This document shows positions 1 to 64,000 of a stretch of DNA of 64,000 nucleotides, piece by piece; position 1 is the stretch's first letter; every line of letters starts with the position of its first letter. The stretch comes from Margaritifera margaritifera (lineage: Eukaryota; Mollusca; Bivalvia; Unionida; Margaritiferidae): NCBI GenBank assembly GCA_029931535.1, contig JAQPZY010001347.1:1523501-1587500 (forward strand). Direction: 5' to 3'. The position numbers and the translations under genes are program-made. Under the pieces are notes generated by a model. That model searched no databases. It was given only the letters and a program-made list of their open reading frames with translations, and had not been told where the DNA came from.

Positions 1-47
1 AGATCTGAGGAATTTAAATATGCGGTGAAACTTCCCTAAACCAGTCC

Positions 48-155
48 CTCTATAATCCAGTATCCCATGTAACCTAGTATCCTCTATAACCCAGTATCCT
101 CTATAATCCAGTATCCTCTACAACCCAGTACCCTTTATAACAGAGTGTCCTCTGC
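48..155. repeat. Short tandem repeat, about 17-bp unit
   Basis: Imperfect copies of a unit like AGTATCCTCTATAACCC follow one another about six times. The rest of 1-598 is AT-rich sequence in which I see no gene; it is probably intron or upstream flank of the host gene whose first visible exon begins at 599. Confidence 0.7.
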
Positions 156-598
156 AGACTGATCAAATATTTGTGTCCCAAATAAGGCCATTGTGATAAT
201 AATCAGACATCATAATATTGGACTCTGCTGTAAAAACAGATAAAAGTTTGGTCCTAGGCATGTCCTGTTTAAACAAGTTTTTGTTGTTCCTTAGTCATGT
301 CACTACACTGTTTGGCCATTTATTCAATAAGATCAGCAATTTTCCTTACAAGACAAATAGACTCTTACATGAATGCTCATTTAATATAAAAATTAAACTT
401 TTTGAAATTGTATCCTTGGTTTGGTCACCAAAGCTCACAAGACATAGAAATTGTTCAACAATTTAATAAATTTTATACAAAACAAACACTTTTTTACTGG
501 TAAAATCCTTTATATGGGAAGCCTCCCACACTTAAAAATTATTCTTGTATTAATCAACAGTTTAAGATGTAAATATTTAATAACTTTTTTTTCTTCAG

Positions 599-713
599 AT
601 GATACATAGATACTACCCATTGTTTGGATGGGTGGCCATCTTGGTGGAACTATTCATCATTGTCAGTATTACAGTGTCTTACTTAACAATAGGAGCAGTA
701 CTACATCATACAT
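599..713 (+). CDS. Host gene exon 1 in window, membrane protein
   Basis: A 115-nt exon lies between a strong acceptor (pyrimidine tract, TTCTTCAG) and a consensus donor (GTAAGT). Only one phase is open; it starts with ATG directly after the acceptor and gives 38 codons plus one base. Residues 8-34 form a hydrophobic membrane helix (begins LFGWVAILVELF). The ATG could be the true start or just a Met inside a longer protein whose upstream exons lie outside the window. Phase joins perfectly to exons at 3228, 11145, 15986 and 30128. I do not recognise the family. Confidence 0.65.
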
Positions 714-1399
714 GTAAGTTGGATTAAAGAAAGAAGCCAGCACAAGTATCTGCTCTTTCCCCCCTCCTCCCCCTGGGCTACCCCTACTCCCACCCCCATC
801 CCTTGGGTCTGTATTCAGGATTCGAAACCATGATGACCTATGTGCTCAAAACATCTAAGTTTTATCTACCTACATTGAAAATAAGCACATGTTTAAATCT
901 TTTAACATTCTTTAGTTGGATTCTTTTTATTGTCTCACTTGTAAGTTTGACTAGAAAAAGAAGCCAGCACAAATATCTGCTCTTTCCCCTTCCTCTTCCA
1001 GGCTACCCCTACTCCCACACTTACTCACTGGGCCTGCATTCAGGATTTGAAACTATCTACTGTTCCTTCTTACAACATCATACCAAATATGATGACTTAA
1101 TCTCAGTTGGTGTAGATGGAGTTCAGGTTACAAAGTGGAGTCCTTATTGAATATAAAACATAAGTTCCAACCACAAATACATTCCCATTTAAATGCATGG
1201 GAAATTGTCATTCATTAAAAGATAAGAAAAAATACACATATATCTTAATGATAAAAGTCCTCGAATGAGTGAACTCCTACATCAGTCTTCCATATACTCT
1301 GTCAGTCTGTAAACAGGTTGATCACCATGTAATGGAGAGAAAAATGAATAAACACAGCAACCATGTGCTTAACACATGGAACACACCACATCTGTAAGG

Positions 1400-1640
1400 G
1401 CGCTGTTGTTGCTCAGTTGGTACAGTGTCATACCCATAATCCAAGTGTCTCGGGGGGTTGATACTCACATAGGCCAGCCCATGTCTGCTGCCTCAGTGTA
1501 TTCTTGAGAAAGGCACTTACCTCCCATGTCCTTGGCATTATATAGCCAAAATACACATGTGTGCTCCCACCAACATATAGAAATATGATATTCTGTCACT
1601 ATAGAGTGTTTGTAGATCTCAAGTGATCACAAACCTCACT
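1400..1640 (+). repeat. tRNA-derived SINE
   Basis: A box A-like sequence (GCTCAGTTGG, 1411-1420) is followed about 35 bp later by a box B-like sequence (GGGTTGATACTC, 1455-1466). This is the internal RNA polymerase III promoter of a tRNA. Downstream is a tRNA-unrelated body with TTGAGAAAGGCACTTACCTCCC, resembling the conserved central domain of metazoan SINEs and shared in kind with the SINE at 30885. It is diverged and probably silent. Confidence 0.6.
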
Positions 1641-2017
1641 GAAATGGACACTGAAGAAGAATTTTCACATATTTAGTAGGAACTACATTCATAGACAATG
1701 AACCAGGAAGGAAATATTTGTGATTTGAATTTAAATGTGATCTTGCCCCTCACCCTCTTTTCTCTCTGGGGCTGCATCCAGGTTCTGAAAATTTCATTGA
1801 CATCTACTTACCCACCAACAACATCATACAAAATATGATCACTCTTCCTCAATCGGTGTACATGGATTTCAGGTTATAAGGATAATAGTGATAGATAGAT
1901 GAATACACTGACACAAGAATGGATGGATATGATCTATCACAGTATATCCATCAAAGAGTGGATATTTTTGAACAACCATCTTATTGTCATACCTGTATTT
2001 TCAGATAGTGAGACACA

Positions 2018-2478
2018 GGTGTCACATCACTGAGGGGTATAGTGACAGCATTGATGGTGTCACTTGACTGAGGGGTTTAATTACAGCATTGATGGCGTCA
2101 CTTGACTGAGGGTATAGTGACAGCATTGATGGCGTCACTTGACTGAGAGATATAGTGACAGCATTGATGGTGTCACTTGACTGAGGGGTATAGTGACAGC
2201 ATTGATGGTGTCACTTGACTAAGGGGTATAGTGACAGCATTGATGGTGTCACTTGACTGAGGGGTATAGTGACAGCATTGATGGTGTCACTTGACTGAGG
2301 GGTATAGTAACAGCATTGATGGTGTCACATGACTGAGGGGTATACTGACAGCGTTGATGATGTCACATGACTGAGGGGTATAGTAGCAGCGTTGATGGTG
2401 TCACATGACTCAGGGTATAGTAACAGCATTGATGGTGTCACTTGACCGAGGGGTATAGTGACAGCGTTGATGGTGTCA
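2018..2478. repeat. Minisatellite, about 42-bp unit
   Basis: About eleven tandem copies of a unit containing TGACAGCATTGATGGTGTCA and GACTGAGGGGTATAG follow each other. The first half of each unit is partly self-complementary (TGACA...TGTCA). Open frames across it are repeat artefacts. Confidence 0.85.
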
Positions 2479-2657
2479 ACAATGTTAAGATCATATATGC
2501 ACTTTCTCATGCAGCATAAAAACACTTTTCTTATTTGCTCAAAAATCAAAATTTTATCTACCCCCATTGAAAAAAAGCACGTTTAAATCTTTAAACAATC
2601 CTTAGTTGGACTCTATTCATTTTATTGTCTCACTTGCCACAGTATGGCACAATATAG

Positions 2658-2877
2658 ATACCATCTATACTCGTGTATAAATCATATTTATCTGCAAACT
2701 GCATAGACCCAGATCTGCCATCACATAATGCGCCGGCAGATCTTGGTCTATGTAGTTTGTTAGGCCTAATCAATAGAATAAACATAGACCCTGATCTGCT
2801 GGCACATTATGCGATGGCAGATCAGGGTCAGTGTTGTTTGTAGTTTGACCTGATTTATATGCAAGCATATATGGTAT
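2658..2877 (-). mobile_element. Two-hairpin foldback MITE, copy 1
   Basis: This is a 220-bp element with terminal inverted repeats (ATACCATCTATACTC at left, GCATATATGGTAT at right). Inside are two near-palindromes of about 50 bp built on GACCCAGATCTGCC and GACCCTGATCTGCT. Two more copies lie at 28172 and 54167. This copy has the two hairpins in the opposite order, so it is inverted relative to them. No coding capacity. Confidence 0.7.
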
Positions 2878-3227
2878 CACTGATGGTGGTGATTTGAGTT
2901 TTGTGTTCAAGTTTTTTGTAATTCAGATATATGTGGGATATATATATTATTGCAAAGATTGCAGATGAGATTCTTTGTTCTTTTGAACTCTTGCAAAAAA
3001 ACAACAACGAAGATTCATATTTTTGTTTAATAAATAGAGGGAGATTAACCATCATTCTGTTTTTATGTTTACATGTCTCCCATAGCATGAGGGAAAAAAA
3101 TTAATTACCACTCTCAGCTAATGTCATGAAATTTCTATTTATCATTTCAACTTCCTAAATAATAGATCAGTAATTCAATTAAAATGACATGAGAGTTTGT
3201 TCTTTACCTGTAATTATTTCTTTCAAG

Positions 3228-3333
3228 TGCAAGGCTGGGCTCAGTCCTTTTGGAACAAAGAGAAGGACACAGTGGCAGTCTACAGGAAAAAGTTAGTGGT
3301 CAAAGGTCACTATTCTAGGTGCTTTCTACAGTG
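3228..3333 (+). CDS. Host gene exon 2, membrane protein
   Basis: A 106-nt exon follows TTTCTTTCAAG and ends at a GTAAGT donor. In the phase carried over from 713 it encodes a basic, polar loop (contains WNKEKDTVAVYRKK), likely cytosolic, between membrane helices. It ends two bases into a Cys codon completed by the exon at 11145. Confidence 0.65.
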
Positions 3334-3639
3334 GTAAGTACAGACACATTATAGAGACGAAAAGAAGTGATATGTTTAAGTTTAAATAATATTCTATTTA
3401 CATGATAGAATACTGTAAGCAGAATTTTTCGCTGATGTTAAATTTATTGATTTGTCCCAAAATGTCCGTTTTAGATTTTGGCTAGTTTTAGTAAGTGCAG
3501 ATCAAGGGAAATTTTTGCTGTATAAGACCATAAATTTGCAGTGATTTATTTTCATTCATAAACTGCTAAATCACTAACAATTCTCTCTCCCCCCCCCCCC
3601 CCAGCTTTACAGTACTATAAATGTATATCATGTTTACCG

Positions 3640-4250
3640 GTGATTATTGGCACACCTGGCTGTAAGGTCAAGTGAGCTTATTACATGGCCAATCATCATG
3701 CGTTGTGCATCATCCATCCATCATCCATCAACAATGGCTGTTTTAAACGTCTTTTCAAAATCTGCTGGACCAATTTCAACCAAACTAGGCACAGAGTATC
3801 CTAGCATAAAGGGTTTTTAAATTTTATTAAAATACTGCTGATCCACCATCAGATATAGCCAACATTACTAAAATTAGGAAAACCTTTAAAAGGCTTCTTC
3901 TCCAAAACTGCTGAATAGAATTTAACCAAATTTGACTGACAGCATCATGTCATAAGACCTTTCAGCATTTTACAAATGATGCCAATCTGCTATCAAATAT
4001 GGCTACTGTTACAAAATAAGTAGAAAAACCTTTAAATGATTTCTTATCCAAACCACTGAACAGAATTTGACCAATTTTGGCAGAAAGCATCCTGGCATTA
4101 AGAACTTTCAAAGTTATGCAAATGATACCAATCTGCCATCAAGTACAAATATAACAGAAAGCAACCTGGCTTGGCCAACTCTCCTTGAATTTGGCTACTA
4201 GGTAGATGTCAGCCAGGTGATCAATTTCTGACCTACTTGGGCCTCTAGTT
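3640..4250 (+). repeat. Pearl-like module: header hairpin plus about 130-bp monomers
   Basis: A header with GGTCAAGTGAGCTTATTACA and a CATCCATC run is followed by about four diverged monomers of 125-130 bp (each with AACCTTTAAA, a CAGAATTTGACCAAATTT-like core and AATATGGCTACT). It ends near ACTTGGGCCTCTAGTT. The same header, monomer and tail recur at 25376-27395. The layout resembles pearl/HINE non-autonomous elements of bivalves; the match is by architecture only. Confidence 0.5.
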
Positions 4251-5059
4251 ATGTTCTATCTGAGTAACATACATGCTTTTCACTCTCTGATACTGGGTTT
4301 GATCCCCAATTTTTGCATGTGTAACAGTAAGTGGTGAGTCATCCATTGTGTTCCATGTGAGATATCTCTCAAGGTCAACATTTAAGGCATTGAAAGAATG
4401 ATGATAAATAAGGTATATGAGCTTGTTTTACAATAAAAATAAAAATAAAATTTTAAAGTTTAAATTTAAAAATCTGTATTTGTTACACAAGAACGATTTA
4501 AATAATAAGTAATAATGAATGAGGACTACTTACATTTTATATAAGGATGATTTCTAAACCAGTCAGATTTCTTGGGGAAAATGAGATTACATAGTGTTCT
4601 TGATAAATATTAGGAAATTTGTATAAAATATATTAAATTTATACAGGATAGGAGACTCATTCAGTTTATGAAATTTAGGAGAAAAATCCATTTTAATAGC
4701 AGTAATATATTACCGGCTACTATTGCAATACTTACCTTTTTGGGATGATAGTCCTACATCCAAGCTACATGATTCTACATGATTCCTTCCTCCAATTAGT
4801 ATTTGAAGGTTCTAGAACTGAAATGAACAATACCCCAGTCTGACTCCTGCATCACAGCCCACATACGGGTTACTATCCTCTTTTCGTAGGAATTTGTATG
4901 TGGCAGATGTGCATTTTTACTTGTCGCAAAGTGCCTTTGTTCTGGGTTTGAAAAGATATTTTCAGCATTGCACCTATATTTTTGTATCAATTGAGTGTTA
5001 GTCTCAGAGTCCTTGCTACAGTTGAGTGTTATCTTTACCTTGTATTATTAAATTAGGTT

Positions 5060-6060
5060 TCTTTTAGCGCTACTGCTCACAGACCATTATGGGATGGTCT
5101 TTCGTCCGTCGTCCGTCAGTCTGCTAGCAGAAGTTTGTTATTGCTACTCCTCCTAAACTACTTGGAGGATTGCCATGAAACTTTACACACACTTTCATCC
5201 CATGGTCTAGTTGGTCCTAAAAGAAAATGTTGCTATGTGGACATAAAATATGGCCACTTCAGCTTCCATCTTGAAAATCTTGTTATCACTACTCCTCCAG
5301 AATGGATGCTCATATCAACACGGGATTTTCACTGAAAGACTTTTTATGATGTCTAGTTGGTCCTAAATGAAAATGGTGGCGATCTGATGTCTAATATAGC
5401 CACCAAGGCAGCCATTTTGAAAATCTTGTTATTGCTACTCCTCCTGAATGGATGGTTATATCAGCATGGGGTTTTCACTAAAAAACTTCTTATGATGTTT
5501 AGTTGGTCCTAAGATAAAGTGGTGCCAATCTGATGTCCAATATGGCTGCCCCAGTGGGCATCTTGAAAATCTTGTTATCACTACTCCTCCTGAATGGATT
5601 GTCATATCAGCATGGGGTTTTCACAAAAAGACTTGCGATGTCCAGAAATGATGCTGATCTGACATCCAATATGGCCACCACACAGTGACCATCTTGAAAA
5701 TCTTGTTATCACTGCTCATCCTGAATGGATGGTCACATCAACATGAGGTTTTCACTAAAAGACTTCTTATGATGTTTAGTTGGTCCTAAATGAAAATGTT
5801 GCTGATCTGATGTGTCCAGTATATCTGTCACAGCAGCCAGTTTGAAAATCTTGTTATTGCTACTCCTCCTGAACGGAAAGTCATATTGACATGGGGTTTT
5901 CACCAAAAGGCTTCTTATGATGTCTAGTTGGTCATAAATGAAAAGGATTCTGATATGAGGTTCAATATGGCAACTGCAGTCGGCATCTTGAAAATCTTGT
6001 TATCACTACTTCTGAACAGAAAGTCATATTGACATGATCTTGTTATCACTATTTCTCCAA
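5060..6060 (+). repeat. Pearl-like module with GTCCGTC header and about 125-190-bp monomers
   Basis: The header (GGGATGGTCTTTCGTCCGTC) is followed by about six monomers, each with TTGTTATTGCTACTCCTCCT, CATCAACATGGGGTTTTCAC-like sequence and ATGATGTCTAGTTGGTCCTA. It lies inside the DIRS remnant and so is younger than it. Related monomers occur at 11830-12400, and a single inverted unit at 36757-36868. Confidence 0.6.
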
Positions 6061-6099
6061 CAAAAATGAGGCTGATACCCCCCAACAATCTAGGAGGGA

Positions 6100-7100
6100 T
6101 CAGAAACGTACTCCACTTGCCGAGGATGTCCACTGGTGGGGTCAGTCACATCACATCCCATGAGGGGCTTAGGGACAAGGACAAACCTATTTCCACATCG
6201 CCCTCACAACAGAGGGACACTAGGATTGACAGTCCTGTCTCACCTCTGGATCGAAGCTCAGGACGATGACGTTCTCTCTATAATGGTGAACTCAAACGAG
6301 TTCGCTGAGGATCTGGTGGTGGCGGTTTATCCCCCCCCCCACCTGTTGGACCAGGTGGAGGAGGCGGAAGAAATCTGGACATTTGATAAGGTGGTAAACA
6401 AACAGACTTGTGTCCAAAGCCTTTGTGCCTTGAGGAGAAAAGGATTCTCTTTAGTCTGTAGAGACTCTCAGGGGACATTTTCACGTCCAGACCTTCTGTT
6501 GCTCCCGCCTTCCATGATGGTGTGGGAGCTTGCACATAAGTTTTTTCGGGGACAAGAGTCCACAAGGCAGCAGAAGGGGTGGTCTGTCCCCTCCTCTATG
6601 CTTTGGCTGCTGGTTTCTGCATCCAGCTATAAGATCCATTCGCTGGCTTAGCCAGTTAAGCTCCCCTCCTCCCCCTGGATGCTGGGGCATCACAAGTGGG
6701 GATTTTGGCTGGGACCTGTATTCACCTTACAATTAAAACCTCAGTGGCCTTGTATCTTAAGGCTCACACACTCATCAGTATTGCCTCACATGACGATCTC
6801 CTTCAGTTTTTTCAAGGAGGAATCCATGTCTCCAGCAGCACTTAAGCAGTTTCTGGAGGCTGTAGCCATGACGTCAAGGCATGTGTTTTCTGTGTCCATG
6901 GCACTCTCTGTGGAGCTGCTCCACCTCTGCAGGGACACTTCTTTGGAGGTGTTGAAGGTCTTGCTGGACTGCAGCACAAACCTTCTTTGGTCTTTTCCAC
7001 CATTGGGACGGACCCTCATCTTTCCGATTTCTTCTGGTATTTTTGAGCTTCAGAGACTGGTATCTCACTCACTGATGCCAAGATGGAATCTCTTGTAGGT
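6100..7100. other. Possible internal coding region of the DIRS remnant
   Basis: This 1-kb stretch is clearly less AT-rich than its surroundings and stays open over 70-170 codons in several frames on both strands (for example 6136-6651 + and 6278-6565 -). It sits where a DIRS gag-like gene would be expected, upstream of the recombinase. No motif decides the strand, so I give no function. Confidence 0.3.
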
Positions 7101-7367
7101 TCTTTGGGCATTGTCAAAACCCCCTTATGAACCATTGAGTGAAGCTTCCTTCGAAAACATTACCCGTAAGACAGTTTTTCTGCTCGCTCTAAGCCGCAGT
7201 GAAGAGAAACTGAACTTCATGCCTTGTCAGCAGAAAAGGGTTGTTTAAAGTTCAACAATAATTATGATTCGGTTTCTTGTCTTTGCCAACCAGGGTTTCT
7301 GGCTAAGAATCAGCACCTCCTCCACTGCCTATCAAGATCCCCCGTCTCAGTTGTATCTGTGCTGGGG

Positions 7368-7730
7368 ATGACCAAGATAGACTCCTTTGCCCAGTTAGGG
7401 CCTTAAGATTTTATTTGGCTTCCTCTAAAAGGAGAAAGAAGAGTTGGAAGTGTCTCATTATACCTCTTAAAGGTTCCTTGGATATTTTGGCGTCCACTAT
7501 TTCCAGGTGGATTGACACAACTGTCAAGAGAGCTTATCAGTTGCTCACTGAGATTTACCTTTTATGAGGATAGAGCCCATGAAGTTAGGGCTGTTGCTTC
7601 TTTTTGGGCCTATTTGAATCACTGATCTTTGGATGATGTTATGAGAGCTGCTTTCTGGTGGTCTCACACTACCTTCTCATTTTTTCTTCAATCTTTGGTG
7701 CACCAGAGCAAAGGTATTTTTTCTTTGGGC
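7368..7730 (+). pseudogene. DIRS tyrosine recombinase, broken C-terminal half
   Basis: Tyrosine recombinases integrate DIRS cDNA circles. From 7368 one frame reads DRLLCPVRALRFYL, a strongly conserved block of DIRS recombinases. It is followed by an SRWI...AY block, ending at a TGA near 7565. In the next frame come the AHEVRA box (catalytic His and Arg) and a WWSHTTF box (about 7566-7690). The expected catalytic Tyr shortly after the last box reads as Phe. A frameshift and stops make it nonfunctional. The preceding Arg box was not found. Confidence 0.65.
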
Positions 7731-8729
7731 CTGATAGTAACGACACAATAAGTGGCTCAATATTCTACCAGCTTACAGCAGTGAATACTCCTACTGTAAG
7801 GGTAAGTACAATAATGTTTTTTCCAGGTTTCTTGAGACCATCATCCTCAGAATTTGTAGATTCAGCAATGCAATAGCAGCAGCTAATGTATTACTGCTTT
7901 TAAAATGTAGTTTTCTGGGATGGGTGGGTGTAAAACTAATTTTAATTATGTAATACTTACCTGCTACTATTGCAAAGATTCCCTCCTACCACCCTGCTCT
8001 GATGTCCTGTACTCTGGGTCCAAGTCAAAGAGGATAGTATTCTGAATGTGGGCTGTGATGCAGGAGTCAAACTGGGATATTGTTCTTTTTAGTTCTCGAA
8101 CCTTCCAATACTAATTGGAGGAAGGAATCATGAAGCTTGGATGTTCGACTGTGTGTCTTAGAAAGGTAAGCAATGTAATAGTAGCAGATAAGTGTTACAT
8201 AATTCAAATCAGTTTTACCCCACCAAGAAAACTAAATTTTGAAATGGCACACCAGTGAGGTACAAGTGTGGAATTGTGATACATCTTGTACATCCATGAT
8301 TTAGACCCCATCTCTTGATATGCAAATCTGTTATTTTGGGGAATAGGTACTATTAAGATTGGCCTTCCACTGCATATTTTACTAAGGCTGGAAATTTGTT
8401 AATGAACCATGACCTCCCCCTCCTGTTTTTTTTTATTTATTTATGTATATATAGGGTTTAGCTGCATATCAGCAAAATCCTGGTTATAAAGAGTGGAGAA
8501 GTTTAGGTAATCCAAAAAGGCATACAAAACAAAGATAAAGGCAAGAAAGGGTAAAATCAGAGAAATACAAAGTCAGATTTTTTATATAAACCGCAGTCTT
8601 TTATAAAAGTCCAAGACCTTCTCAGCTGCAACGTCATCACATGATGCATCCCAGGGCAGGTGGCCTCCATTGGTTGTCTCTTATGCAAAGAGGGCACATT
8701 GGGCCTATTCTACATCTCCAAGCCCACAT

Positions 8730-9090
8730 GACCTTGCAGACCACTGTGTATCTGTTGTCAACAATGCCTGAGAAACTGACATAAATGCAGAACTTAACTG
8801 AAGTCATTGAAACAAAAAACATAGGCCACAGTGACCTAATTTTTGTAAAGTGGTATTTTATTCACCACAGCACATCCACATAAAAAGTTGCATATCTCTA
8901 TGGCCAACAGTGCATGAGACACTGACCTAAACACAACACTTAATTGAAGTCACTGAGCATGAAATGTAGTTGACAGTGACCTACTTTTTGTGGGATGGGT
9001 TTATACTTACCAAGACACATCTACATACAAAGTTGCATCACTCTGTGGCCAACATTGCCTGAGAAACTGACCAGAATGCAAAATTTAACC
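8730..9090. repeat. Tandem repeat of about 155 bp
   Basis: About two and a half units share GCCAACA-TGCCTGAGAAACTGACC, TTAA-TGAAGTCA and CAGTGACCTA-TTTTTGT. A related stretch lies at 18640-18740. No gene is seen. Confidence 0.55.
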
Positions 9091-9119
9091 AAGTTTTGAT
9101 CATGGAAGGATGAACCAGC

Positions 9120-9800
9120 AGACAAGTATAACACTATATGCCCCTCCACATTTGTGGCAGGATGTAGTAAAACCATATTGTGCTTCAAATACATTGTAAA
9201 CTGAACCTCCACATTTGTGGTGGGATGTAATAAAACCATATTGTGCTTCAAATACATTGTAAACTGAACCTCCACATTTGTAGTGGGATGTAATAAAACC
9301 ATCGTATGCTTCAAATATATTATAAACTAAACCTCCACATTTGTGGCAGGATGTAATAAGACCATGTTGTGCTTCAAATACACTGTAGTGGAATGTAATA
9401 AGACCATATTGTATTTCAAATACACTGGTAGGATATAATATGACCATATTGTGCTTCAAATACACTTGTGGGATGTAATATGACCATATTGTGCTTTAAA
9501 TACACTGGTGGAATGTAGTAAGATCATATTGTGCTTCAAATACACTAGTGGAAAGTAATAAGATCATATTGTGCTTCAAATACACTGTAGTGGAATGTAA
9601 TAAGATCATATTATGCTTCAAATACACTGTAGTGGAATGTAATAAGACCATATTGTGCTTCAAATACACTGTAGTGGAATGTAATAAAATCATATTATGC
9701 TTCAAATACACTGTAGTGGAATGTAATAAGACCATATTGTGCTTCAAATACATTGTGGTGGGATATAATATGACCATATTGTGCTTCAAATACACTGTAA
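9120..9800. repeat. Minisatellite, about 42-bp to 60-bp units
   Basis: About fourteen copies of a unit containing CATATTGTGCTTCAAATACA and GTGGGATGTAATAAGACC occur. The first units (to about 9370) are longer, with an inserted ACTGAACCTCCACATTTGT. The unit length is a multiple of three, so both strands stay open over about 100 codons; these are not genes. Confidence 0.85.
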
Positions 9801-11144
9801 ACTGAAAATTAGATTAACATTATCTATAAATGAAATCTCTAAGCCTACATAAATTTCACATGTTTGTGACTAAATCATGTATCCTAAGAATTTTGTTCAA
9901 ATGTTACTAAGAAACCACTGTATAAGATCTTAAAGCTTTTGCTTGCTTGACTCTGTAAAAGGTCTGAAGCCTGATAGTTTATATCCGGGGCACCATTAAC
10001 AAATAGGTATTGATAGTTTTTATCTCACCTGCAAAGCAAAGGTGAGACATTTTTTCTCACTTTCAAAGCATTGGCAAGAAACAGATATCACTTTTCCATA
10101 TGCATTATTGTAGGCATCTTTGACACTGTTGCATTTACAGTGTCATAGAAACTTAATGGGCATGTTCATCATTTGACAAGCTGACTTTTGAGAATGATTT
10201 GAGAACACTTACTTTTATCCATTTAATTGTTTGCCAAGCAGTAAGTATGTATCAGTCTCCTGTAATTATCACATAAACAACATATCATAAACACCACTTG
10301 TGGGTGCTACATTTTCGTAACATCAATCACACTTTGAACAAAATCCTCCAGGTGGTTAATCATTAGGGACAAGTGCCTTTTATTTCCAGACACACCTGGC
10401 AAAGAAATCTCAAGAGTTATATTATTAATAATTAACACCTACTCATCTTAAAATCGGCGACATGCATCAAAGCAATCTTTGACAAACTGATTGTTTAGAG
10501 TCGGCAAGCTGACAAACTGCCCGAAGCAAACTTAAGATATGAAAGTTGGTGAATCCCAGATAGATACAAATATTACGATTAAAATGTAACTGGTGAATTA
10601 AAATATAAATATTAATTACTTTTTTGTCAAAACTTGCTTTAAATAGTAAATATTTACATTATCACATATGTGCGAGAAAATGTGATACTGACCTTGACAT
10701 TGACTACAAGATGCAAATTACATGCTATAGATCATAGATGAAAGAAACTCTGGCCAGTTATGTTGAAGAAGAATGCGGTACATATAAACACTAAATAAAG
10801 GTGCTTATATATGTACTGTGGCAAGATCGCAGGGTATAAAACTTGCAAAACATAAAGCATTACGAACTGAACATGACCCTTTGTCTGTAAAATAGCTCAC
10901 ACAGAGCTAGTGTTTTATGTATTTGACCAGACCAACGATGTTAAATAAAATTTCTTGTATCTCTCTCTCTCTCTCAGTTTTTTGGACTTGCCCACAGGGC
11001 AAATGCCTTGTAATCTTGAGCTTGCCCTAGCCAAATTTGAGCTTGTCCTGGGAGTTGGGCAAGTGGATTTGTAAATCCCTGCTTCAGTTGTTTATATTTT
11101 ATACCCATGTTTGGCATCTGTTTGTTATGTTCATTTTTTTTCAG

Positions 11145-11214
11145 TTTGTGTGACAGAATACTTTCATTGGCTGCATTTGGTATTGTTTTCATAGTGGCAA
11201 TGCTGGATCCACAG
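11145..11214 (+). CDS. Host gene exon 3, membrane helix
   Basis: A 70-nt exon follows TTTTTTTTCAG and ends at CAG|GTAAGT. In phase with the previous exon it completes a Cys codon and encodes a hydrophobic helix (SLAAFGIVFIVAML) ending in DPQ. It leaves phase 0 for the exon at 15986. Confidence 0.65.
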
Positions 11215-11829
11215 GTAAGTAAAATTTAAGAAACAAAAATTGAATTTAGTATTCAACATTAACATGAATTTGCAGAGCTAAACATGTGACTGAGTGAAAT
11301 GATCAGTACAGTTATTGCAAGAAACTTGGTCAGGATTCCTGAAAAGTGTTTTTATGGACATGTAGTCTTGATAAAGATGTAGCCACTAGGTATTGCTTTA
11401 AAGTACATGTGTACTTTCTGTCTTGCCTGTGAGTGGTGAGACATAGGTATCACTATTGCTACCAGAATAGTGGAAGTGTTATCATTAACAATGTTAAGCG
11501 TCTGTATAAAAACTTTTCAAAGTCATATACTATCAATTTGGATTGAGTATAGCAGTGTTTTTAACTTTTGTCCGATGTGTGATTGACAAATCCAAGCAAC
11601 GTTCATGTGAACTTGTTGAGTATAGGTCTGAAGACTGATTGTGGATCATACTTGCCTAAGTTTGTAAAAATGTAAATGAAGAGTTTGGTTTTATGTATAT
11701 TGGCTTTCACTGCTTAACAACACTAGACACATAATGTAGGTCCACCCATGCAACAGATTTTCAATGCAGTTTGTTTATTTTAGATTTGTGCTTGCAATTG
11801 CCAATATCACCAAAAGTGATTAAATTTTT

Positions 11830-12400
11830 TAGATGGTCCTAAATGAAAAGGGTGCCGCTAGCACATCCAGTATGGCCACCACAGTGGCCATCTTTAAAAT
11901 CTTTTTATCACTACTCCTTCTGAAATGGATGATCATATCAACATGAGGTTTTTACTAAATGACTTCTCAAGATGTCTAATTGGTCCTAAATGCAAATGGT
12001 GCTGCTCAGACAGCCAATATGGCTACCACTGTGCCCATCTTGAAAATATTGTTATTACTACTCCTGAATGAATGGTCATAAAAGCATGAGGTTTTCACTG
12101 AAAGACATCTTATGATGTCTTGTTGGTTATAAATAAAAATGGTGCAGAGCTGACTTTCAATATGGCTGCCTCCCTGTCCATTTTGAAAATTTTGTTATGG
12201 CTACTTCTCCTAGATGGCTTGTCATATCAGTATTGTGGTTTCACCCAAAAACCTTTTATGATGTCTAGTTGGTCATGAACAGAAATGGTGCCAATCTGAT
12301 ATCCAATATGGCCACCATAGTAGCCATCATGAAAATCTTGTTTTTGTTACTTCTTCAAAATGTAAAGTCATATCAACATGGTGTATCCAACAGAAGATTT
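11830..12400 (+). repeat. Pearl-like monomers without header
   Basis: About four diverged units match those at 5060-6060: TAGTTGGTCCTAAATGAAAA, AATATGGCCACCA, ATCTTGAAAATCTTGTTAT and CATGAGGTTTTCAC. The last unit grades into the 21-bp minisatellite at 12408, which has amplified the GTTGGTCCT segment. Confidence 0.6.
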
Positions 12401-12407
12401 CTTATGA

Positions 12408-12595
12408 TGTCTTGTTGGTCCTGTATGAGTACTTGTTGGTCCTGTATGAGTACTTGTTGGTCCTGTATGAGTACTTGTTGGTCCTGTATGAGTACTTGTT
12501 GGTCCTGTATGAGTACTTGTTGGTCCTGTATGAGTACTTGTTGGTCCTGTATGAGTACTTGTTGGTCCTGTATGAGTACTTGTTGGTCCTAAATG
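12408..12595. repeat. 21-bp minisatellite, near-identical copies
   Basis: Eight or nine copies of the unit GTCCTGTATGAGTACTTGTTG follow each other with no differences in the central copies. The lack of divergence points to recent expansion or strong homogenisation. At seven codons per unit, frames stay open on both strands without being genes. Confidence 0.9.
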
Positions 12596-15500
12596 AAAAT
12601 GGTATGAGTCTGATATCTACAGCAGCTAATTTGAAAATCTTGTTATTGCTGAAGAATATCAGAGATGGATTCAACACTCATCAGTTAAAAGGAAGAAGTT
12701 GTCTTATCTTGAATTCCTAGAAATTCTTTTTGGCCATTAGAGCATCAATTCCTTTGAGGGACTCTAGTTACTGTATTATTTTTGGTTATGAATGTGCTTT
12801 GTTCTTCATTGCAATTTCTTCTTTTTTTTGTGTAAAAATTCACCCACACTGATGTGGTCAATTAACCTTTAGTCCACAAAACTGTAAATCACAACACTGT
12901 AGCATCGGGACTGTCTCAGTAAAACATACTTGGGACTCAAGGAAGGCACTTTAAACATAAAGAAGCAGAATCTATTCTATATTTGAAAATTTGGAGGGAA
13001 AATTTCCTCTCCATTTGTAAAAAAGGAGGAAATGTTCCAAATATATGAGGGATTTAATAAAGAAATAAAGGTAGGGCTTGAAAATATTATGCGTGATTTT
13101 CGTGCATGATATTTTAAAAAGAAGAATGAATCCTGCAATTGCACATCTTAGAGTATACCTTGGAGTAGTCACCAATAGAAACGATTTCGATTTTTTTTTC
13201 ATTTTCACATGAATCCTTTGAGTAATCTGTGTACTCTGGCATATGTGTTTTAAAACTGTTTTCCCTGGGTACCATGTATGTGTAAATGGAAAAGCCCTCA
13301 TTAAATTGAACAGCCCTTGTTCAATTTCAGCAAATGTTTTAATTTCAGCATATTAGCAACATAAAATATTTGTTTAATTACCAATGTGCAATATAAATTT
13401 TTATAGTTAATGACTTTATGTTATCAAAACCAAAACAATATGTGCTTGTATGTTACACTATGTGAATACTGAAGAAATGAACTGTGGTTGCTTTATTTCA
13501 ACGCAAGGAATTATCAAACCATAAAAAACATCAATGGCTGACAACGAGAAATTCTCAAATATAATTATAGAAAAAACTTTAGTCACAGCATTTTTCGGCA
13601 CAACATCCACAGGAGTGTCTGCCCACTCATTAGTATAATAAGGTACTTGCATATAAACTGGTGGGTACTAATATATAAGATAACTTCTGTAACCATCCAT
13701 CTCGATGGTTGCTGACAATTATCTATAGCAGACTCATTATGATCTTTTCATTACAAAAATTTTGTGTGAATACAATTTAGGAATAATTTAGTTCACTAGG
13801 TAATTTGCTTATATTATCCTGGAGTTCTCTGTATTGATGCACTTAAGTATTTACTTTCACCTTTTTAGAATTATACTCTTTTCATAGTGATACCTCTCAT
13901 TTAATTTGAAACATTAGTTGTTTTAGAAAAGCATGCATATCAACTGATGTTGATATATTCCCTCATACTCTTTTTTCACACGCTTTCAACCAGACAACCC
14001 CTTATCGGAAAGTTCGTGTATTACATCACTTGTTTTGATGCACTTTATGAGTCTACTTCTGTCTGTGACACCACTGTACATATGCTCTGTACAAAATTAT
14101 ATTACAGAGCAACATCAATAGCACATAGAAAACTCAACTTTATAGGAAAAATTACATAAAGAAACTTAACTTGGCATTCCTAAAACTTTTCTTATATTTA
14201 TCATAATTTTAGTTTTGGGACAGATTTTAAAATAATCAAATTGGGAAAAATCATGATGGTATTGTAATAAAATTGTTTACTTGTATTAAAAAAATATTAG
14301 AATTAGCGTACGACTTATTTTTTTAAAACTTAATTAGCAGTGTGAATATGCAGAACCTCAATAATTGAATGTACTGTTTTTGGAACTTCAAAACTGTTTT
14401 GCATCCTTCATAACTTTTTTTTGTAGAAGTGCAAATAATCAGAGACAGAAGACATAAAGTTACAGGAGACGGTTTATTTTGAATTTATTGTCATTCTTAC
14501 CATTATCGAACAAATTACAAAATTAAATTGGTCAAAATAAGTTAAATATCAAGATTCTCTTAAAGGATGATTGAAAATTTATTACTAAAGTAAAATTTCT
14601 TTTTTATCAGATAGAAAATCCTAATACTTTGATTTAAATAAACAAAAATGTAGAGGATGCTGATTTATTTAAGAATTATATTGTACAAGTATGTGTTTCT
14701 TGTAAATTTGCACAAATGATAATAACAAAGAACCACCTCTGAACATTAGTAATGACAGATCCACATAAAATTTTACAACACTGTACATTATTCTAAACAG
14801 TGTTACTGATGCAGTTATCAACTGTGAGTCACATTGCTATCACATGTTGAGTAGCAGACTGGCTGCCTATCATGGCAGGTAGTTGATTTGCCCTGTCAGA
14901 ATAGTTATTAGGGATTTTTATGAGGACTTACTGATTGAAAAAAAGAGAATTAGTGAAATAGAGTTTTTTTCATAGTATGTATCTTTGTTTCATTTCACAG
15001 CTGATAATAATAGGATTTTCGATAAATTTTTCTGTCTGTGTGACACAGTGTTGATCAGTGTAAACATATGTTGTGGTTGTGACATCATTGAGAGATGTGT
15101 TCTCTTGAGAACTGGGAGTTTATGACATTGCATCAAAATAGGGTGTGGGATGATAACTGCTTTTATAAATTGACAGTATCTACCAAAGGTTGGTTTCCTT
15201 AACTCACATTTGAACTAGATATCACCAGTTGTTCAGATTGTTCAAAACCTCGAGAGAATAATACTGATATTGATATACTAGGGGTTTTCCCATGTGATCT
15301 GTTTGATGTATTAATATAAAAGGGGTTTTCCATGTGTGATTTGTTTTGAAGTATTATCCTCATTTAGAAATTACAAATCACACAATGGATCAATAAAATG
15401 GAAGCGCTCCTGATCTGCTATGTCCAGAATTATTCACAATTGTCCAGTTAGGCACGTAAAGAGAGTCTACTTATAATTCATGTCACAGTCTGAGTGGAAT

Positions 15501-15985
15501 CCCTGTTGGATCTGATGAGACATAAATTAGTGTGAGACTATAGTAAAAGTCATATAGGTCATGTATGCGTTCATTACCAACTATGTCAGTAATGGGTGTA
15601 TTTTTTAGAATTTGATTACACATACCTTTAAATGGCAATTATTCACTTTATTTGGATCCTCATACATCCATATTCCTTTGGAAGGTCAATATTTACATGC
15701 CCTGACAAACACATATGGCAAAACTCAATGTTAAAGTACAATCCCCCCCCCCATTATCATTTAACATCATTATTATCATAATCATCATTATTATTGTCAT
15801 TCTTGTCATCATCATCATCATCAGCAGCAGCAGCCACAACCATTATAATCATCATCTTTTTGTTAATTCATCTCCTCTTCTAAGCCATTGAATTTTATGG
15901 TTAAGGACTTTACTAAGCAATCTCTACTATTTACTTGGTGTAACTGAAGACAATACTTTTAACATATTTTTGTTTTCCTTTTCAG

Positions 15986-16089
15986 GGATTTGTGGACATT
16001 TTAGAAAAATTTGCCTCCATGATGATAAATGGGGAGGTGGGTTTATTTGTCTTTCTGATGTTGCTTAGAGCCAGAAATAAAGATAATAG
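15986..16089 (+). CDS. Host gene exon 4, membrane helix
   Basis: A 104-nt exon lies between TTTTCCTTTCAG and a GTAAGA donor. It reads in phase 0 through GFVDILEKFASMM and a hydrophobic stretch (GEVGLFVFLMLL), then a basic turn (RARNKDN). It ends two bases into an Arg codon completed at 30128. The donor lies only about 24 nt before a 1-kb minisatellite. Confidence 0.65.
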
Positions 16090-16112
16090 GTAAGATCTTT
16101 ATCTTATCATTC

Positions 16113-17143
16113 GCAGTAAAAGCATAAGTAATCCTGATTTATAAATGGACATGATTGACAGTAAAATCATAAGTAATCCTGATTTATAAATGGACATGAT
16201 TGACAGTAAAAGCATAAGTAATTCTGATTTATAAATGGACATGATTGACAGTAAAAGCATAAGTCATCCTGATTTATAAATGGACATGATTGACAGTAAA
16301 ATCATAAGTCATCCTGATTTATAAATGGACATGATTGACAGTAAAAGCATAAGTAATCCTGATTTATAAATGGACATGATTGACAGTAAAAGCATAAGTA
16401 ATCCTGATTTATAAATGGACATAATTGACAGTAAAAGCATAAGTCATCCTGATTTATAAATGGACATGATTGACAGTAAAAGCATAAGTCAACCTGATTT
16501 ATAAATGGACATGATTGACAGTAAAAGCATAAGTCATCCTGATTTATAAATGGACATGATTGACAGTAAAATCATAAGCCATCCTGATTTATAAATGGAC
16601 ATGATTCACAGTAAAATCATAAGCAATCCTGATTTATAAATTGAAATGATTCACAGTAAAAGCATAAGTAATCCTGATTTATAAATTGAAATGATTCACA
16701 GTAAAAGCATAAGTAATCCTGATTTATAAATTGAAATGATTGACAGTAAAAGCACAAGTAATCCTGGTTTATAACTGGACATGATTGACAGTAAAAGCAC
16801 AAGTAATCCTGACTTATAAATTGACATGATTGACAGTAAAAGCACAAGTAATCCTGGTTTATAACTGGACATGATTGACAGTAAAAGCACAAGTAATCCT
16901 GATTTATAAATTGACATGATTGACAGTAAAAGCATAAGTAATCCTGATTTATAAATGGACATGATTGACAGTAAAATCATAAGTAATCCTGATTTATAAA
17001 TTGACATGATTGACAGTAAAAGCATAAGTAATCCTGATTTATTAATTGACATGATTGACAGTAAAAACATAAGTAATCCTGATTTATTAATTGACATGAT
17101 TCAAAGTAAAAACATAAGTATTCCTGATTTATTAATTGACATT
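16113..17143. repeat. 45-bp minisatellite, about 23 copies
   Basis: The unit is close to GACAGTAAAAGCATAAGTAA followed by TCCTGATTTATAAATGGACATGATT. Variants (GGACATG/TTGACATG, GCATAAG/GCACAAG/TCATAAG) recur in blocks, suggesting multi-unit duplication. Its period is divisible by three, so long open frames on the minus strand are artefacts. Confidence 0.95.
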
Positions 17144-18177
17144 TTTTGTTTGGATAATTACTAATAATCAGATATTCTCACATTCCTATATATGTGTGAT
17201 ACAGTATGCCTATCTGACATGAGTGCACTCAGTGACACTATATATGACATCACTGTGCTTATTATGTCATGAACAGCCACAATTTTGCTTAGCAGTTTTA
17301 ATATTCAGGGACAACTTTTGCCAGCTTATAGTAATCCATGTTTACAACCAATAATTTGTTATTGACTTAACTTTTTATGCTCTTTCTAACAACATAAAAA
17401 CTTTCAGAAAATACTCTGTATTTCTATAACTATGTTCCATGTCAGTGATCCACCATATTTTTTTCCCACCAAGCTTTCCTGGTGATAAATGATAGAAATA
17501 TGATCCATCAAATGTATTAGTGTAGAAGAAGGAAATGACACCCTCAGGATCAAAATTTGTGGGGAGGAAATCCACAAAGTCACAAATTCTGATCTACAGC
17601 TGGGATTTCCTTGACCCCACAAGTGCATATGATAGATTCTTTTATTCTAACATGAATCTCTTTCCTCTCACAGGTATTTATCATGCAAAATACATGCCTT
17701 TTTTGAGGTGACGTGGCACCAACAGCAATGCATGTGATGTGATAAAATAATCAAAAAAATACTAATTTTTGTTTATTTTTCATTGTAAAAATAAAAAATT
17801 GCCTTAAAATTATGTATAATATTCAAAGAGATATATAAATACCTATTTTAATTGCTGCAGTTTTTTGCATAATCCCTTCAGAATTGCCTTCTCAGGGATT
17901 ATGAAATATTGCAACTGTGAAAACAGGTATTTATATTTTAGAATAGATAGCACTTTTTAACTTCGGAAGACATTATTTTTTAAAAATTTTGACACAAGCA
18001 TAAAACAGTGCCAGGGTTGGGATGCCTTAAAATTGTTGTTTACAAGCAAATTCTTGAGATTGTAATTCAGAATTTTAAACATCAACTTATTCATGAATAT
18101 GTACATATCAACCAATCATGAGACATTTATACTTTAGCATTATTGTCATACTCTCCCCTGAGGTGACAATTTGTACT

Positions 18178-18533
18178 AGCCATGATTAAGCTTACTTGGA
18201 TGCTTGTGTATACGAGTTGGGTATAATGTTGATACAGATGCCGTTACCCAAAATTAGTACAAAAATAGCCATGATTAAGCTTACTTGTATGCTTGTGTAA
18301 ACGAGTTGGGTATAATGATGAAACAGATGCCGTTACCCAAAATTAGTACAAAAATATAATCTGCTGGATAAAAACACAATTAGTATTTATTTAGAAACCT
18401 GAAGTTGTGTCAATATAAGTATCTGAAAAAGAATTTCTTTTGGAAATTTCATACAAAAAGAATGGGACCTTGTCTTTTTAAGGGAGACAGTCTAAAAGAA
18501 AACATCACAGAATAGATACCAGGGAGAAGTTTA

Positions 18534-18586
<53 letters not shown>

Positions 18587-18600
18587 AAACTGGTCATGTC
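18178..18600 (+). repeat. Dispersed repeat with internal 90-bp duplication
   Basis: Two tandem copies (18178-18267, 18268-18357) share AGCCATGATTAAGCTTACTT and CCGTTACCCAAAATTAGTAC. The unit after them (CTGGATAAAAACACAATTAG, then ATCTGAAAAAGAATTTC) recurs at about 22010-22160 and 33658-33960. At 18.2 and 33.7 kb the repeat leads directly into a TA microsatellite. Confidence 0.65.
18537..18584. repeat. TA microsatellite
   Basis: A pure run of about 24 TA dinucleotides lies at the end of the dispersed repeat. Confidence 0.95.
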
Positions 18601-18844
18601 CCGCATGTCAAGCACACCCCAAACTTTTTTGTAAATTGGTGTTGTACAGATGTACAGCATCCACATACCAAGTAACATGACTCCATGGCCAACTGTACTT
18701 GAGAACTGACCACATAAAAAAAATCTTTGACATTGAGGTTAATCTGAGATGTGAATGGATGAATGGATATGCACACAGATGCCAAAGTGATTGCATCACA
18801 GTGTCAAGCTACTGTTAATGTCAGGCTACTGTTAATGCAGGTTT

Positions 18845-18848
<4 letters not shown>

Positions 18849-18905
<57 letters not shown>
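18849..18905. repeat. TA microsatellite
   Basis: A pure run of about 28 TA dinucleotides lies 1.5 kb from the Penelope-like remnant that reads toward it. Confidence 0.95.
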
Positions 18906-18908
<3 letters not shown>

Positions 18909-19509
18909 AATACAAATCGTATGGTGAATAACAGTCCTTTTAAGTGCACTGGATCCAGAAAGGTATCGTGTGTGTCAGGAATTGATTAAGATAAATGCAA
19001 TAAACTGACAACAAACAGTGCAAAACTAGTTTTTAACAAGCCTAAGCACTTTCAACTCTGAGTCTTTATCAAAGGCAAACACAAAACAGAGACAGGACAA
19101 ACAATAAACACAAAAGGTGTTGAAATTACAAAAGTTTACATAACTATTTCTAATGGAATTAATGAAAATGTTTGATGTTTCATCTAGTTGGCTTCAACTT
19201 GACTGATGATGTTGTAAACTTGTTTGTATTGACCTACAAAGGGAGGAGCCATAGTGCCATCTGTTTTTTAATGTAAATTGGTGTAACCGCAAAGTATATC
19301 CCGGATATTTTATTGTTTCTGTAATGCGAGTAATGACAATAGCAATAATAACACCAGGAAGAACTAAAAAAAAACCAGTAGTAATTATAGGCGAGTGAGT
19401 GAGTAATAAGCAAAAGGAATAATTTCATTGAAAAAGTGGTGGCTGTAAACAGATGATGATTTTATTTGTGTGTGGTTGTTCTTTTTCTAGTCTTCTTGGT
19501 TTAAGCCGC

Positions 19510-19795
19510 TTGGTTTCAGTGTTCATAGGCGGCATATCCAGTAAGATTCCATTTCTTTCCTGGTTTTGGAACTCCAGTTGGGGTTGTGAGCAATTGCAGT
19601 CAGTGTTACATCACTGAAAGTGTGGCCAGGGGAAGAGAAGTGTTCTGCAACTGGACTTCTGTCCAGCTTCTTTGCCATCCAATCAGATCTGTGAAAATTG
19701 ATCCGTTTGTATAGCCTTTCAGTTTATCCAACATACTGAAGGCTGCAGATCGTACATGTGATGAGATAAATTACATTCTGTTTCGCCCATTTATG
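19510..19795 (-). pseudogene. GIY-YIG endonuclease domain of Penelope-like element
   Basis: In this frame the domain begins VIYLITCTICSLQYVG, matching the GIY-YIG core in the derived form typical of these elements. A stop replaces the next conserved residue. It continues with the RIN-HRSDW block (catalytic Arg) and a conserved AEHFSSPGHTF block. The YW near the end is followed by another stop. At least two stops make it nonfunctional. Confidence 0.7.
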
Positions 19796-20205
19796 TTTAA
19801 ATTTTGGTTCATTGCTGTGCTAGAGAATGTGCTGGTCTCTGTCATATGTTGACAGGTTTTGCTCCTTTTATCACCACAGGGACCAGATTTGCTAGGATGG
19901 TCTTGGCTTGTGATTGGCATTAGTTTTGCTCTGACTAGGATGTCTTTGAAGTTTTTTGGTCTGTGGTAGGCTACTACTGGTTTGTTTGGGAGGATTAATT
20001 TTAGTGTGTCACAAGATGCCATGATGGGCCATTGTTTCTGGATGATTCTACAAACTTTTAGGTTATCTGGATGGAAGGTCAGGATAAATGGTATCCGATC
20101 AATCTTTTCCTTCTCTCTGTATTTTAGTAGGTAAATGCAGTTTGTTTGTTTAGCCCTTTGTGTTGTCTCCACTATCAGGTTTTTGTCATAGCCTTGGTTC
20201 ATCAA
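19771..20205 (-). pseudogene. Penelope-like element linker region
   Basis: A 144-codon open stretch carries the conserved linker of Penelope-like RTs: IPFILTFHP, a long helix, then AYHRPKNFKDILVRAKL and the Cys-rich GPCGDKRSKTCQHM. It is part of the larger remnant and has no start of its own. Confidence 0.7.
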
Positions 20206-20645
20206 ATGTTCAGATAACTCTTCAGGTCTTTTTTGGAATGTTTCATCGTCTGCAAATTCTGCATATCCTCAGTGCCTGGCTATATGGGATGTTCCGAATG
20301 CAATGTTTTGGATGACAGTTGGATGGGAGAAGATACTGGTATTTATCAGTTGGTTTTGAGTAGATGTCTTCATGGAGTTTGTTTTTCTACCATTCTGGTT
20401 GTTGTGTCCAGAAAAACGTGATTTGAGTTGGAGACTTCTGCCGTGAATTTTATAGAAGGATGAAAAATGAAGTGGCAACATGGACAGAGATGCTGCCAGG
20501 GCGCGCGAGTGCGAGAATCGCACAAAATTTTTACGAATTCACGCACTTGGAAAGCAGCGATGCGCGAGAACTCCTGCTAATTAGTTCAAAGTCACGCATA
20601 CAAAAATGTACTCTGCATAGTATACATTTTTTAAAAAACTGTTAA

Positions 20646-21292
20646 CCCTTAAAGTGCTTGTCGCAGCATAAGTCACACCGCCAGTAGAGGTCTCGTAGTG
20701 CTTGTCTTGTTATCTATCTTTCTTTCTGGTAGGCAACTGTTTACACATCCGAATACTTAGGCTTGACATGAACGGTTGTTAAACTAAATTTGATTGGCAC
20801 ATTGGGCCCTGAAACAAGCATTGTCGAGGTTGAACCTTGCATTCATAAAGGAAGTTTTACAAATGCTTGTTTAAAGTAAGAGCTCTTAGAAAACCTAAAA
20901 TGGCTGACTCACAACATGGTTCATCTTCAGATGACGATTTCATTTGGCAAATACTGACCGATGATAGCGATGATGACAATGATTTTTAAAATTTTGAAGT
21001 ATATGAGATTATTGGAGCCCGGAAAGTGTTGCCAGATATACAAGTGAGTAAGTTTGAACCCGAAAAATATGTTAAATACGAGTCCGATGTACATGCTGGA
21101 TGGACAAAAACTGACAAAATTCCAGTCAACCCCCTATTAAGTGGTATTTCTAAATTAAATGTCAAAAAGGCAGAATACTAAGCCTAATTAAAATACAGGC
21201 AATTTAAAAGTAGAGTGCAATTATCATTTCTTTTCTCAAACAATTCTGCCTTGGGGGATCTTGTGCTACAAAACTATATAGCACTCTAAGGG
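20646..21292 (+). mobile_element. piggyBac-type remnant with TTAA-like target duplication
   Basis: The left end is TTAA|CCCTTAAAGTGC and the right end is GCACTCTAAGGG|TTAG. The 12-bp termini are inverted repeats with one mismatch. They start with CCC and are flanked by TTAA and a one-base variant of it, which is the piggyBac signature. The interior keeps only an N-terminal transposase-like fragment, so this is an internally deleted, nonautonomous derivative. Confidence 0.7.
20900..21181 (+). pseudogene. piggyBac transposase N-terminal fragment
   Basis: From an ATG the frame gives an acidic Ser/Asp-rich start (SSSDDDFIW, SDDDNDF). After a TAA it continues in the same frame to WTKTDKIPVNP, which resembles the W-x-x-x-x-P segment just before the DDE domain of piggyBac transposases. 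The whole catalytic domain is absent. Confidence 0.5.
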
Positions 21293-22275
21293 TTAGATAA
21301 ATAATTTAAAATTATAATAAATTGAATAAATAAGAATCTAAAAAGAAATTAAAAGAATATTTATTTTTGATCAAAATACCTCTGTCTGAACAAGATGACT
21401 ATGGCATTAATGGACTTAAACCCTAAACACAACATTGTGGAAGAGATAAGAAATCTGGCATGGTAGTATGAAAGTGAAACTTTGGCAGAGTCTTGTTAGT
21501 GAAAAATATTATTTTGGAGCAGAGATATCCAAGAGACAATACCTATGAGCTGTTGAAAATTGTACAACTTGTCCAAGCTGGCTTAGCTAGCTATGCATAT
21601 GTGAAAGCGGGTTCTCAGCATGAACAGTATTCATACACAGATAAGGAACAAATTAAGCTCAGAAATAACCAAGAGATTAATGCTTATACGACTAGAGGAG
21701 ACATCTTTTGAGGATTTCGATATTCAGTAAAGCAGGAAGAAAGAAAGAGACAGATATTTGTGTGTTAGGTAAATATTTAACTATGGCTATTTCCTCCTCC
21801 CCCTCAATTTTTTATCTACTCCCCCCTTATTTTGGTGACAAGGGGGGAGCTCCCCCCTTTAGATAAAATCCTGGCAGCATCTCTGCATGGAAGAGAAAAT
21901 CTGGATGACTTCATATCAAAAGCAAACAACTTTCATCCTTCAATAAAATTAAAAATAGATATCAGGGGAGAAATTGATGATTAATATATGTAGAGACAAA
22001 AACTCTACATTATTTTGTGATAAGTACCTGAAAAGGGATTTCTTTGGAGGATTCTCTATGGGAATATGGGGTCAGCCTTTTTTTTTAAGGGTGGAGAGAC
22101 GTTCTAAAAAGAAAAAAAAAACAACACATTAAATAATAGATATCAGGAAGAATTCACAATTTATAGAAAGATGGAGACAAGGTTGGAGCTGCCATTGCAA
22201 CTTCCAATGGCATCAGCTGAAGCCGGTTACCAGATAAAGCCTTCATTTTTACCACTGAAATTATGGCATTCTTGG

Positions 22276-22525
22276 GGCCCTGGGTGGCAGAGTGGTCTGA
22301 GGCGCTTGCCTTTACAGATCACTGACATCTCACCTCTGTCTGCATGGGTTCGAGCGTCGGCTCTGCCAAAGTGGGTATGTGTAAATGCTTGCCTTTAACT
22401 TCCTTTGGGTTGGTGGTTTTTCCCGAGGTTTTCCCAGATTCTTCCTCCACCATATATGATGGCCACCATGTATAGCCTATAATGTGCTGAAAATGGCATT
22501 AAACCCACAGAAACAAACAAAAATA
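22276..22525 (+). repeat. tRNA-derived SINE
   Basis: Box A-like TGGCAGAGTGG (22285-22295) and box B GGTTCGAGC (22347-22355) lie about 50 bp apart, as in a long-variable-arm tRNA (Leu/Ser type). A body follows (TTTTTCCCGAGGTTTTCCC, CCACCATATATGATGGCC) ending ATTAAACCCACAGAAACAAA, an A-rich tail. It is clearly a retroposon, not a tRNA gene, because the acceptor stem does not pair. Confidence 0.75.
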
Positions 22526-23511
22526 AAACAGCCATACTCAGGTGTTTTAACTATATTGGAAGTGCCCCCAAAACAAATTTTGTCATCTTTTCGAATTCTC
22601 TTTCCACACTGAAAGCCTTCCAAACCTGAAATTTGAAAACCTGCTAATATTCCAGATCTTACAGAAATGTTATTTGCTGATACAATCTGAAAAAAGTATT
22701 CTATATTGTTGGCTGTCTATGCACATTGGTATTAAGAGTAATGAAAGGGCAGCTTTCCTGCAGTCACCCATTTCTGAATGGAAGATTCCATATACTGATT
22801 TCAAATATTATAAAAAATCAGCATGTTTTTTATACTTGGCAAAAAATGTAGAATGAAAATTCCACAAGCAAGCTTTCAAACATCAAATCTATAATTGGAA
22901 ATTGACATCCCTTGTATAGAACAAGTTGCAAAGATGAGGTGGTATTGTGTTGATAGCATATCGGACACACATGCCCGACTTATGTATACTACTGGAAGAT
23001 GTGCATATCCTGCCAGTGTCCACTGATTGTGGAGCACATTATTGTTGAGTGTATTGACTTGTACTGTGTTAGAAATTTTCTGATGTGAAGTCAGTGAAAA
23101 AACGTAATAATGATGTACCACCCAAGAAAATCTTAGATTTTATGAGGGAATGTGGATTATATAAAAAATGTTGACTGTCAGTTTGCAGGACTTTACATTT
23201 TAACCTTTGTCTTTTACTTGGTGTATCTTTTACAGGTTTTCAACATCCTTTTAACTTTTATTTTCTAGTACTTCTTGTCTGCATTTATTTGGAAGGCTTT
23301 ATCTTCCTTTAGCTATTGTTGTACAAGTGTTTATATTTAAATTTTTTGGAACTTTACTTTTATCGGCACAATATAGCCAGTGTGGTGCTGATGTGCTGTT
23401 AAATACTACCACTACTAATACTACTACTATGAATAATTTACATATAGATATATATACTTTCGTGATAAGTGTACAAAAGGGATATCTTTTTGGGGGGTGG
23501 GGTGGGGGGTG

Positions 23512-23600
23512 GGCTTTAATGCCATTTTTCAGCACATGATAGCTATACATGGCGGCCAGTATATTTGGTGGAGGAAAAACCCAGGAAGATTATGTATATT
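23512..23600 (-). repeat. SINE tail fragment, inverted
   Basis: The reverse complement matches the 3' body of the SINE at 22276 (CTTCCTCCACCA..., GGCC-CCATGTATAGC, GTGCTGAAA-ATGGCATTAAA). Only the tail half is present, as expected for a 5'-truncated insertion. Confidence 0.65.
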
Positions 23601-23624
23601 TTTCCAGACTTTTGATGTGATTGA

Positions 23625-23760
23625 GATTGAAAAGTGGGGACAAAACCATGAATAATTATGCATAGATTTTTAATGTTCTGTATATGTTTGGTTATTTCAT
23701 GAATTTAAATTTTTTATAGAATAAACTGCATCTATGTCAATATTTAACTTATGTTATGCA
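23625..23760 (+). repeat. Left copy of a direct repeat flanking the pearl-like block
   Basis: The segment AGTGGGGACAAAACCATGA to GAATAAACTGCATCTAT recurs at about 27412-27545 with the same order of landmarks (AAGTGGGGACAAAATCATGA, ACAGAATAAACTGCATTTAT). The two copies bracket the two pearl-like arrays. Confidence 0.6.
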
Positions 23761-23779
23761 GTTTCTGTTTTTAGCCATC

Positions 23780-25375
23780 GTGTGTTGTCCATCCATCCAT
23801 CAACAAAGGCTTGTTACCACTCTGGAGTCCATATTTCTGACCCAATTTCAATCAAACTTGGAATATGGGTTATATCATCAACATCTCGGACAAGTTCGAT
23901 AATGAGCAAGATTTATGCATATTAATGAGGTGATCTTGCATCTGATTGGTTAAATTTATTACCACTCTGGAGGCCATATTTCTAATTGTGATCAAACTTG
24001 GAATATATGCTTATATCATTAAGATCTTGGACAAGTTCAAAAATGAGTGGGATGCATACATATTACTTAGGTGACTTTGCATCTGATTGGCTGAGCTTGT
24101 TATCCCTCTGGAAGTCATATTTCTGATCTGATTTTGATCAAACTTGGAATATGGGCATATATCATCAAGATCTTGGATGATTTCAGTAATGAACAAGATC
24201 CATCCATATTAATAAGGTATTCTTGCATCTGATTGACTTAGTTTGTTACTGTTCTGGAGCCTGTATTTCTGATCTGATTTTGAGCAAACTTGGAATGTAT
24301 GCTTATATCATCAAGATCTTGTACAAGTTCAATAATGGGTGAGATGCACACATATTAATGAGGTAATCTTGCATCGGATTGGCTGAGCTTGTTACCACTC
24401 TGGGATCAAACTTGAATTATGGACTTGTATCCTCAAGATCTTGGATGGGTTCGATAATAAGTGAGATTGACAGATATTAATGAGGTGATCTTGCATCGGA
24501 TTGGCCGAGCTTATTACCACTCAAGAAGTCATAATTGTGATCCAGTTTTGGATTGTATCATGAACATATACATGTCTTTTATTATGAGCAAGATCTACAC
24601 AATAATAATGAGGTGATCGTGCATATGATTGGCTGACCTTCTTACCACTCGAGACTGTATTAATGACCCAAGATTAATCAAACTTGGTAAATAGGCTAAC
24701 ATCGTCAAGATGTTGGATGATTTTTATTATGAATGAGACTTATGCAATGTAATATGAAGTTGTCTTGCATCTGATATAAAGATCTTTTGCTACAGACTAT
24801 TTTTTTTATAGGATTTTGATCAAACTTGGTAAACATGCCCATGTCATCAAGATTGTAGTTAAGTATGATTACGAGTAAAATTCATGCATATTATTTGATG
24901 TGACCTTGCATCTGATTGGCTGAGCTTGTCAACAATCCAGCAATAATATTTCTGATCAGATTTTGATCAAACTTGCTAAATAGCATAATTATATTATCAG
25001 GACGTTGAATGAGTTTAATTAGGAGCAAGATCTACAAATATTAATCAGGTAATCTTGTATCTTATTGGCTGAGCTTGTTACCACTTTATAAACTGAATTC
25101 CGTTTCGAGGTTGCTCCACCTTAAGCTTTACATCATGAAGATCTTTCATGACTTTGATTATGGGCAAGACACTGTGCATATTAGTTACTTCAGCCATTAT
25201 CTTTTGAACACATTTTTATTAGTATATACATGTAGTAAAATAGGTAAAATCAACACGATATAGCTTTTGGGAGACATTTTATCTAATTTGTGTTCTTACA
25301 ATACTACATAAGCCTGCTTATTGAAATGGTAAACTGTTAAGTTAAGGCAGTTGAGTGCTAGCAGGGCCTTGGGCC
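23780..25375 (+). repeat. Pearl-like array, about 145-bp monomers
   Basis: A CATCCATCCATCAACAA header is followed by about ten diverged monomers. Each carries TGATTGGCTGAGCTTGTTACCACTC-like sequence, GATCAAACTTGGAATATG, CATCAAGATCTTGGA and CATATTAATGAGG. It ends with GCCTTGGGCCTCTTG, immediately before the next header. No gene is seen. Confidence 0.7.
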
Positions 25376-27395
25376 TCTTGTTTAGCTCACCTGGCCATAA
25401 GGCCAAGCGAACTTATGGTATGGCCCTGTGTACATCATGCATCATCTGTCCATTTATTATCCATCAAGCACTGTTTTTATCAACATATTTTCAAAACCTC
25501 CAGACCAATTTAAATCAAATTTAGCAGAAATCATCATGGCATAAAGGGATGTGAAGTTGGTACAGATGATGCCTGTCCACCATAAAATATGGTCACCATT
25601 TTATTGTGTAAAAATATCCCCAGAAAAATCTTTTAACTTGTTCTTAAAAACTGCTGAAAATCATTTGACCAAATTTCAGAGAAACCATCCTGTCATAAAT
25701 GGCTCTTGAATTTGTTAAAATGATGCTTATCCACCACTGAGTATGGCAACAATTACTAAAATTAGAAAAATGTTGGAAGGACTTCTCCAAAAACGTTCTG
25801 CAGAATTTGACCAAATTTGATAGAAAGGATAGAAAGGATCCTGGCAAGGCTTTCAAGTTTATTCAAATGATACCTATGCATCTTCAAATATGGCCACCAT
25901 TACAGAAAATAGAAAAACCTTTACTAAAATTAGAAAAATCTGAAACAACTTCTTTTAAAAAAAAAACCTAACAGAATATGACCAATATGACCAAATTTGA
26001 AAGAAGGCATGAAGGACTTTTAGATTTATACAATAGATGCCAAGTTACCATCAAAAATGGCCACCATTACAAAAAAAAAAGAAAAATCTTCAAATGACTT
26101 ATTAAAAAAAACTGCCAAACAGAATTGGACCAAATTTATTAGAAAACAGAATGGCATGAAGGACTTTTAATCCACCATCAGAGATAGTTGCTATTACTGA
26201 AAATAGAAAATCTTTGAATGACTTCTCAAATACGTTCAACATAATTCAATTTGATTTGACAAAAATCATCCTTTCTTGAATAGCTTTGAAAATGGTGCGA
26301 ATAATGCTGATCCACCATTAAATATGGCTGCTGTTGCTAACAATAGAAAAATGTTTAAACAACTTCTTTTCAAACACTGCTCAACAGAATTTGACCAAAT
26401 GTGACATAAAGTATCCTGGCATGAAGGGTTTTTACATTTAAACAAATGATGCCATGGTGCCATCAAACATGGCCTCAGTTACTAAAAATAATGAAAACTT
26501 TAAATGGCTTCTCAGCTCCCACTGAACTGAATTGACCAAATTTGACAGAAAGCATCGCAGCATAAAGATTGTACAACTGATACATATATGTTTCTCAAAA
26601 ACCACAGAACTGAATTTGGCCAAATTTGATAGAAAGCATCCTGGCACACATCTTCACTAGCCAAGGGTTGTCAGTCCACATTGTTCCGCATTCATTCTTG
26701 GCATTTGAAGCTAGCCAAAACAACGTTTTAAACAAGTGCCCTTTTGTAGATGAAAGAGTTACTGCTCACAGCAAATAAAATCAATTGGCTAGTTTGAGAG
26801 TTCATTACAAGTACTGTTAAATATTCAATACGGCAACTTCACTTATGTTAGCATGCCCTAACTTGTAAGAAAAACTTGTTTGTGAAAGGTTTATATTGAA
26901 GAAACTTGCATACAACATGTGTCATTCTTTATGGCGGCCACAGTTATTATTCCAAACTACCTTCCAACGTAAATGTAATGAACAACATGATTGAATGAGA
27001 TTGTTTCAGCTGCATCCAATCAGATAGCAGAGTGGTAGACGCTTTTGGCTAGTTACGTATGCCAAGAGTAACGTGGAATGAAGTGGGTTGATGACAGCAG
27101 AACGATAGCACTTTCAGATACATGTAGTTACATATACCAAGAGTAATGTGGAATGAAGTGGATCAATGACCCTTGCCTTTCAATATTGGACAAATGCTGA
27201 TGCCATCAAATATTGATGAAGATACAAAAAAATAAAGAAACCCTGTAACAGTTGTTTTCATAACCTATGCAATCAACAGCATTGGAAGAAATTTCCACAG
27301 AAATCATTCTACTGATTCTGATTTCTTTGGCCGCTGCTATTGCATTTGGCAATAAGGCAGATGTCAGACAGTTGAGCAATCTTGGGCCTTTATTT
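25376..27395 (+). repeat. Pearl-like array, header hairpin plus about 130-bp monomers
   Basis: The header begins TTTAGCTCACCTGGCCATAA and folds back on itself (GCTCACCTGGCC with GGCCAAGCGAAC). About nine monomers follow (CAGAATTTGACCAAATTTGA, ATCATCCTGGCATAAAGG, AATATGGCCACCATTAC). After a unique stretch a tail ends at CTTGGGCCTTTATTTT (27375-27395). It is the same family as 3640-4250. Confidence 0.65.
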
Positions 27396-27789
27396 TTAAG
27401 GAGGGGGAGTGAGATTTAGAAGTGGGGACAAAATCATGATTCATTATACATAGGTTTTTTACATTCTGTATAAATTAGCTTATTTTGTGAATTTTATTTT
27501 TTACAGAATAAACTGCATTTATTTGGGAAAACTATAGTCAATTATCAATAAATTTTTTTGTTTTATTCAAATTTTCTCACATACACTGATCCAATATAGG
27601 AACTAGTAATTGATTGTGAACAGTGAGTATACAACTTAAAGTTGTAGCTTAGCTAGCTGGGGTGTCATTTTTGTTTCTTGTCAAAGATTTAATATGTTGC
27701 AATTTTTTTTACCTTGATTATTGTACAGAAAGCAGTACTCTTTTATAATCGTATCAGAGATTTTTTGTCTTTTTTTGCCAACTGCTTGT

Positions 27790-27885
27790 TGTTTTTATGC
27801 CCCCACTACTTCTGTTTTTATGCCCCCACTGCTTGTTGTTTTTATGCTCCCACTGTTTGTTGTTTTTATGCCCTCACTGCTAGCA
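27790..27885. repeat. Tandem repeat of about 25 bp
   Basis: Four copies of a unit like TTTTTATGCCCCCACTGCTTG follow one another. Confidence 0.8.
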
Positions 27886-28171
27886 GCAGGGACATGTTAA
27901 TTTGATCATTTCTATTCTCTCTGTTTGTCGATAAGTCTGTCCTGAGAAAACTTTTATGCAAGATTGCACAAAAAACACTCAGCATAGACAAAATTAAATT
28001 TGGCTTGCACACTGGGAGGCATATGCCGATGATCTGATTAGATTATCAGGTCATTACACATTACAACATTTTAAAAAGTTATTTCACGGTTTTTATCTTT
28101 TTGGACTTTTTGACCAAAACCTTGTTAACACGATTACACAAAATCCACTTCAGTTAGACAAACAAAATTGT

Positions 28172-28389
28172 ATACCATATATACTCTGTTATAAGTCAAG
28201 TCCAACTGCAAGCAACTTAGACCCTGATCTGCCATCATATAATGTGCTGGCAGATCAGGGTCTCAGTTTGTTCTACTGATTACTCCTAACAGACTGCATA
28301 GACCCAGGTCTCCTAGCACATTATGCAACAGCAGATATGGGTCTGTGCAGTTTGCAGTGACTTGTCTTATAATTGAGTATATACTGTAG
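28172..28389 (+). mobile_element. Two-hairpin foldback MITE, copy 2
   Basis: Termini ATACCATATATACTC and GAGTATATACTGTAG form an inverted repeat. Two internal near-palindromes are built on AGACCCTGATCTGCCATC and AGACCCAGGTCTCC. Order and spacing match the copy at 54167. Confidence 0.75.
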
Positions 28390-28739
28390 ATATAGTTGTC
28401 TTTATGTGTAGATGACCTCATTGATTTTTCAGGCTATTACAGCAATTCAGTTTTACATATTTTTTAATTTTTTTGACAACGATATTTTTGTCAAAAACCT
28501 TGTTATTATGACCGAGTAATAGGCACGTTTTTAATTATATATAGATGAGCTGATTAGATTATCTATTTCAATAACTGTTCAATTTTTTAAAAACATTTTT
28601 TAACTTTTGGACTTGGCTGTACAAAAAATGGCGAGTCTTTCACCTTACAAAGGAGCCATTCCTCTGTGAAAGAAACACTGAACATTATGGCAGAATTAAG
28701 AATTTGTACAGAGGACCTCTTGTCACTGAGTCATCTTAT

Positions 28740-28955
28740 TGTATTAATATTTTGTATCCAGAAATTTGTAATGTTGTCTGTAATATTTTGTATTCTGAAA
28801 TTTGTAATGTTTTCTGTAATGTGTTGTACCTTGAAATTTGTAATGTTTTCTGTAATGGGTTGTACCTTGAAATTTGTAATGTTGTCTGTAATTGTTTGTA
28901 CCCTAAAATTTGTAATGTTGTCTGTAATGTTTTGCATCCTGAAATTTGTTATACA
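28740..28955. repeat. 36-bp minisatellite
   Basis: Six copies of a unit with GAAATTTGTAATGTTGTCTG and TAATGTTTTGTACCTT follow each other. The unit is twelve codons long, so three frames remain open without being genes. Confidence 0.85.
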
Positions 28956-29079
28956 CCATCAGCTCTTAAAAATCATAATTATTTTTGATTCTTCATATAT
29001 TTAGACCAAGTACTGTGTATTCTTGTTATATCCATAATTTTTTCAGATATATCATAATAGGTCATGTCCATCTGTCTAT

Positions 29080-30010
29080 AGGGCAGTGCATTCATTTGTC
29101 CATCCATCTGAACCTCTGTTTTTCCATCCATTTATAAGTATTTTCCTTCTAAACTGAACTCCATCTACATCAGTAATGGGAGAGTGATCATATTTGGCAT
29201 GGTGTTTAGGAGGATGAGTAGATAACAACAAAGGTTTTGAATTCTTGATGCAATCCCTCGGGGAGGAGGGGGTGGATGTCAAAGGTCACATATTCATAGC
29301 TAATATGGACTCTACTTTCTAACCTGGACTCCATCTACACTGCTTTAAGGGAAGATGAGATTACAGTGAGGGTTTCAAATCCTGAATGCAACTAGGGTGT
29401 TGGGGTTGGCAGGGATGGGGATAGAGGCAGAAATAAAAAAAAGTGTGGATATTTGTTATAGCTCCATCTGTATTTAAGGTTTTGCAAATGATTTTAATTA
29501 GGAATCAGCTGAATATTATTCTAGATAATTAGATTTATATAAAATATATGTACATCTCAAAAAATAATAAAACAAGTATGACAAATAAAAATTAAGTAGT
29601 TTTACACAGCCTCTGAACAATGAGTCAAAAGTAATACTACTAATAATATATTATTATATCTGTACTTTTGTGCAAAATTGTGATGGGTCATTTCCATCCA
29701 TCCATATGTATGTCTGTCTGTCACTGTTTGGGGTTGGGGTCAATGGTCACATTTTCATAGGTCAAATGGACTCCTTGGTAAGGCACTTTACAATAGAGGC
29801 ATCTGCACTATATACCCACGTGTTTTTTGCTGTGCAGTAAAACATTAAACCTAACCAATATTCTTGTAACCTGAACTCCATCTGCACCTACTGAGATGAT
29901 AATGATCATATTTGGTACCAGGGTGGGTAGATGACAGTAAAGGATTTGGATCCTGGATGCAGCACTTTGAATGGGGGTTTGGGATGGGGGTGAAAGGGAG
30001 GGTGATGAAC
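29080..30010 (-). repeat. Dispersed 120-bp repeat units, inverted
   Basis: Three diverged units (about 29150-29290, 29320-29420, 29870-30000) are reverse complements of the repeat at 1030-1130 and 1745-1880. Shared landmarks read on the minus strand are CAAATATGATCA and GATGTAGATGGAGTTCAG. A SINE-type tail (CTTGGTAAGGCACTTTACAA) lies at 29772-29860. Confidence 0.55.
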
Positions 30011-30127
30011 GATTAACGAAGCATGTATATTTGTGATTGCTTCCATCTCTAGTTATTGTTATTAAATCAATGATGCTTCAGTTTTTCTCATAGCTTTATA
30101 ATTATTAACGTTTGTTTCTCATTTCAG

Positions 30128-30383
30128 GAACTTGAAAATTCCATTACCTCTACAACCATGGATGTATTCTTTACAGTACCTGATTCCCTTATACTTTGGT
30201 TTTGCCGTGGTATATGACATTTATAACACAATATATGACATTGTAAATAAATACTCCACAGAAGAGCAAAATATCGACCACTGTATATTTCAGAATGAGA
30301 CTTTACATAACATTACAGTAGGGTCTCAAAGTACTTTCTCCAGTACTTTTGGACCAAATTACACGACAATGTCAAATATATAG
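30128..30383 (+). CDS. Host gene last exon, C-terminus of membrane protein
   Basis: The exon follows GTTTCTCATTTCAG. It completes an Arg codon from 16089 and reads 85 codons to TAG at 30381. It encodes an amphipathic start (LKIPLPLQPW), a hydrophobic helix (YLIPLYFGFAVVY) and a polar tail with possible N-glycosylation sites (NET, NIT, NYT), which would place the C-terminus outside or in the lumen. The five exons total exactly 651 nt. The protein has four or more membrane helices. I do not recognise it. Confidence 0.65.
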
Positions 30384-30826
30384 GTCATACCTGCTGGAAG
30401 TCAAGTAATGTATTATCTACCACTGGTAATATTTAGCAGAGTAATGACTCTGGGATCTCATAATATTGATATACTTTAACAGTTTATATAGTTCGATGTA
30501 TTATATTTTTGACTTTTATTGCAAGGTGAAATTTATAACAATATTCAACATTGTAAACAAATACTCTACATCAGAGCAAAATATTGACCCCAGTATATTT
30601 TGGAATGGGACTTTATATAGTGTCTAAAAGTAATTTCTCCAGACTAGTGCTTTGGGATGAAATTGCATGATTGTCAAATATATAGGTCATATCTCTCAGA
30701 AGTCACATAATCGATCAACCAATGTAAATATCTTGTACAGTAATTCCTCTGTGATTGCATCATATTGATATATTTGAGCAATTTAGAAATTTTTGATGTA
30801 TTATATTTTTGACATTTAGTTATTGT
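30215..30826 (+). repeat. Tandem duplication of the last exon's 3' end and 3' UTR
   Basis: Copy 1 (about 30215-30519) covers the last 55 codons and the start of the 3' UTR. Copy 2 (about 30531-30826) repeats the same landmarks in order (GAGCAAAATAT-GACC, GTCAAATATATAGGTCATA, GATGTATTATATTTTTGAC). Copy 2 has indels that break the frame, so it is a relic. Confidence 0.75.
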
Positions 30827-30884
30827 ATGGTTTTAGGAGGATTAGAGAAGGCAAGTGTCCTCTTAAATCCTCATGGGATTTTGG

Positions 30885-31082
30885 TTTTGGTTTAGTTTGG
30901 TGCTTTATGGCACAGCAACACAAGTTGGTTATTTAATGCCAAGGCAGTTGGAGTAAAGTGCCTTCCCCAAGGACACACCATGGTAGTTGACCCAGTCTGG
31001 TCCGATGGTAGGATTCAAACCCACACCGTCTCGGTCCTGAGTCAAGCAAGCTAACCACTGAGCCAATGCGGCTTCCTTAATG
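30885..31082 (-). repeat. tRNA-derived SINE
   Basis: On the minus strand, GGCTCAGTGGTTAGC (box A, about 31050-31065) is followed by GGGTTTGAATCC (box B, about 31011-31023). The body carries CCTTGGGGAAGGCACTTTAC. This is the standard layout of a tRNA-headed SINE with a conserved central domain. It lies just downstream of the host gene's end, in antisense. Confidence 0.8.
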
Positions 31083-31411
31083 GGATTTTGGTGTTTTTCC
31101 TTTCTGTGTTTCTGTTTATGGGATCAAGCTCAAGAAATTCTTTACTGTGTCCGTAATTGTGGCTATTAAAAGCACTACTTAAACCTGTTCTTTACTTTTT
31201 TGTACCTATAAGTCTTCTATGCCATATTATTGGAACTAATATAAAGAATGAAATGAAATGAAAGAATATGGAGAGTAATTTGATTGGCAGCTAAACTTTA
31301 TCCAGAGTATAGCATACAGGAAAATTTCAGGATGTTACTTTTTCTGTATCATATAGGTTAATTGAATGTTCTTTATCCATATTATTATTATTATTATTCA
31401 ATTTAATACAA

Positions 31412-31625
31412 TTAAGTGCAATACAAATATTTGCTATTTACTTCACATCAGAATATTTAACAATTATGTATGGGCTTTTGTTTAGTTAAGTGCAATACAA
31501 ATATTTGTTATTTACTTCACATCAAAATATTGAACAATTATAAGCTTTTGTTGAGTTAAGTGCAATACAAATATTTGTTATTTACTTCACATCAAAATAT
31601 TGAACAATTATGGGCTTTTGTTGAG
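31412..31625. repeat. 70-bp tandem repeat, three copies
   Basis: Units begin TAAGTGCAATACAAATATTTG and end GGGCTTTTGTTGAGT. The last two are nearly identical. The flanking stretch 31630-32550 is AT-rich with nothing recognisable. Confidence 0.85.
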
Positions 31626-32551
31626 TTCAGTACATTCTTTTACCGACTTGCAAAATATGAGATTAGCTGAAGCAAAGCAGAGTCCAATATCTTAGTTTTA
31701 CAGGTCAGTGAAACAAAGTGCTGGCAAAAATGAAAACCCCTAATTGTTTTATTATTTTCATACCATGAATATAAACACATCTCCACATGAGCACAATATG
31801 TTTTTGGGCTGAGTTTAAATTCTCGTGGGGAAAGCAATAATTTGTATTACTGTTAATCATTACTGACCTATTCAGCAATAAAAATTCAGAATACGGTCAT
31901 TAACCCAAATATCTGGACCCGCCAATTTTATGCCATACTTTCCAAATTTGTAATAATTTTCAGTAGTACATAAACATATTTGGACAAAGAAAAACAAGCA
32001 TTTTGTAACCTACAGCCATAAATTTAAACTGCATTACCTTTTAAGTATGTACAATATTTTTTTTTACTGAGATATTTGACTTGCTGCATTTGCTATGAAA
32101 TTATGTCCCTTGTACTTCCTTGACAGCAATGTAAAAACCCTGTATGTTGTCTCACTCTGTATGACCTGCTGTAGTAGTTGGGTATGGTAAAATATTCTAT
32201 AAAATTTCAAAAATGTAATTTATTACATCAGATCAGGTCATCACAAACCTATGGTTCTCTTAAATCAGTGTTGTTTTTTTTATAAGGCCACAAATTCAAG
32301 TTAAGGTGGAGACTTACATGGGGGTGGTGGTAGGGTTTGAAGAATGAATCAAATTCGAAAGCATTATTCATATATGATGAAAATAAAATTTTCTTTTCCT
32401 GCATTAATGCCAGATATATTTCATCTTTTGGTACAAAAACTATATAATTTCACTTGTGACTTGACCACTCATTGAAAGATCACATTTCTTTATACCACAC
32501 AATAACATATATCTGAATATGTATATAAACTAACCATGAGACATACACGTA

Positions 32552-33650
32552 CAGTCAAACCTGTCCTAATGGTCACCTGTACACAGTGGTCACTCTAAAT
32601 TCCTCCTAGCAAATTTCCTATATAAATGTCCTGTGAGTAACGGTTACTTGCCTTAAGCGGTCACTGGAGAGTATCAGCAGTGACCACTCTAAGTATGCAA
32701 ATTAAACTTTTGTTTGATGAGCAGGGCATTGTTTAGATAAAGGCATATCATGAGAATTGATGGTTGTGTAAACATTCCATATCGTGCTCACCGTACTCCA
32801 GTCACACTCAGTGTAACTCAAAGATGTCAGTATGTAGGGGTTCGAAAGTGAGGCAGTTTTTAACCTTTTAGAAGAGGGTCGAAGCAGTTTGTTTGCTGGA
32901 TAGTGGGAAAAGTAGTTATGTTATTGAAGCAGAAACGAAAGTTGTTTTTTGTGCCGGTGTGACAGGTATAGTTTGATACCTTCATTTATTTGCCTGTGAA
33001 TTAAAGCTATCTCTGATGAAAAAAGAAAAGAGATATAAGTTACATCCCTTTTCATTAGGGTCATGGATCATTTAAAATCTAAACTTATCTGTAAAGGCAG
33101 GTGAAGTTTCAGTTCATGAGTCACAAAAATAGCCATGCACGACTTCTTTTGATTCACTATTCATCACAGGCCTGTCACATCAGCCAACCGTCTTTTGACT
33201 TTGGTGAGTTGAGCAACTGGCTAATCCAGATATTGTTTTTGAAGCATGAATAGCCGTTTCCAAGTCCTTTGTTTTACAGTCATATGTAGGCTGTCAATCA
33301 GTAGTGAAATTAGTGTTTTGTCATGGTGCACAAAACAAACCAAGAACAGTGATTAGTTTAAGTCGGTGATAATTTAATTTATAGGCTGGATTATAGTGAG
33401 CAGGATACAGTAATCTTGTGTGGAGCATAAATTTGTGAGGGTACAACATAAATGCGTATTTTATGATTTTGTTGAATAGTGCACATAAAACAATCTTGAT
33501 ATAATAATAATAATAACAATAATGCTATTCGGTACATGGTATTTGTTCAAAAACCAATTTTGAAAGGTGAACCTCTGTACAGAGGCCACCTGTGTACAAA
33601 GGCCAGTGTTGCTTTTTCCCATAGGTGGCCACTATTGACAGGTTTGACTG
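32552..33650 (+). mobile_element. TA-flanked DNA transposon, 1.1 kb, noncoding
   Basis: The termini CAGTCAAACCTGTC (left) and GACAGGTTTGACTG (right) are a perfect 14-bp inverted repeat, flanked by TA on both sides. That suggests a Tc1/mariner-type TA target duplication. The subterminal parts contain GGTCACCTGTACACA and its complement. No transposase is present. An inverted second copy lies at 61201-62102. Confidence 0.75.
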
Positions 33651-33657
33651 TATATAC

Positions 33658-33956
33658 TTTGGCATTCTAGTGATATTCTCCCCTGAGGGCACAATTTGCA
33701 CTAGCTTGATCAAGCTTACTTGGATGCTTGTGTATATGAGTTGAGTATAATGTGAAGTAAGTGGATACATGTGCCGTTACCCAAAATTAGTGAAAAAAAA
33801 TAAACTACTGGATAAATTTACAATTATTATTTATTAAGGTAGAAACCTCAACTTGTTTCAGGATTTGCATCCTAAACAAGATTTCTTTGCCAAGTTTCGT
33901 ACTGGAAAAATGTGGCTTTGACTTTTCACGTTAGACAAGACAAGAAACACTAAAAA
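33658..33956 (+). repeat. Dispersed repeat, third copy of the 18.2-kb family
   Basis: It shares ATTCTCCCCTGAGG, GATCAAGCTTACTTGGATGC and GTGCCGTTACCCAAAATTAG with 18140-18360, and likewise leads into a TA microsatellite. Confidence 0.6.
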
Positions 33957-33957
33957 A

Positions 33958-33958
<1 letters not shown>

Positions 33959-34022
<64 letters not shown>
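33959..34022. repeat. TA microsatellite
   Basis: A run of about 31 TA dinucleotides passes into TACATACATAC. Confidence 0.95.
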
Positions 34023-34026
<4 letters not shown>

Positions 34027-34389
34027 CATACTTTACATGGTTTATGTGGACTTTATGTTCAGATAGGTCTCTGTGGACTTGTATATCTACTTGTAAATTT
34101 CCAAAACAAATTTCATATTTACCCTTTAAATAATTTTTTATACTATATTTTACAGCAATTTTATCAAATATTGATAGATAAGAATATATAAATTTCAATT
34201 TATGTGGACACGAACCCTGACCATTGACCTCTCGTCCACATAATTATATACTGAATATATACTCTGTTCACATAAACTTGCAGTTCATTTCCATATGTTG
34301 TCTCCAGAAATAATGCCAAGGTCATCTCAAGCTTTCTAATACATGTACATGGGTTTTTATTAAATAGATGGAAAAAATGTGTAGTGATA

Positions 34390-36330
34390 TTGCTCCATTA
34401 ATAAGTTAACCAAGACAAATTCAAACACTCAGTGGGTACCTGGATATAACATGTCAAAGACAAATATCTAGTGGACTATGTGAACTTGACAAATTTATGT
34501 GGGCTTCTATATAGGACATATGGGTTACACGACAATTCTGCTATGCGAATAAAGCAAAAAGGACAAATCCGAACACTCAGTGTGGACCAGTTTATAACAT
34601 GTCAGTCAAAAATAACTAGTGGACTATGTGGAGTTAGACTTCGAAATTGGTGTGGACTTGTATACAGAGTCTATTTAACGATGTGCAGGATTCATTCCAG
34701 CTTCTCAAAAATCTGCACTGAAGATTCAACAGAATGCACAAAAATCACATCACATGTTCAAACCATACCATTAATTCTTTGTTAAAACCCTCCTACACTT
34801 AGAAAATTACCCCTTCTTTTTGAAACGGAGGATAGAATTGTTCACCCCCCACCCATCCACATTTTCTATTCAAGAGACCCTGTTGCACAGGGTTGAGAAA
34901 ATATATGTGTTATATGTCACTTACATGTATGCTCAGTTAATGAAAGTAACCAAGACAAATCCAAACTCTCAATTTGGACTGATATAAAATATGTCAATGA
35001 CAGGTATCTAGTGGACTATAGTGTGGACTTTTACAAAGGACATATGGAATACATGTCCCTTCTGCTGTCAACAAAGTAACCAAAATAAATCCAAACACTC
35101 AATGTGGACCTGTATATATAACATATCAATGACAAATATCTAGTGGACTATGTGATCTTGATATACAGATTTGAGATACAGTATATAGATACGTGTGGGT
35201 CAAATGTCAATTTTGCTTCATCAATAAAGTAATCCAAGAGAAATGCAAATACTTGACTACGACCTGTATACAACATGGCAATGACAATAACTAGCAGACT
35301 ATGTGGACCCGACATAAAATGTATGTGGACTTGCACAAAGGGATGAGGACATACAGGTTACGTGTTTCTTCTGTTCAGACAATTAAGTAACCAAAACAAA
35401 TTCAAACACCCCATGAGGACCTGTATATATCATGTCAATCGCAAATATCGAGTGGACAATGTGGACTTGACATACAAATTTATGTGGACTTGTTTTTAAG
35501 GGTATACGAGTTGCATGTTGTTTCTTCACTGTCAATAAAGTAATCAAGACAACGCCAAACACTCAGCGTGGACTGGTATAAAATGGGTCAATGACAGGTA
35601 TCTAGTGGACTATAGTGTGGACTTTTATAAAGGACATATGAGATACATGTCCCTTCTGCTCTGTCAACAAAGTAACCAAGACAAATCCAAACACTCAATG
35701 TGGACCTGTATATAACATAACAATGACAAATATCTAATGGACTATGTGGACTTGATAAACAGATTTGAGATACACTCTATAGAGATGAATGTGGGTCAAA
35801 TGTCACTTTTGCTTAGTCCATAAAGAAACCCTGAGAACTGCAAATACTCAACTATGACCTGTATATAACATGGCAATGACAAATATCTAGCAGACATGTG
35901 GACCTGACAAAAAACTTTATGTGGACTTGTACAATGGGATGAGAACATACGGGTTACATGTCCCTTCTGTTCAGACAATACAGTGACCAAAACAAATTCA
36001 AACACCCCATGAGGACCTGTATATATCATGTCAATCGCAAATATCAAGTGGACAATATGGACCTGACATACAAATTTATGTGGACTTGTATATAGGGCAT
36101 ATGTGTTTCATGTCCTTTCTTCTCTGTCAATAAAGTAACCATGACAAACCCAAACACTCAGTGTGGGCCTGACATACAAACTGTATGTGAATATGTATAT
36201 ACAAATGAGGACATATGGGTTACATGCCCCTGCTGCTCAATCAATGACAAATCTCTTCTGTGGACTTTACATCGACGTGTACATAAGTCTTACTATGATA
36301 CATTTGATAAGCGTAGGTAAAATGGGGCCA
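34390..36330. repeat. Satellite-like array with higher-order period near 595 bp
   Basis: About eleven diverged monomers of 130-160 bp share AACCAAGACAAATCCAAACA, CTCAATGTGGACCTGTATA, CAAATATCTAGTGGACTATG and GGACATATGGGTTACATGT. Between 34948 and 36137 the monomer spacing repeats as about 131/150/161/151, then 132/154/159/151. Like monomers are therefore about 595 bp apart: a four-monomer higher-order repeat. Open frames here are not genes. Confidence 0.8.
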
Positions 36331-36756
36331 GCAAAATTAATAGTGTACAAAATGAAGCTCAAAAAATACAAATCACCAAGTGTTCAAAGTAGGTCAAAGT
36401 GACCCACTTTTGGTACGGGCGAGTTAGTCTGCCAAAGATGCCTTCACATTCATACCAATTTTTACCAGTGCAGGTGAAACTGAGATTGAAATACTGATGG
36501 TTTAACATTTGACCTGTCCACAAATTTAAGTCAATCAAGCATATCTGTAAACCCCATTATATGGCTGCTCATAAGGGTTAAATTTGACAGTTTTTTCTCT
36601 AATATACTGGCCACAGGTCTTGTTAGAGGGGTGGCCATCCTAAAGGGGTACTTTTGAATATAAGCTAGTTGGTGCCAAGGGATTCAGGTCGTATAAAGCA
36701 GGTGGCCACTGGTCAGGAGGGCACTTAAAGAAGGGAACCACTGTATAAAGTTTCAT

Positions 36757-36868
36757 GGTAATTCTCCCTGTTGTTTAGGAGGAATAGTGATAGCAAACTT
36801 GTGCTAATGGCTGGATGATGGGCAAAAGGCCATCCCATAAAGCTCTTCTGGTCTTTGACCAGTAGAGC
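36757..36868 (-). repeat. Single-unit pearl-like element, inverted
   Basis: On the minus strand it begins with a hairpin header (AGCTCTACTGGTCAAAGACC and its complement) followed by TTTATGGGATGG and one CTCCTAAACAACAGGG monomer. This is the minimal form of the module at 5060. Confidence 0.6.
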
Positions 36869-37062
36869 TGAAAACAAAATTGAAAATTCCCCCTACCGAA
36901 AATGCCAGAGGGGGGATTTTTCTGTGAAAATCCTGGAGAAATCACTGCAATATGCTATTAAATAGAGACACTAATAAATGCTGTTTCCAAACTGTCTAGT
37001 GATACATACTCAGTTTGCTCACTTCGTTACCAAAAAGATTGTTCCCTGTCTATGAGTAGTAA

Positions 37063-37406
37063 GGGGGGGGGGGGGTATTGAGCCTCAAGATTTTCCAGGT
37101 GGGCTCTCCAGCCTCAAGGGAAATTTAACATGGTGGGGCACTTGGGACTCAAACGGGAAATGAACATGGGGGCCTATCCAGCCTCAAGGGAAATTTAACA
37201 TGGCGGGGGCACTTGAGACTCAAACGGGAAAATGAACACGGGGGCCTATCCAGCCTCAAACGGGAAAATGAACATGGGGCCTATCCAGCCTAAAACGGGA
37301 AAGGAACGGGAAAAGGAAAACAGGGAGGGAGGGATAGAAGTATGGCAATAATGAAAATTAATCTTTTCTTGAAAAATGGGTGGCCCTGAAAAAGGGCCAT
37401 TGGAGT
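37063..37406 (+). repeat. Left terminal inverted repeat
   Basis: It begins with a run of 13 G, then TATTGAGCCTCAAG, and runs to GGCCATTGGAGT. Inside are three or four partial tandem units built on CCTCAAACGGGAAAATGAAC and GGGGGCCTATCCAG. The inner 25-45 bp contain the histone-type stem-loop and downstream element in the leftward sense. It matches 52559-52905 in reverse complement with a few indels. Confidence 0.9.
37362..37398 (-). terminator. Histone-type mRNA 3' end, left TIR
   Basis: Read on the minus strand: CCAAT, then GGCCCTTTTTCAGGGCC (37398-37382), ACCCA, and CAAGAAAAGA (37371-37362). The 6-bp stem is perfect; the loop has one extra T relative to the canonical four-base loop. The layout matches replication-dependent histone genes: stem-loop bound by SLBP, ACCCA, then a downstream element that pairs with U7 snRNA. 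It follows the leftward terminal gene. Confidence 0.75.
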
Positions 37407-37678
37407 CATGTGAACCAATCCAGTTAACATAGAAGACATCTCCTGGAGGGTCTTCTTTTCCTTAGACTTCGTCTGACTTCTGGACCGTAAATCAATACCC
37501 GCTTCAAGCATCCTTGTCGTTCCACATAAATTCTTCATTTCCAAATAGCGGTCTCGGTAATTTTCGTAATCATCCATGAGGCTTTGACATACATGGGATA
37601 GTCTGAGTTGAAGAGCATTCCCGAGATGATGGTCGATGACTCTACGCTAGTCCACATCTTTTTCTTTTGTTTCTTCAT
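37400..37678 (-). pseudogene. Left terminal gene, outward-reading, unknown helical protein
   Basis: A frame reads leftward from about 37676 and enters the TIR. A TAG at 37647 interrupts it; from 37577 it is open to 37290. The protein would be polar and helix-rich (DDYENYRDRYLEMKN, SQTKSKEKKTLQEM). The nearest ATG (37678) is in another frame, so the start is also damaged. A TATA-like TATATA lies upstream on this strand (about 37726-37731). The histone-type 3' end lies at the point where it enters the TIR. I recognise no family. Confidence 0.5.
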
Positions 37679-37699
37679 GAGTGGTCTTGGAGAAAACCG

Positions 37700-37990
37700 G
37701 TGAAACTCTATGAGACAAGCGGTGGTATATACACCCTAAGAGCGGATCGAAATGGATTGAAATGAACTACCAATCCAAGTGCGCGTTACAAGTGGGTAGG
37801 TTTTTCTTCCAATGGGAAGAGAGTGGGGGTGTGATGTCATCTTGAGTACAAAGACATCACAGCATTCGTAGGGATTTTACTTTGGACAGCCTAAGTATGA
37901 CGGAGACCATGAAGACCATGTATTGGGGTGAGCCTGCGACGACAGCAACGAATGCCGTAGTGAACTTCTGACCTGAAAATTTTAGTTTAG
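37700..37990. promoter_or_regulatory. Divergent intergenic region between the two left genes
   Basis: This region separates a leftward gene from a rightward gene. It holds the minus-strand TATATA at 37726-37731. Repeated CATCACA-like motifs (GATGTCATCTTGAGTACAAA, GACATCACAGC) lie near 37838-37865. No clear plus-strand TATA box is seen. Confidence 0.4.
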
Positions 37991-37993
37991 ATT

Positions 37994-38521
37994 TTGGGGA
38001 TTTTTTTGTCTTCTCAAGAATTTGTACCTGAAACTACCACAACTGCTGCTATACCACCAGCCTCTTTGCCTGTCATGGACGATTTTAAAAAGAGGCAACA
38101 AAAAGAATTAGAAAAATTTGTACAGCATCAGAGAGAAGCAGAAGAAGTTTTTCTTCAGCAAGACGAGGAAAGAAGAAAGCAAGAAGAAGAAATAAGAAAG
38201 TTAGAAGAGGAGAAATTGGAAGAATGGAAGGAAGAGAGCGAGGAAAACAAAACGGTGAGTATGTTGCAAGACATTTGAGCGGAGTTAAAAAATCTGAGAA
38301 AAATGTATCAGATTTCTTTAACACAACCTAAGAGAAAAAGACCATCACAGGCCAAACATTCGAAACCCATCACTACTAGTGAGATGCTACCACCACTACC
38401 ACCACCACCATTCACTACTACTACTACTACCACCAAAGCAGCAGCAGGAGGAGGAGGATTAATAGGAGTTGGTCGTGGAAAGGGATTGAGACAGTTGAAG
38501 CTGATCATGTCCAGTCCATAA
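37994..38521 (+). pseudogene. Coiled-coil protein gene with histone-type 3' end
   Basis: One frame runs from about 37994 to TAA at 38519, interrupted only by TGA at 38276. After a Thr/Pro-rich start comes a strongly charged coiled coil (about residues 35-85, runs of E/K such as RRKQEEEIRKLEEEK). A Pro/Thr-rich hinge follows, then a Gly-rich end (AAAGGGGLIGVGRGKG). It could be a virion or scaffold protein, but no family is recognised. The gene's own ATG is uncertain. The stem-loop begins 27 nt after the stop, as in histone genes. Confidence 0.6.
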
Positions 38522-38548
38522 GTTTGTTTAACAAACAAACACACCAAC

Positions 38549-38584
38549 GGTCCTTTTCAGGGCTACCCAGATCTCCAGAAAAGA
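38549..38584 (+). terminator. Histone-type mRNA 3' end after the coiled-coil gene
   Basis: CCAAC, then the stem-loop GGTCCTTTTCAGGGCT (38549-38564, two G-T wobbles, loop TTTC), ACCCA (38565-38569), then CCAGAAAAGA (38575-38584). Spacing and every block match metazoan histone genes. It lies outside the TIR, so it is independent of TIR duplication. Confidence 0.75.
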
Positions 38585-38776
38585 TAATAATCCAATTTGC
38601 CAAAAAAACAAGTAAAACTTTAAAGCTCATCCTTGGTTTGTGTAAGAGTGAGTGCGTCCATACTCTAAAAACAAAAAACCAAAAGACACTTTTTTTTCCA
38701 TTCTGGTCTATTCTCTTTTTTTTTAAAAAAAAAAAAATCACAATGAACATAACACCACACTCAAAAAGTTCATTGT

Positions 38777-39215
38777 TCACTGTCTGTCTCTCTTGTTCTT
38801 GAATTTCTTCACAGGGATCAAGGGTTCTTTTTCTTCTTCACTGTCTTCCAGTCGTCTAGCTTTCTTGCTTTTCTTGACGACAGGGATAGGTTCTTCTTCT
38901 TCTTCTGAGACTGAAGATCCCTCTGCTTCCTCCCTCTCTGGTAGGTTCTCTTGTTTCTGAGGACACTCGGAAGACCGATGTCCTTTTTCTTGACAATGAT
39001 AACACGTATCTTTTGTTTTGTCTCTCTTTTCGTTTCTTTGGTTTTGTTGACGTTGTGGACATTCTGGAGCCCAATGTCCTTTCTCTTGGCAGATATAGCA
39101 AGTATCTTGACTTTTATCTCTCATTCGTTTTCATTGAGGACATAATGAAGCCCAATGTCCTTTCTTTTGGCAGATATAGCAAGTATCTTGACTTTTATCT
39201 CGAGTGCAGTTGTGT
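38777..39215 (-). pseudogene. Zinc-knuckle (CCHC) protein gene
   Basis: Reading leftward, three tandem units each start with a K-x-D-T-C-Y box and carry a CX2CX3GHX4C knuckle: CYICQKKGHWASLC, CYICQEKGHWAPEC and CYHCQEKGHRSSEC. An acidic and basic tail follows (SVSEEEEEP, KKSKKARRLEDSEEEKE). A TGA at 39131 separates the first knuckle from the other two; the rest (39124-38777) is open. CCHC knuckles bind single-stranded nucleic acid. The gene lies opposite in strand to its neighbours. Its 5' end is unclear. Confidence 0.65.
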
Positions 39216-39347
39216 CGAAATATCCTGTCGTCTATAGCCTATTAGTATTTGACAGGTTTATTAATTAGATTATATCTTCTTGACTCTTCCATCTTCACAG
39301 TTTGAAAGTGGAATAACAAATAGTGATTCTGAGGGTAGGAAGGTCTC

Positions 39348-39355
39348 TATATATA
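39348..39355 (+). promoter_or_regulatory. TATA box of the polymerase gene
   Basis: TATATATA lies 56 bp before the ATG at 39404, typical spacing for an RNA polymerase II core promoter with a short leader. Confidence 0.6.
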
Positions 39356-39403
39356 GGGAGAGAGCCTGTGTGAAACTCAATAAGATTCAAGTAAGACATC
39401 AAG

Positions 39404-42400
39404 ATGAAAAGATCACACCCAATCCATGAGAAAACAGAAGAAGAAGAAACGAAGAGGCCATGACGACGGAGACATTCCGTGCCGCCTGAAACACCGCTCG
39501 ATGAAGTGCTAGCTCAAGTCCATGCTAGCGATTTCGAAGAGGAGATGAGTGAGCCTGAAACCACACCACCTTCTACCAAACCCAAAGAATCCATTACCCC
39601 TCACCAAGAAAGTCCTACCGTGGCTCCCGAAAATTACTATCGTATTAGAGAGACGCAAAAAATAACCTCTAGAAAATTTCGAACTACGGCTTACACTCGC
39701 ACCGTCCACTTCAAAGACTTCAAGTCTGAAGTGCATCCCGAGAAAGCTGCAGGGTTCATTACCGATTTGTGGGGTTCTGTGTTACAGAATTTGAAATACA
39801 AAGCGGAGCCAAAGAGGACGATCGGTTGAGACTGTCTATCCATCACGACTGTTTGAAGTCGCCTGTCTGGATCGAGTTCAGCACCCAGCAGAATTAACAC
39901 CAGCCAAAGTCATGACCAAAATAGAACACGTTCAACAATCCAATGAAGAGCTTGCCATCACGGATGGAAAGGCCACACTTCACATGACTCATGTCTCCCC
40001 TCCTCGAGGTAGCGGACGAAGCAGGAAAGCGTTACTGGTGGACGACCTTCGGAGTACCAAACAGAGTGTCGTCCAAATCGACAATTCTCAGGACCAGATG
40101 TGCTTGGCCCGTGCCATCGTGGTGGGGCGAACGTATGCCGACAAGAACGAGACCGCAGAATGGAAAAGAGCCTGGAAGAACATTCGACAATCGGACAGAG
40201 CCAAATAACGAAACAAAGCAGAACTCCTGTTATGACAAGCAGGCATCCCCAAAGACACCGTGTGTGGCATTTCTCAAATGCAACAACTTCAAGACATCTT
40301 GGCTCCTGGATACACTTTGAAAGTACACCCTCAAGAAGTGCGCGGAGATCTGCTGTTTCGAGAACCCGATTTCCCCGAGGGAAAATACATTCACATCTAT
40401 CACCATCGAGAACATTTCAATGCCATCACCAGTATCACAGGATTTCTAGGATACTCTTACTACTGCGAGAAATGCGAGCAAGGATTTAACAATCGAGAGT
40501 GACACATTCAATGTGGAGAGAGATGTCGGGGCTGTTTAGCTGCCAAGCCATGCCTTCCTGAACAACACGTCCATTGCGAGATGTGTCGACGAACTTTTGT
40601 CAGTCCCTCTTGTTACGAACAACATCGCAGGACACAAGGGCACCAACAAAAATGTGCTTGCGACTTATTGAAATTGTGCTCCACGTGTGGACAACTGATT
40701 CAAACCAATGACCCCAAGAGACACACTTGTACCGGAAAAAAAAGATAACACATTTGCCACCAGATGGTGGATTATGATCATCAATGTTTCATGCAAAAGT
40801 ATGACAATACACTGAAGAAAGAATTAAAGAGTGATCAGAAGAATAACAAGAACAAAGTGGATTTCATCTTTTTTTATTTTGAATGCACGCAAGAAACAGG
40901 CATTCACATTCCCAATTTCTGTGTCGCTCATCAGGCTTGTGAGAAGTGCATCCAAGAACCTATCCACGTTCACTGTCCTCATTGTAGTAGGATTCCAGGA
41001 GGACTTGAAAAAATCTTTCGTGGTCCTAACACTTTGTCCAAGTTTGCTCAATAGATTTTAGACTCTACCGACGACACTTGGAGCGAAGAGGACATTCAAC
41101 GTTACGGAGACTGTCATCGCTATGCGACCGTCATGACTCACAATTTCTCGGGATACGATGGACAGTTTTTGTTAAAATATTATTCGCTACAAGGTACCAA
41201 ATGCCCCCATGTCACCATGAACGGAGCCAAACTCATCTACACGCAAGTGGGACAAGTGCAATTCAAAGATTCCATGAGTTATTTGGCCATGCCTTTGAGT
41301 CGAATGAATAAAACATTTGGTACGACAGAGATGGCCAAAGGATATTTTCCCCACTTCTTCAATATGGAAGCCAATCAACACGCCGCACTACCGCATTTGC
41401 CTGACGTTAACTATTACAACCCCGACGGAATGCACCCCGAACACCGAGAAGCCTTTCACACTTGGTACCACGCTCACCAGTCAGAACCTTTTGACTTCCA
41501 AGAAGAAATGCTGAAGTATTGTCGATCCAATGTGGACATTTTACGCCGTTGCTGTGGAAAGTTTCGACAGTTATTTCTAGATCACGGAGACATCGATCCT
41601 TTGAAGGAAGCGTGCACCCTACCTAAAACCTGTACCTTAGTGTACACCAAAAACTTCATGCCCAATAACGAACTAGCCATCATAGACCCGAACACGTCTC
41701 TCTTTGCCAGTCGTCAATACTCAGCCAAAGCTTTGTGTTGGCTCCATTACTTGAGTCAAAAGGAAGACAAATGGATACAACATGCCAGAAACGGAGGAGG
41801 AGATGGTTGGGATTTAGAAAACCCTCACACGGTGTACGAATTTCAGGGCTGCTTGTTTCACGGATGCCCTACCCGTTTTCCTCAACAAGACCTGAAAAAT
41901 CCTTTCACGGGAGCCAGCATGGAAGAGTTGTACGAACACTTACCAACGACGACTAAAGTTAGAAAGTCAAGGATACCAAGTGGTAGAAATGTGGGAGCAC
42001 GAGTACGATCAACGTTTGAAAACCGATCCAGAATTTAGGAGCATTGCCGAAAGTTACGATGTGGTCGACATCGAACCTTTGGATCCACGCCACAGTTTGT
42101 TTGGAGGACGAACCAATGCCACTCGAATCAAGAGGAGAAGAAATCAAATACATCGACGTGTGTTCGTTGTATCCTTGGGTGTGCAAATATTCTCAATTTC
42201 CGACCGGACACCCTGAAATCTTGACAGAACACATCGACGTGGAACACATTCGTCAATACGAAGGATTGATCAAATGCAAAGTCTTACCCCCGACAAACTT
42301 GTACCATCCTATCTTACCTCATCATTGTCAAGGAAAACTGATGTTTCCTTTATGCCGTACGTGTGCCAAAACATGCAACCAAGATCACCCCTGTCACCAC

Positions 42401-43409
42401 ACGGAGGAAGAACGCGCTTTGATAGAAACTTGGTCAGCGCTGAATTGTTTCGGGGTCTGGATCGAGGATACCGCTTGTTGAAAGTGTACGAGATCTGGCA
42501 CTTTCCAACCACAGCACAATACCAAAAGGACGACGCCTCGAATCCAGGCATTTTCTCGGGGTACGTCAACCAATTTTTAAAACTGAAACAAGAAGCCAGC
42601 GGCTATCCCTCGTGGTGTCAGACTCCGGAAGACCAAGTCCAATTCAAAGAAGAGTACTGTACCATCTAAGGGATCACTTTGGAAGACGTAGAAAAGAACG
42701 AAGGAAGAAGATCGTTTGCCAAAGTCATGTTGAATTGTTTGTGGGGAAAAATGGCACAACGTCCGATCTTGACCAGGACGGAATACTTGACCGATCCTAG
42801 TGCCTACTTTAAACTAGTGGACGACAAAAGTAGACTGATGAAACACGTAGAAATCGTCCGTGATGATTTGATCTTAGTCAATTTCGAAGAAGAATGCAAG
42901 TTTGTACGCCCCGACAAGTTTAGCAATGTGGTCATTGCAGCTTACGTGACAGCCCATGCTCGCTTGAAATTGTACGACGAAGCTTTAGAAGTCTTGGGAG
43001 ATGTGTGTACATCCATCGCCCTGGTTGCCCACATCCTACCATCCAAGGAGATTGTTTAGGAGCCTGGACGGACGAGCACCCTCAAGAAACCATTCTGAGT
43101 TTTGCCAGCGGTGGCCCTAAAAATTACGGGTACCAATACTGAGACCAAGAAGTCCAACTTCACACCAAATGCAAATTCAAAGGATTGACCCTGAACTATC
43201 GAACCAGCCGAGTGGTCAACTTTGAGGTTTTGAAAAATGCTTTGCTGTCTGGACAAGTGGAAGACTTTCGAGTGAAAACGTTAGAACCTCACAAGATCGT
43301 ACGGTTACCTAATCATCAAACCGTCAGTCGTCCTGTAGGAAAAGTTTACCAAATTGTGTACCAGAAACGAGTGAGACTTTGCCTTACGGACACGCCATCT
43401 TCAGTATAA
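39404..43409 (+). pseudogene. Protein-primed type B DNA polymerase (Polinton), heavily broken
   Basis: This enzyme replicates the element's DNA. The N-terminal domain (39404-40250) and a Cys/His-rich zinc region (about 40450-40745) precede the exonuclease domain. Exo I at about 40870 reads FFYFECTQ, with Tyr where the catalytic Asp belongs. Exo II (THNFSGYDG, 41136) is intact. Exo III reads YCRSNVDIL (41516) with Asn at the usual Asp. Polymerase motif A (DVCSLYP, Asp at 42155) and motif B (KVMLNCLWGK, about 42721) are present. Motif C (D-T-D), expected near 43000-43050, is not readable in any frame. Stops (for example 39461) and at least five frame changes break the gene. Confidence 0.85.
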
Positions 43410-43410
43410 A
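43405..43410 (+). promoter_or_regulatory. TATA box of the BIR gene
   Basis: TATAAA overlaps the end of the polymerase frame, 77 bp before the ATG cluster at 43482. Confidence 0.5.
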
Positions 43411-43481
43411 AAAGAGACCACTTCCAAGCCTAACCATTCATTAGGACTTCAAACGTTGACCGAGCAAGAAGAAAAAAGAAG

Positions 43482-44023
43482 ATGATGATGATGAATACTC
43501 ATGCCACCCACCCACTGAGTGAGGAATCTAGTGTGGACTCCAAGGGCGATCACCACCTGGAGTGCGATGCAGTGCCATGCGACGAGATGGATGCCATGCG
43601 CTTTGCAGCTTTGCAGCACGACCTTACCGCCCCACTAGCGATGCAGGACGCCCTTTCTTCTTTATTGGGGATGCTAAATGTGTCCCTATCTGTGAATGTC
43701 ATCCCTACATGGGTAAAGAATTGACACTACTTGTGGCTTTGGCTGGCTATTCCAAGTTTGAAAAGTGATATCAGACGTTCAAAGATAAGTGGCCTAAATA
43801 TCTGCAAGGACCTACTTCCAAAGATTTAGCCAGAGCCGGATTTATCTACTTGGGAGAAGGAGATAAAGTTCAGTGTTTCAGTTGCGGTGTGAGACTTCAC
43901 CAATGGGAGCCTAATGACTCAGCTTACTTGGAACATGCTAGATGGTCTCCGCACTGTCAGTACTTGCCCTTAGTTGGTGAAGAGTACGCGTATGATGAGC
44001 TGGATGCTAGTTCCAAGAAGTAA
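43482..44023 (+). pseudogene. BIR-domain (IAP-like) protein gene
   Basis: BIR domains bind caspases or IAP antagonists; viral IAPs block apoptosis. A frame running from 43562 to TAA at 44021, with a single TGA at 43766, encodes a complete BIR. It has the WPKYL start, an LARAGFIYLGEGD core, then CFSC...W...D...EHARWSPHC, which fits CX2CX16HX6C zinc binding. No RING finger follows, so it is a one-BIR protein. The ATG cluster at 43482 is in a different frame, so the N-terminus is shifted or the true start lies further on. Molluscs have large IAP families, so capture from the host is plausible. Confidence 0.8.
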
Positions 44024-44024
44024 C

Positions 44025-44461
44025 ATGTCGGATGATACTTTACAAGAATACATTCATGGTTTGCCTTTGGAGTGCGAGAACGTATTTACAGAGAGTTGGT
44101 CCAGATAAAGGTGAAACGTAAAGAACAGTTACATCCTTTACGACATACACGTTATAATCATTGGTATCTGAATGCTATAAGAAGTTTAATTGCTTTGAAA
44201 AGGTTCAAATGGTCAGACATTGATCAAATAAGAAATTGGGCTTGTAAGAGATTGGATGGCACCACCTACCATGTGGGAGTGATACAGCAAATTCCATGGA
44301 ACGAAGCGGAGGAAAAAAAAGTGACCAACTTACAACTTACCAAAAACGTTTACAAGAAGTGTCACCTCAAGACGAAATGCCTGAACATCTTAGATATCCT
44401 TTACCCACCGATTCCATTTGGCAAGTGTATGACTATTTCGTCACATAGAAGACTAGCTTAG
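44025..44461 (+). pseudogene. Unrecognised basic protein gene, frameshifted near its start
   Basis: An ATG at 44025, one base after the BIR stop, opens a short frame (EYIHGLPLE). The main frame (44072-44461) continues as a basic, helical protein (RERIYRELVQIKVKRKEQL, IRNWACKRLDG). The LPLE-RERIYREL pattern resembles the start of an F-box-like helix, but that is weak. The first 70 bp are duplicated at 44460-44535, where the reading frame differs by one base. Function unknown. Confidence 0.45.
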
Positions 44462-44560
44462 AAGAGCGCATTCGTGGTTTGCCTTTGGAGCTGCGAGAAT
44501 GTATTTACAGAGAGTTTGTCAAGTGAAACGCAAACTCAAAGTCATTTCTTGATTTTTAAG
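44460..44560 (+). repeat. Partial duplicate of the 44025 gene start
   Basis: It shares GGTTTGCCTTTGGAG, TGCGAGAA-GTATTTACAGAG and GTGAAACG with 44055-44125. It keeps one extra base at the point where the first copy changes frame. It ends within a few codons at TGA. Confidence 0.7.
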
Positions 44561-44600
44561 CTATGCTTACTTCCAAACTGTAAGAAGAGTGATTCTGGGA

Positions 44601-44630
44601 AGAACCTTTCATAGTAGGTGCTCTGGAGTA
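44601..44630 (-). repeat. 30-bp perfect inverted match to 50782-50811
   Basis: The segment 44601-44630 is the exact reverse complement of 50782-50811 at the broken end of the minor capsid gene. Elsewhere the two surroundings differ. Confidence 0.9.
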
Positions 44631-44666
44631 GTCTATCACAAAAGATACCAGCCTTGAGAACCTGGA

Positions 44667-44674
44667 TATAAAAA
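44667..44674 (+). promoter_or_regulatory. TATA box
   Basis: TATAAAAA lies 52 bp before an ATG at 44719; the ATG at 44681 is too near to be used from this promoter. Confidence 0.5.
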
Positions 44675-44680
44675 CCCACC

Positions 44681-45088
44681 ATGACAGGACCGTTGTCTTC
44701 ACTCGTGAAACGTATTCCATGGAAGAAAGTCGACGATCGTGTTCAGATCTTAGAGGATTATAAACACTTGATATAGGAACTGTTTCCATTGAATTTTGGA
44801 TGCTATGCCGTGTGTGTCTTCATGACTACTTTTCTTGGATTTCGTTTTCCAGGACATTCGTTGTGGACTATTTTGGAGGAACAGTGTTGTTGTTGGTGGA
44901 CTAACCAAAGACATTCATGCTTTATCGACACATGAAAGACAAATTGTGCTCAAAGTGTTGAGACTTGTGATGAACATGAGTTGTACAGCTTCGTGTGAAG
45001 AAGACATTTGTCAAACTTTATCCACCCTTCACACGTTTCAAGAAGTGTGCATCGCTAGTTGGTTACACCAACAACTTTACGATTAGAA
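44681..45088 (+). pseudogene. Unrecognised gene, broken
   Basis: No frame is open throughout. Pieces include a hydrophobic stretch in one frame (CYAVCVFMTTFLGF, about 44803) and a helical open frame at 44835-45086 (LSTHERQIVLKVLRLV). I looked here for an adenain-type protease, which adintoviruses often encode, and did not find its His or Cys boxes. Confidence 0.3.
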
Positions 45089-45513
45089 AGATGTATGTGA
45101 CTGGAAAAGTGTTGGTTTCGATGCTTGGCTACAAGGAGTGGCACAGTTTGCCAAAAACCTGGCACGTCACTAAGTTTCCAAGACCAAAAGAAGTCAACCA
45201 CTTGAAATCCAAGTTCACCACCACCACCACGACACTCCAAGCTCAAAAAGAAAAAGAAGACCACACCATTGTCGTCGTACAAATAGAAACACCTCAGGAA
45301 CAAACCCCCTTTCCGTCAGAGACATTTCATTCTTCCACCAGAACAGAGACCAGAATACCACCAGTGCGTGTACACTCCATTCGTAGGACACACCTTCATC
45401 CAGAATGTTGTACATTTACTTGTTTATACAGAACTTTGATTCTTTTAGTGGTAGCCTTATTGTTGTATCTCACCATTTTTGCGGTATGCATTTTTGTCCT
45501 TCACGACTTGTAA
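44995..45513 (+). CDS. Membrane protein with C-terminal anchor
   Basis: The frame is open for 172 codons to TAA at 45511. The first 75 residues are basic and aromatic (TRFKKCASLVGYTNNF). A Thr-rich spacer (TTTTTTL) and a polar middle follow, then a strong C-terminal membrane helix (TLILLVVALLLYLTIFAVCIFVL). That is a tail-anchor or single-pass layout. The start is uncertain because the upstream gene overlaps in another frame. A polyadenylation signal follows 40 bp after the stop. No family is recognised. Confidence 0.5.
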   Translation: MKKTFVKLYPPFTRFKKCASLVGYTNNFTIRKMYVTGKVLVSMLGYKEWHSLPKTWHVTKFPRPKEVNHLKSKFTTTTTTLQAQKEKEDHTIVVVQIETPQEQTPFPSETFHSSTRTETRIPPVRVHSIRRTHLHPECCTFTCLYRTLILLVVALLLYLTIFAVCIFVLHDL

Positions 45514-45550
45514 AATATGTTTTTTGTTTTTTGTTGGTTGTTTTACAAAC

Positions 45551-45556
45551 AATAAA
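45551..45556 (+). terminator. Polyadenylation signal
   Basis: AATAAA lies 38 bp after the TAA at 45511, so this gene appears to use ordinary cleavage and polyadenylation, unlike the four genes with histone-type ends. Confidence 0.55.
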
Positions 45557-45569
45557 CGTGTATGAAACC

Positions 45570-45576
45570 TATAAAA
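45570..45576 (+). promoter_or_regulatory. TATA box of the ATPase gene
   Basis: TATAAAA lies 54 bp before the ATG at 45624. Confidence 0.6.
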
Positions 45577-45623
45577 TGCCTTGTGTCTTTTGTCTTCTTC
45601 TCAAAATTATTCCTACCTAAGTC

Positions 45624-46361
45624 ATGGCTGCATCTTCTTCCTCTGCCTCGTCTGCTTCTTCTTCTGTGGTCAAAGTGATCGACGAAAAGTTAGATCGTCC
45701 TAGTTGGGAAGCTTTGTATCTGCGCCATCCTTTTAACATGTTGATTGCTGGACCCAGCGGTTCAGGCAAAACCGAATTTGTCAAACGTTTGATCGAACAC
45801 AAATCTCATCTGTTCGATCGTCCTCCTCAACGCATCGTGTGGTGTTACAAAGAGTGGCAATCATCTTACACTTTACTTCGTGAAAGTCAAGGAGATGCCA
45901 TTTCATTTGTGGAAGGCATCCCTCACGAAGACGATGGGATCGTGTCTGACATGAGTCAAACACATCTGGTCATCTTCGACGACATGTTAGGAGAAGACGA
46001 CGAAGAAATTAAACTTTGGTTTACACGAAAAGGACATCATCGGAATGCCAGCATCATTTACATTACTAAAAATTTATTTCAACAAAGTAAAGCCCATCGG
46101 ACCATCAGTCTCAACGCTCATTACGTGGTGTTGTTGAAAAGCCCCAGAGACAAATCTCAAGTGCAAGTGTTAGCCAAACAGTTAGGCACTCCTTGGCTGA
46201 ATTATGCGTACGACGATGCCACTCAAACACCTCATGCGTATTTACTCATCGACTTAAAACCGACCACTCCTGACTATTTGAGATTTTGTACCCCATTGTT
46301 TCACCATTGGTGCCAAGAAGGAGGTCCCGTCATTTGCACGTCCCCCTCGTCCACTCTCTGA
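45624..46361 (+). CDS. A32/FtsK-type genome packaging ATPase
   Basis: This enzyme pumps viral DNA into preformed capsids in Polintons, adintoviruses and giant viruses. The 245-codon frame is intact. A Ser-rich start is followed by HPFNMLIAGPSGSGKT, a perfect Walker A (about residues 37-52). Walker B is LVIFDDM (about residue 112), and an IIYITKN sensor-type strand follows near residue 150. Length is normal for the family. The ATG follows a TATA box, and the gene ends at TGA 46359. It is the only core gene with no lesion. Confidence 0.9.
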   Translation: MAASSSSASSASSSVVKVIDEKLDRPSWEALYLRHPFNMLIAGPSGSGKTEFVKRLIEHKSHLFDRPPQRIVWCYKEWQSSYTLLRESQGDAISFVEGIPHEDDGIVSDMSQTHLVIFDDMLGEDDEEIKLWFTRKGHHRNASIIYITKNLFQQSKAHRTISLNAHYVVLLKSPRDKSQVQVLAKQLGTPWLNYAYDDATQTPHAYLLIDLKPTTPDYLRFCTPLFHHWCQEGGPVICTSPSSTL

Positions 46362-46372
46362 AAGGAAAAAAC

Positions 46373-46380
46373 TATAAAAA
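46373..46380 (+). promoter_or_regulatory. TATA box of the basic core gene
   Basis: TATAAAAA lies 44 bp before the ATG at 46417 and 12 bp after the ATPase stop. Confidence 0.6.
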
Positions 46381-46416
46381 CATCTACTGCATCATTTCTT
46401 TCTCACAGTCTTCGAG

Positions 46417-47270
46417 ATGACTTCCTTTCAAGCTCATCCTTCTGCCAAATTGATTCGTGCCTTGTATGGCATCAGTCGCGAAAAAAATGCACGAGTCCGT
46501 GCCCGTTTGTTAGAACTTAGTCTCAAAGAAGTGTTACAATGGTTTACTTTGACGGCACATCAATTACTGCAAGGCATCATTCACATCCCTCATCAAACCC
46601 AACATTTTTTTTAAAAACATAAAGTGGCGTTGTCACACTGGCTGATCCTAGAATCGATCCACGCACTAAAAAACAAATCATTTTAACCCCTGGAGGGAGC
46701 GGTTCTTTAGGAGGGGTCATGATTCGTTCACTTTTGAAATGGGATCCTAATGCCCAAACCAAAAAACCAAAAACCAAAAAGAAAAGCCCCTAGAAGAAAA
46801 GCCCTAAGAAGAAAGCCCCAAAGAAAAAGAAAAGCCCTGCCAAGAAAACACCAACCACTGCGACCCGCAAGAGAGGTACTGCTGCGAGGACGCAAACGTA
46901 CACCCGCAAGCCATGACAGGCAGCAGTGACGAGGTCTCCTTCTCCTGCGTCCACATCGTCATCACCTCCCTTCATGATGATGCCTGCCAAACTGGACTTA
47001 AGATCCGTGTTTCCTAATTTGACGCAAAAATGGAAACCCATTTAGAAAGTCACCACTTCGGCTGATCTGGCCACTGCAGCGGCCGCTAAAAAAGTACCGT
47101 CCCCTAAAACCAAAGTCCAATAGAGAACCGGCGTGTTACAAAGTTTAGTGGATTTATCCAAAGAAGAACTGAGACGATTTAGTCCATTGAAAACACCTCA
47201 ACGTCGAGTGATGCCTGTCATGAAGATGGTACGTCGTGCAGACAATCAGTGGAGACGTGTTCCAGTATAA
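46417..47270 (+). pseudogene. H1-like basic virion core protein
   Basis: The N-terminal frame (46417-46614) gives a helical 65-residue start, then shifts at a run of eight T. The rest lies in one frame to TAA at 47268, with four in-frame stops (46791, 46914, 47043, 47121). It has a Gly-rich segment (TPGGSGSLGG), then a Lys/Ser/Pro tail (KKSPKKKAPKKKKSPAKK, interrupted upstream by a stop) like histone H1 C-termini and adenovirus core proteins. A conserved-looking end follows (LVDLSKEELRRFSPLKTP). It likely condensed the packaged DNA. Confidence 0.65.
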
Positions 47271-47272
47271 AA
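47266..47272 (+). promoter_or_regulatory. TATA box of the PX-like gene
   Basis: TATAAAA overlaps the stop codon of the basic core gene and lies 62 bp before the ATG at 47328. Confidence 0.55.
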
Positions 47273-47327
47273 TAGAAGTGTGACCTCCCGGACACCACAG
47301 TTCTATTTTTTGCTCCTGACATCTAAG

Positions 47328-47750
47328 ATGGCTCCCAAACGTGCACATCACCACCACCACTAAAAGAAGAAAGGCAAAACCAAAAAAGGACTTCCACCTC
47401 ATCTGGCTAAACATTAGGACGTCTTGTCTGTCCTGACCAAATCCAATCCTCCCATGCGAAAACAACTCATTCAAACAGCCCCTAAAGAAATCATCGATAC
47501 CGTGTGCGAATGTTGTTTAAACGTCTTGAAAGGAACAGTACCTTTGTCCAAGATACAGAAACAGAAATTAGGCAAACATCGGAACGTTCTTCGCCAAATA
47601 GTCTAAAAGAAAATACCTCTCCATCAAAAGAAAAAAATGTAGGTGCAACGAGGAGGATTTCTACCCATGCTGATAGGACCGTTGTTAAAAATAGCGGCTC
47701 CTCTGTTAGGAATGATTGCTGGACCGCTTTTAGGAGGTGTCATGCGATAA
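47328..47750 (+). pseudogene. PX-like minor core protein
   Basis: PX is the adintovirus counterpart of adenovirus core peptide pX. A single frame runs from ATG 47328 to TAA 47748 with four in-frame stops (47361, 47415, 47604, 47640) and no frameshift. The start is basic (MAPKRAHHHHH, then KKKGKTKKG). The middle is the conserved segment with TVCECCLNVLKGTVPLS. The end is hydrophobic and Gly/Pro-rich (LIGPLLKIAAPLLGMIAGPLL), typical of the family. Confidence 0.7.
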
Positions 47751-47751
47751 A

Positions 47752-48486
47752 AGGACGGGAAGAAAAGAAGATAAAAAGGACACCCTTCTCTGGAAAGACC
47801 ACACACTTGTACCTTTGGATGAAATGGAAGGACGAAAACTGACTTTAGTTCCTTACAAATGATGGATGGAATTCCATCGTTGGAACAAACAACGGATACC
47901 TCATTTACCTCCCAATCCCAATCTCCAAGAGATGTCACAGTTACAACAAGAATTACAAGTGCTGATGGATCGAAGCAATTTGTCAGAAACAGAAAAATCG
48001 CAACGGTACGGGCAACTCTTACAACGTCTTCAACTCTTTCACCAGAAAGCTGTAGACGAAACAGCTCAACCCACTCCGAGAGATTTCAAAGCCCAGATGA
48101 AAAGCCAACGTAAAGTCACCACCACTAAAACAGACACTGCCTCGGGGATGACAGAAGAAGACGATGAGCCCTGAGAAGTGTTTCAAGCTCCGTCTGCTCC
48201 TTCCATCTCTAGTAAGATTGCTGTGGCCTTGTTGACACCCTCACCTACCCCTCATCGAGAAAAAATGAAAGATTGGGTTCATAAGAGGATTGCCACTCCT
48301 CCTTCAGCAGAAGAAAAAAAGAAAGAAAGCAAGACCGAAGTGAAATAAGACACCACCACCAAGAAGAAACCTGCCATCACCCCTTCTTCACTACCCACTC
48401 CTGTGGCTCGTCGAACGCGTCAAGCCACTTCGTCCAAACCTCACGACACCCAAAGTAGTAGCATCGAACAGTGGGTGACTTATTGA
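47752..48486 (+). pseudogene. Polinton virion-associated gene (LVPxD-type), broken
   Basis: One frame runs from about 47775 to TGA at 48484 with in-frame stops at 47860, 48172 and 48346. It starts with a HTLVPLDEMEGRK-type segment common to a small Polinton gene next to PX. A Gln/Leu-rich helix (LQQELQVLMDRSNL) and low-complexity Ser/Thr/Pro/Lys sequence with TPSPTPHREK follow. No ATG is clear. Function is unknown; position suggests a minor virion or scaffold component. Confidence 0.5.
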
Positions 48487-48497
48487 GGAGTCAAACC

Positions 48498-49608
48498 ATG
48501 GAGAAACTTTTAGCTAGCCTTTACTACAATCCTGGCCATGCTGCTGGTTACGGAGGAGTTCAAAAATTGTATCGGGCTGCCAAAATATAAATTGAAAAGT
48601 GTATGTTTGCCAGAAGTACAACGATGGTTACAAGAACAATCGATGTACACGTTACACAAAACCATTTGACGAAAATTTTCTAGAAGTCCAACTACAGTGG
48701 AGGGCATCGATCATCAATGGCAAGCCGATTTAGCTGACGTCTCTCATTTGACAGCCTACAATCATGGTCACAAATATTTGTTTTGTGTCATTGACATGTT
48801 TTTCAAATTGGCTTGGGTCGTGCCTTTGACTTCTAAAAGCAGCACCGAATTGGTACGTGCCTTAAAACTGGTGTTGAAACAAAGTGGTCGTCACCCTTTG
48901 CGATGGCAAACCGACAAAGGCACCGAATTTCTAAACCAAGCTTTTCAAAAAGAATTGAAACAAAGACACATTCATTTTTTTACCACCGAAAATCCTGAAA
49001 CCAAAGCTAGTGTCGTGGAACGTTTTCAAAGAACTTTGAAAGAACGCATGTGGAAATATTTTACACATCAACACACTCTCAAGTACATTGACGTGTTACC
49101 ACGTTTAGTCAAAGCGTACAATCAATCGTATCATCGAAGCATCGGATGTGCCCCCGAAAAGGTCACCCCTGAAAACGAAGTGAAGGTGTTTGATTGATTG
49201 TTTGGTACACCGCAGAGGAGACATCAGAAGAAAGCCCTGCTGCTTAAGACGGGAGATTGGGTTCGCATTGGAAAAATCAAACACACTTTTGACAAAGGTT
49301 ATTTACCCAACTGGACCACCGAATTGTTTCGTGTCACTGGACCCGTGTGTGGACGTGATCCTCCCATCTATAAATTGGAAGACATGCACGGAGAAGTGTT
49401 AAAATAAACTTTTCACTTACCTGAGTTACAACGAGTGACCAAAAAAGAAGATGACTTGTACGACATCAAAAGTATTCTCGAACGAAGAACACGCAAAGTG
49501 GGCAAACATCGAGTGGAAGAAGTCAAAGTGCGTTGGAAAGGATATCCTCCTAGTTTTTATTCTTGGATTGCCGCTTCCCAAGTCGTCAACTATAAAAAGA
49601 AGAAGTAA
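48498..49608 (+). pseudogene. Retroviral-type (rve) integrase with chromodomain
   Basis: This enzyme inserts the element into chromosomes. ATG 48498 follows the previous stop by 12 bp. The N-terminal part (SLYYNPGHAAGYGG) changes frame near 48585, with a TGA at 48667. The catalytic core keeps all three acidic residues: WQADLADV (first Asp), WQTDKGTEF (second Asp) and the Glu of ASVVERFQRTLK. A TGA at 49195 and a TAA at 49405 lie before the C-terminal domain and a chromodomain (SILERRTRKVG...VRWKGYPPSFYSWI, ending TAA 49606), which in other elements guides insertion to modified histones. Confidence 0.85.
49591..49598 (+). promoter_or_regulatory. TATA-like box inside the integrase end
   Basis: TATAAAAA lies within the last codons of the chromodomain, only 23 bp before the ATG at 49614. 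It is too close for that ATG unless the leader is nearly absent, so its role is uncertain. Confidence 0.35.
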
Positions 49609-49613
49609 CCAAC

Positions 49614-50048
49614 ATGCCGTTCAACACAGCCACGACCTCTACTCCTTCGCAGAGTTCTTTTCAAGAATTACACAAACAACCTTTGTGGGTGTGGTGCGGA
49701 GAACGTGTGCCTAAAAATCAAATCGTCTTTTTCTGCCAAATCTTTGTGGTGTATTGTGTCATTGGAGCAGCCATTGCCAATTTGAGTTTGCAACAAGGGG
49801 ACAAACAATTGTGGACCATTTTACTCAGCAGTTGCATCGGTTATCTTCTACCCAGTCCCTCCTTGAAATTTACGACGACGGAGAGTCACAACAACAACCA
49901 CCACAGCAACCAGCACAACGGTACGGCCAATGCCAGTCCACCTTCTTCCAGTCACCACAACAGCAGTCCTCTGTTGGAACCGTTTGAACATCATTCTCCT
50001 GTGCACTCAAGTGACTCCTCGGAGACCAGAACCACCTTGGAACTATGA
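49614..50048 (+). CDS. Two-helix membrane protein of Polintons
   Basis: The frame is intact over 144 codons. Membrane helices lie at about residues 42-60 (IVFFCQIFVVYCVIGAAIA) and 70-84 (WTILLSSCIGYLLPSP). The WxxLLSSCxGYLLPxP block is characteristic of a small conserved Polinton/adintovirus protein of unknown role, presumably in the virion membrane or assembly. The tail is Ser/His/Asn-rich. Its TGA (50046) overlaps the next ATG (50045) as ATGA. Confidence 0.7.
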   Translation: MPFNTATTSTPSQSSFQELHKQPLWVWCGERVPKNQIVFFCQIFVVYCVIGAAIANLSLQQGDKQLWTILLSSCIGYLLPSPSLKFTTTESHNNNHHSNQHNGTANASPPSSSHHNSSPLLEPFEHHSPVHSSDSSETRTTLEL

Positions 50049-50826
50049 ATAACCAATTGTATTTAACTTTACCTAGTGACAGTTCCATGGATGTGTTTCC
50101 CAACAACACCTTATGTTGTTTCACGGCCAAATTACCTCAGGCCATCCAATTGGATCACGAAGCTCATTGGGAAGTAGGTTTGGTAGAAATAATTCATCCT
50201 ACGCAAGCCAAGAACATCGACGCAGGTCAAAACACTTTCATCGTGGATATCCTCAACGAACAAGTGCAACAACACTTGGACACCCATGAACCTGGCCTTT
50301 ACGAATCCAAAAAGGTATTCCCTGCCACTCCTCCCGTGACCAGCTATACCATGAGAATTCCTGAGGGGCATTATTTTAGTGCTCGAATTTGGTGGACACG
50401 ATTGCGATCGTCTTCGAGGCCCAATTTGCCAAAGCCTTAGAGAAAGCCAAGAAATCGGTACAGATCGCTTACCATTCTGTGGCACACCGTCTCTTGATAC
50501 TATTTTCGGATGACAAAACATTGGCCATCACTTTTTCTCCTGGGTTGTATGCTAGTTTGGGTGGAAATAAAATGTATCCTAATAGAAAAGTTCAAAGCAA
50601 CTCAGGATTCGCCAAGGGTTTTTGCCACCCTATCGAATTGAACATTGGACTGAATTTAATGTTTTTGTACTCAGATGTGGTGGAGTACAACGTGGTGGGA
50701 TACACAGCCATTCCGTTACTGAGAGTCATTCCTTTCAAAGTGGATTCTGCTGTTGCCGCGTATGAAGAAGGTGGAAATATGTACTCCAGAGCACCTACTA
50801 TGAAAGGTTCTGGTATGTGTTTGTAG
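50045..50826 (+). pseudogene. Minor capsid (penton-type) protein, frameshifted and truncated
   Basis: Single jelly-roll penton proteins form capsid vertices. The start (LYLTLPSDSSMDVFPNN, then WEVGLVEI) is the signature of Polinton minor capsid proteins. The frame changes near 50389 and continues through ITFSPGLYASLGG and a YNVVGYTAIPLLRV block. The family's final strands should follow; here the frame runs into a 30-bp segment also found inverted at 44601 and stops at TAG 50824. The major capsid gene that normally follows is absent. Confidence 0.8.
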
Positions 50827-50839
50827 AGTGTTCGTATAG

Positions 50840-51035
50840 AGTGTGTTTGTGGTATGTGTTGGATAAAAAAAAAAAAAAAAAAAAAGGGTTGTGTGGTGTG
50901 TGTTTGTGTTTTGTTAAAAAAAATAAAAAAGGGTTGTGTGGTGTGTGTTTGTGTTTGATAAAAAAAGAAAAAAATTTAAAAAATTTGTATGTAAGGGGTG
51001 TGTGTGTGTTTTGATAAACAATTTTTATCAAAAGT
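50840..51035. repeat. Low-complexity GTGTGTTTG / A-run repeats
   Basis: Three tandem copies of GGGTTGTGTGGTGTGTGTTTG plus an A-rich run, then TTTTGATAAACAATTTTTAT with its complement, a short hairpin. The same block recurs at 51610-51800. Confidence 0.75.
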
Positions 51036-51255
51036 ATTTTCTTTTAGGTCCGCGTACTGGGTCTGTGTTTTGGGGGTAAGGGGTGGTGGAGTGCAGAATC
51101 AGCGAAGCATAGAATGACATCATATGGATGACATCAGACACGGGTAGTGTGGGTGATGTTTTTTTAGCTGTGAGGGATGTTTTCCTTCACGTCCGCGCTT
51201 CCAACATATAAAGTGACGCCTTCCCCCGGTCGAGCTACCCCGTTGATTCATCAAG
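51035..51255 (+). promoter_or_regulatory. Promoter module of terminal gene 1
   Basis: It carries GGTCCGCGTACTGGGTCTGT at the left, GTTTTCCTTCACGTCCGCGC, then CATATAAAG (TATA at 51207-51213), 49 bp before the ATG at 51256. The same blocks in the same order occur at 51808-51958. Shared upstream boxes (TCCGCG repeated twice per module) are candidate factor sites. Confidence 0.65.
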
Positions 51256-51531
51256 ATGAATAAGACAGAAATGATACGACAGATCCGAGTGCATCTAGAG
51301 GTAGTGTGGCACCTCCTAAGGGAAATGGAGAAGAGGGAGGAGGAGGAAAAAGAGAAGAAGGAGCCCATCAGGCCGCATCAGATGATGACGGAGGATTGGG
51401 AAACTGAAGCGACCCATCCTCCGTCGGCTTTCCTCATCTCCAAGAAACAACGACAATGGAGCAGTAAAGCTAGATGGAGTGGGAGCTGTGCGGCATGTAG
51501 GGCTGGACAAGGGAGGTGTCCACACCTCTAG
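51256..51531 (+). CDS. Right terminal gene 1, unknown, with histone-type 3' end
   Basis: The frame is open for 91 codons from an ATG 49 bp after a TATA box to TAG at 51529. The first half is a charged helix (REMEKREEEEKEKKEP). The second half is polar and ends Cys-rich (GSCAACRAGQGRC). The frame may shift late, since the end looks unlike the start. A stem-loop lies 20 nt after the stop. No family is recognised. Confidence 0.5.
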   Translation: MNKTEMIRQIRVHLEVVWHLLREMEKREEEEKEKKEPIRPHQMMTEDWETEATHPPSAFLISKKQRQWSSKARWSGSCAACRAGQGRCPHL

Positions 51532-51550
51532 ATGCACTTAAAAACCCAAA

Positions 51551-51585
51551 GGCCCTTTTCAGGCCACCCATTTAACAAGAAAAGA
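51551..51585 (+). terminator. Histone-type mRNA 3' end after terminal gene 1
   Basis: The stem-loop reads GGCCCTTTTCAGGCC (51551-51565), one G short on the 3' arm. ACCCA (51566-51570) and CAAGAAAAGA (51576-51585) follow. The next 20 bp (TTAATTTTCATTATTG) also match the TIR copies, so this unit and the right-end unit are paralogous tandem duplicates. Confidence 0.7.
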
Positions 51586-51609
51586 TTAATTTTCATTATT
51601 GCGATATAT

Positions 51610-51805
51610 ATGTGTTTGTATGTGGTGTGTTTGTGTTTGTCTTCCCACTTCAAAACAAATTCCATTCCCTGGTATGTGTTTGTGTTTGATAAAAAAAAAT
51701 AAAAAATAAAAAATGGATTGTGTGGTGTGTGTTTGATAAAAAATGAAAAAAATGGATTGTGTGGTGTGTGTTTGATACATTTTTTTATCAAAAATACTTT
51801 CTCTT
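51610..51805. repeat. Second copy of the GTGTGTTTG / A-run block
   Basis: It shares TGTGTGGTGTGTGTTTGATA and the terminal TTTTTTATCAAAAATACTTT hairpin arm with 50840-51035, confirming a tandem duplication of the whole unit. Confidence 0.75.
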
Positions 51806-51958
51806 TGGTCCGCGTACTGGGTCTGTGTTTTTTTTAGGTGTGATCAGATTTTGTATGTATGTTTTTTTTGGAAAGGAATGTTTTCCTTCACGTCCGCGCT
51901 TCCAGCATATAAAGCGGCGCCTTCCGCAGTCGCACCATTCACAATTCACTCAACAACA
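51806..51958 (+). promoter_or_regulatory. Promoter module of terminal gene 2
   Basis: GGTCCGCGTACTGGGTCTGT, GTTTTCCTTCACGTCCGCGC and CATATAAAG (TATA at 51908-51914) repeat the module at 51035. The ATG at 51959 is 45 bp after the TATA box. Confidence 0.65.
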
Positions 51959-52558
51959 ATGAATACCTAGAATTATTGCAGGAAGTCTGGGATGTGATGG
52001 TGAGTGTGGAGTCTTTGGTGGAAAGGATGGAGTGTTGGTGGAGATACCCGGCCACCAAGTCATACGTCACCAGCCAACTGGTAGCTCTCACCTCAGCGAG
52101 GAGGCTGGTGAACGATGTCTTGGTGGAGGAAATCCAAAAGACTTCTTTGGTCCCTTGTTGTAAGGGGTTCATCAAGACGACCCTAGACTTACTGGAAGGG
52201 GTGGAATACTTCCTAAACCAAGTCCAGGAAGATTGGTGGATCTATCCCCCCCCCCCCCCCAGTAGCGTCCGGCACGAAGTGGTGAACTTCTACATTGTGA
52301 AATTACTTCTCAGGAAATTATTAGAGAAGTAAGTTGCCCACATCAAGACCTTGTGGGCACTAGAAAGAACCAAGAAGGAGCAGGCCAAGAAAGAACAGGA
52401 ATTCCAGCGCCTGAATTTGAACTGGATGAAAATCCAGGACAAGTTTAGGCAAATGGGACATCCCGACTGGCTACCTCATCCACCAACACCCCAGAAGAAA
52501 AAAAAAGACCAACACCCTCCTGGGCTTCCTGACCCAATGTTGGAGAAAACATTAACCA
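51959..52558 (+). pseudogene. Right terminal gene 2, outward-reading, unknown helical protein
   Basis: The ATG at 51959 is followed at once by TAG in its own frame. The long frame is offset by one base and runs 51961-52332 (TAA), then continues in the same frame into the TIR (52674). It encodes helices (EVWDVMVSVESLVERM, LVALTSARRLVNDVL), a Pro run encoded by a C homopolymer near 52248, and a charged helix (KKEQAKKEQEFQRL). It mirrors the left terminal gene: outward-reading and ending in the TIR stem-loop. A run of nine A near 52498 may mark another frameshift. Confidence 0.5.
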
Positions 52559-52905
52559 ACTCCAATGGCCCTTTTCAGGACCAACCATTTTTCAAGAAAA
52601 GATTAATTTTCATTATTGCCATACTTCTATCCCTCCCTCCCTGTTTTCCTTTTCCCGTTCCTTTCCCGTTTTAGGCTGGATAGGCCCCATGTTCATTTTC
52701 CCGTTTGAGGCTGGATAGGCCCCTATGTTCATTTTCCCATTTGAGTCTCAAGTGCCCCCGCTATGTTAAATTTCCCTTGAGGCTGGATAGGCCCCCATGT
52801 TCATTTCCCGTTTGAGTCTCAAGTGCCCCACCATGTTAAATTTCCCTTGAGGCTGGAGAGCCCACCTGGAAAATCTTGAGGCTCAATACCCCCCCCACCC
52901 ACCCC
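52559..52905 (-). repeat. Right terminal inverted repeat
   Basis: This is the reverse complement of the left terminal repeat, from ACTCCAATGGCCC at its inner edge to a C-rich run (to 52905). It carries the same internal tandem units (GTTCATTTTCCCGTTTGAGG, GGCTGGATAGGCCCC) and the same stem-loop near its inner edge. Confidence 0.9.
52567..52602 (+). terminator. Histone-type mRNA 3' end, right TIR
   Basis: The stem-loop reads GGCCCTTTTCAGGACC (52567-52582, one C-A mismatch, loop TTTC). AACCA and CAAGAAAAGA (52593-52602) follow. It is the TIR counterpart of 37362-37398 and serves the opposite terminal gene. Confidence 0.7.
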
Positions 52906-54019
52906 AGCTGTAGAACTGAGGTTTTCTTGCAGAATAATAAAACATTATGGACAGACAGGGTCATTGCATAAATCACTGTCAAAATCTTAGACATATAAAA
53001 AGATTAAACACAATTATATACATGTATTTGGGGGGGGGGATCAATGCCAATTAGTCAATTAAAGAAGTTCAGTATATATATGAAGCAGCATTATACAATT
53101 ACTGACTTTTCATTTCAGCTGATACATGGATATATCAAACCCAGATTAAAATTATATTCTCCAAAGCAGGCCAAAGTGAATGTAATTCTTTCTAGGGTTG
53201 ATAAATCCTTGCATGAACATAAATCAGAAATAAGTATTTGTTATCTTATATGACTTATTTCCTAGTGTTCTTTTACTGAATTTGTTTGAATTGAGAAAAG
53301 TGAATCAGTTTTGAATTTTTAAATAAACTGAAAAACAATGTAAACAAAAAATTACAACAAAATGATTGACTTTTAATTTATCAGGTACAGTACTGGTTTT
53401 AATTTGATAATCAAGATCAAAAATAAAAAAAGTTAACAAAATTATCAGAACCAATTTTTTTATTTGTCCTGGTAATTTTTAGTCCCCAGCATTTTTACTG
53501 AAAACAAAATATATGGCTCGATGAAAGGTCAGAAAGACAGACAGACAAGACAGATGAACAGACTGAGAGATGTCTGATGGAAAAGTCACACAGTTGCCAG
53601 TCATTTAATAGTAATGTGTTATGCATGAACTCAAAATGAACACTGCGAAAAGATGTCGGGTGAGCCTTTGGAATCATATGGTACCCTTGCATGCACACAT
53701 GGTTGATATTACATTTAGCAGCAACAGCTTCAGGTGTTTTAATGAATCAGAATACAGCAAAGTGAAAGTCATATAATAGTTTACAGCTGTAGATCCATGG
53801 TCAAGGTTATTTAAAGATCAAGGACAGAAAATTAATTTATCTACATTTTACAGATTTCCATCACAATGTGAAAGCTCTGATACAACACAATATATGGAAT
53901 GCAAACAATGGTAATCAGTGCTGTTGGACTATTTTTTCCAACACAGGAACAAATATTTCTACTTGACAGGATGTTTTGTCCCTGTGAGATGCTATTAATT
54001 ACAGTAAAATAAACCCTGG
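52906..54019. other. Host DNA without recognisable features
   Basis: This is AT-rich flank of the Polinton with a G run at 53030-53039. No exon or repeat was recognised. Confidence 0.5.
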
Positions 54020-54125
54020 TGGAGGGGTATTGTATTATCATGTCAGTAGGGGTATTGTATTATCATGTCAGTAGGGGTATTGTATTATCATGTCAGTAGG
54101 GGTATTGTATTATCATGTCAGTAGC
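54020..54125. repeat. 25-bp minisatellite, four copies
   Basis: The unit AGGGGTATTGTATTATCATG plus TCAGT repeats four times without change. Confidence 0.9.
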
Positions 54126-54166
54126 TAAAGTGAACTGTGTTTCAAAAACCATCGCATCAAAATACT

Positions 54167-54381
54167 TACTGTATATACTCACGTATAATCCAGGTCCAAA
54201 TGCTAACAAAATAGACCCTGATCTGCCGTTGCATAATGCGCCGGCAGATCAGGGTCTATGTTGTTTGTTCTACTGATTAGTCCTTACAAACTGCATAGAC
54301 CCAGATCTGCCGGCGCATAATGCGTCTGGGTCTATGCAGTTTGCAGTTGGTATCGGATTATACGTGAGTACATATGGTAGT
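54167..54381 (+). mobile_element. Two-hairpin foldback MITE, copy 3
   Basis: This is the best preserved copy. Outer inverted repeats TACTGTATATACTCACGTAT and ATACGTGAGTACATATGGTA enclose two palindromes, each of about 50 bp, centred on GCATAATGCG with arms AGACCCTGATCTGCCG and AGACCCAGATCTGCCG. The two palindromes differ at one arm position (CCTGATC against CCAGATC), symmetrically in both arms, so each stays paired. Confidence 0.8.
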
Positions 54382-55069
54382 ACAGGCAACCACACAAAGA
54401 TCTAAATCAATTAAATTACAGTAAAACTTGCAGATTCTGAACCCTGGCCATTCTGATATATTGTCAAATCTGAACAATTATGTCAATACCACTGACTCCT
54501 TCTACTTCACTATAATGCAATGGAAACCCAAAGAGAACCTAGGGAAAATATGAAAATGATGTGCCCCAAATTTAGGCACTTGACTGAGTGCTGTAAGCAT
54601 TGAATAAGATAAATTAAACTGATAAAGAAAACAAAGCATGCCAATTCACACCTTTAAAGCCAACAAAAATAAAATTTATATCAGTCAGGAAAAATGTTGT
54701 AAGGTCAATTTAGCCTAATGTCATTTTGATGTCGTGCACATTATGACATAATAATCTTGATGTCAACACATATTTATGAGACATAATCAGAATGTTTCCA
54801 CTTGATGTAAACAATCCGCAAGGGGGTGCAGGTTTTACAGTACATGTATTTTCTCCGGACTGATATCTGCAAATTCTGTATGCATATATATATACTGTCT
54901 GGACAGGCCAAGACCATGTTTGGAAAAGACAGGTGTAAATGTATTTATGATAAGCAGAGTGAGTCATCTGACTGTACAGCAATGTAAGGGTGGGTGGGCG
55001 TGCTTATCATAAAAAAGATTTCAATGAAAGTCTGCCTAGTTCACTGCTTCCTCTGTATAATGCTGTTCA

Positions 55070-55275
55070 AGAGAGCCATAAAAGTGACTCAAAGAGAGCC
55101 ATAAATGTGACTCAAAGAGAGCCATAAAAGTGACTCAAAGAGAGCCATAAATATGACTCAAATGAGCCATAAAAGTGACTCAAAGAGAGCCATAAAAGTG
55201 ACTCAAAGAGAGCCATAAACGTGACTCAAAGAGAGCTATAAAAGTGACTCAAAGTGAGCCATAAAAGTGACTCAA
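55070..55275. repeat. 23-bp minisatellite, about nine copies
   Basis: The unit GAGCCATAAAAGTGACTCAA plus AGA repeats with few changes. GAGCC/GACTC arms make each unit weakly self-complementary. The following 55276-58290 is AT-rich with nothing recognisable. Confidence 0.9.
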
Positions 55276-58200
55276 ATTATATGCAAGGAAGCCTTTTACT
55301 GATGGATGCTCCAAAAAGTCTAAATGTCCAATACTAATGAGATCTATCTGAAATCACATTATAATTGGTTCTTATGAGTCAGAATAAAAATAAAGTGAAA
55401 AATTAAGAACTTATGTTTAAATAGAAATTATAAAACAAAATCTGACTAATTTATTTGGATCCATGATCCGTGACCATGCTCCACTTTCATAAAACTTCTC
55501 AACACAAGTATGAAAATTTTATCAATTAAGATAAATTTTCACAAAATGAAATTTAGGGTTACCAGCAGTATCTCACTGTCAAACCCTAAAATAACCAGTT
55601 TGTTTCGAAACAGTTTTAGTTCTATTAATCTACTGTCGTCTACAAATAATCAGTGTGAAATTTGAAATTAGGTATAACAAAGGTTGAGACATTGTATGAA
55701 AGTGGGACATAATCTATGTACATCATTAAAGAGATATTACTATATGTATACTGAAGGGCTTTACAATGTGGGACCATCAAAAAATGGCTTACCACAAAAT
55801 AAAGTATTATCAATTCATGATTTTGGTCATATTATGACTTGCATGCACATGCAGGCTAAAAGAAACATTTTGTCAATTTCATAAGTTTTGTCTTTCCATA
55901 TTCTAGAGGTATATTGTTTTGTAACACTAAAAGGAAAGAAAAAAAACCCTGAGATTCTGAGATAATTTCAGTAGTATGAAAAATGTATTTGCTAATAAGG
56001 GAGACTTAAACACTGTTTAGTTTAAATTCCAATATCAAATCTGAAAAGCTTATTGGTCTTGCCCTTGAAGTACATGTGACATGGTTGAAGCAATACCCTT
56101 TTTAGGGTTCATGAGCGGCTGAGAACAGGACCATATTCCAATGTAAAATATGTCCATATCATATTGAATTCCCAACAGCAGAAATTTATTCCATAACATT
56201 TTATTCCTAAGTTATTACATTTTTTCCTGAAATGATGGGCCCAGGTCCCATTCTCAAACACCCAAGAAAAAGCCCTTCCGTTATCAGCTTGTAAAGAGGT
56301 TTCAGTGTACCAGTAAACTACACAAGTTTACTGCTGTGATTGAGAATCAATGAATTCATGAGAAAGAATAGAAGATATAACCAAGGAGGCAGACTGCAAA
56401 TATTTTTTTGTCTTTTCTCATGACAATAATATCAATGTTTCATTTCCTTGTACTATGACTGTCTCCCATAGATTTTCATTCTATTTCTTGCAGCAGATAT
56501 CTAAGTACATACATATATTGAATAGGCTATACCAAAAATCAATTTGGTTCTCTGATTACAAAACTCCTAGATTTGTGTTCCACAATAGCTGAGGACACTG
56601 CAGTTTACATGAAACTGTTCATGACCATTCATACCTATATAAAAGAGCCCACATCCAGTCCAAATCTAAGGCATTCTATTAATGGCAGTGAGGGATCGAA
56701 TGGTGATGTATATACGACTCTGACCCCTACCCCTACATCTGGCAAAAATACAAATTTTCAATATAGACCTTGTCTTATTTTTGGCAAAGTAAAATTAGTT
56801 GAGGCACCTGCTTAATGTAATTTTTTTCTTCAGAACTCACTGCCAGGATATGGATAAGATTTCCACAGTATAATGTAAACACAGCTTCCATGGCACATCA
56901 CACAACAAAAAATTGATGTCAGAAATAATAAGCCTTCTTTTCAGCAAACCATATATATTTTTCTTTGCTTGCAAATCATTTAGGTTTGAATCCGCTTTAC
57001 AGATTTGGACTTTGCACAGCTTTTGATTTTTAAAGAAAATGAATTTCCAGCTTTTCCTCACTGGTAATCATCATTATTTTATAACAACAATGTGTATCTT
57101 AGGCATTGTTAAAGAACTTTAAATTCCCTTTGTTGCTTTATTGTATGATTGATGGGTGTAATCTGGGTTGGAGAGTAAATAGCTTGGCTTTATTTCAGAT
57201 GTGAATCTCTCAAAAGGCTGCTTTTAATAACTGCTAAAGTTAGTATACTTTGGACCTGTTCAAGTTCATTTCTGAGCCCATGTGAGCAGCCATTTTGATC
57301 AGCTGTCTGCTTTAGGCAGCGTGTTGTTTCCCAAATACGATATATAAAGAAATCTCAGTCACAGTACAAGAAAGTAACACAGACATATGCCAACATTCTT
57401 TTTCACTGTGTGTGTTGCAAATGCACTGAACTTCACTTTATACCTCTCCCTCTTTCAGAAGTACTCAATAACTGTAGAACGGAACATTATTTAATAGAAT
57501 TGTAAGCCACAAAATTATTGTAATATTACAAATTCACTTGAATATTGAGAGACTGGCATATTAGTAATAAATTATACCAGTAATAGTGGCAGATCAAGAA
57601 TTCGATGTTTGAGAATGCATGATTGGATTGTAAGAGGTCAAGGGTATCGAAGCTATCTAGGCCCATAATTCTGGGTCCAGGACTAAAGTCGTGATGGGGA
57701 TTGGGTGCCCAGGAACCATACCTAAGCAAATTTTTGGAGACGCCATTTACTGGCTCAAACCCATTTTTAATCTACCATCACGTTGGTAGTGGTCATTTTC
57801 TATCACTAGTTGTATGTACAGATTTTGTATTGCCATCAAAATCATTTAAATAATAGCTACATGTACTTCCAAGAACAATGCAAGGTATCTATCAAATAAA
57901 TCAAAAGCATATAAATCAACAATTTTTTTTTTCAATGAACATGCAGGGATGAAATTAATCTATACTACACTAAAATTTACAAAATAAATATTGCACAGGT
58001 GTAATGCCAGACCTGTGTATCAAAACAACCTGACATGCAAATAACTAACAAGATGACTAGAATCATCAAATTTCTGGGGTCTCTCTCTCCACTGCCAAAC
58101 CATAAAGAAATGACAAAGCTCAGTTAATCCTGTGTTTACACCCTGTCCTTAATTTATTTCACTTTATTTTAATTCTTGGCCGATGAGAACCAATTATACC

Positions 58201-58357
58201 TTGACACCATTAAATCACCCACCCGCTCTTGACGTAGTTTTGAGGTTTTGCTTACAGCATATGATATTATGACATTGTCTTGTTTTCCACATATATGTAT
58301 TTTAAGGAAGGGAGATAAATGTTTACTATTGACTTATCGCCCAATATCCCTTCTTAG

Positions 58358-58708
58358 TTGCATTTTTGCAACATAACTAAAGTATTTGATCATGTTTCGC
58401 ACAAAGGATTGTTACACAAACTTAGTGACTATGAAGTAAGAGGACACATGATAAACTGGTTTTTTGATTATTTATCATTAAGAAGACAAAGGGTTCTTTT
58501 AAATGCAGATGCATCATGCATGAAATACATCAGAGCAGGCATCCCACAAGGATCCATACTGGGTCCACTACTTTTTATTACTTATATTAATGATACTGCA
58601 GAAGGTTTGTCTAGCATAAGAAGACTATGTGCTGACAGTTCTATGTCTTACATTTTAACAGATATTAATATTATTGAACACCAAATGAACCAAGACATAG
58701 AAAGATAA
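58358..58708 (+). pseudogene. Reverse transcriptase core fragment
   Basis: It begins KVFDHVSHKGLLHKL, the RT motif A region. IPQGSILGPLLFITYIND (motif B) follows. The usual FADD catalytic box reads LCADSS, so the second catalytic Asp is lost. It ends at TAA 58706. Confidence 0.75.
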
Positions 58709-59125
58709 CATATATAGAACAAACAATGGCTTTGTCTCTTTAAATCCATTAAAAACCGAGGCCATCTTATTCAAAAATGCCTCACCAACTCAAATTTTTC
58801 ATCCAAAATAAACTTTTAGATAAGGCAAAAAAAAAATATGTGTTGTTCTAGTAACATTAAAAAACAAATTAGGAAGGTATGTCCGACTGCTTTAAATTCA
58901 TCAAAAACTAGAAAACGAGTGTTATTCGCATCCTGAATTTAACTTCAAGCATAGTTACATCCCTTTGCTATTTTTTCTCCTACATTTTGTTCCGTTTGTT
59001 AATTTTTTTCTTGTTTTTTCAGATTATTTGTTTTCAAAATATTTTTTTCAAGGTTGGCAGGAAAAATAGGGTTGGTCGGGTAACCAGAACCACAGATACT
59101 TTTTTATTTGGTCTATTACCTATTG

Positions 59126-59237
59126 CAGGGGTGTCAAACTCATTTGCTATGGCGGGCCAGATTTGATATTAATAATAATAATAATAATAATAAATAATAA
59201 ATAATGAGTCTGGCAGGCTGTATATTTGACACCCCTG
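59126..59237. mobile_element. hAT-type MITE, 112 bp, with 8-bp target duplication
   Basis: Ends CAGGGGTGTCAAA and TTTGACACCCCTG are a perfect inverted repeat starting CAGGG, as in many hAT elements. ACCTATTG flanks both sides exactly (59118-59125 and 59238-59245), the 8-bp duplication of this superfamily. The middle is an AAT microsatellite (59168-59200). It is inserted in the LINE remnant region and so is younger. Confidence 0.85.
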
Positions 59238-59269
59238 ACCTATTGCCTTTGTAGATAACAGCAAACTCT

Positions 59270-59695
59270 TGGAGTAACTCCAATGGGTGATGGAAGTTGG
59301 CAAAACCACATTGAAGAACTTCTGAAAGTATCAAAGACGATTAGAATAAGGAGAGCACTCAAGTTCAAATTAGATATACCAGTAGATGAACTAAACAAAA
59401 TATATATAACTTTCATCTGACCAATTTTAGAGTATGCTGATGTAATATGAGATGGGTGTAGCGAAATGGATTCTAATCAAATCAAAAATATACAAAAGGA
59501 AGCAGCTAGAATTGTAACAGGTCTTACCAGAAGTGTTAGCTCTAAATTTCTACATAGAGAATATGGCTGGTTACATGTAAAAGAACGTAGAAAAGTCCAC
59601 AAACTTGTTACATTTTATAAAATAGTAAACCATATGACACCAGACTTTTTAAACAAAATTATTCCACCAACATATGCTCAACATTGGGGCTAGAG
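59270..59695 (+). pseudogene. LINE thumb and C-terminal fragment
   Basis: One frame encodes WQNHIEELLK and RRALKFKLD, then (after stops) IQKEAARIVTGLTR and LHREYGWLHVKERR, typical of the region after the RT palm in Jockey/CR1-like elements. It ends at TAG near 59691 and continues in other frames with FLRKQF-type decay. Confidence 0.65.
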
Positions 59696-60379
59696 ACATT
59701 CCTTAGGAAACAGTTTAAATTTTGAAGTACCATTTGTTGTTTTTTAGCTAACAAATACGTCTTTTTAATACTCAACAATCAAATTATGGTACAATCTACC
59801 CCAAAATATAAGAAACTCCAACTCTATATCTGTCTTCCAAAAACAACTCAATAAAAACAAGCAAGTGCAATCCTACTACTCCACAGGTGAAAGAAAAATG
59901 TCTATCATACATGCTACACTGAGGAATAACTGTTCAGTGTTTAAGACGGATCTATATTTGAACCACATTGTTGCCAATCCATTGTGTAGTTGCTCCCAAT
60001 CAAATGGAACAGTCTACCACTAATCTCTGAATGTAAACTATACAATAATCCTCTAATCCTCCTGATAATTAACCTACTCAAACTAACAGTTCATATTGAC
60101 GACCTACACATTTTTGTTTGGTGATGATACTCTTAATGACACAATTAATACTGATGTTTTTAAGCACTTGCACCTTTATCTCAGACATACTAACCACTTT
60201 TGAGCCTATAGATCTAGCAATAGAGTTCAAGAAAGTTAAATACAAATGTGTTTTTTCGTTAATATCATTGTCGTGGTTTTTAAGTCTTGAGCACTGTTAT
60301 TACTATTATTATCATTATTTTCCGCAAGGGATTTCCTTGGTTCTCTCTCCCCCGATCATCATTTGACTAAGCAATATAC

Positions 60380-60595
60380 ATATATGTGTAAATATGCATG
60401 TTTATGGAGGTGTGTATGTGTATGTACATGTGTACTGCATGTATGTATGTATATGAATGTATATGCATGAGTATCTATGCATGTATACATGCAGTGACAT
60501 GTGTTTCTATATGCATATACAATGTATATGTATGTCTATATGTGAGTTTATGTCTATATATCTGTATGCATATATGTTTACATGTATTTGAAGCT
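60380..60595. repeat. Degenerate ATGTATATG-type simple repeat
   Basis: This 200-bp stretch consists mainly of variants of TATGTATATGCATG. Its 74-codon open frame is an artefact of the simple sequence. Confidence 0.75.
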
Positions 60596-61200
60596 ATTAT
60601 ACTACAATTCAAATATGATTAAATTTATTTGTCAAGGAATGGCAGTAAAAAGTTAAACAATATAAGAACCGATGATATATTTGTGTATATGCATCTATAA
60701 ATTTGTGTTACCTAATTTCACCTTTCTTTATTCCTTTATAATCTCGTACCTCAAACAATGATTGCTTTAGATCATTATAGTTCTAACACTCATTCAAATA
60801 ACATTTTAATTTTCCTTGTTAAGTTTCTACTGATGCATGAAATATTATGTGTTTTGTATTTGTTATGGGAAAGGCTATTCTAAGATGGAAGAACTTTGTG
60901 CCTATAACCCTTTTGCTTTCCTAATATATGCAATAAGTATAAAACCAAAGCATATATGTATCTCAGTCATTACACCATGTATTTTGACCATGATAATACT
61001 TCAAATGACCACAGCAGAAACATATACTGCGACTAATTGTAAACAATAGGTTTACCTAGATTACATTATTTTAATTACAAATATGTAGAAAGATTTAATC
61101 AACTGCTACTTGAACAAACAATTTGTTTTTTTGTTTTTTTTTCAAAACTTGACCACAAAGTACAAAATATTAATTTCTGACTTGACCTCTTTAACATATA

Positions 61201-61329
61201 CAGTCAAACATGTCAACAGCGGCCACCCATGGGAAAATGCAAAACTGGCCTATGTACACAGGTGATGTCTGTACACAGATTAACCTTTCAAAATTTTTTT
61301 TATAACAAATACCATGCATCAAATATCAA

Positions 61330-61383
<54 letters not shown>

Positions 61384-62102
61384 GTTATCAAGATTGCTAT
61401 GTGAACTATTCAACAAAATCATAAAATATGCATATATGTTGTTCTATCCCAAATCTATGTTCCACACAAGATTACTGTATCCTACTCACTTTAATCCATC
61501 CTATAAATTAAATTATCACTGACTTAAAATTATCACTAACTTAAAATAATCACTGATCTTAGTTTGTTTTGTGCACCGTGACAAAACAGTAATTTAACTA
61601 CTGATTGACAGCCTACATATGACTATAAAACAGATGACTAACTCATTGGTAGGCTTGGAAACAGCTGTTCATGCTTCAAAAACAATATATGGATTAAATG
61701 GTTGCTTAACTCACCAAGATCAAAAGACAAACAGCTTATATGAGACTTTTGATGAATAAGGAATCAAAAAAAGGAGTATATGGCTTTGAGTTAGTGTGAC
61801 TGGAGTACGGGGAGTACAAGCGAGATATGAAATGTTTACACACCAATTCACATGATATGCCTTTATCTAAACAATGCCTTGCTCATCATGCAAAAGTTTA
61901 ATTTGCATACTTCAAGCTGTCACCGCTGATATGCTCCAGTCACCGTTTATCGCAGGCAAAAACCACGGTTAGTTAGAAACACCTGGCCGCTGACCGCAGA
62001 AAGCAGGTGACCATTACACATAGAACATTTACATAGGAAATTTGCCATGGGGAAATTAGAATGGACATTGGAACTAGGTGACCATCAGGACAGGTTTGAC
62101 TG
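61201..62102 (-). mobile_element. TA-flanked DNA transposon, inverted second copy
   Basis: Ends CAGTCAAACATGTC and GACAGGTTTGACTG are flanked by TA. Internal blocks (TTGTGCACCGTGACAAAACA, GACAGCCTACATATGACT, GATATGCCTTTATCTAAACA) are reverse complements of blocks in 32552-33650. About 200 bp are missing relative to that copy, and an ATT microsatellite (61331-61382) has grown inside. No coding capacity. Confidence 0.75.
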
Positions 62103-62150
62103 TAGTGTAAAGTTTAGGTTATTCACCCATAACATCAGTGACCACAATGG

Positions 62151-62456
62151 TTAAAATACATGACCAATATTAATTATACGATATATGCAAGTGGGATACC
62201 AGAGATATCGCAGGGTGGGCAACAAAAAGGGTATTGGTAGAGAAATTGAGGACGCATTAATGCCAAAGCTTTCTCTGTCAATAATCTTTGAGTACCCCAC
62301 CCAAGTAATATCATCGGTATCACACACGAGAATATCAGAAATATTAAATGGGGTTAGAAAAATCCATTGCCCAGTAGCCCTGAAAAACTTGAGTTTTATG
62401 TCCCCTTTTGGGGCATTAAGACCATGCAGTTTGGCCATATGACTTAAAATGAGCAC
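62151..62456 (-). other. Open frame of uncertain meaning
   Basis: The minus strand is open for 101 codons from an ATG, with ordinary-looking composition (KFFRATGQWIFLTPFNISD). The plus strand is open over the same span. No family, splice context or repeat relation decides whether it is real, and its position between mobile-element debris argues for caution. Confidence 0.15.
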
Positions 62457-63001
62457 AGCATAAGCTATGCATATTAATTAATTCAATTTATTGGGATACC
62501 TAGATTTCATCACTGTAATTACAAATAGGTACAAATATTGAATCAGGTTGCCACTTGAACAATTTAATAATTTTTGAGCTTGTTTTCAAAACTTTGCCAA
62601 ATTTGACAAAGTCCAAAACATTTCAAAGCTATTTTGAAGCGAACCCCTACATATGTAAGATGGTCATATGCAAATCTTCAACAGTACCTTTAAAACACTA
62701 TTTAAGTGTATAATATGTACTGCACAATAAGGTCAAAAACTTGATTGCTGCATAAAGTATAAAGACACAGCTTTCATTTCAGCCAAATGAGGAATCATTT
62801 CCAAGTACCCAGATGTATGCCCTATGTAGATCAGTTACAAGCTTACCATTGAGAAAACCTACAGTATCTTGCATCATGAATAGCTGTATTGACCTGATAA
62901 AACTGGGGGGGGGGGGGATTCTAAAGCAAAATTCTGACTTGTCGTTTGTTTTCTCGTCTCCCTTACAAACACATGTATTTGATTTCTGATTTCTGTACTA
63001 T

Positions 63002-63322
63002 TTGCTGTCTGACAACTGGAATCTGACCATGAATTTTACGGCAGTTCTGCCTGAAGCAACACACATTCTGTTCTCATGCCATTTACAAGAGAACGTTAGG
63101 CATATATTGACAGACGACACAGTTACAGTGACTGACCGCAACAATATCTTGAAAGAAATTTTTGGGGAAGACGGACTAGTTGATGCTAATGACAGTATTT
63201 GCTTTGTAAATCTTAAATTCTGCCAAAGAATGCATGATACATGTTTTTCTTTTTTAAATGCTTTCCCCGAGTTGTCTTTGTCTATCATCATATATCCTGG
63301 CTTGTTACAATCGCACTCTTAA
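63002..63322 (+). pseudogene. Possible LINE C-terminal fragment
   Basis: A 106-codon frame contains ATHILFSCHLQENVRHIL, which resembles the C-x2-C-x-H-x-C-type tail segment (EHxLFxCPxYxxxR) of Jockey/CR1-like LINEs. An acidic FGEDGL segment and a helix follow, as in such tails. The first cysteines of the segment are not visible, so the assignment is weak. Confidence 0.3.
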
Positions 63323-63344
63323 TCTCAATCTTGCATATACTATC

Positions 63345-63455
63345 TTATATACTTTTGGTACTTTGATATCTTATATACTTTTGGTACTTTGATATCTTAT
63401 ATACTTTTGGTACTTTGATATCTTATATACTTTTAGTACTTTGATACTTTTCACT
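63345..63455. repeat. 24-bp minisatellite, four copies
   Basis: The unit ATCTTATATACTTTTGGTAC plus TTTG repeats four times, almost unchanged. The rest to 64000 is AT-rich, with nothing recognised. Confidence 0.9.
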
Positions 63456-64000
63456 TTCATTCTGTGTATGTATTTCGATTCGCCTTTTATCATACCTGAC
63501 CAATCAAGTAAAGAGTAAATAATTCATATAAATTTAAATGAAGGTTTATTTTGCTTTTTATTATTATTCAAACAAATACAAACGAAGCTAAAGATTAATG
63601 TACGAACTGTGATAAATACTGCTAAAAGATCCAAACCTGAACACTGAAATATACTTCCCTAGAGATTTTGTCATAAACAGGCTGTAGTGTATAAATAAAT
63701 GTGAATCAGGCACATTTTTGTTTTTGGTTGGATTTATTGGAATAAATCAATTAAACACAAATGGTTAATGACAGACTATCGACTTATTATTTTTCATACA
63801 AGCACTTATTATTTTCGCAAAGAAGTCAACACCTTCCTCAAACAAACAAACAAAAAAACCAACTTGTTTTGTCCTTGCTCATTAAAATGCACCTTGTTTG
63901 CATCATAGTCTTTTGGGAATCTAACATTCAGTCTAATGAATCCAATATTCAGCCTTGAAACCAGTTTACTTATTTTTGTGTCTTTGGGCATTAAATGAAT

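Follow-up and report, generated by a model that had tools for sequence, protein, structure and literature searches.

Candidate histone-type 3' ends of mRNAs from small accessory genes in a decayed Polinton

The 64-kb window of Margaritifera margaritifera DNA (here, the whole stretch analysed) contains a decayed Polinton of ~15.8 kb. It has PolB, an A32-type ATPase, a retroviral-type (rve) integrase and inverted repeats (Table 1), and in these features and in its length it resembles the adintovirus-related Polinton/Maverick elements, which bears out an earlier note on this DNA that had called it a Polinton/adintovirus-type element. The three PolB stretches match PF03175 with 52.1, 42.2 and 24.0 bits, two of them above the Pfam cut-off of 25.8, and membership of this family suggests a polymerase of the protein-primed type. 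The putative packaging ATPase has TATAAAA 54 nt 5' of its ATG and 312 protein relatives, which among the 120 listed are up to 90% identical; these are proteins without DNA context. The terminal inverted repeats are ~333 nt long, with 9 differences in 334 columns between left and right. A tandem array (~36/70 nt) lies within the left repeat, and the identity of the two arms stops 8 nt 5' of the hairpin on the S1 side. A 6-bp target-site duplication is expected of a Polinton/Maverick. Here none was seen by eye at the outer edges of the element, both of which have G-runs, and no capsid or adenovirus-type protease was recognised in the 25 element pieces scanned with Pfam or the 10 scanned with NCBIfam, these pieces being short or broken. 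The piece 44980-45510 gave no hits in PDB.

Table 1. Features of the element and of the four candidate histone-type sites (S1 to S4), in window positions.
Feature	Positions	Strand	Description
Left terminal inverted repeat	37073..37405		outer edge uncertain owing to G-run
Small open frame	37293..37646	-	118 aa, outward-reading; runs across S1 into left repeat; putative coding
S1	37362..37398	-	hairpin GGCCCTTTTTCAGGGCC, 5-nt loop, ACCCA, CAAGAAAAGA; RF00032 33.8 bits, E 5.9e-6
Small gene 5' of S2	37991..38521	+	one frame in two pieces, in-frame TGA
S2	38549..38584	+	hairpin GGTCCTTTTCAGGGCT, 6 bp, 4-nt loop, ACCCA, CCAGAAAAGA; RF00032 26.9 bits, E 2.2e-3
PolB pieces	41055..43056	+	PF03175; three stretches in different frames, broken
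A32-like packaging ATPase	45621..46361	+	open frame, 245 aa; PF04665 32.1 bits, cut-off 22.8
Integrase core (rve) piece	48670..49197	+	PF00665 40.1 bits, cut-off 32.6
Promoter-like block, gene B	51156..51224	+	contains CATATAAAG
Gene B	51256..51531	+	uninterrupted 91-aa frame; ATG 49 nt past TATA box
S3	51551..51585	+	hairpin GGCCCTTTTCAGGCC, ACCCA, CAAGAAAAGA; RF00032 31.4 bits, E 4.3e-5
Promoter-like block, gene C	51859..51925	+	copy of gene B block
Gene C, longest piece	51997..52332	+	111 aa from inner ATG
Right terminal inverted repeat	52560..52892		begins directly 5' of S4
S4	52567..52602	+	hairpin GGCCCTTTTCAGGACC, AACCA, CAAGAAAAGA; RF00032 28.5 bits, E 5.5e-4

Small genes or open frames adjoin the four sites, and no Pfam match was found for either the 118-aa frame at S1 or the gene 5' of S2, whose product is charged, with a proline-rich end, and coiled-coil-like by eye. 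At the other end of the element, genes B and C are adjacent, and in gene C the same frame continues past the stop at 52330-52332. The promoter-like blocks of the two genes are 87% identical over 69 nt and their 3' blocks 90% identical over 62 nt, yet their coding parts hold no alignable DNA. Protein searches gave no relatives at E 0.01 for B and 0.001 for C. The TATA box of the ATPase differs in form from the B/C type, and no histone-type signal is present next to the ATPase or the PolB and integrase pieces. A search for histone coding genes upstream of the sites found none, no piece adjoining S1, S2, S3 or S4 having a Pfam histone match.

Animals end histone mRNAs by an RNA hairpin signal, represented in Rfam by the histone 3' UTR stem-loop model RF00032. 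All four sites, whose coordinates and strands had been correctly given in the earlier note, match this model with 26.9 to 33.8 bits, all below its gathering score of 34 (E values apply across all Rfam), and no further match occurs elsewhere in the 64-kb window at E up to 5. As in replication-dependent histone genes, a CCAA-flanked hairpin is followed by the ACCCA cleavage-site motif and a purine-rich downstream element. This three-part signal had been described before and is present at every site, but the 16-mer quoted for its hairpin, GGCCCTTTTCAGGGCC, occurs exactly at none. Relative to that 16-mer S1 has one additional T in the loop; the 3' arm of S3 is one base short, and S4 has a single stem mismatch. 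The histone geometry of a 6-bp stem, 4-nt loop and GG/CC base is found at S2 alone, where all six pairs are kept, two of them as G-U. ACCCA is exact at three sites and reads AACCA at S4, while the CCAA of the Rfam consensus stands beside the hairpin at all four. The downstream element is CCAGAAAAGA at S2 versus CAAGAAAAGA at the other three, and AGAAAAGAT is present 12 nt past the hairpin in every case; measured from hairpin end to AGAAAAG the distance is exactly 12 nt throughout, though the 7-nt spacer varies.

The position of the sites relative to genes agrees in part with the previous description, which had put all four in sense at the 3' end of an open frame and two of them 20-27 nt after a stop. 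S2 and S3 do lie in sense just past stops, S2 beginning 27 nt past the stop ending at 38521 and S3 19 nt past the one ending at 51531. Gene ends are hard to place at S1 and S4, where the longest adjoining frames stay open across the hairpin and leave no clean stop-to-hairpin distance.

Shuffled sequence fails to reproduce the four sites in this window. A three-part pattern, in which hairpin and ACCCA (≤3 errors) are combined with AGAAA within 25 nt, was found four times in the window, compared with a mean of 0.0019 and a maximum of 1 over 2131 dinucleotide-shuffled versions of the element; when AGAAA was not required, the mean over these shuffles was 0.036 and the maximum 3. The Rfam-consensus hairpin pattern likewise gave four matches, a number not reached in any of 362 shuffled versions of the 64-kb window (mean 0.127, maximum 3). 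Cruder searches were less discriminating. Allowing ≤3 mismatches to a fixed 20-mer gave four matches against 0.12 expected, namely S1, S2, S4 and 37698 (-), with S3 missed. S3 was also absent from the output of a simple scoring scan, where 37698 (-) received 37 points, equal to S4 and above S1 (36). Despite this score the candidate at 37698 (-) was set aside, since it has a different loop and no RF00032 match.

Relatives of the element were sought in several collections. None was recovered from viral_contigs with the ATPase alone, a 36-row ATPase alignment, the PolB piece or the integrase piece, from the prokaryotic genome_contigs with the ATPase alignment, or from the phages collection with the ATPase. 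A linear motif pattern that matches the element's own S1 and S2 hit 44 loci in viral_contigs, of which 21 are near-copies of each other; at most 4 of the 6 stem pairs are present at any of the 44. A module pattern matching only S2 among the element's own sites was found 0 times in genome_contigs. Two further scans gave 2 loci and 0, but their patterns miss the window's own sites and carry little weight; the 2 loci were by eye longer palindromes lacking the downstream element.

The earlier wording, histone-type ends on "four genes", overstated the independence of the sites. S1 and S4 belong to the left and right copies of one terminal inverted repeat, and S3 is a near copy that has 45 nt at 93% in common with it, so the four sites represent about two lineages. 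S2 agrees with the others in the hairpin, the 5' flank (4 of 5 positions), the downstream element (9 of 9) and ACCCA (4 to 5 of 5), and diverges from them in the spacer (2 to 3 of 7) and in the following 36 nt (11 to 13 of 36). The detection of S2 relied on just those parts that it has in common with the other sites, and thus this contrast between part and flank is by itself no proof of selection; the exact spacing and the match to AGAAAAGAT are less open to this bias. In the present copy the hairpins of S1, S3 and S4 carry lesions. Between the left and right repeat arms, hairpin plus ACCCA differs at 3 of 22 positions versus 6 of 312 elsewhere (Fisher p 0.016), an excess that is the reverse of present-day constraint.

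We consider that the sites are probably genuine mRNA 3' ends of the replication-dependent histone type, on small accessory genes near both ends of the Polinton. The DNA itself displays the sequence module, its repetition and fixed spacing, the sense position of S2 and S3 past stops, and the promoter-like block common to B and C. The best evidence for a function appears to be the constant 12 nt, the agreement of S2 limited to the working parts, and the shared promoter and end of B and C. From the histone pathway we infer SLBP and U7 use, absence of poly(A) and S-phase timing: in an intact element the hairpin would be bound by host SLBP, U7 snRNP would pair with the purine-rich downstream element, and cleavage after ACCCA would yield a short, poly(A)-less mRNA produced and stable chiefly in S phase. 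Most likely, the small genes near the ends of the element, while it was intact, would have made non-polyadenylated mRNAs via SLBP and U7 snRNP.

It is unlikely, in our judgement, that the modules are instead captured baggage with no working role, that is, a host histone 3' region taken up a single time, possibly along with a histone gene, and then multiplied within the element through recombination and homogenisation of the inverted repeats. The near identity of S1, S3 and S4 and the damaged state of the present hairpins would fit such an origin. In extracts from PMC11071296, an adomavirus sequence from one clam dataset combines a histone-like gene with adintovirus-like virion proteins, and histone genes therefore do enter such viruses. 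The histone-like genes of adomaviruses, this one among them, share with our case the histone link and a setting in related animal DNA viruses, but they are coding genes rather than an mRNA 3' end. Against mere capture, the spacer and downstream flank of S2 have diverged yet its working parts and their spacing are kept, a common promoter-like block and a common end surround unrelated coding DNA in B and C, and sense orientation and stop distance fit at S2 and S3.

Conventional poly(A) signals bear on a further reading, in which most transcripts received poly(A) at a more distal point and the histone module offered only a second option, as is the case for certain human histone genes (for H2AC18, extracts from PMC9756948 report dual processing). 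S3 is indeed followed by AATAAA 147 and 154 nt downstream. However, neither AATAAA nor ATTAAA occurs within 2 kb past S1 or S2, and the first past S4 is at +369, outside the element, which makes dual-mode ends rather improbable. Among seven stops checked, AATAAA lies within 300 nt at four (including that of gene B) and is lacking at three (including those of the ATPase and a PolB piece), so the end types do not separate cleanly.

That the hairpins serve otherwise, for example at the DNA level as part of the inverted repeats or as a hairpin polyadenylation signal, appears very unlikely. A hairpin does stand at the inner edge of both repeats, and in Mimiviridae, according to extracts from PMC4402537, viral transcripts also end at hairpins; there, however, the hairpin directs cytoplasmic polyadenylation by viral enzymes, whereas the motif here is that of the host's nuclear histone signal. 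S2 and S3 lie outside the repeats, and a generic palindrome, which needs neither the loop nor ACCCA nor a downstream element at fixed distance, was rejected as the agreement falls in precisely these histone parts. Chance resemblance is hardly credible: individual bit scores do fall below the gathering score and 37698 (-) scores like a real site in a crude scan, but the RF00032 matches, the two shuffle controls and the S2-matching pattern's absence from genome_contigs contradict it.

Genuine histone-type ends thus remain our preferred reading, and the resemblance to replication-dependent histone genes extends to the short stop distance at S2 and S3 and to the TATA box and short uninterrupted frame of gene B. 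The differences are that the adjoining frames lack a Pfam histone match, that the sites lie in a mobile virus-like element and that three of the four hairpins are damaged. Among the matches listed in open-licence literature, judged by titles and the beginnings of abstracts, no virus or Polinton with histone-type ends is described, and a word search of the text available for PMC11071296 and PMC9952930 gave no mention of a stem-loop or polyadenylation.

To our knowledge, mRNAs ended by the histone pathway are nearly confined to histone genes. If the preferred reading is true, this would be a virus-like element with mRNAs ended by the host histone pathway, and it suggests that part of its messages may have been tied to the phase in which the host copies its DNA. 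More tentatively, and with somewhat less confidence than doubt, some animal Polintons/adintoviruses may combine TATAAAA-promoter genes having ordinary ends with small terminal accessory genes in cassettes, each having a promoter of its own and a 3' end of histone type, that are expressed only during host DNA copying; such an element would sense S phase through SLBP and U7. If the histone-type ends are confirmed, there would be a direct reason for such mRNAs to escape poly(A)-selected libraries. They would also give this virus group, about whose life cycle in animals little is known, a simple switch tied to the cell cycle.

The Rfam model of the histone 3′ UTR stem-loop (RF00032) matched four sites, S1 to S4, next to the outer small genes of the virus-like element (see table). 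All four scores are below the curated cut-off of 34 bits, and beyond S1 to S4 the model gave no match at E up to 5 in the 64-kb window. A three-part pattern of hairpin, ACCCA and purine-rich downstream element recovered 4/4 sites, compared to a mean of 0.0019 and a maximum of 1 in dinucleotide shuffles of the element (n = 2131). Similarly, a hairpin-only pattern based on the Rfam consensus was found four times in the window, and on average 0.127 times (maximum 3) in 64-kb shuffles (n = 362). The RF00032 matches and both shuffle controls indicate that the four histone-type sites reported in an earlier note are real. One cruder pattern scan missed S3 and added 37698 (−), which scored like S4 in a crude scoring scan. 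This weak histone-like hairpin (37698–37679) lies upstream of the left outward frame, has another loop and was without a match to RF00032. As a specificity control, the linear motif was located at 44 loci in viral_contigs, 21 of them mutual near-copies, and none (0/44) had more than four of the six stem pairs.

Features of the element and its histone-type ends (E-values are for a search against 4227 families)
Feature	Position	Strand	Details
Left inverted repeat	37073–37405		~333 nt
S1, RF00032 match	37403–37357	−	33.8 bits, E 5.9e-6
S2 gene	37991–38521	+	ends before S2
S2, RF00032 match	38544–38588	+	26.9 bits, E 2.2e-3
Promoter-like block, gene B	51156–51224		with CATATAAAG
Gene B	51256–51531	+	before S3
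S3, RF00032 match	51546–51590	+	31.4 bits, E 4.3e-5
Promoter-like block, gene C	51859–51925		near-identical to that of gene B, with CATATAAAG
Gene C, longest piece	51997–52332	+	before S4
Right inverted repeat	52560–52892		~333 nt
S4, RF00032 match	52562–52607	+	28.5 bits, E 5.5e-4

The inverted repeats enclose ~15.8 kb. In a Pfam scan of 25 pieces from the element and five from outside it, matches were obtained to PolB, split into three pieces that lie in different reading frames (52.1, 42.2 and 24.0 bits; the third falls short of the 25.8-bit cut-off), to an A32-like ATPase (32.1 bits) and to an integrase core (40.1 bits). Together with the inverted repeats, these matches bear out the proposed Polinton-type identity of the element, whose decay is evident in PolB at least. 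Neither Pfam, in the 25 element pieces, nor NCBIfam, in 10 pieces, gave a match to a capsid or protease; the only NCBIfam match was weak and below its cut-off. No target-site duplication was readable due to G-runs at both outer edges of the element. Searches with the ATPase, PolB and integrase pieces in viral_contigs, and with the ATPase in phages and genome_contigs, turned up no relative. The ATPase had 312 protein relatives, and one of the 120 listed (P0008) is named Candidatus Thiodiazotropha taylori. Since this organism is a clam symbiont, the Polinton-type ATPase filed under its assembly is probably host DNA and may be from a bivalve. Elsewhere in the window, a dispersed short repeat with an internal palindrome around ATAGACCC...GGGTCTAT (2695–2840, 28209–28354, 54203–54351) has copy pairs 81–84 nt apart at three places, and an open frame at 58358–58705 resembles by eye a non-LTR reverse transcriptase fragment (GIPQGSILGPLLF).

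Gene B encodes 91 aa without interruption, with its ATG 49 nt after a TATA box and the hairpin 19 nt after its stop. The S2 gene is one frame interrupted by a single internal stop; 27 nt separate its end from the hairpin, so that for S2 and S3 the described position just after a stop holds. At S1 and S4 the longest frames nearby stay open across the hairpin, without a clear gene end. The adjacent genes B and C have in common a promoter-like block containing CATATAAAG (69 nt, 87% identical) and a 3′ block comprising the histone-type end (62 nt, 90% identical), whereas their coding parts did not align at the DNA level and neither had relatives in a protein database search. A GT-rich and A-rich stretch, ~74% alike, is located ahead of both promoter-like blocks (50894–51071 and 51670–51831). 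Elsewhere on its + strand, the element has six further TATA boxes, including that of the ATPase, which take the form TATAAAA, unlike CATATAAAG of genes B and C. AATAAA or ATTAAA occurred within 300 nt downstream of 4/7 stops examined (45513, 49197, 50826 and gene B) and was absent over this distance after the PolB piece, ATPase and S2 gene stops; this pattern hints at two types of gene end, but does not separate them cleanly. Neither signal was present within 2 kb downstream of S1 or S2; the first after S3 is at +147, and the first after S4 is outside the element.

The four sites are not independent but represent about two lineages. Each inverted repeat carries one copy of the same site, S1 on the left and S4 on the right, and the identity of the repeats stops 8 nt 5′ of the hairpin; S3 is 93% identical to S1 and S4 over 45 nt, and the diverged S2 can be aligned with the others over 42–46 nt only (78–80%). 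The 16-nt stem-loop quoted in the earlier note has no exact copy at any of the four sites: relative to it, the loop is longer in S1, the 3′ arm is shorter in S3 and S4 carries one mismatch; the S2 hairpin contains two G-U pairs. Three hairpins are damaged in the present copy. Between the repeat arms, hairpin and ACCCA (37378–37398 vs. 52567–52587) differ at 3/22 positions, compared to 6/312 elsewhere (Fisher p 0.016). Both observations argue against present function. This copy is most plausibly a fossil, and the proposed use of the histone pathway would concern its intact ancestor.

Comparison of S2 with the other sites showed agreement in the 5′ flank (4/5), ACCCA (4 to 5/5) and downstream element (9/9), but not in the spacer (2 to 3/7) or the 36 nt after the downstream element (11 to 13/36). 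Agreement is thus concentrated in the functional elements of a histone 3′ end and in the spacing between them, the distance from hairpin to AGAAAAG being exactly 12 nt at 4/4 sites. As a test of selection this contrast is weakened, because S2 was found via some of the same elements. This objection applies less to the exact spacing and to the full match to AGAAAAGAT, a sequence not spelled out in the Rfam consensus. We read the pattern of agreement, from sequence comparison, as past function.

Histone-type ends were not described for Polintons, adintoviruses or Mavericks among the matches listed in the open-licence literature, nor did that literature list any such description under histone stem-loops in transposable elements, SLBP with viruses or viral mRNA, or RF00032. 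Transcripts of Mimiviridae also end at hairpins but are then polyadenylated (PMC4402537). Adomaviruses have histone-like coding genes, and one from a clam dataset has adintovirus-like virion proteins (PMC11071296). In the histone pathway, the hairpin is bound by SLBP, the downstream element pairs with U7 snRNP and CPSF73 makes the cut; the resulting mRNA has the hairpin as its 3′ end and no poly(A), and its processing is coupled to S phase (PMC9756948). Accessory genes of the intact element would likewise have used SLBP, U7 snRNP and CPSF73 to form ends without poly(A), in step with S phase. Given its location in the inverted repeats, one signal could end both outward-reading terminal genes.
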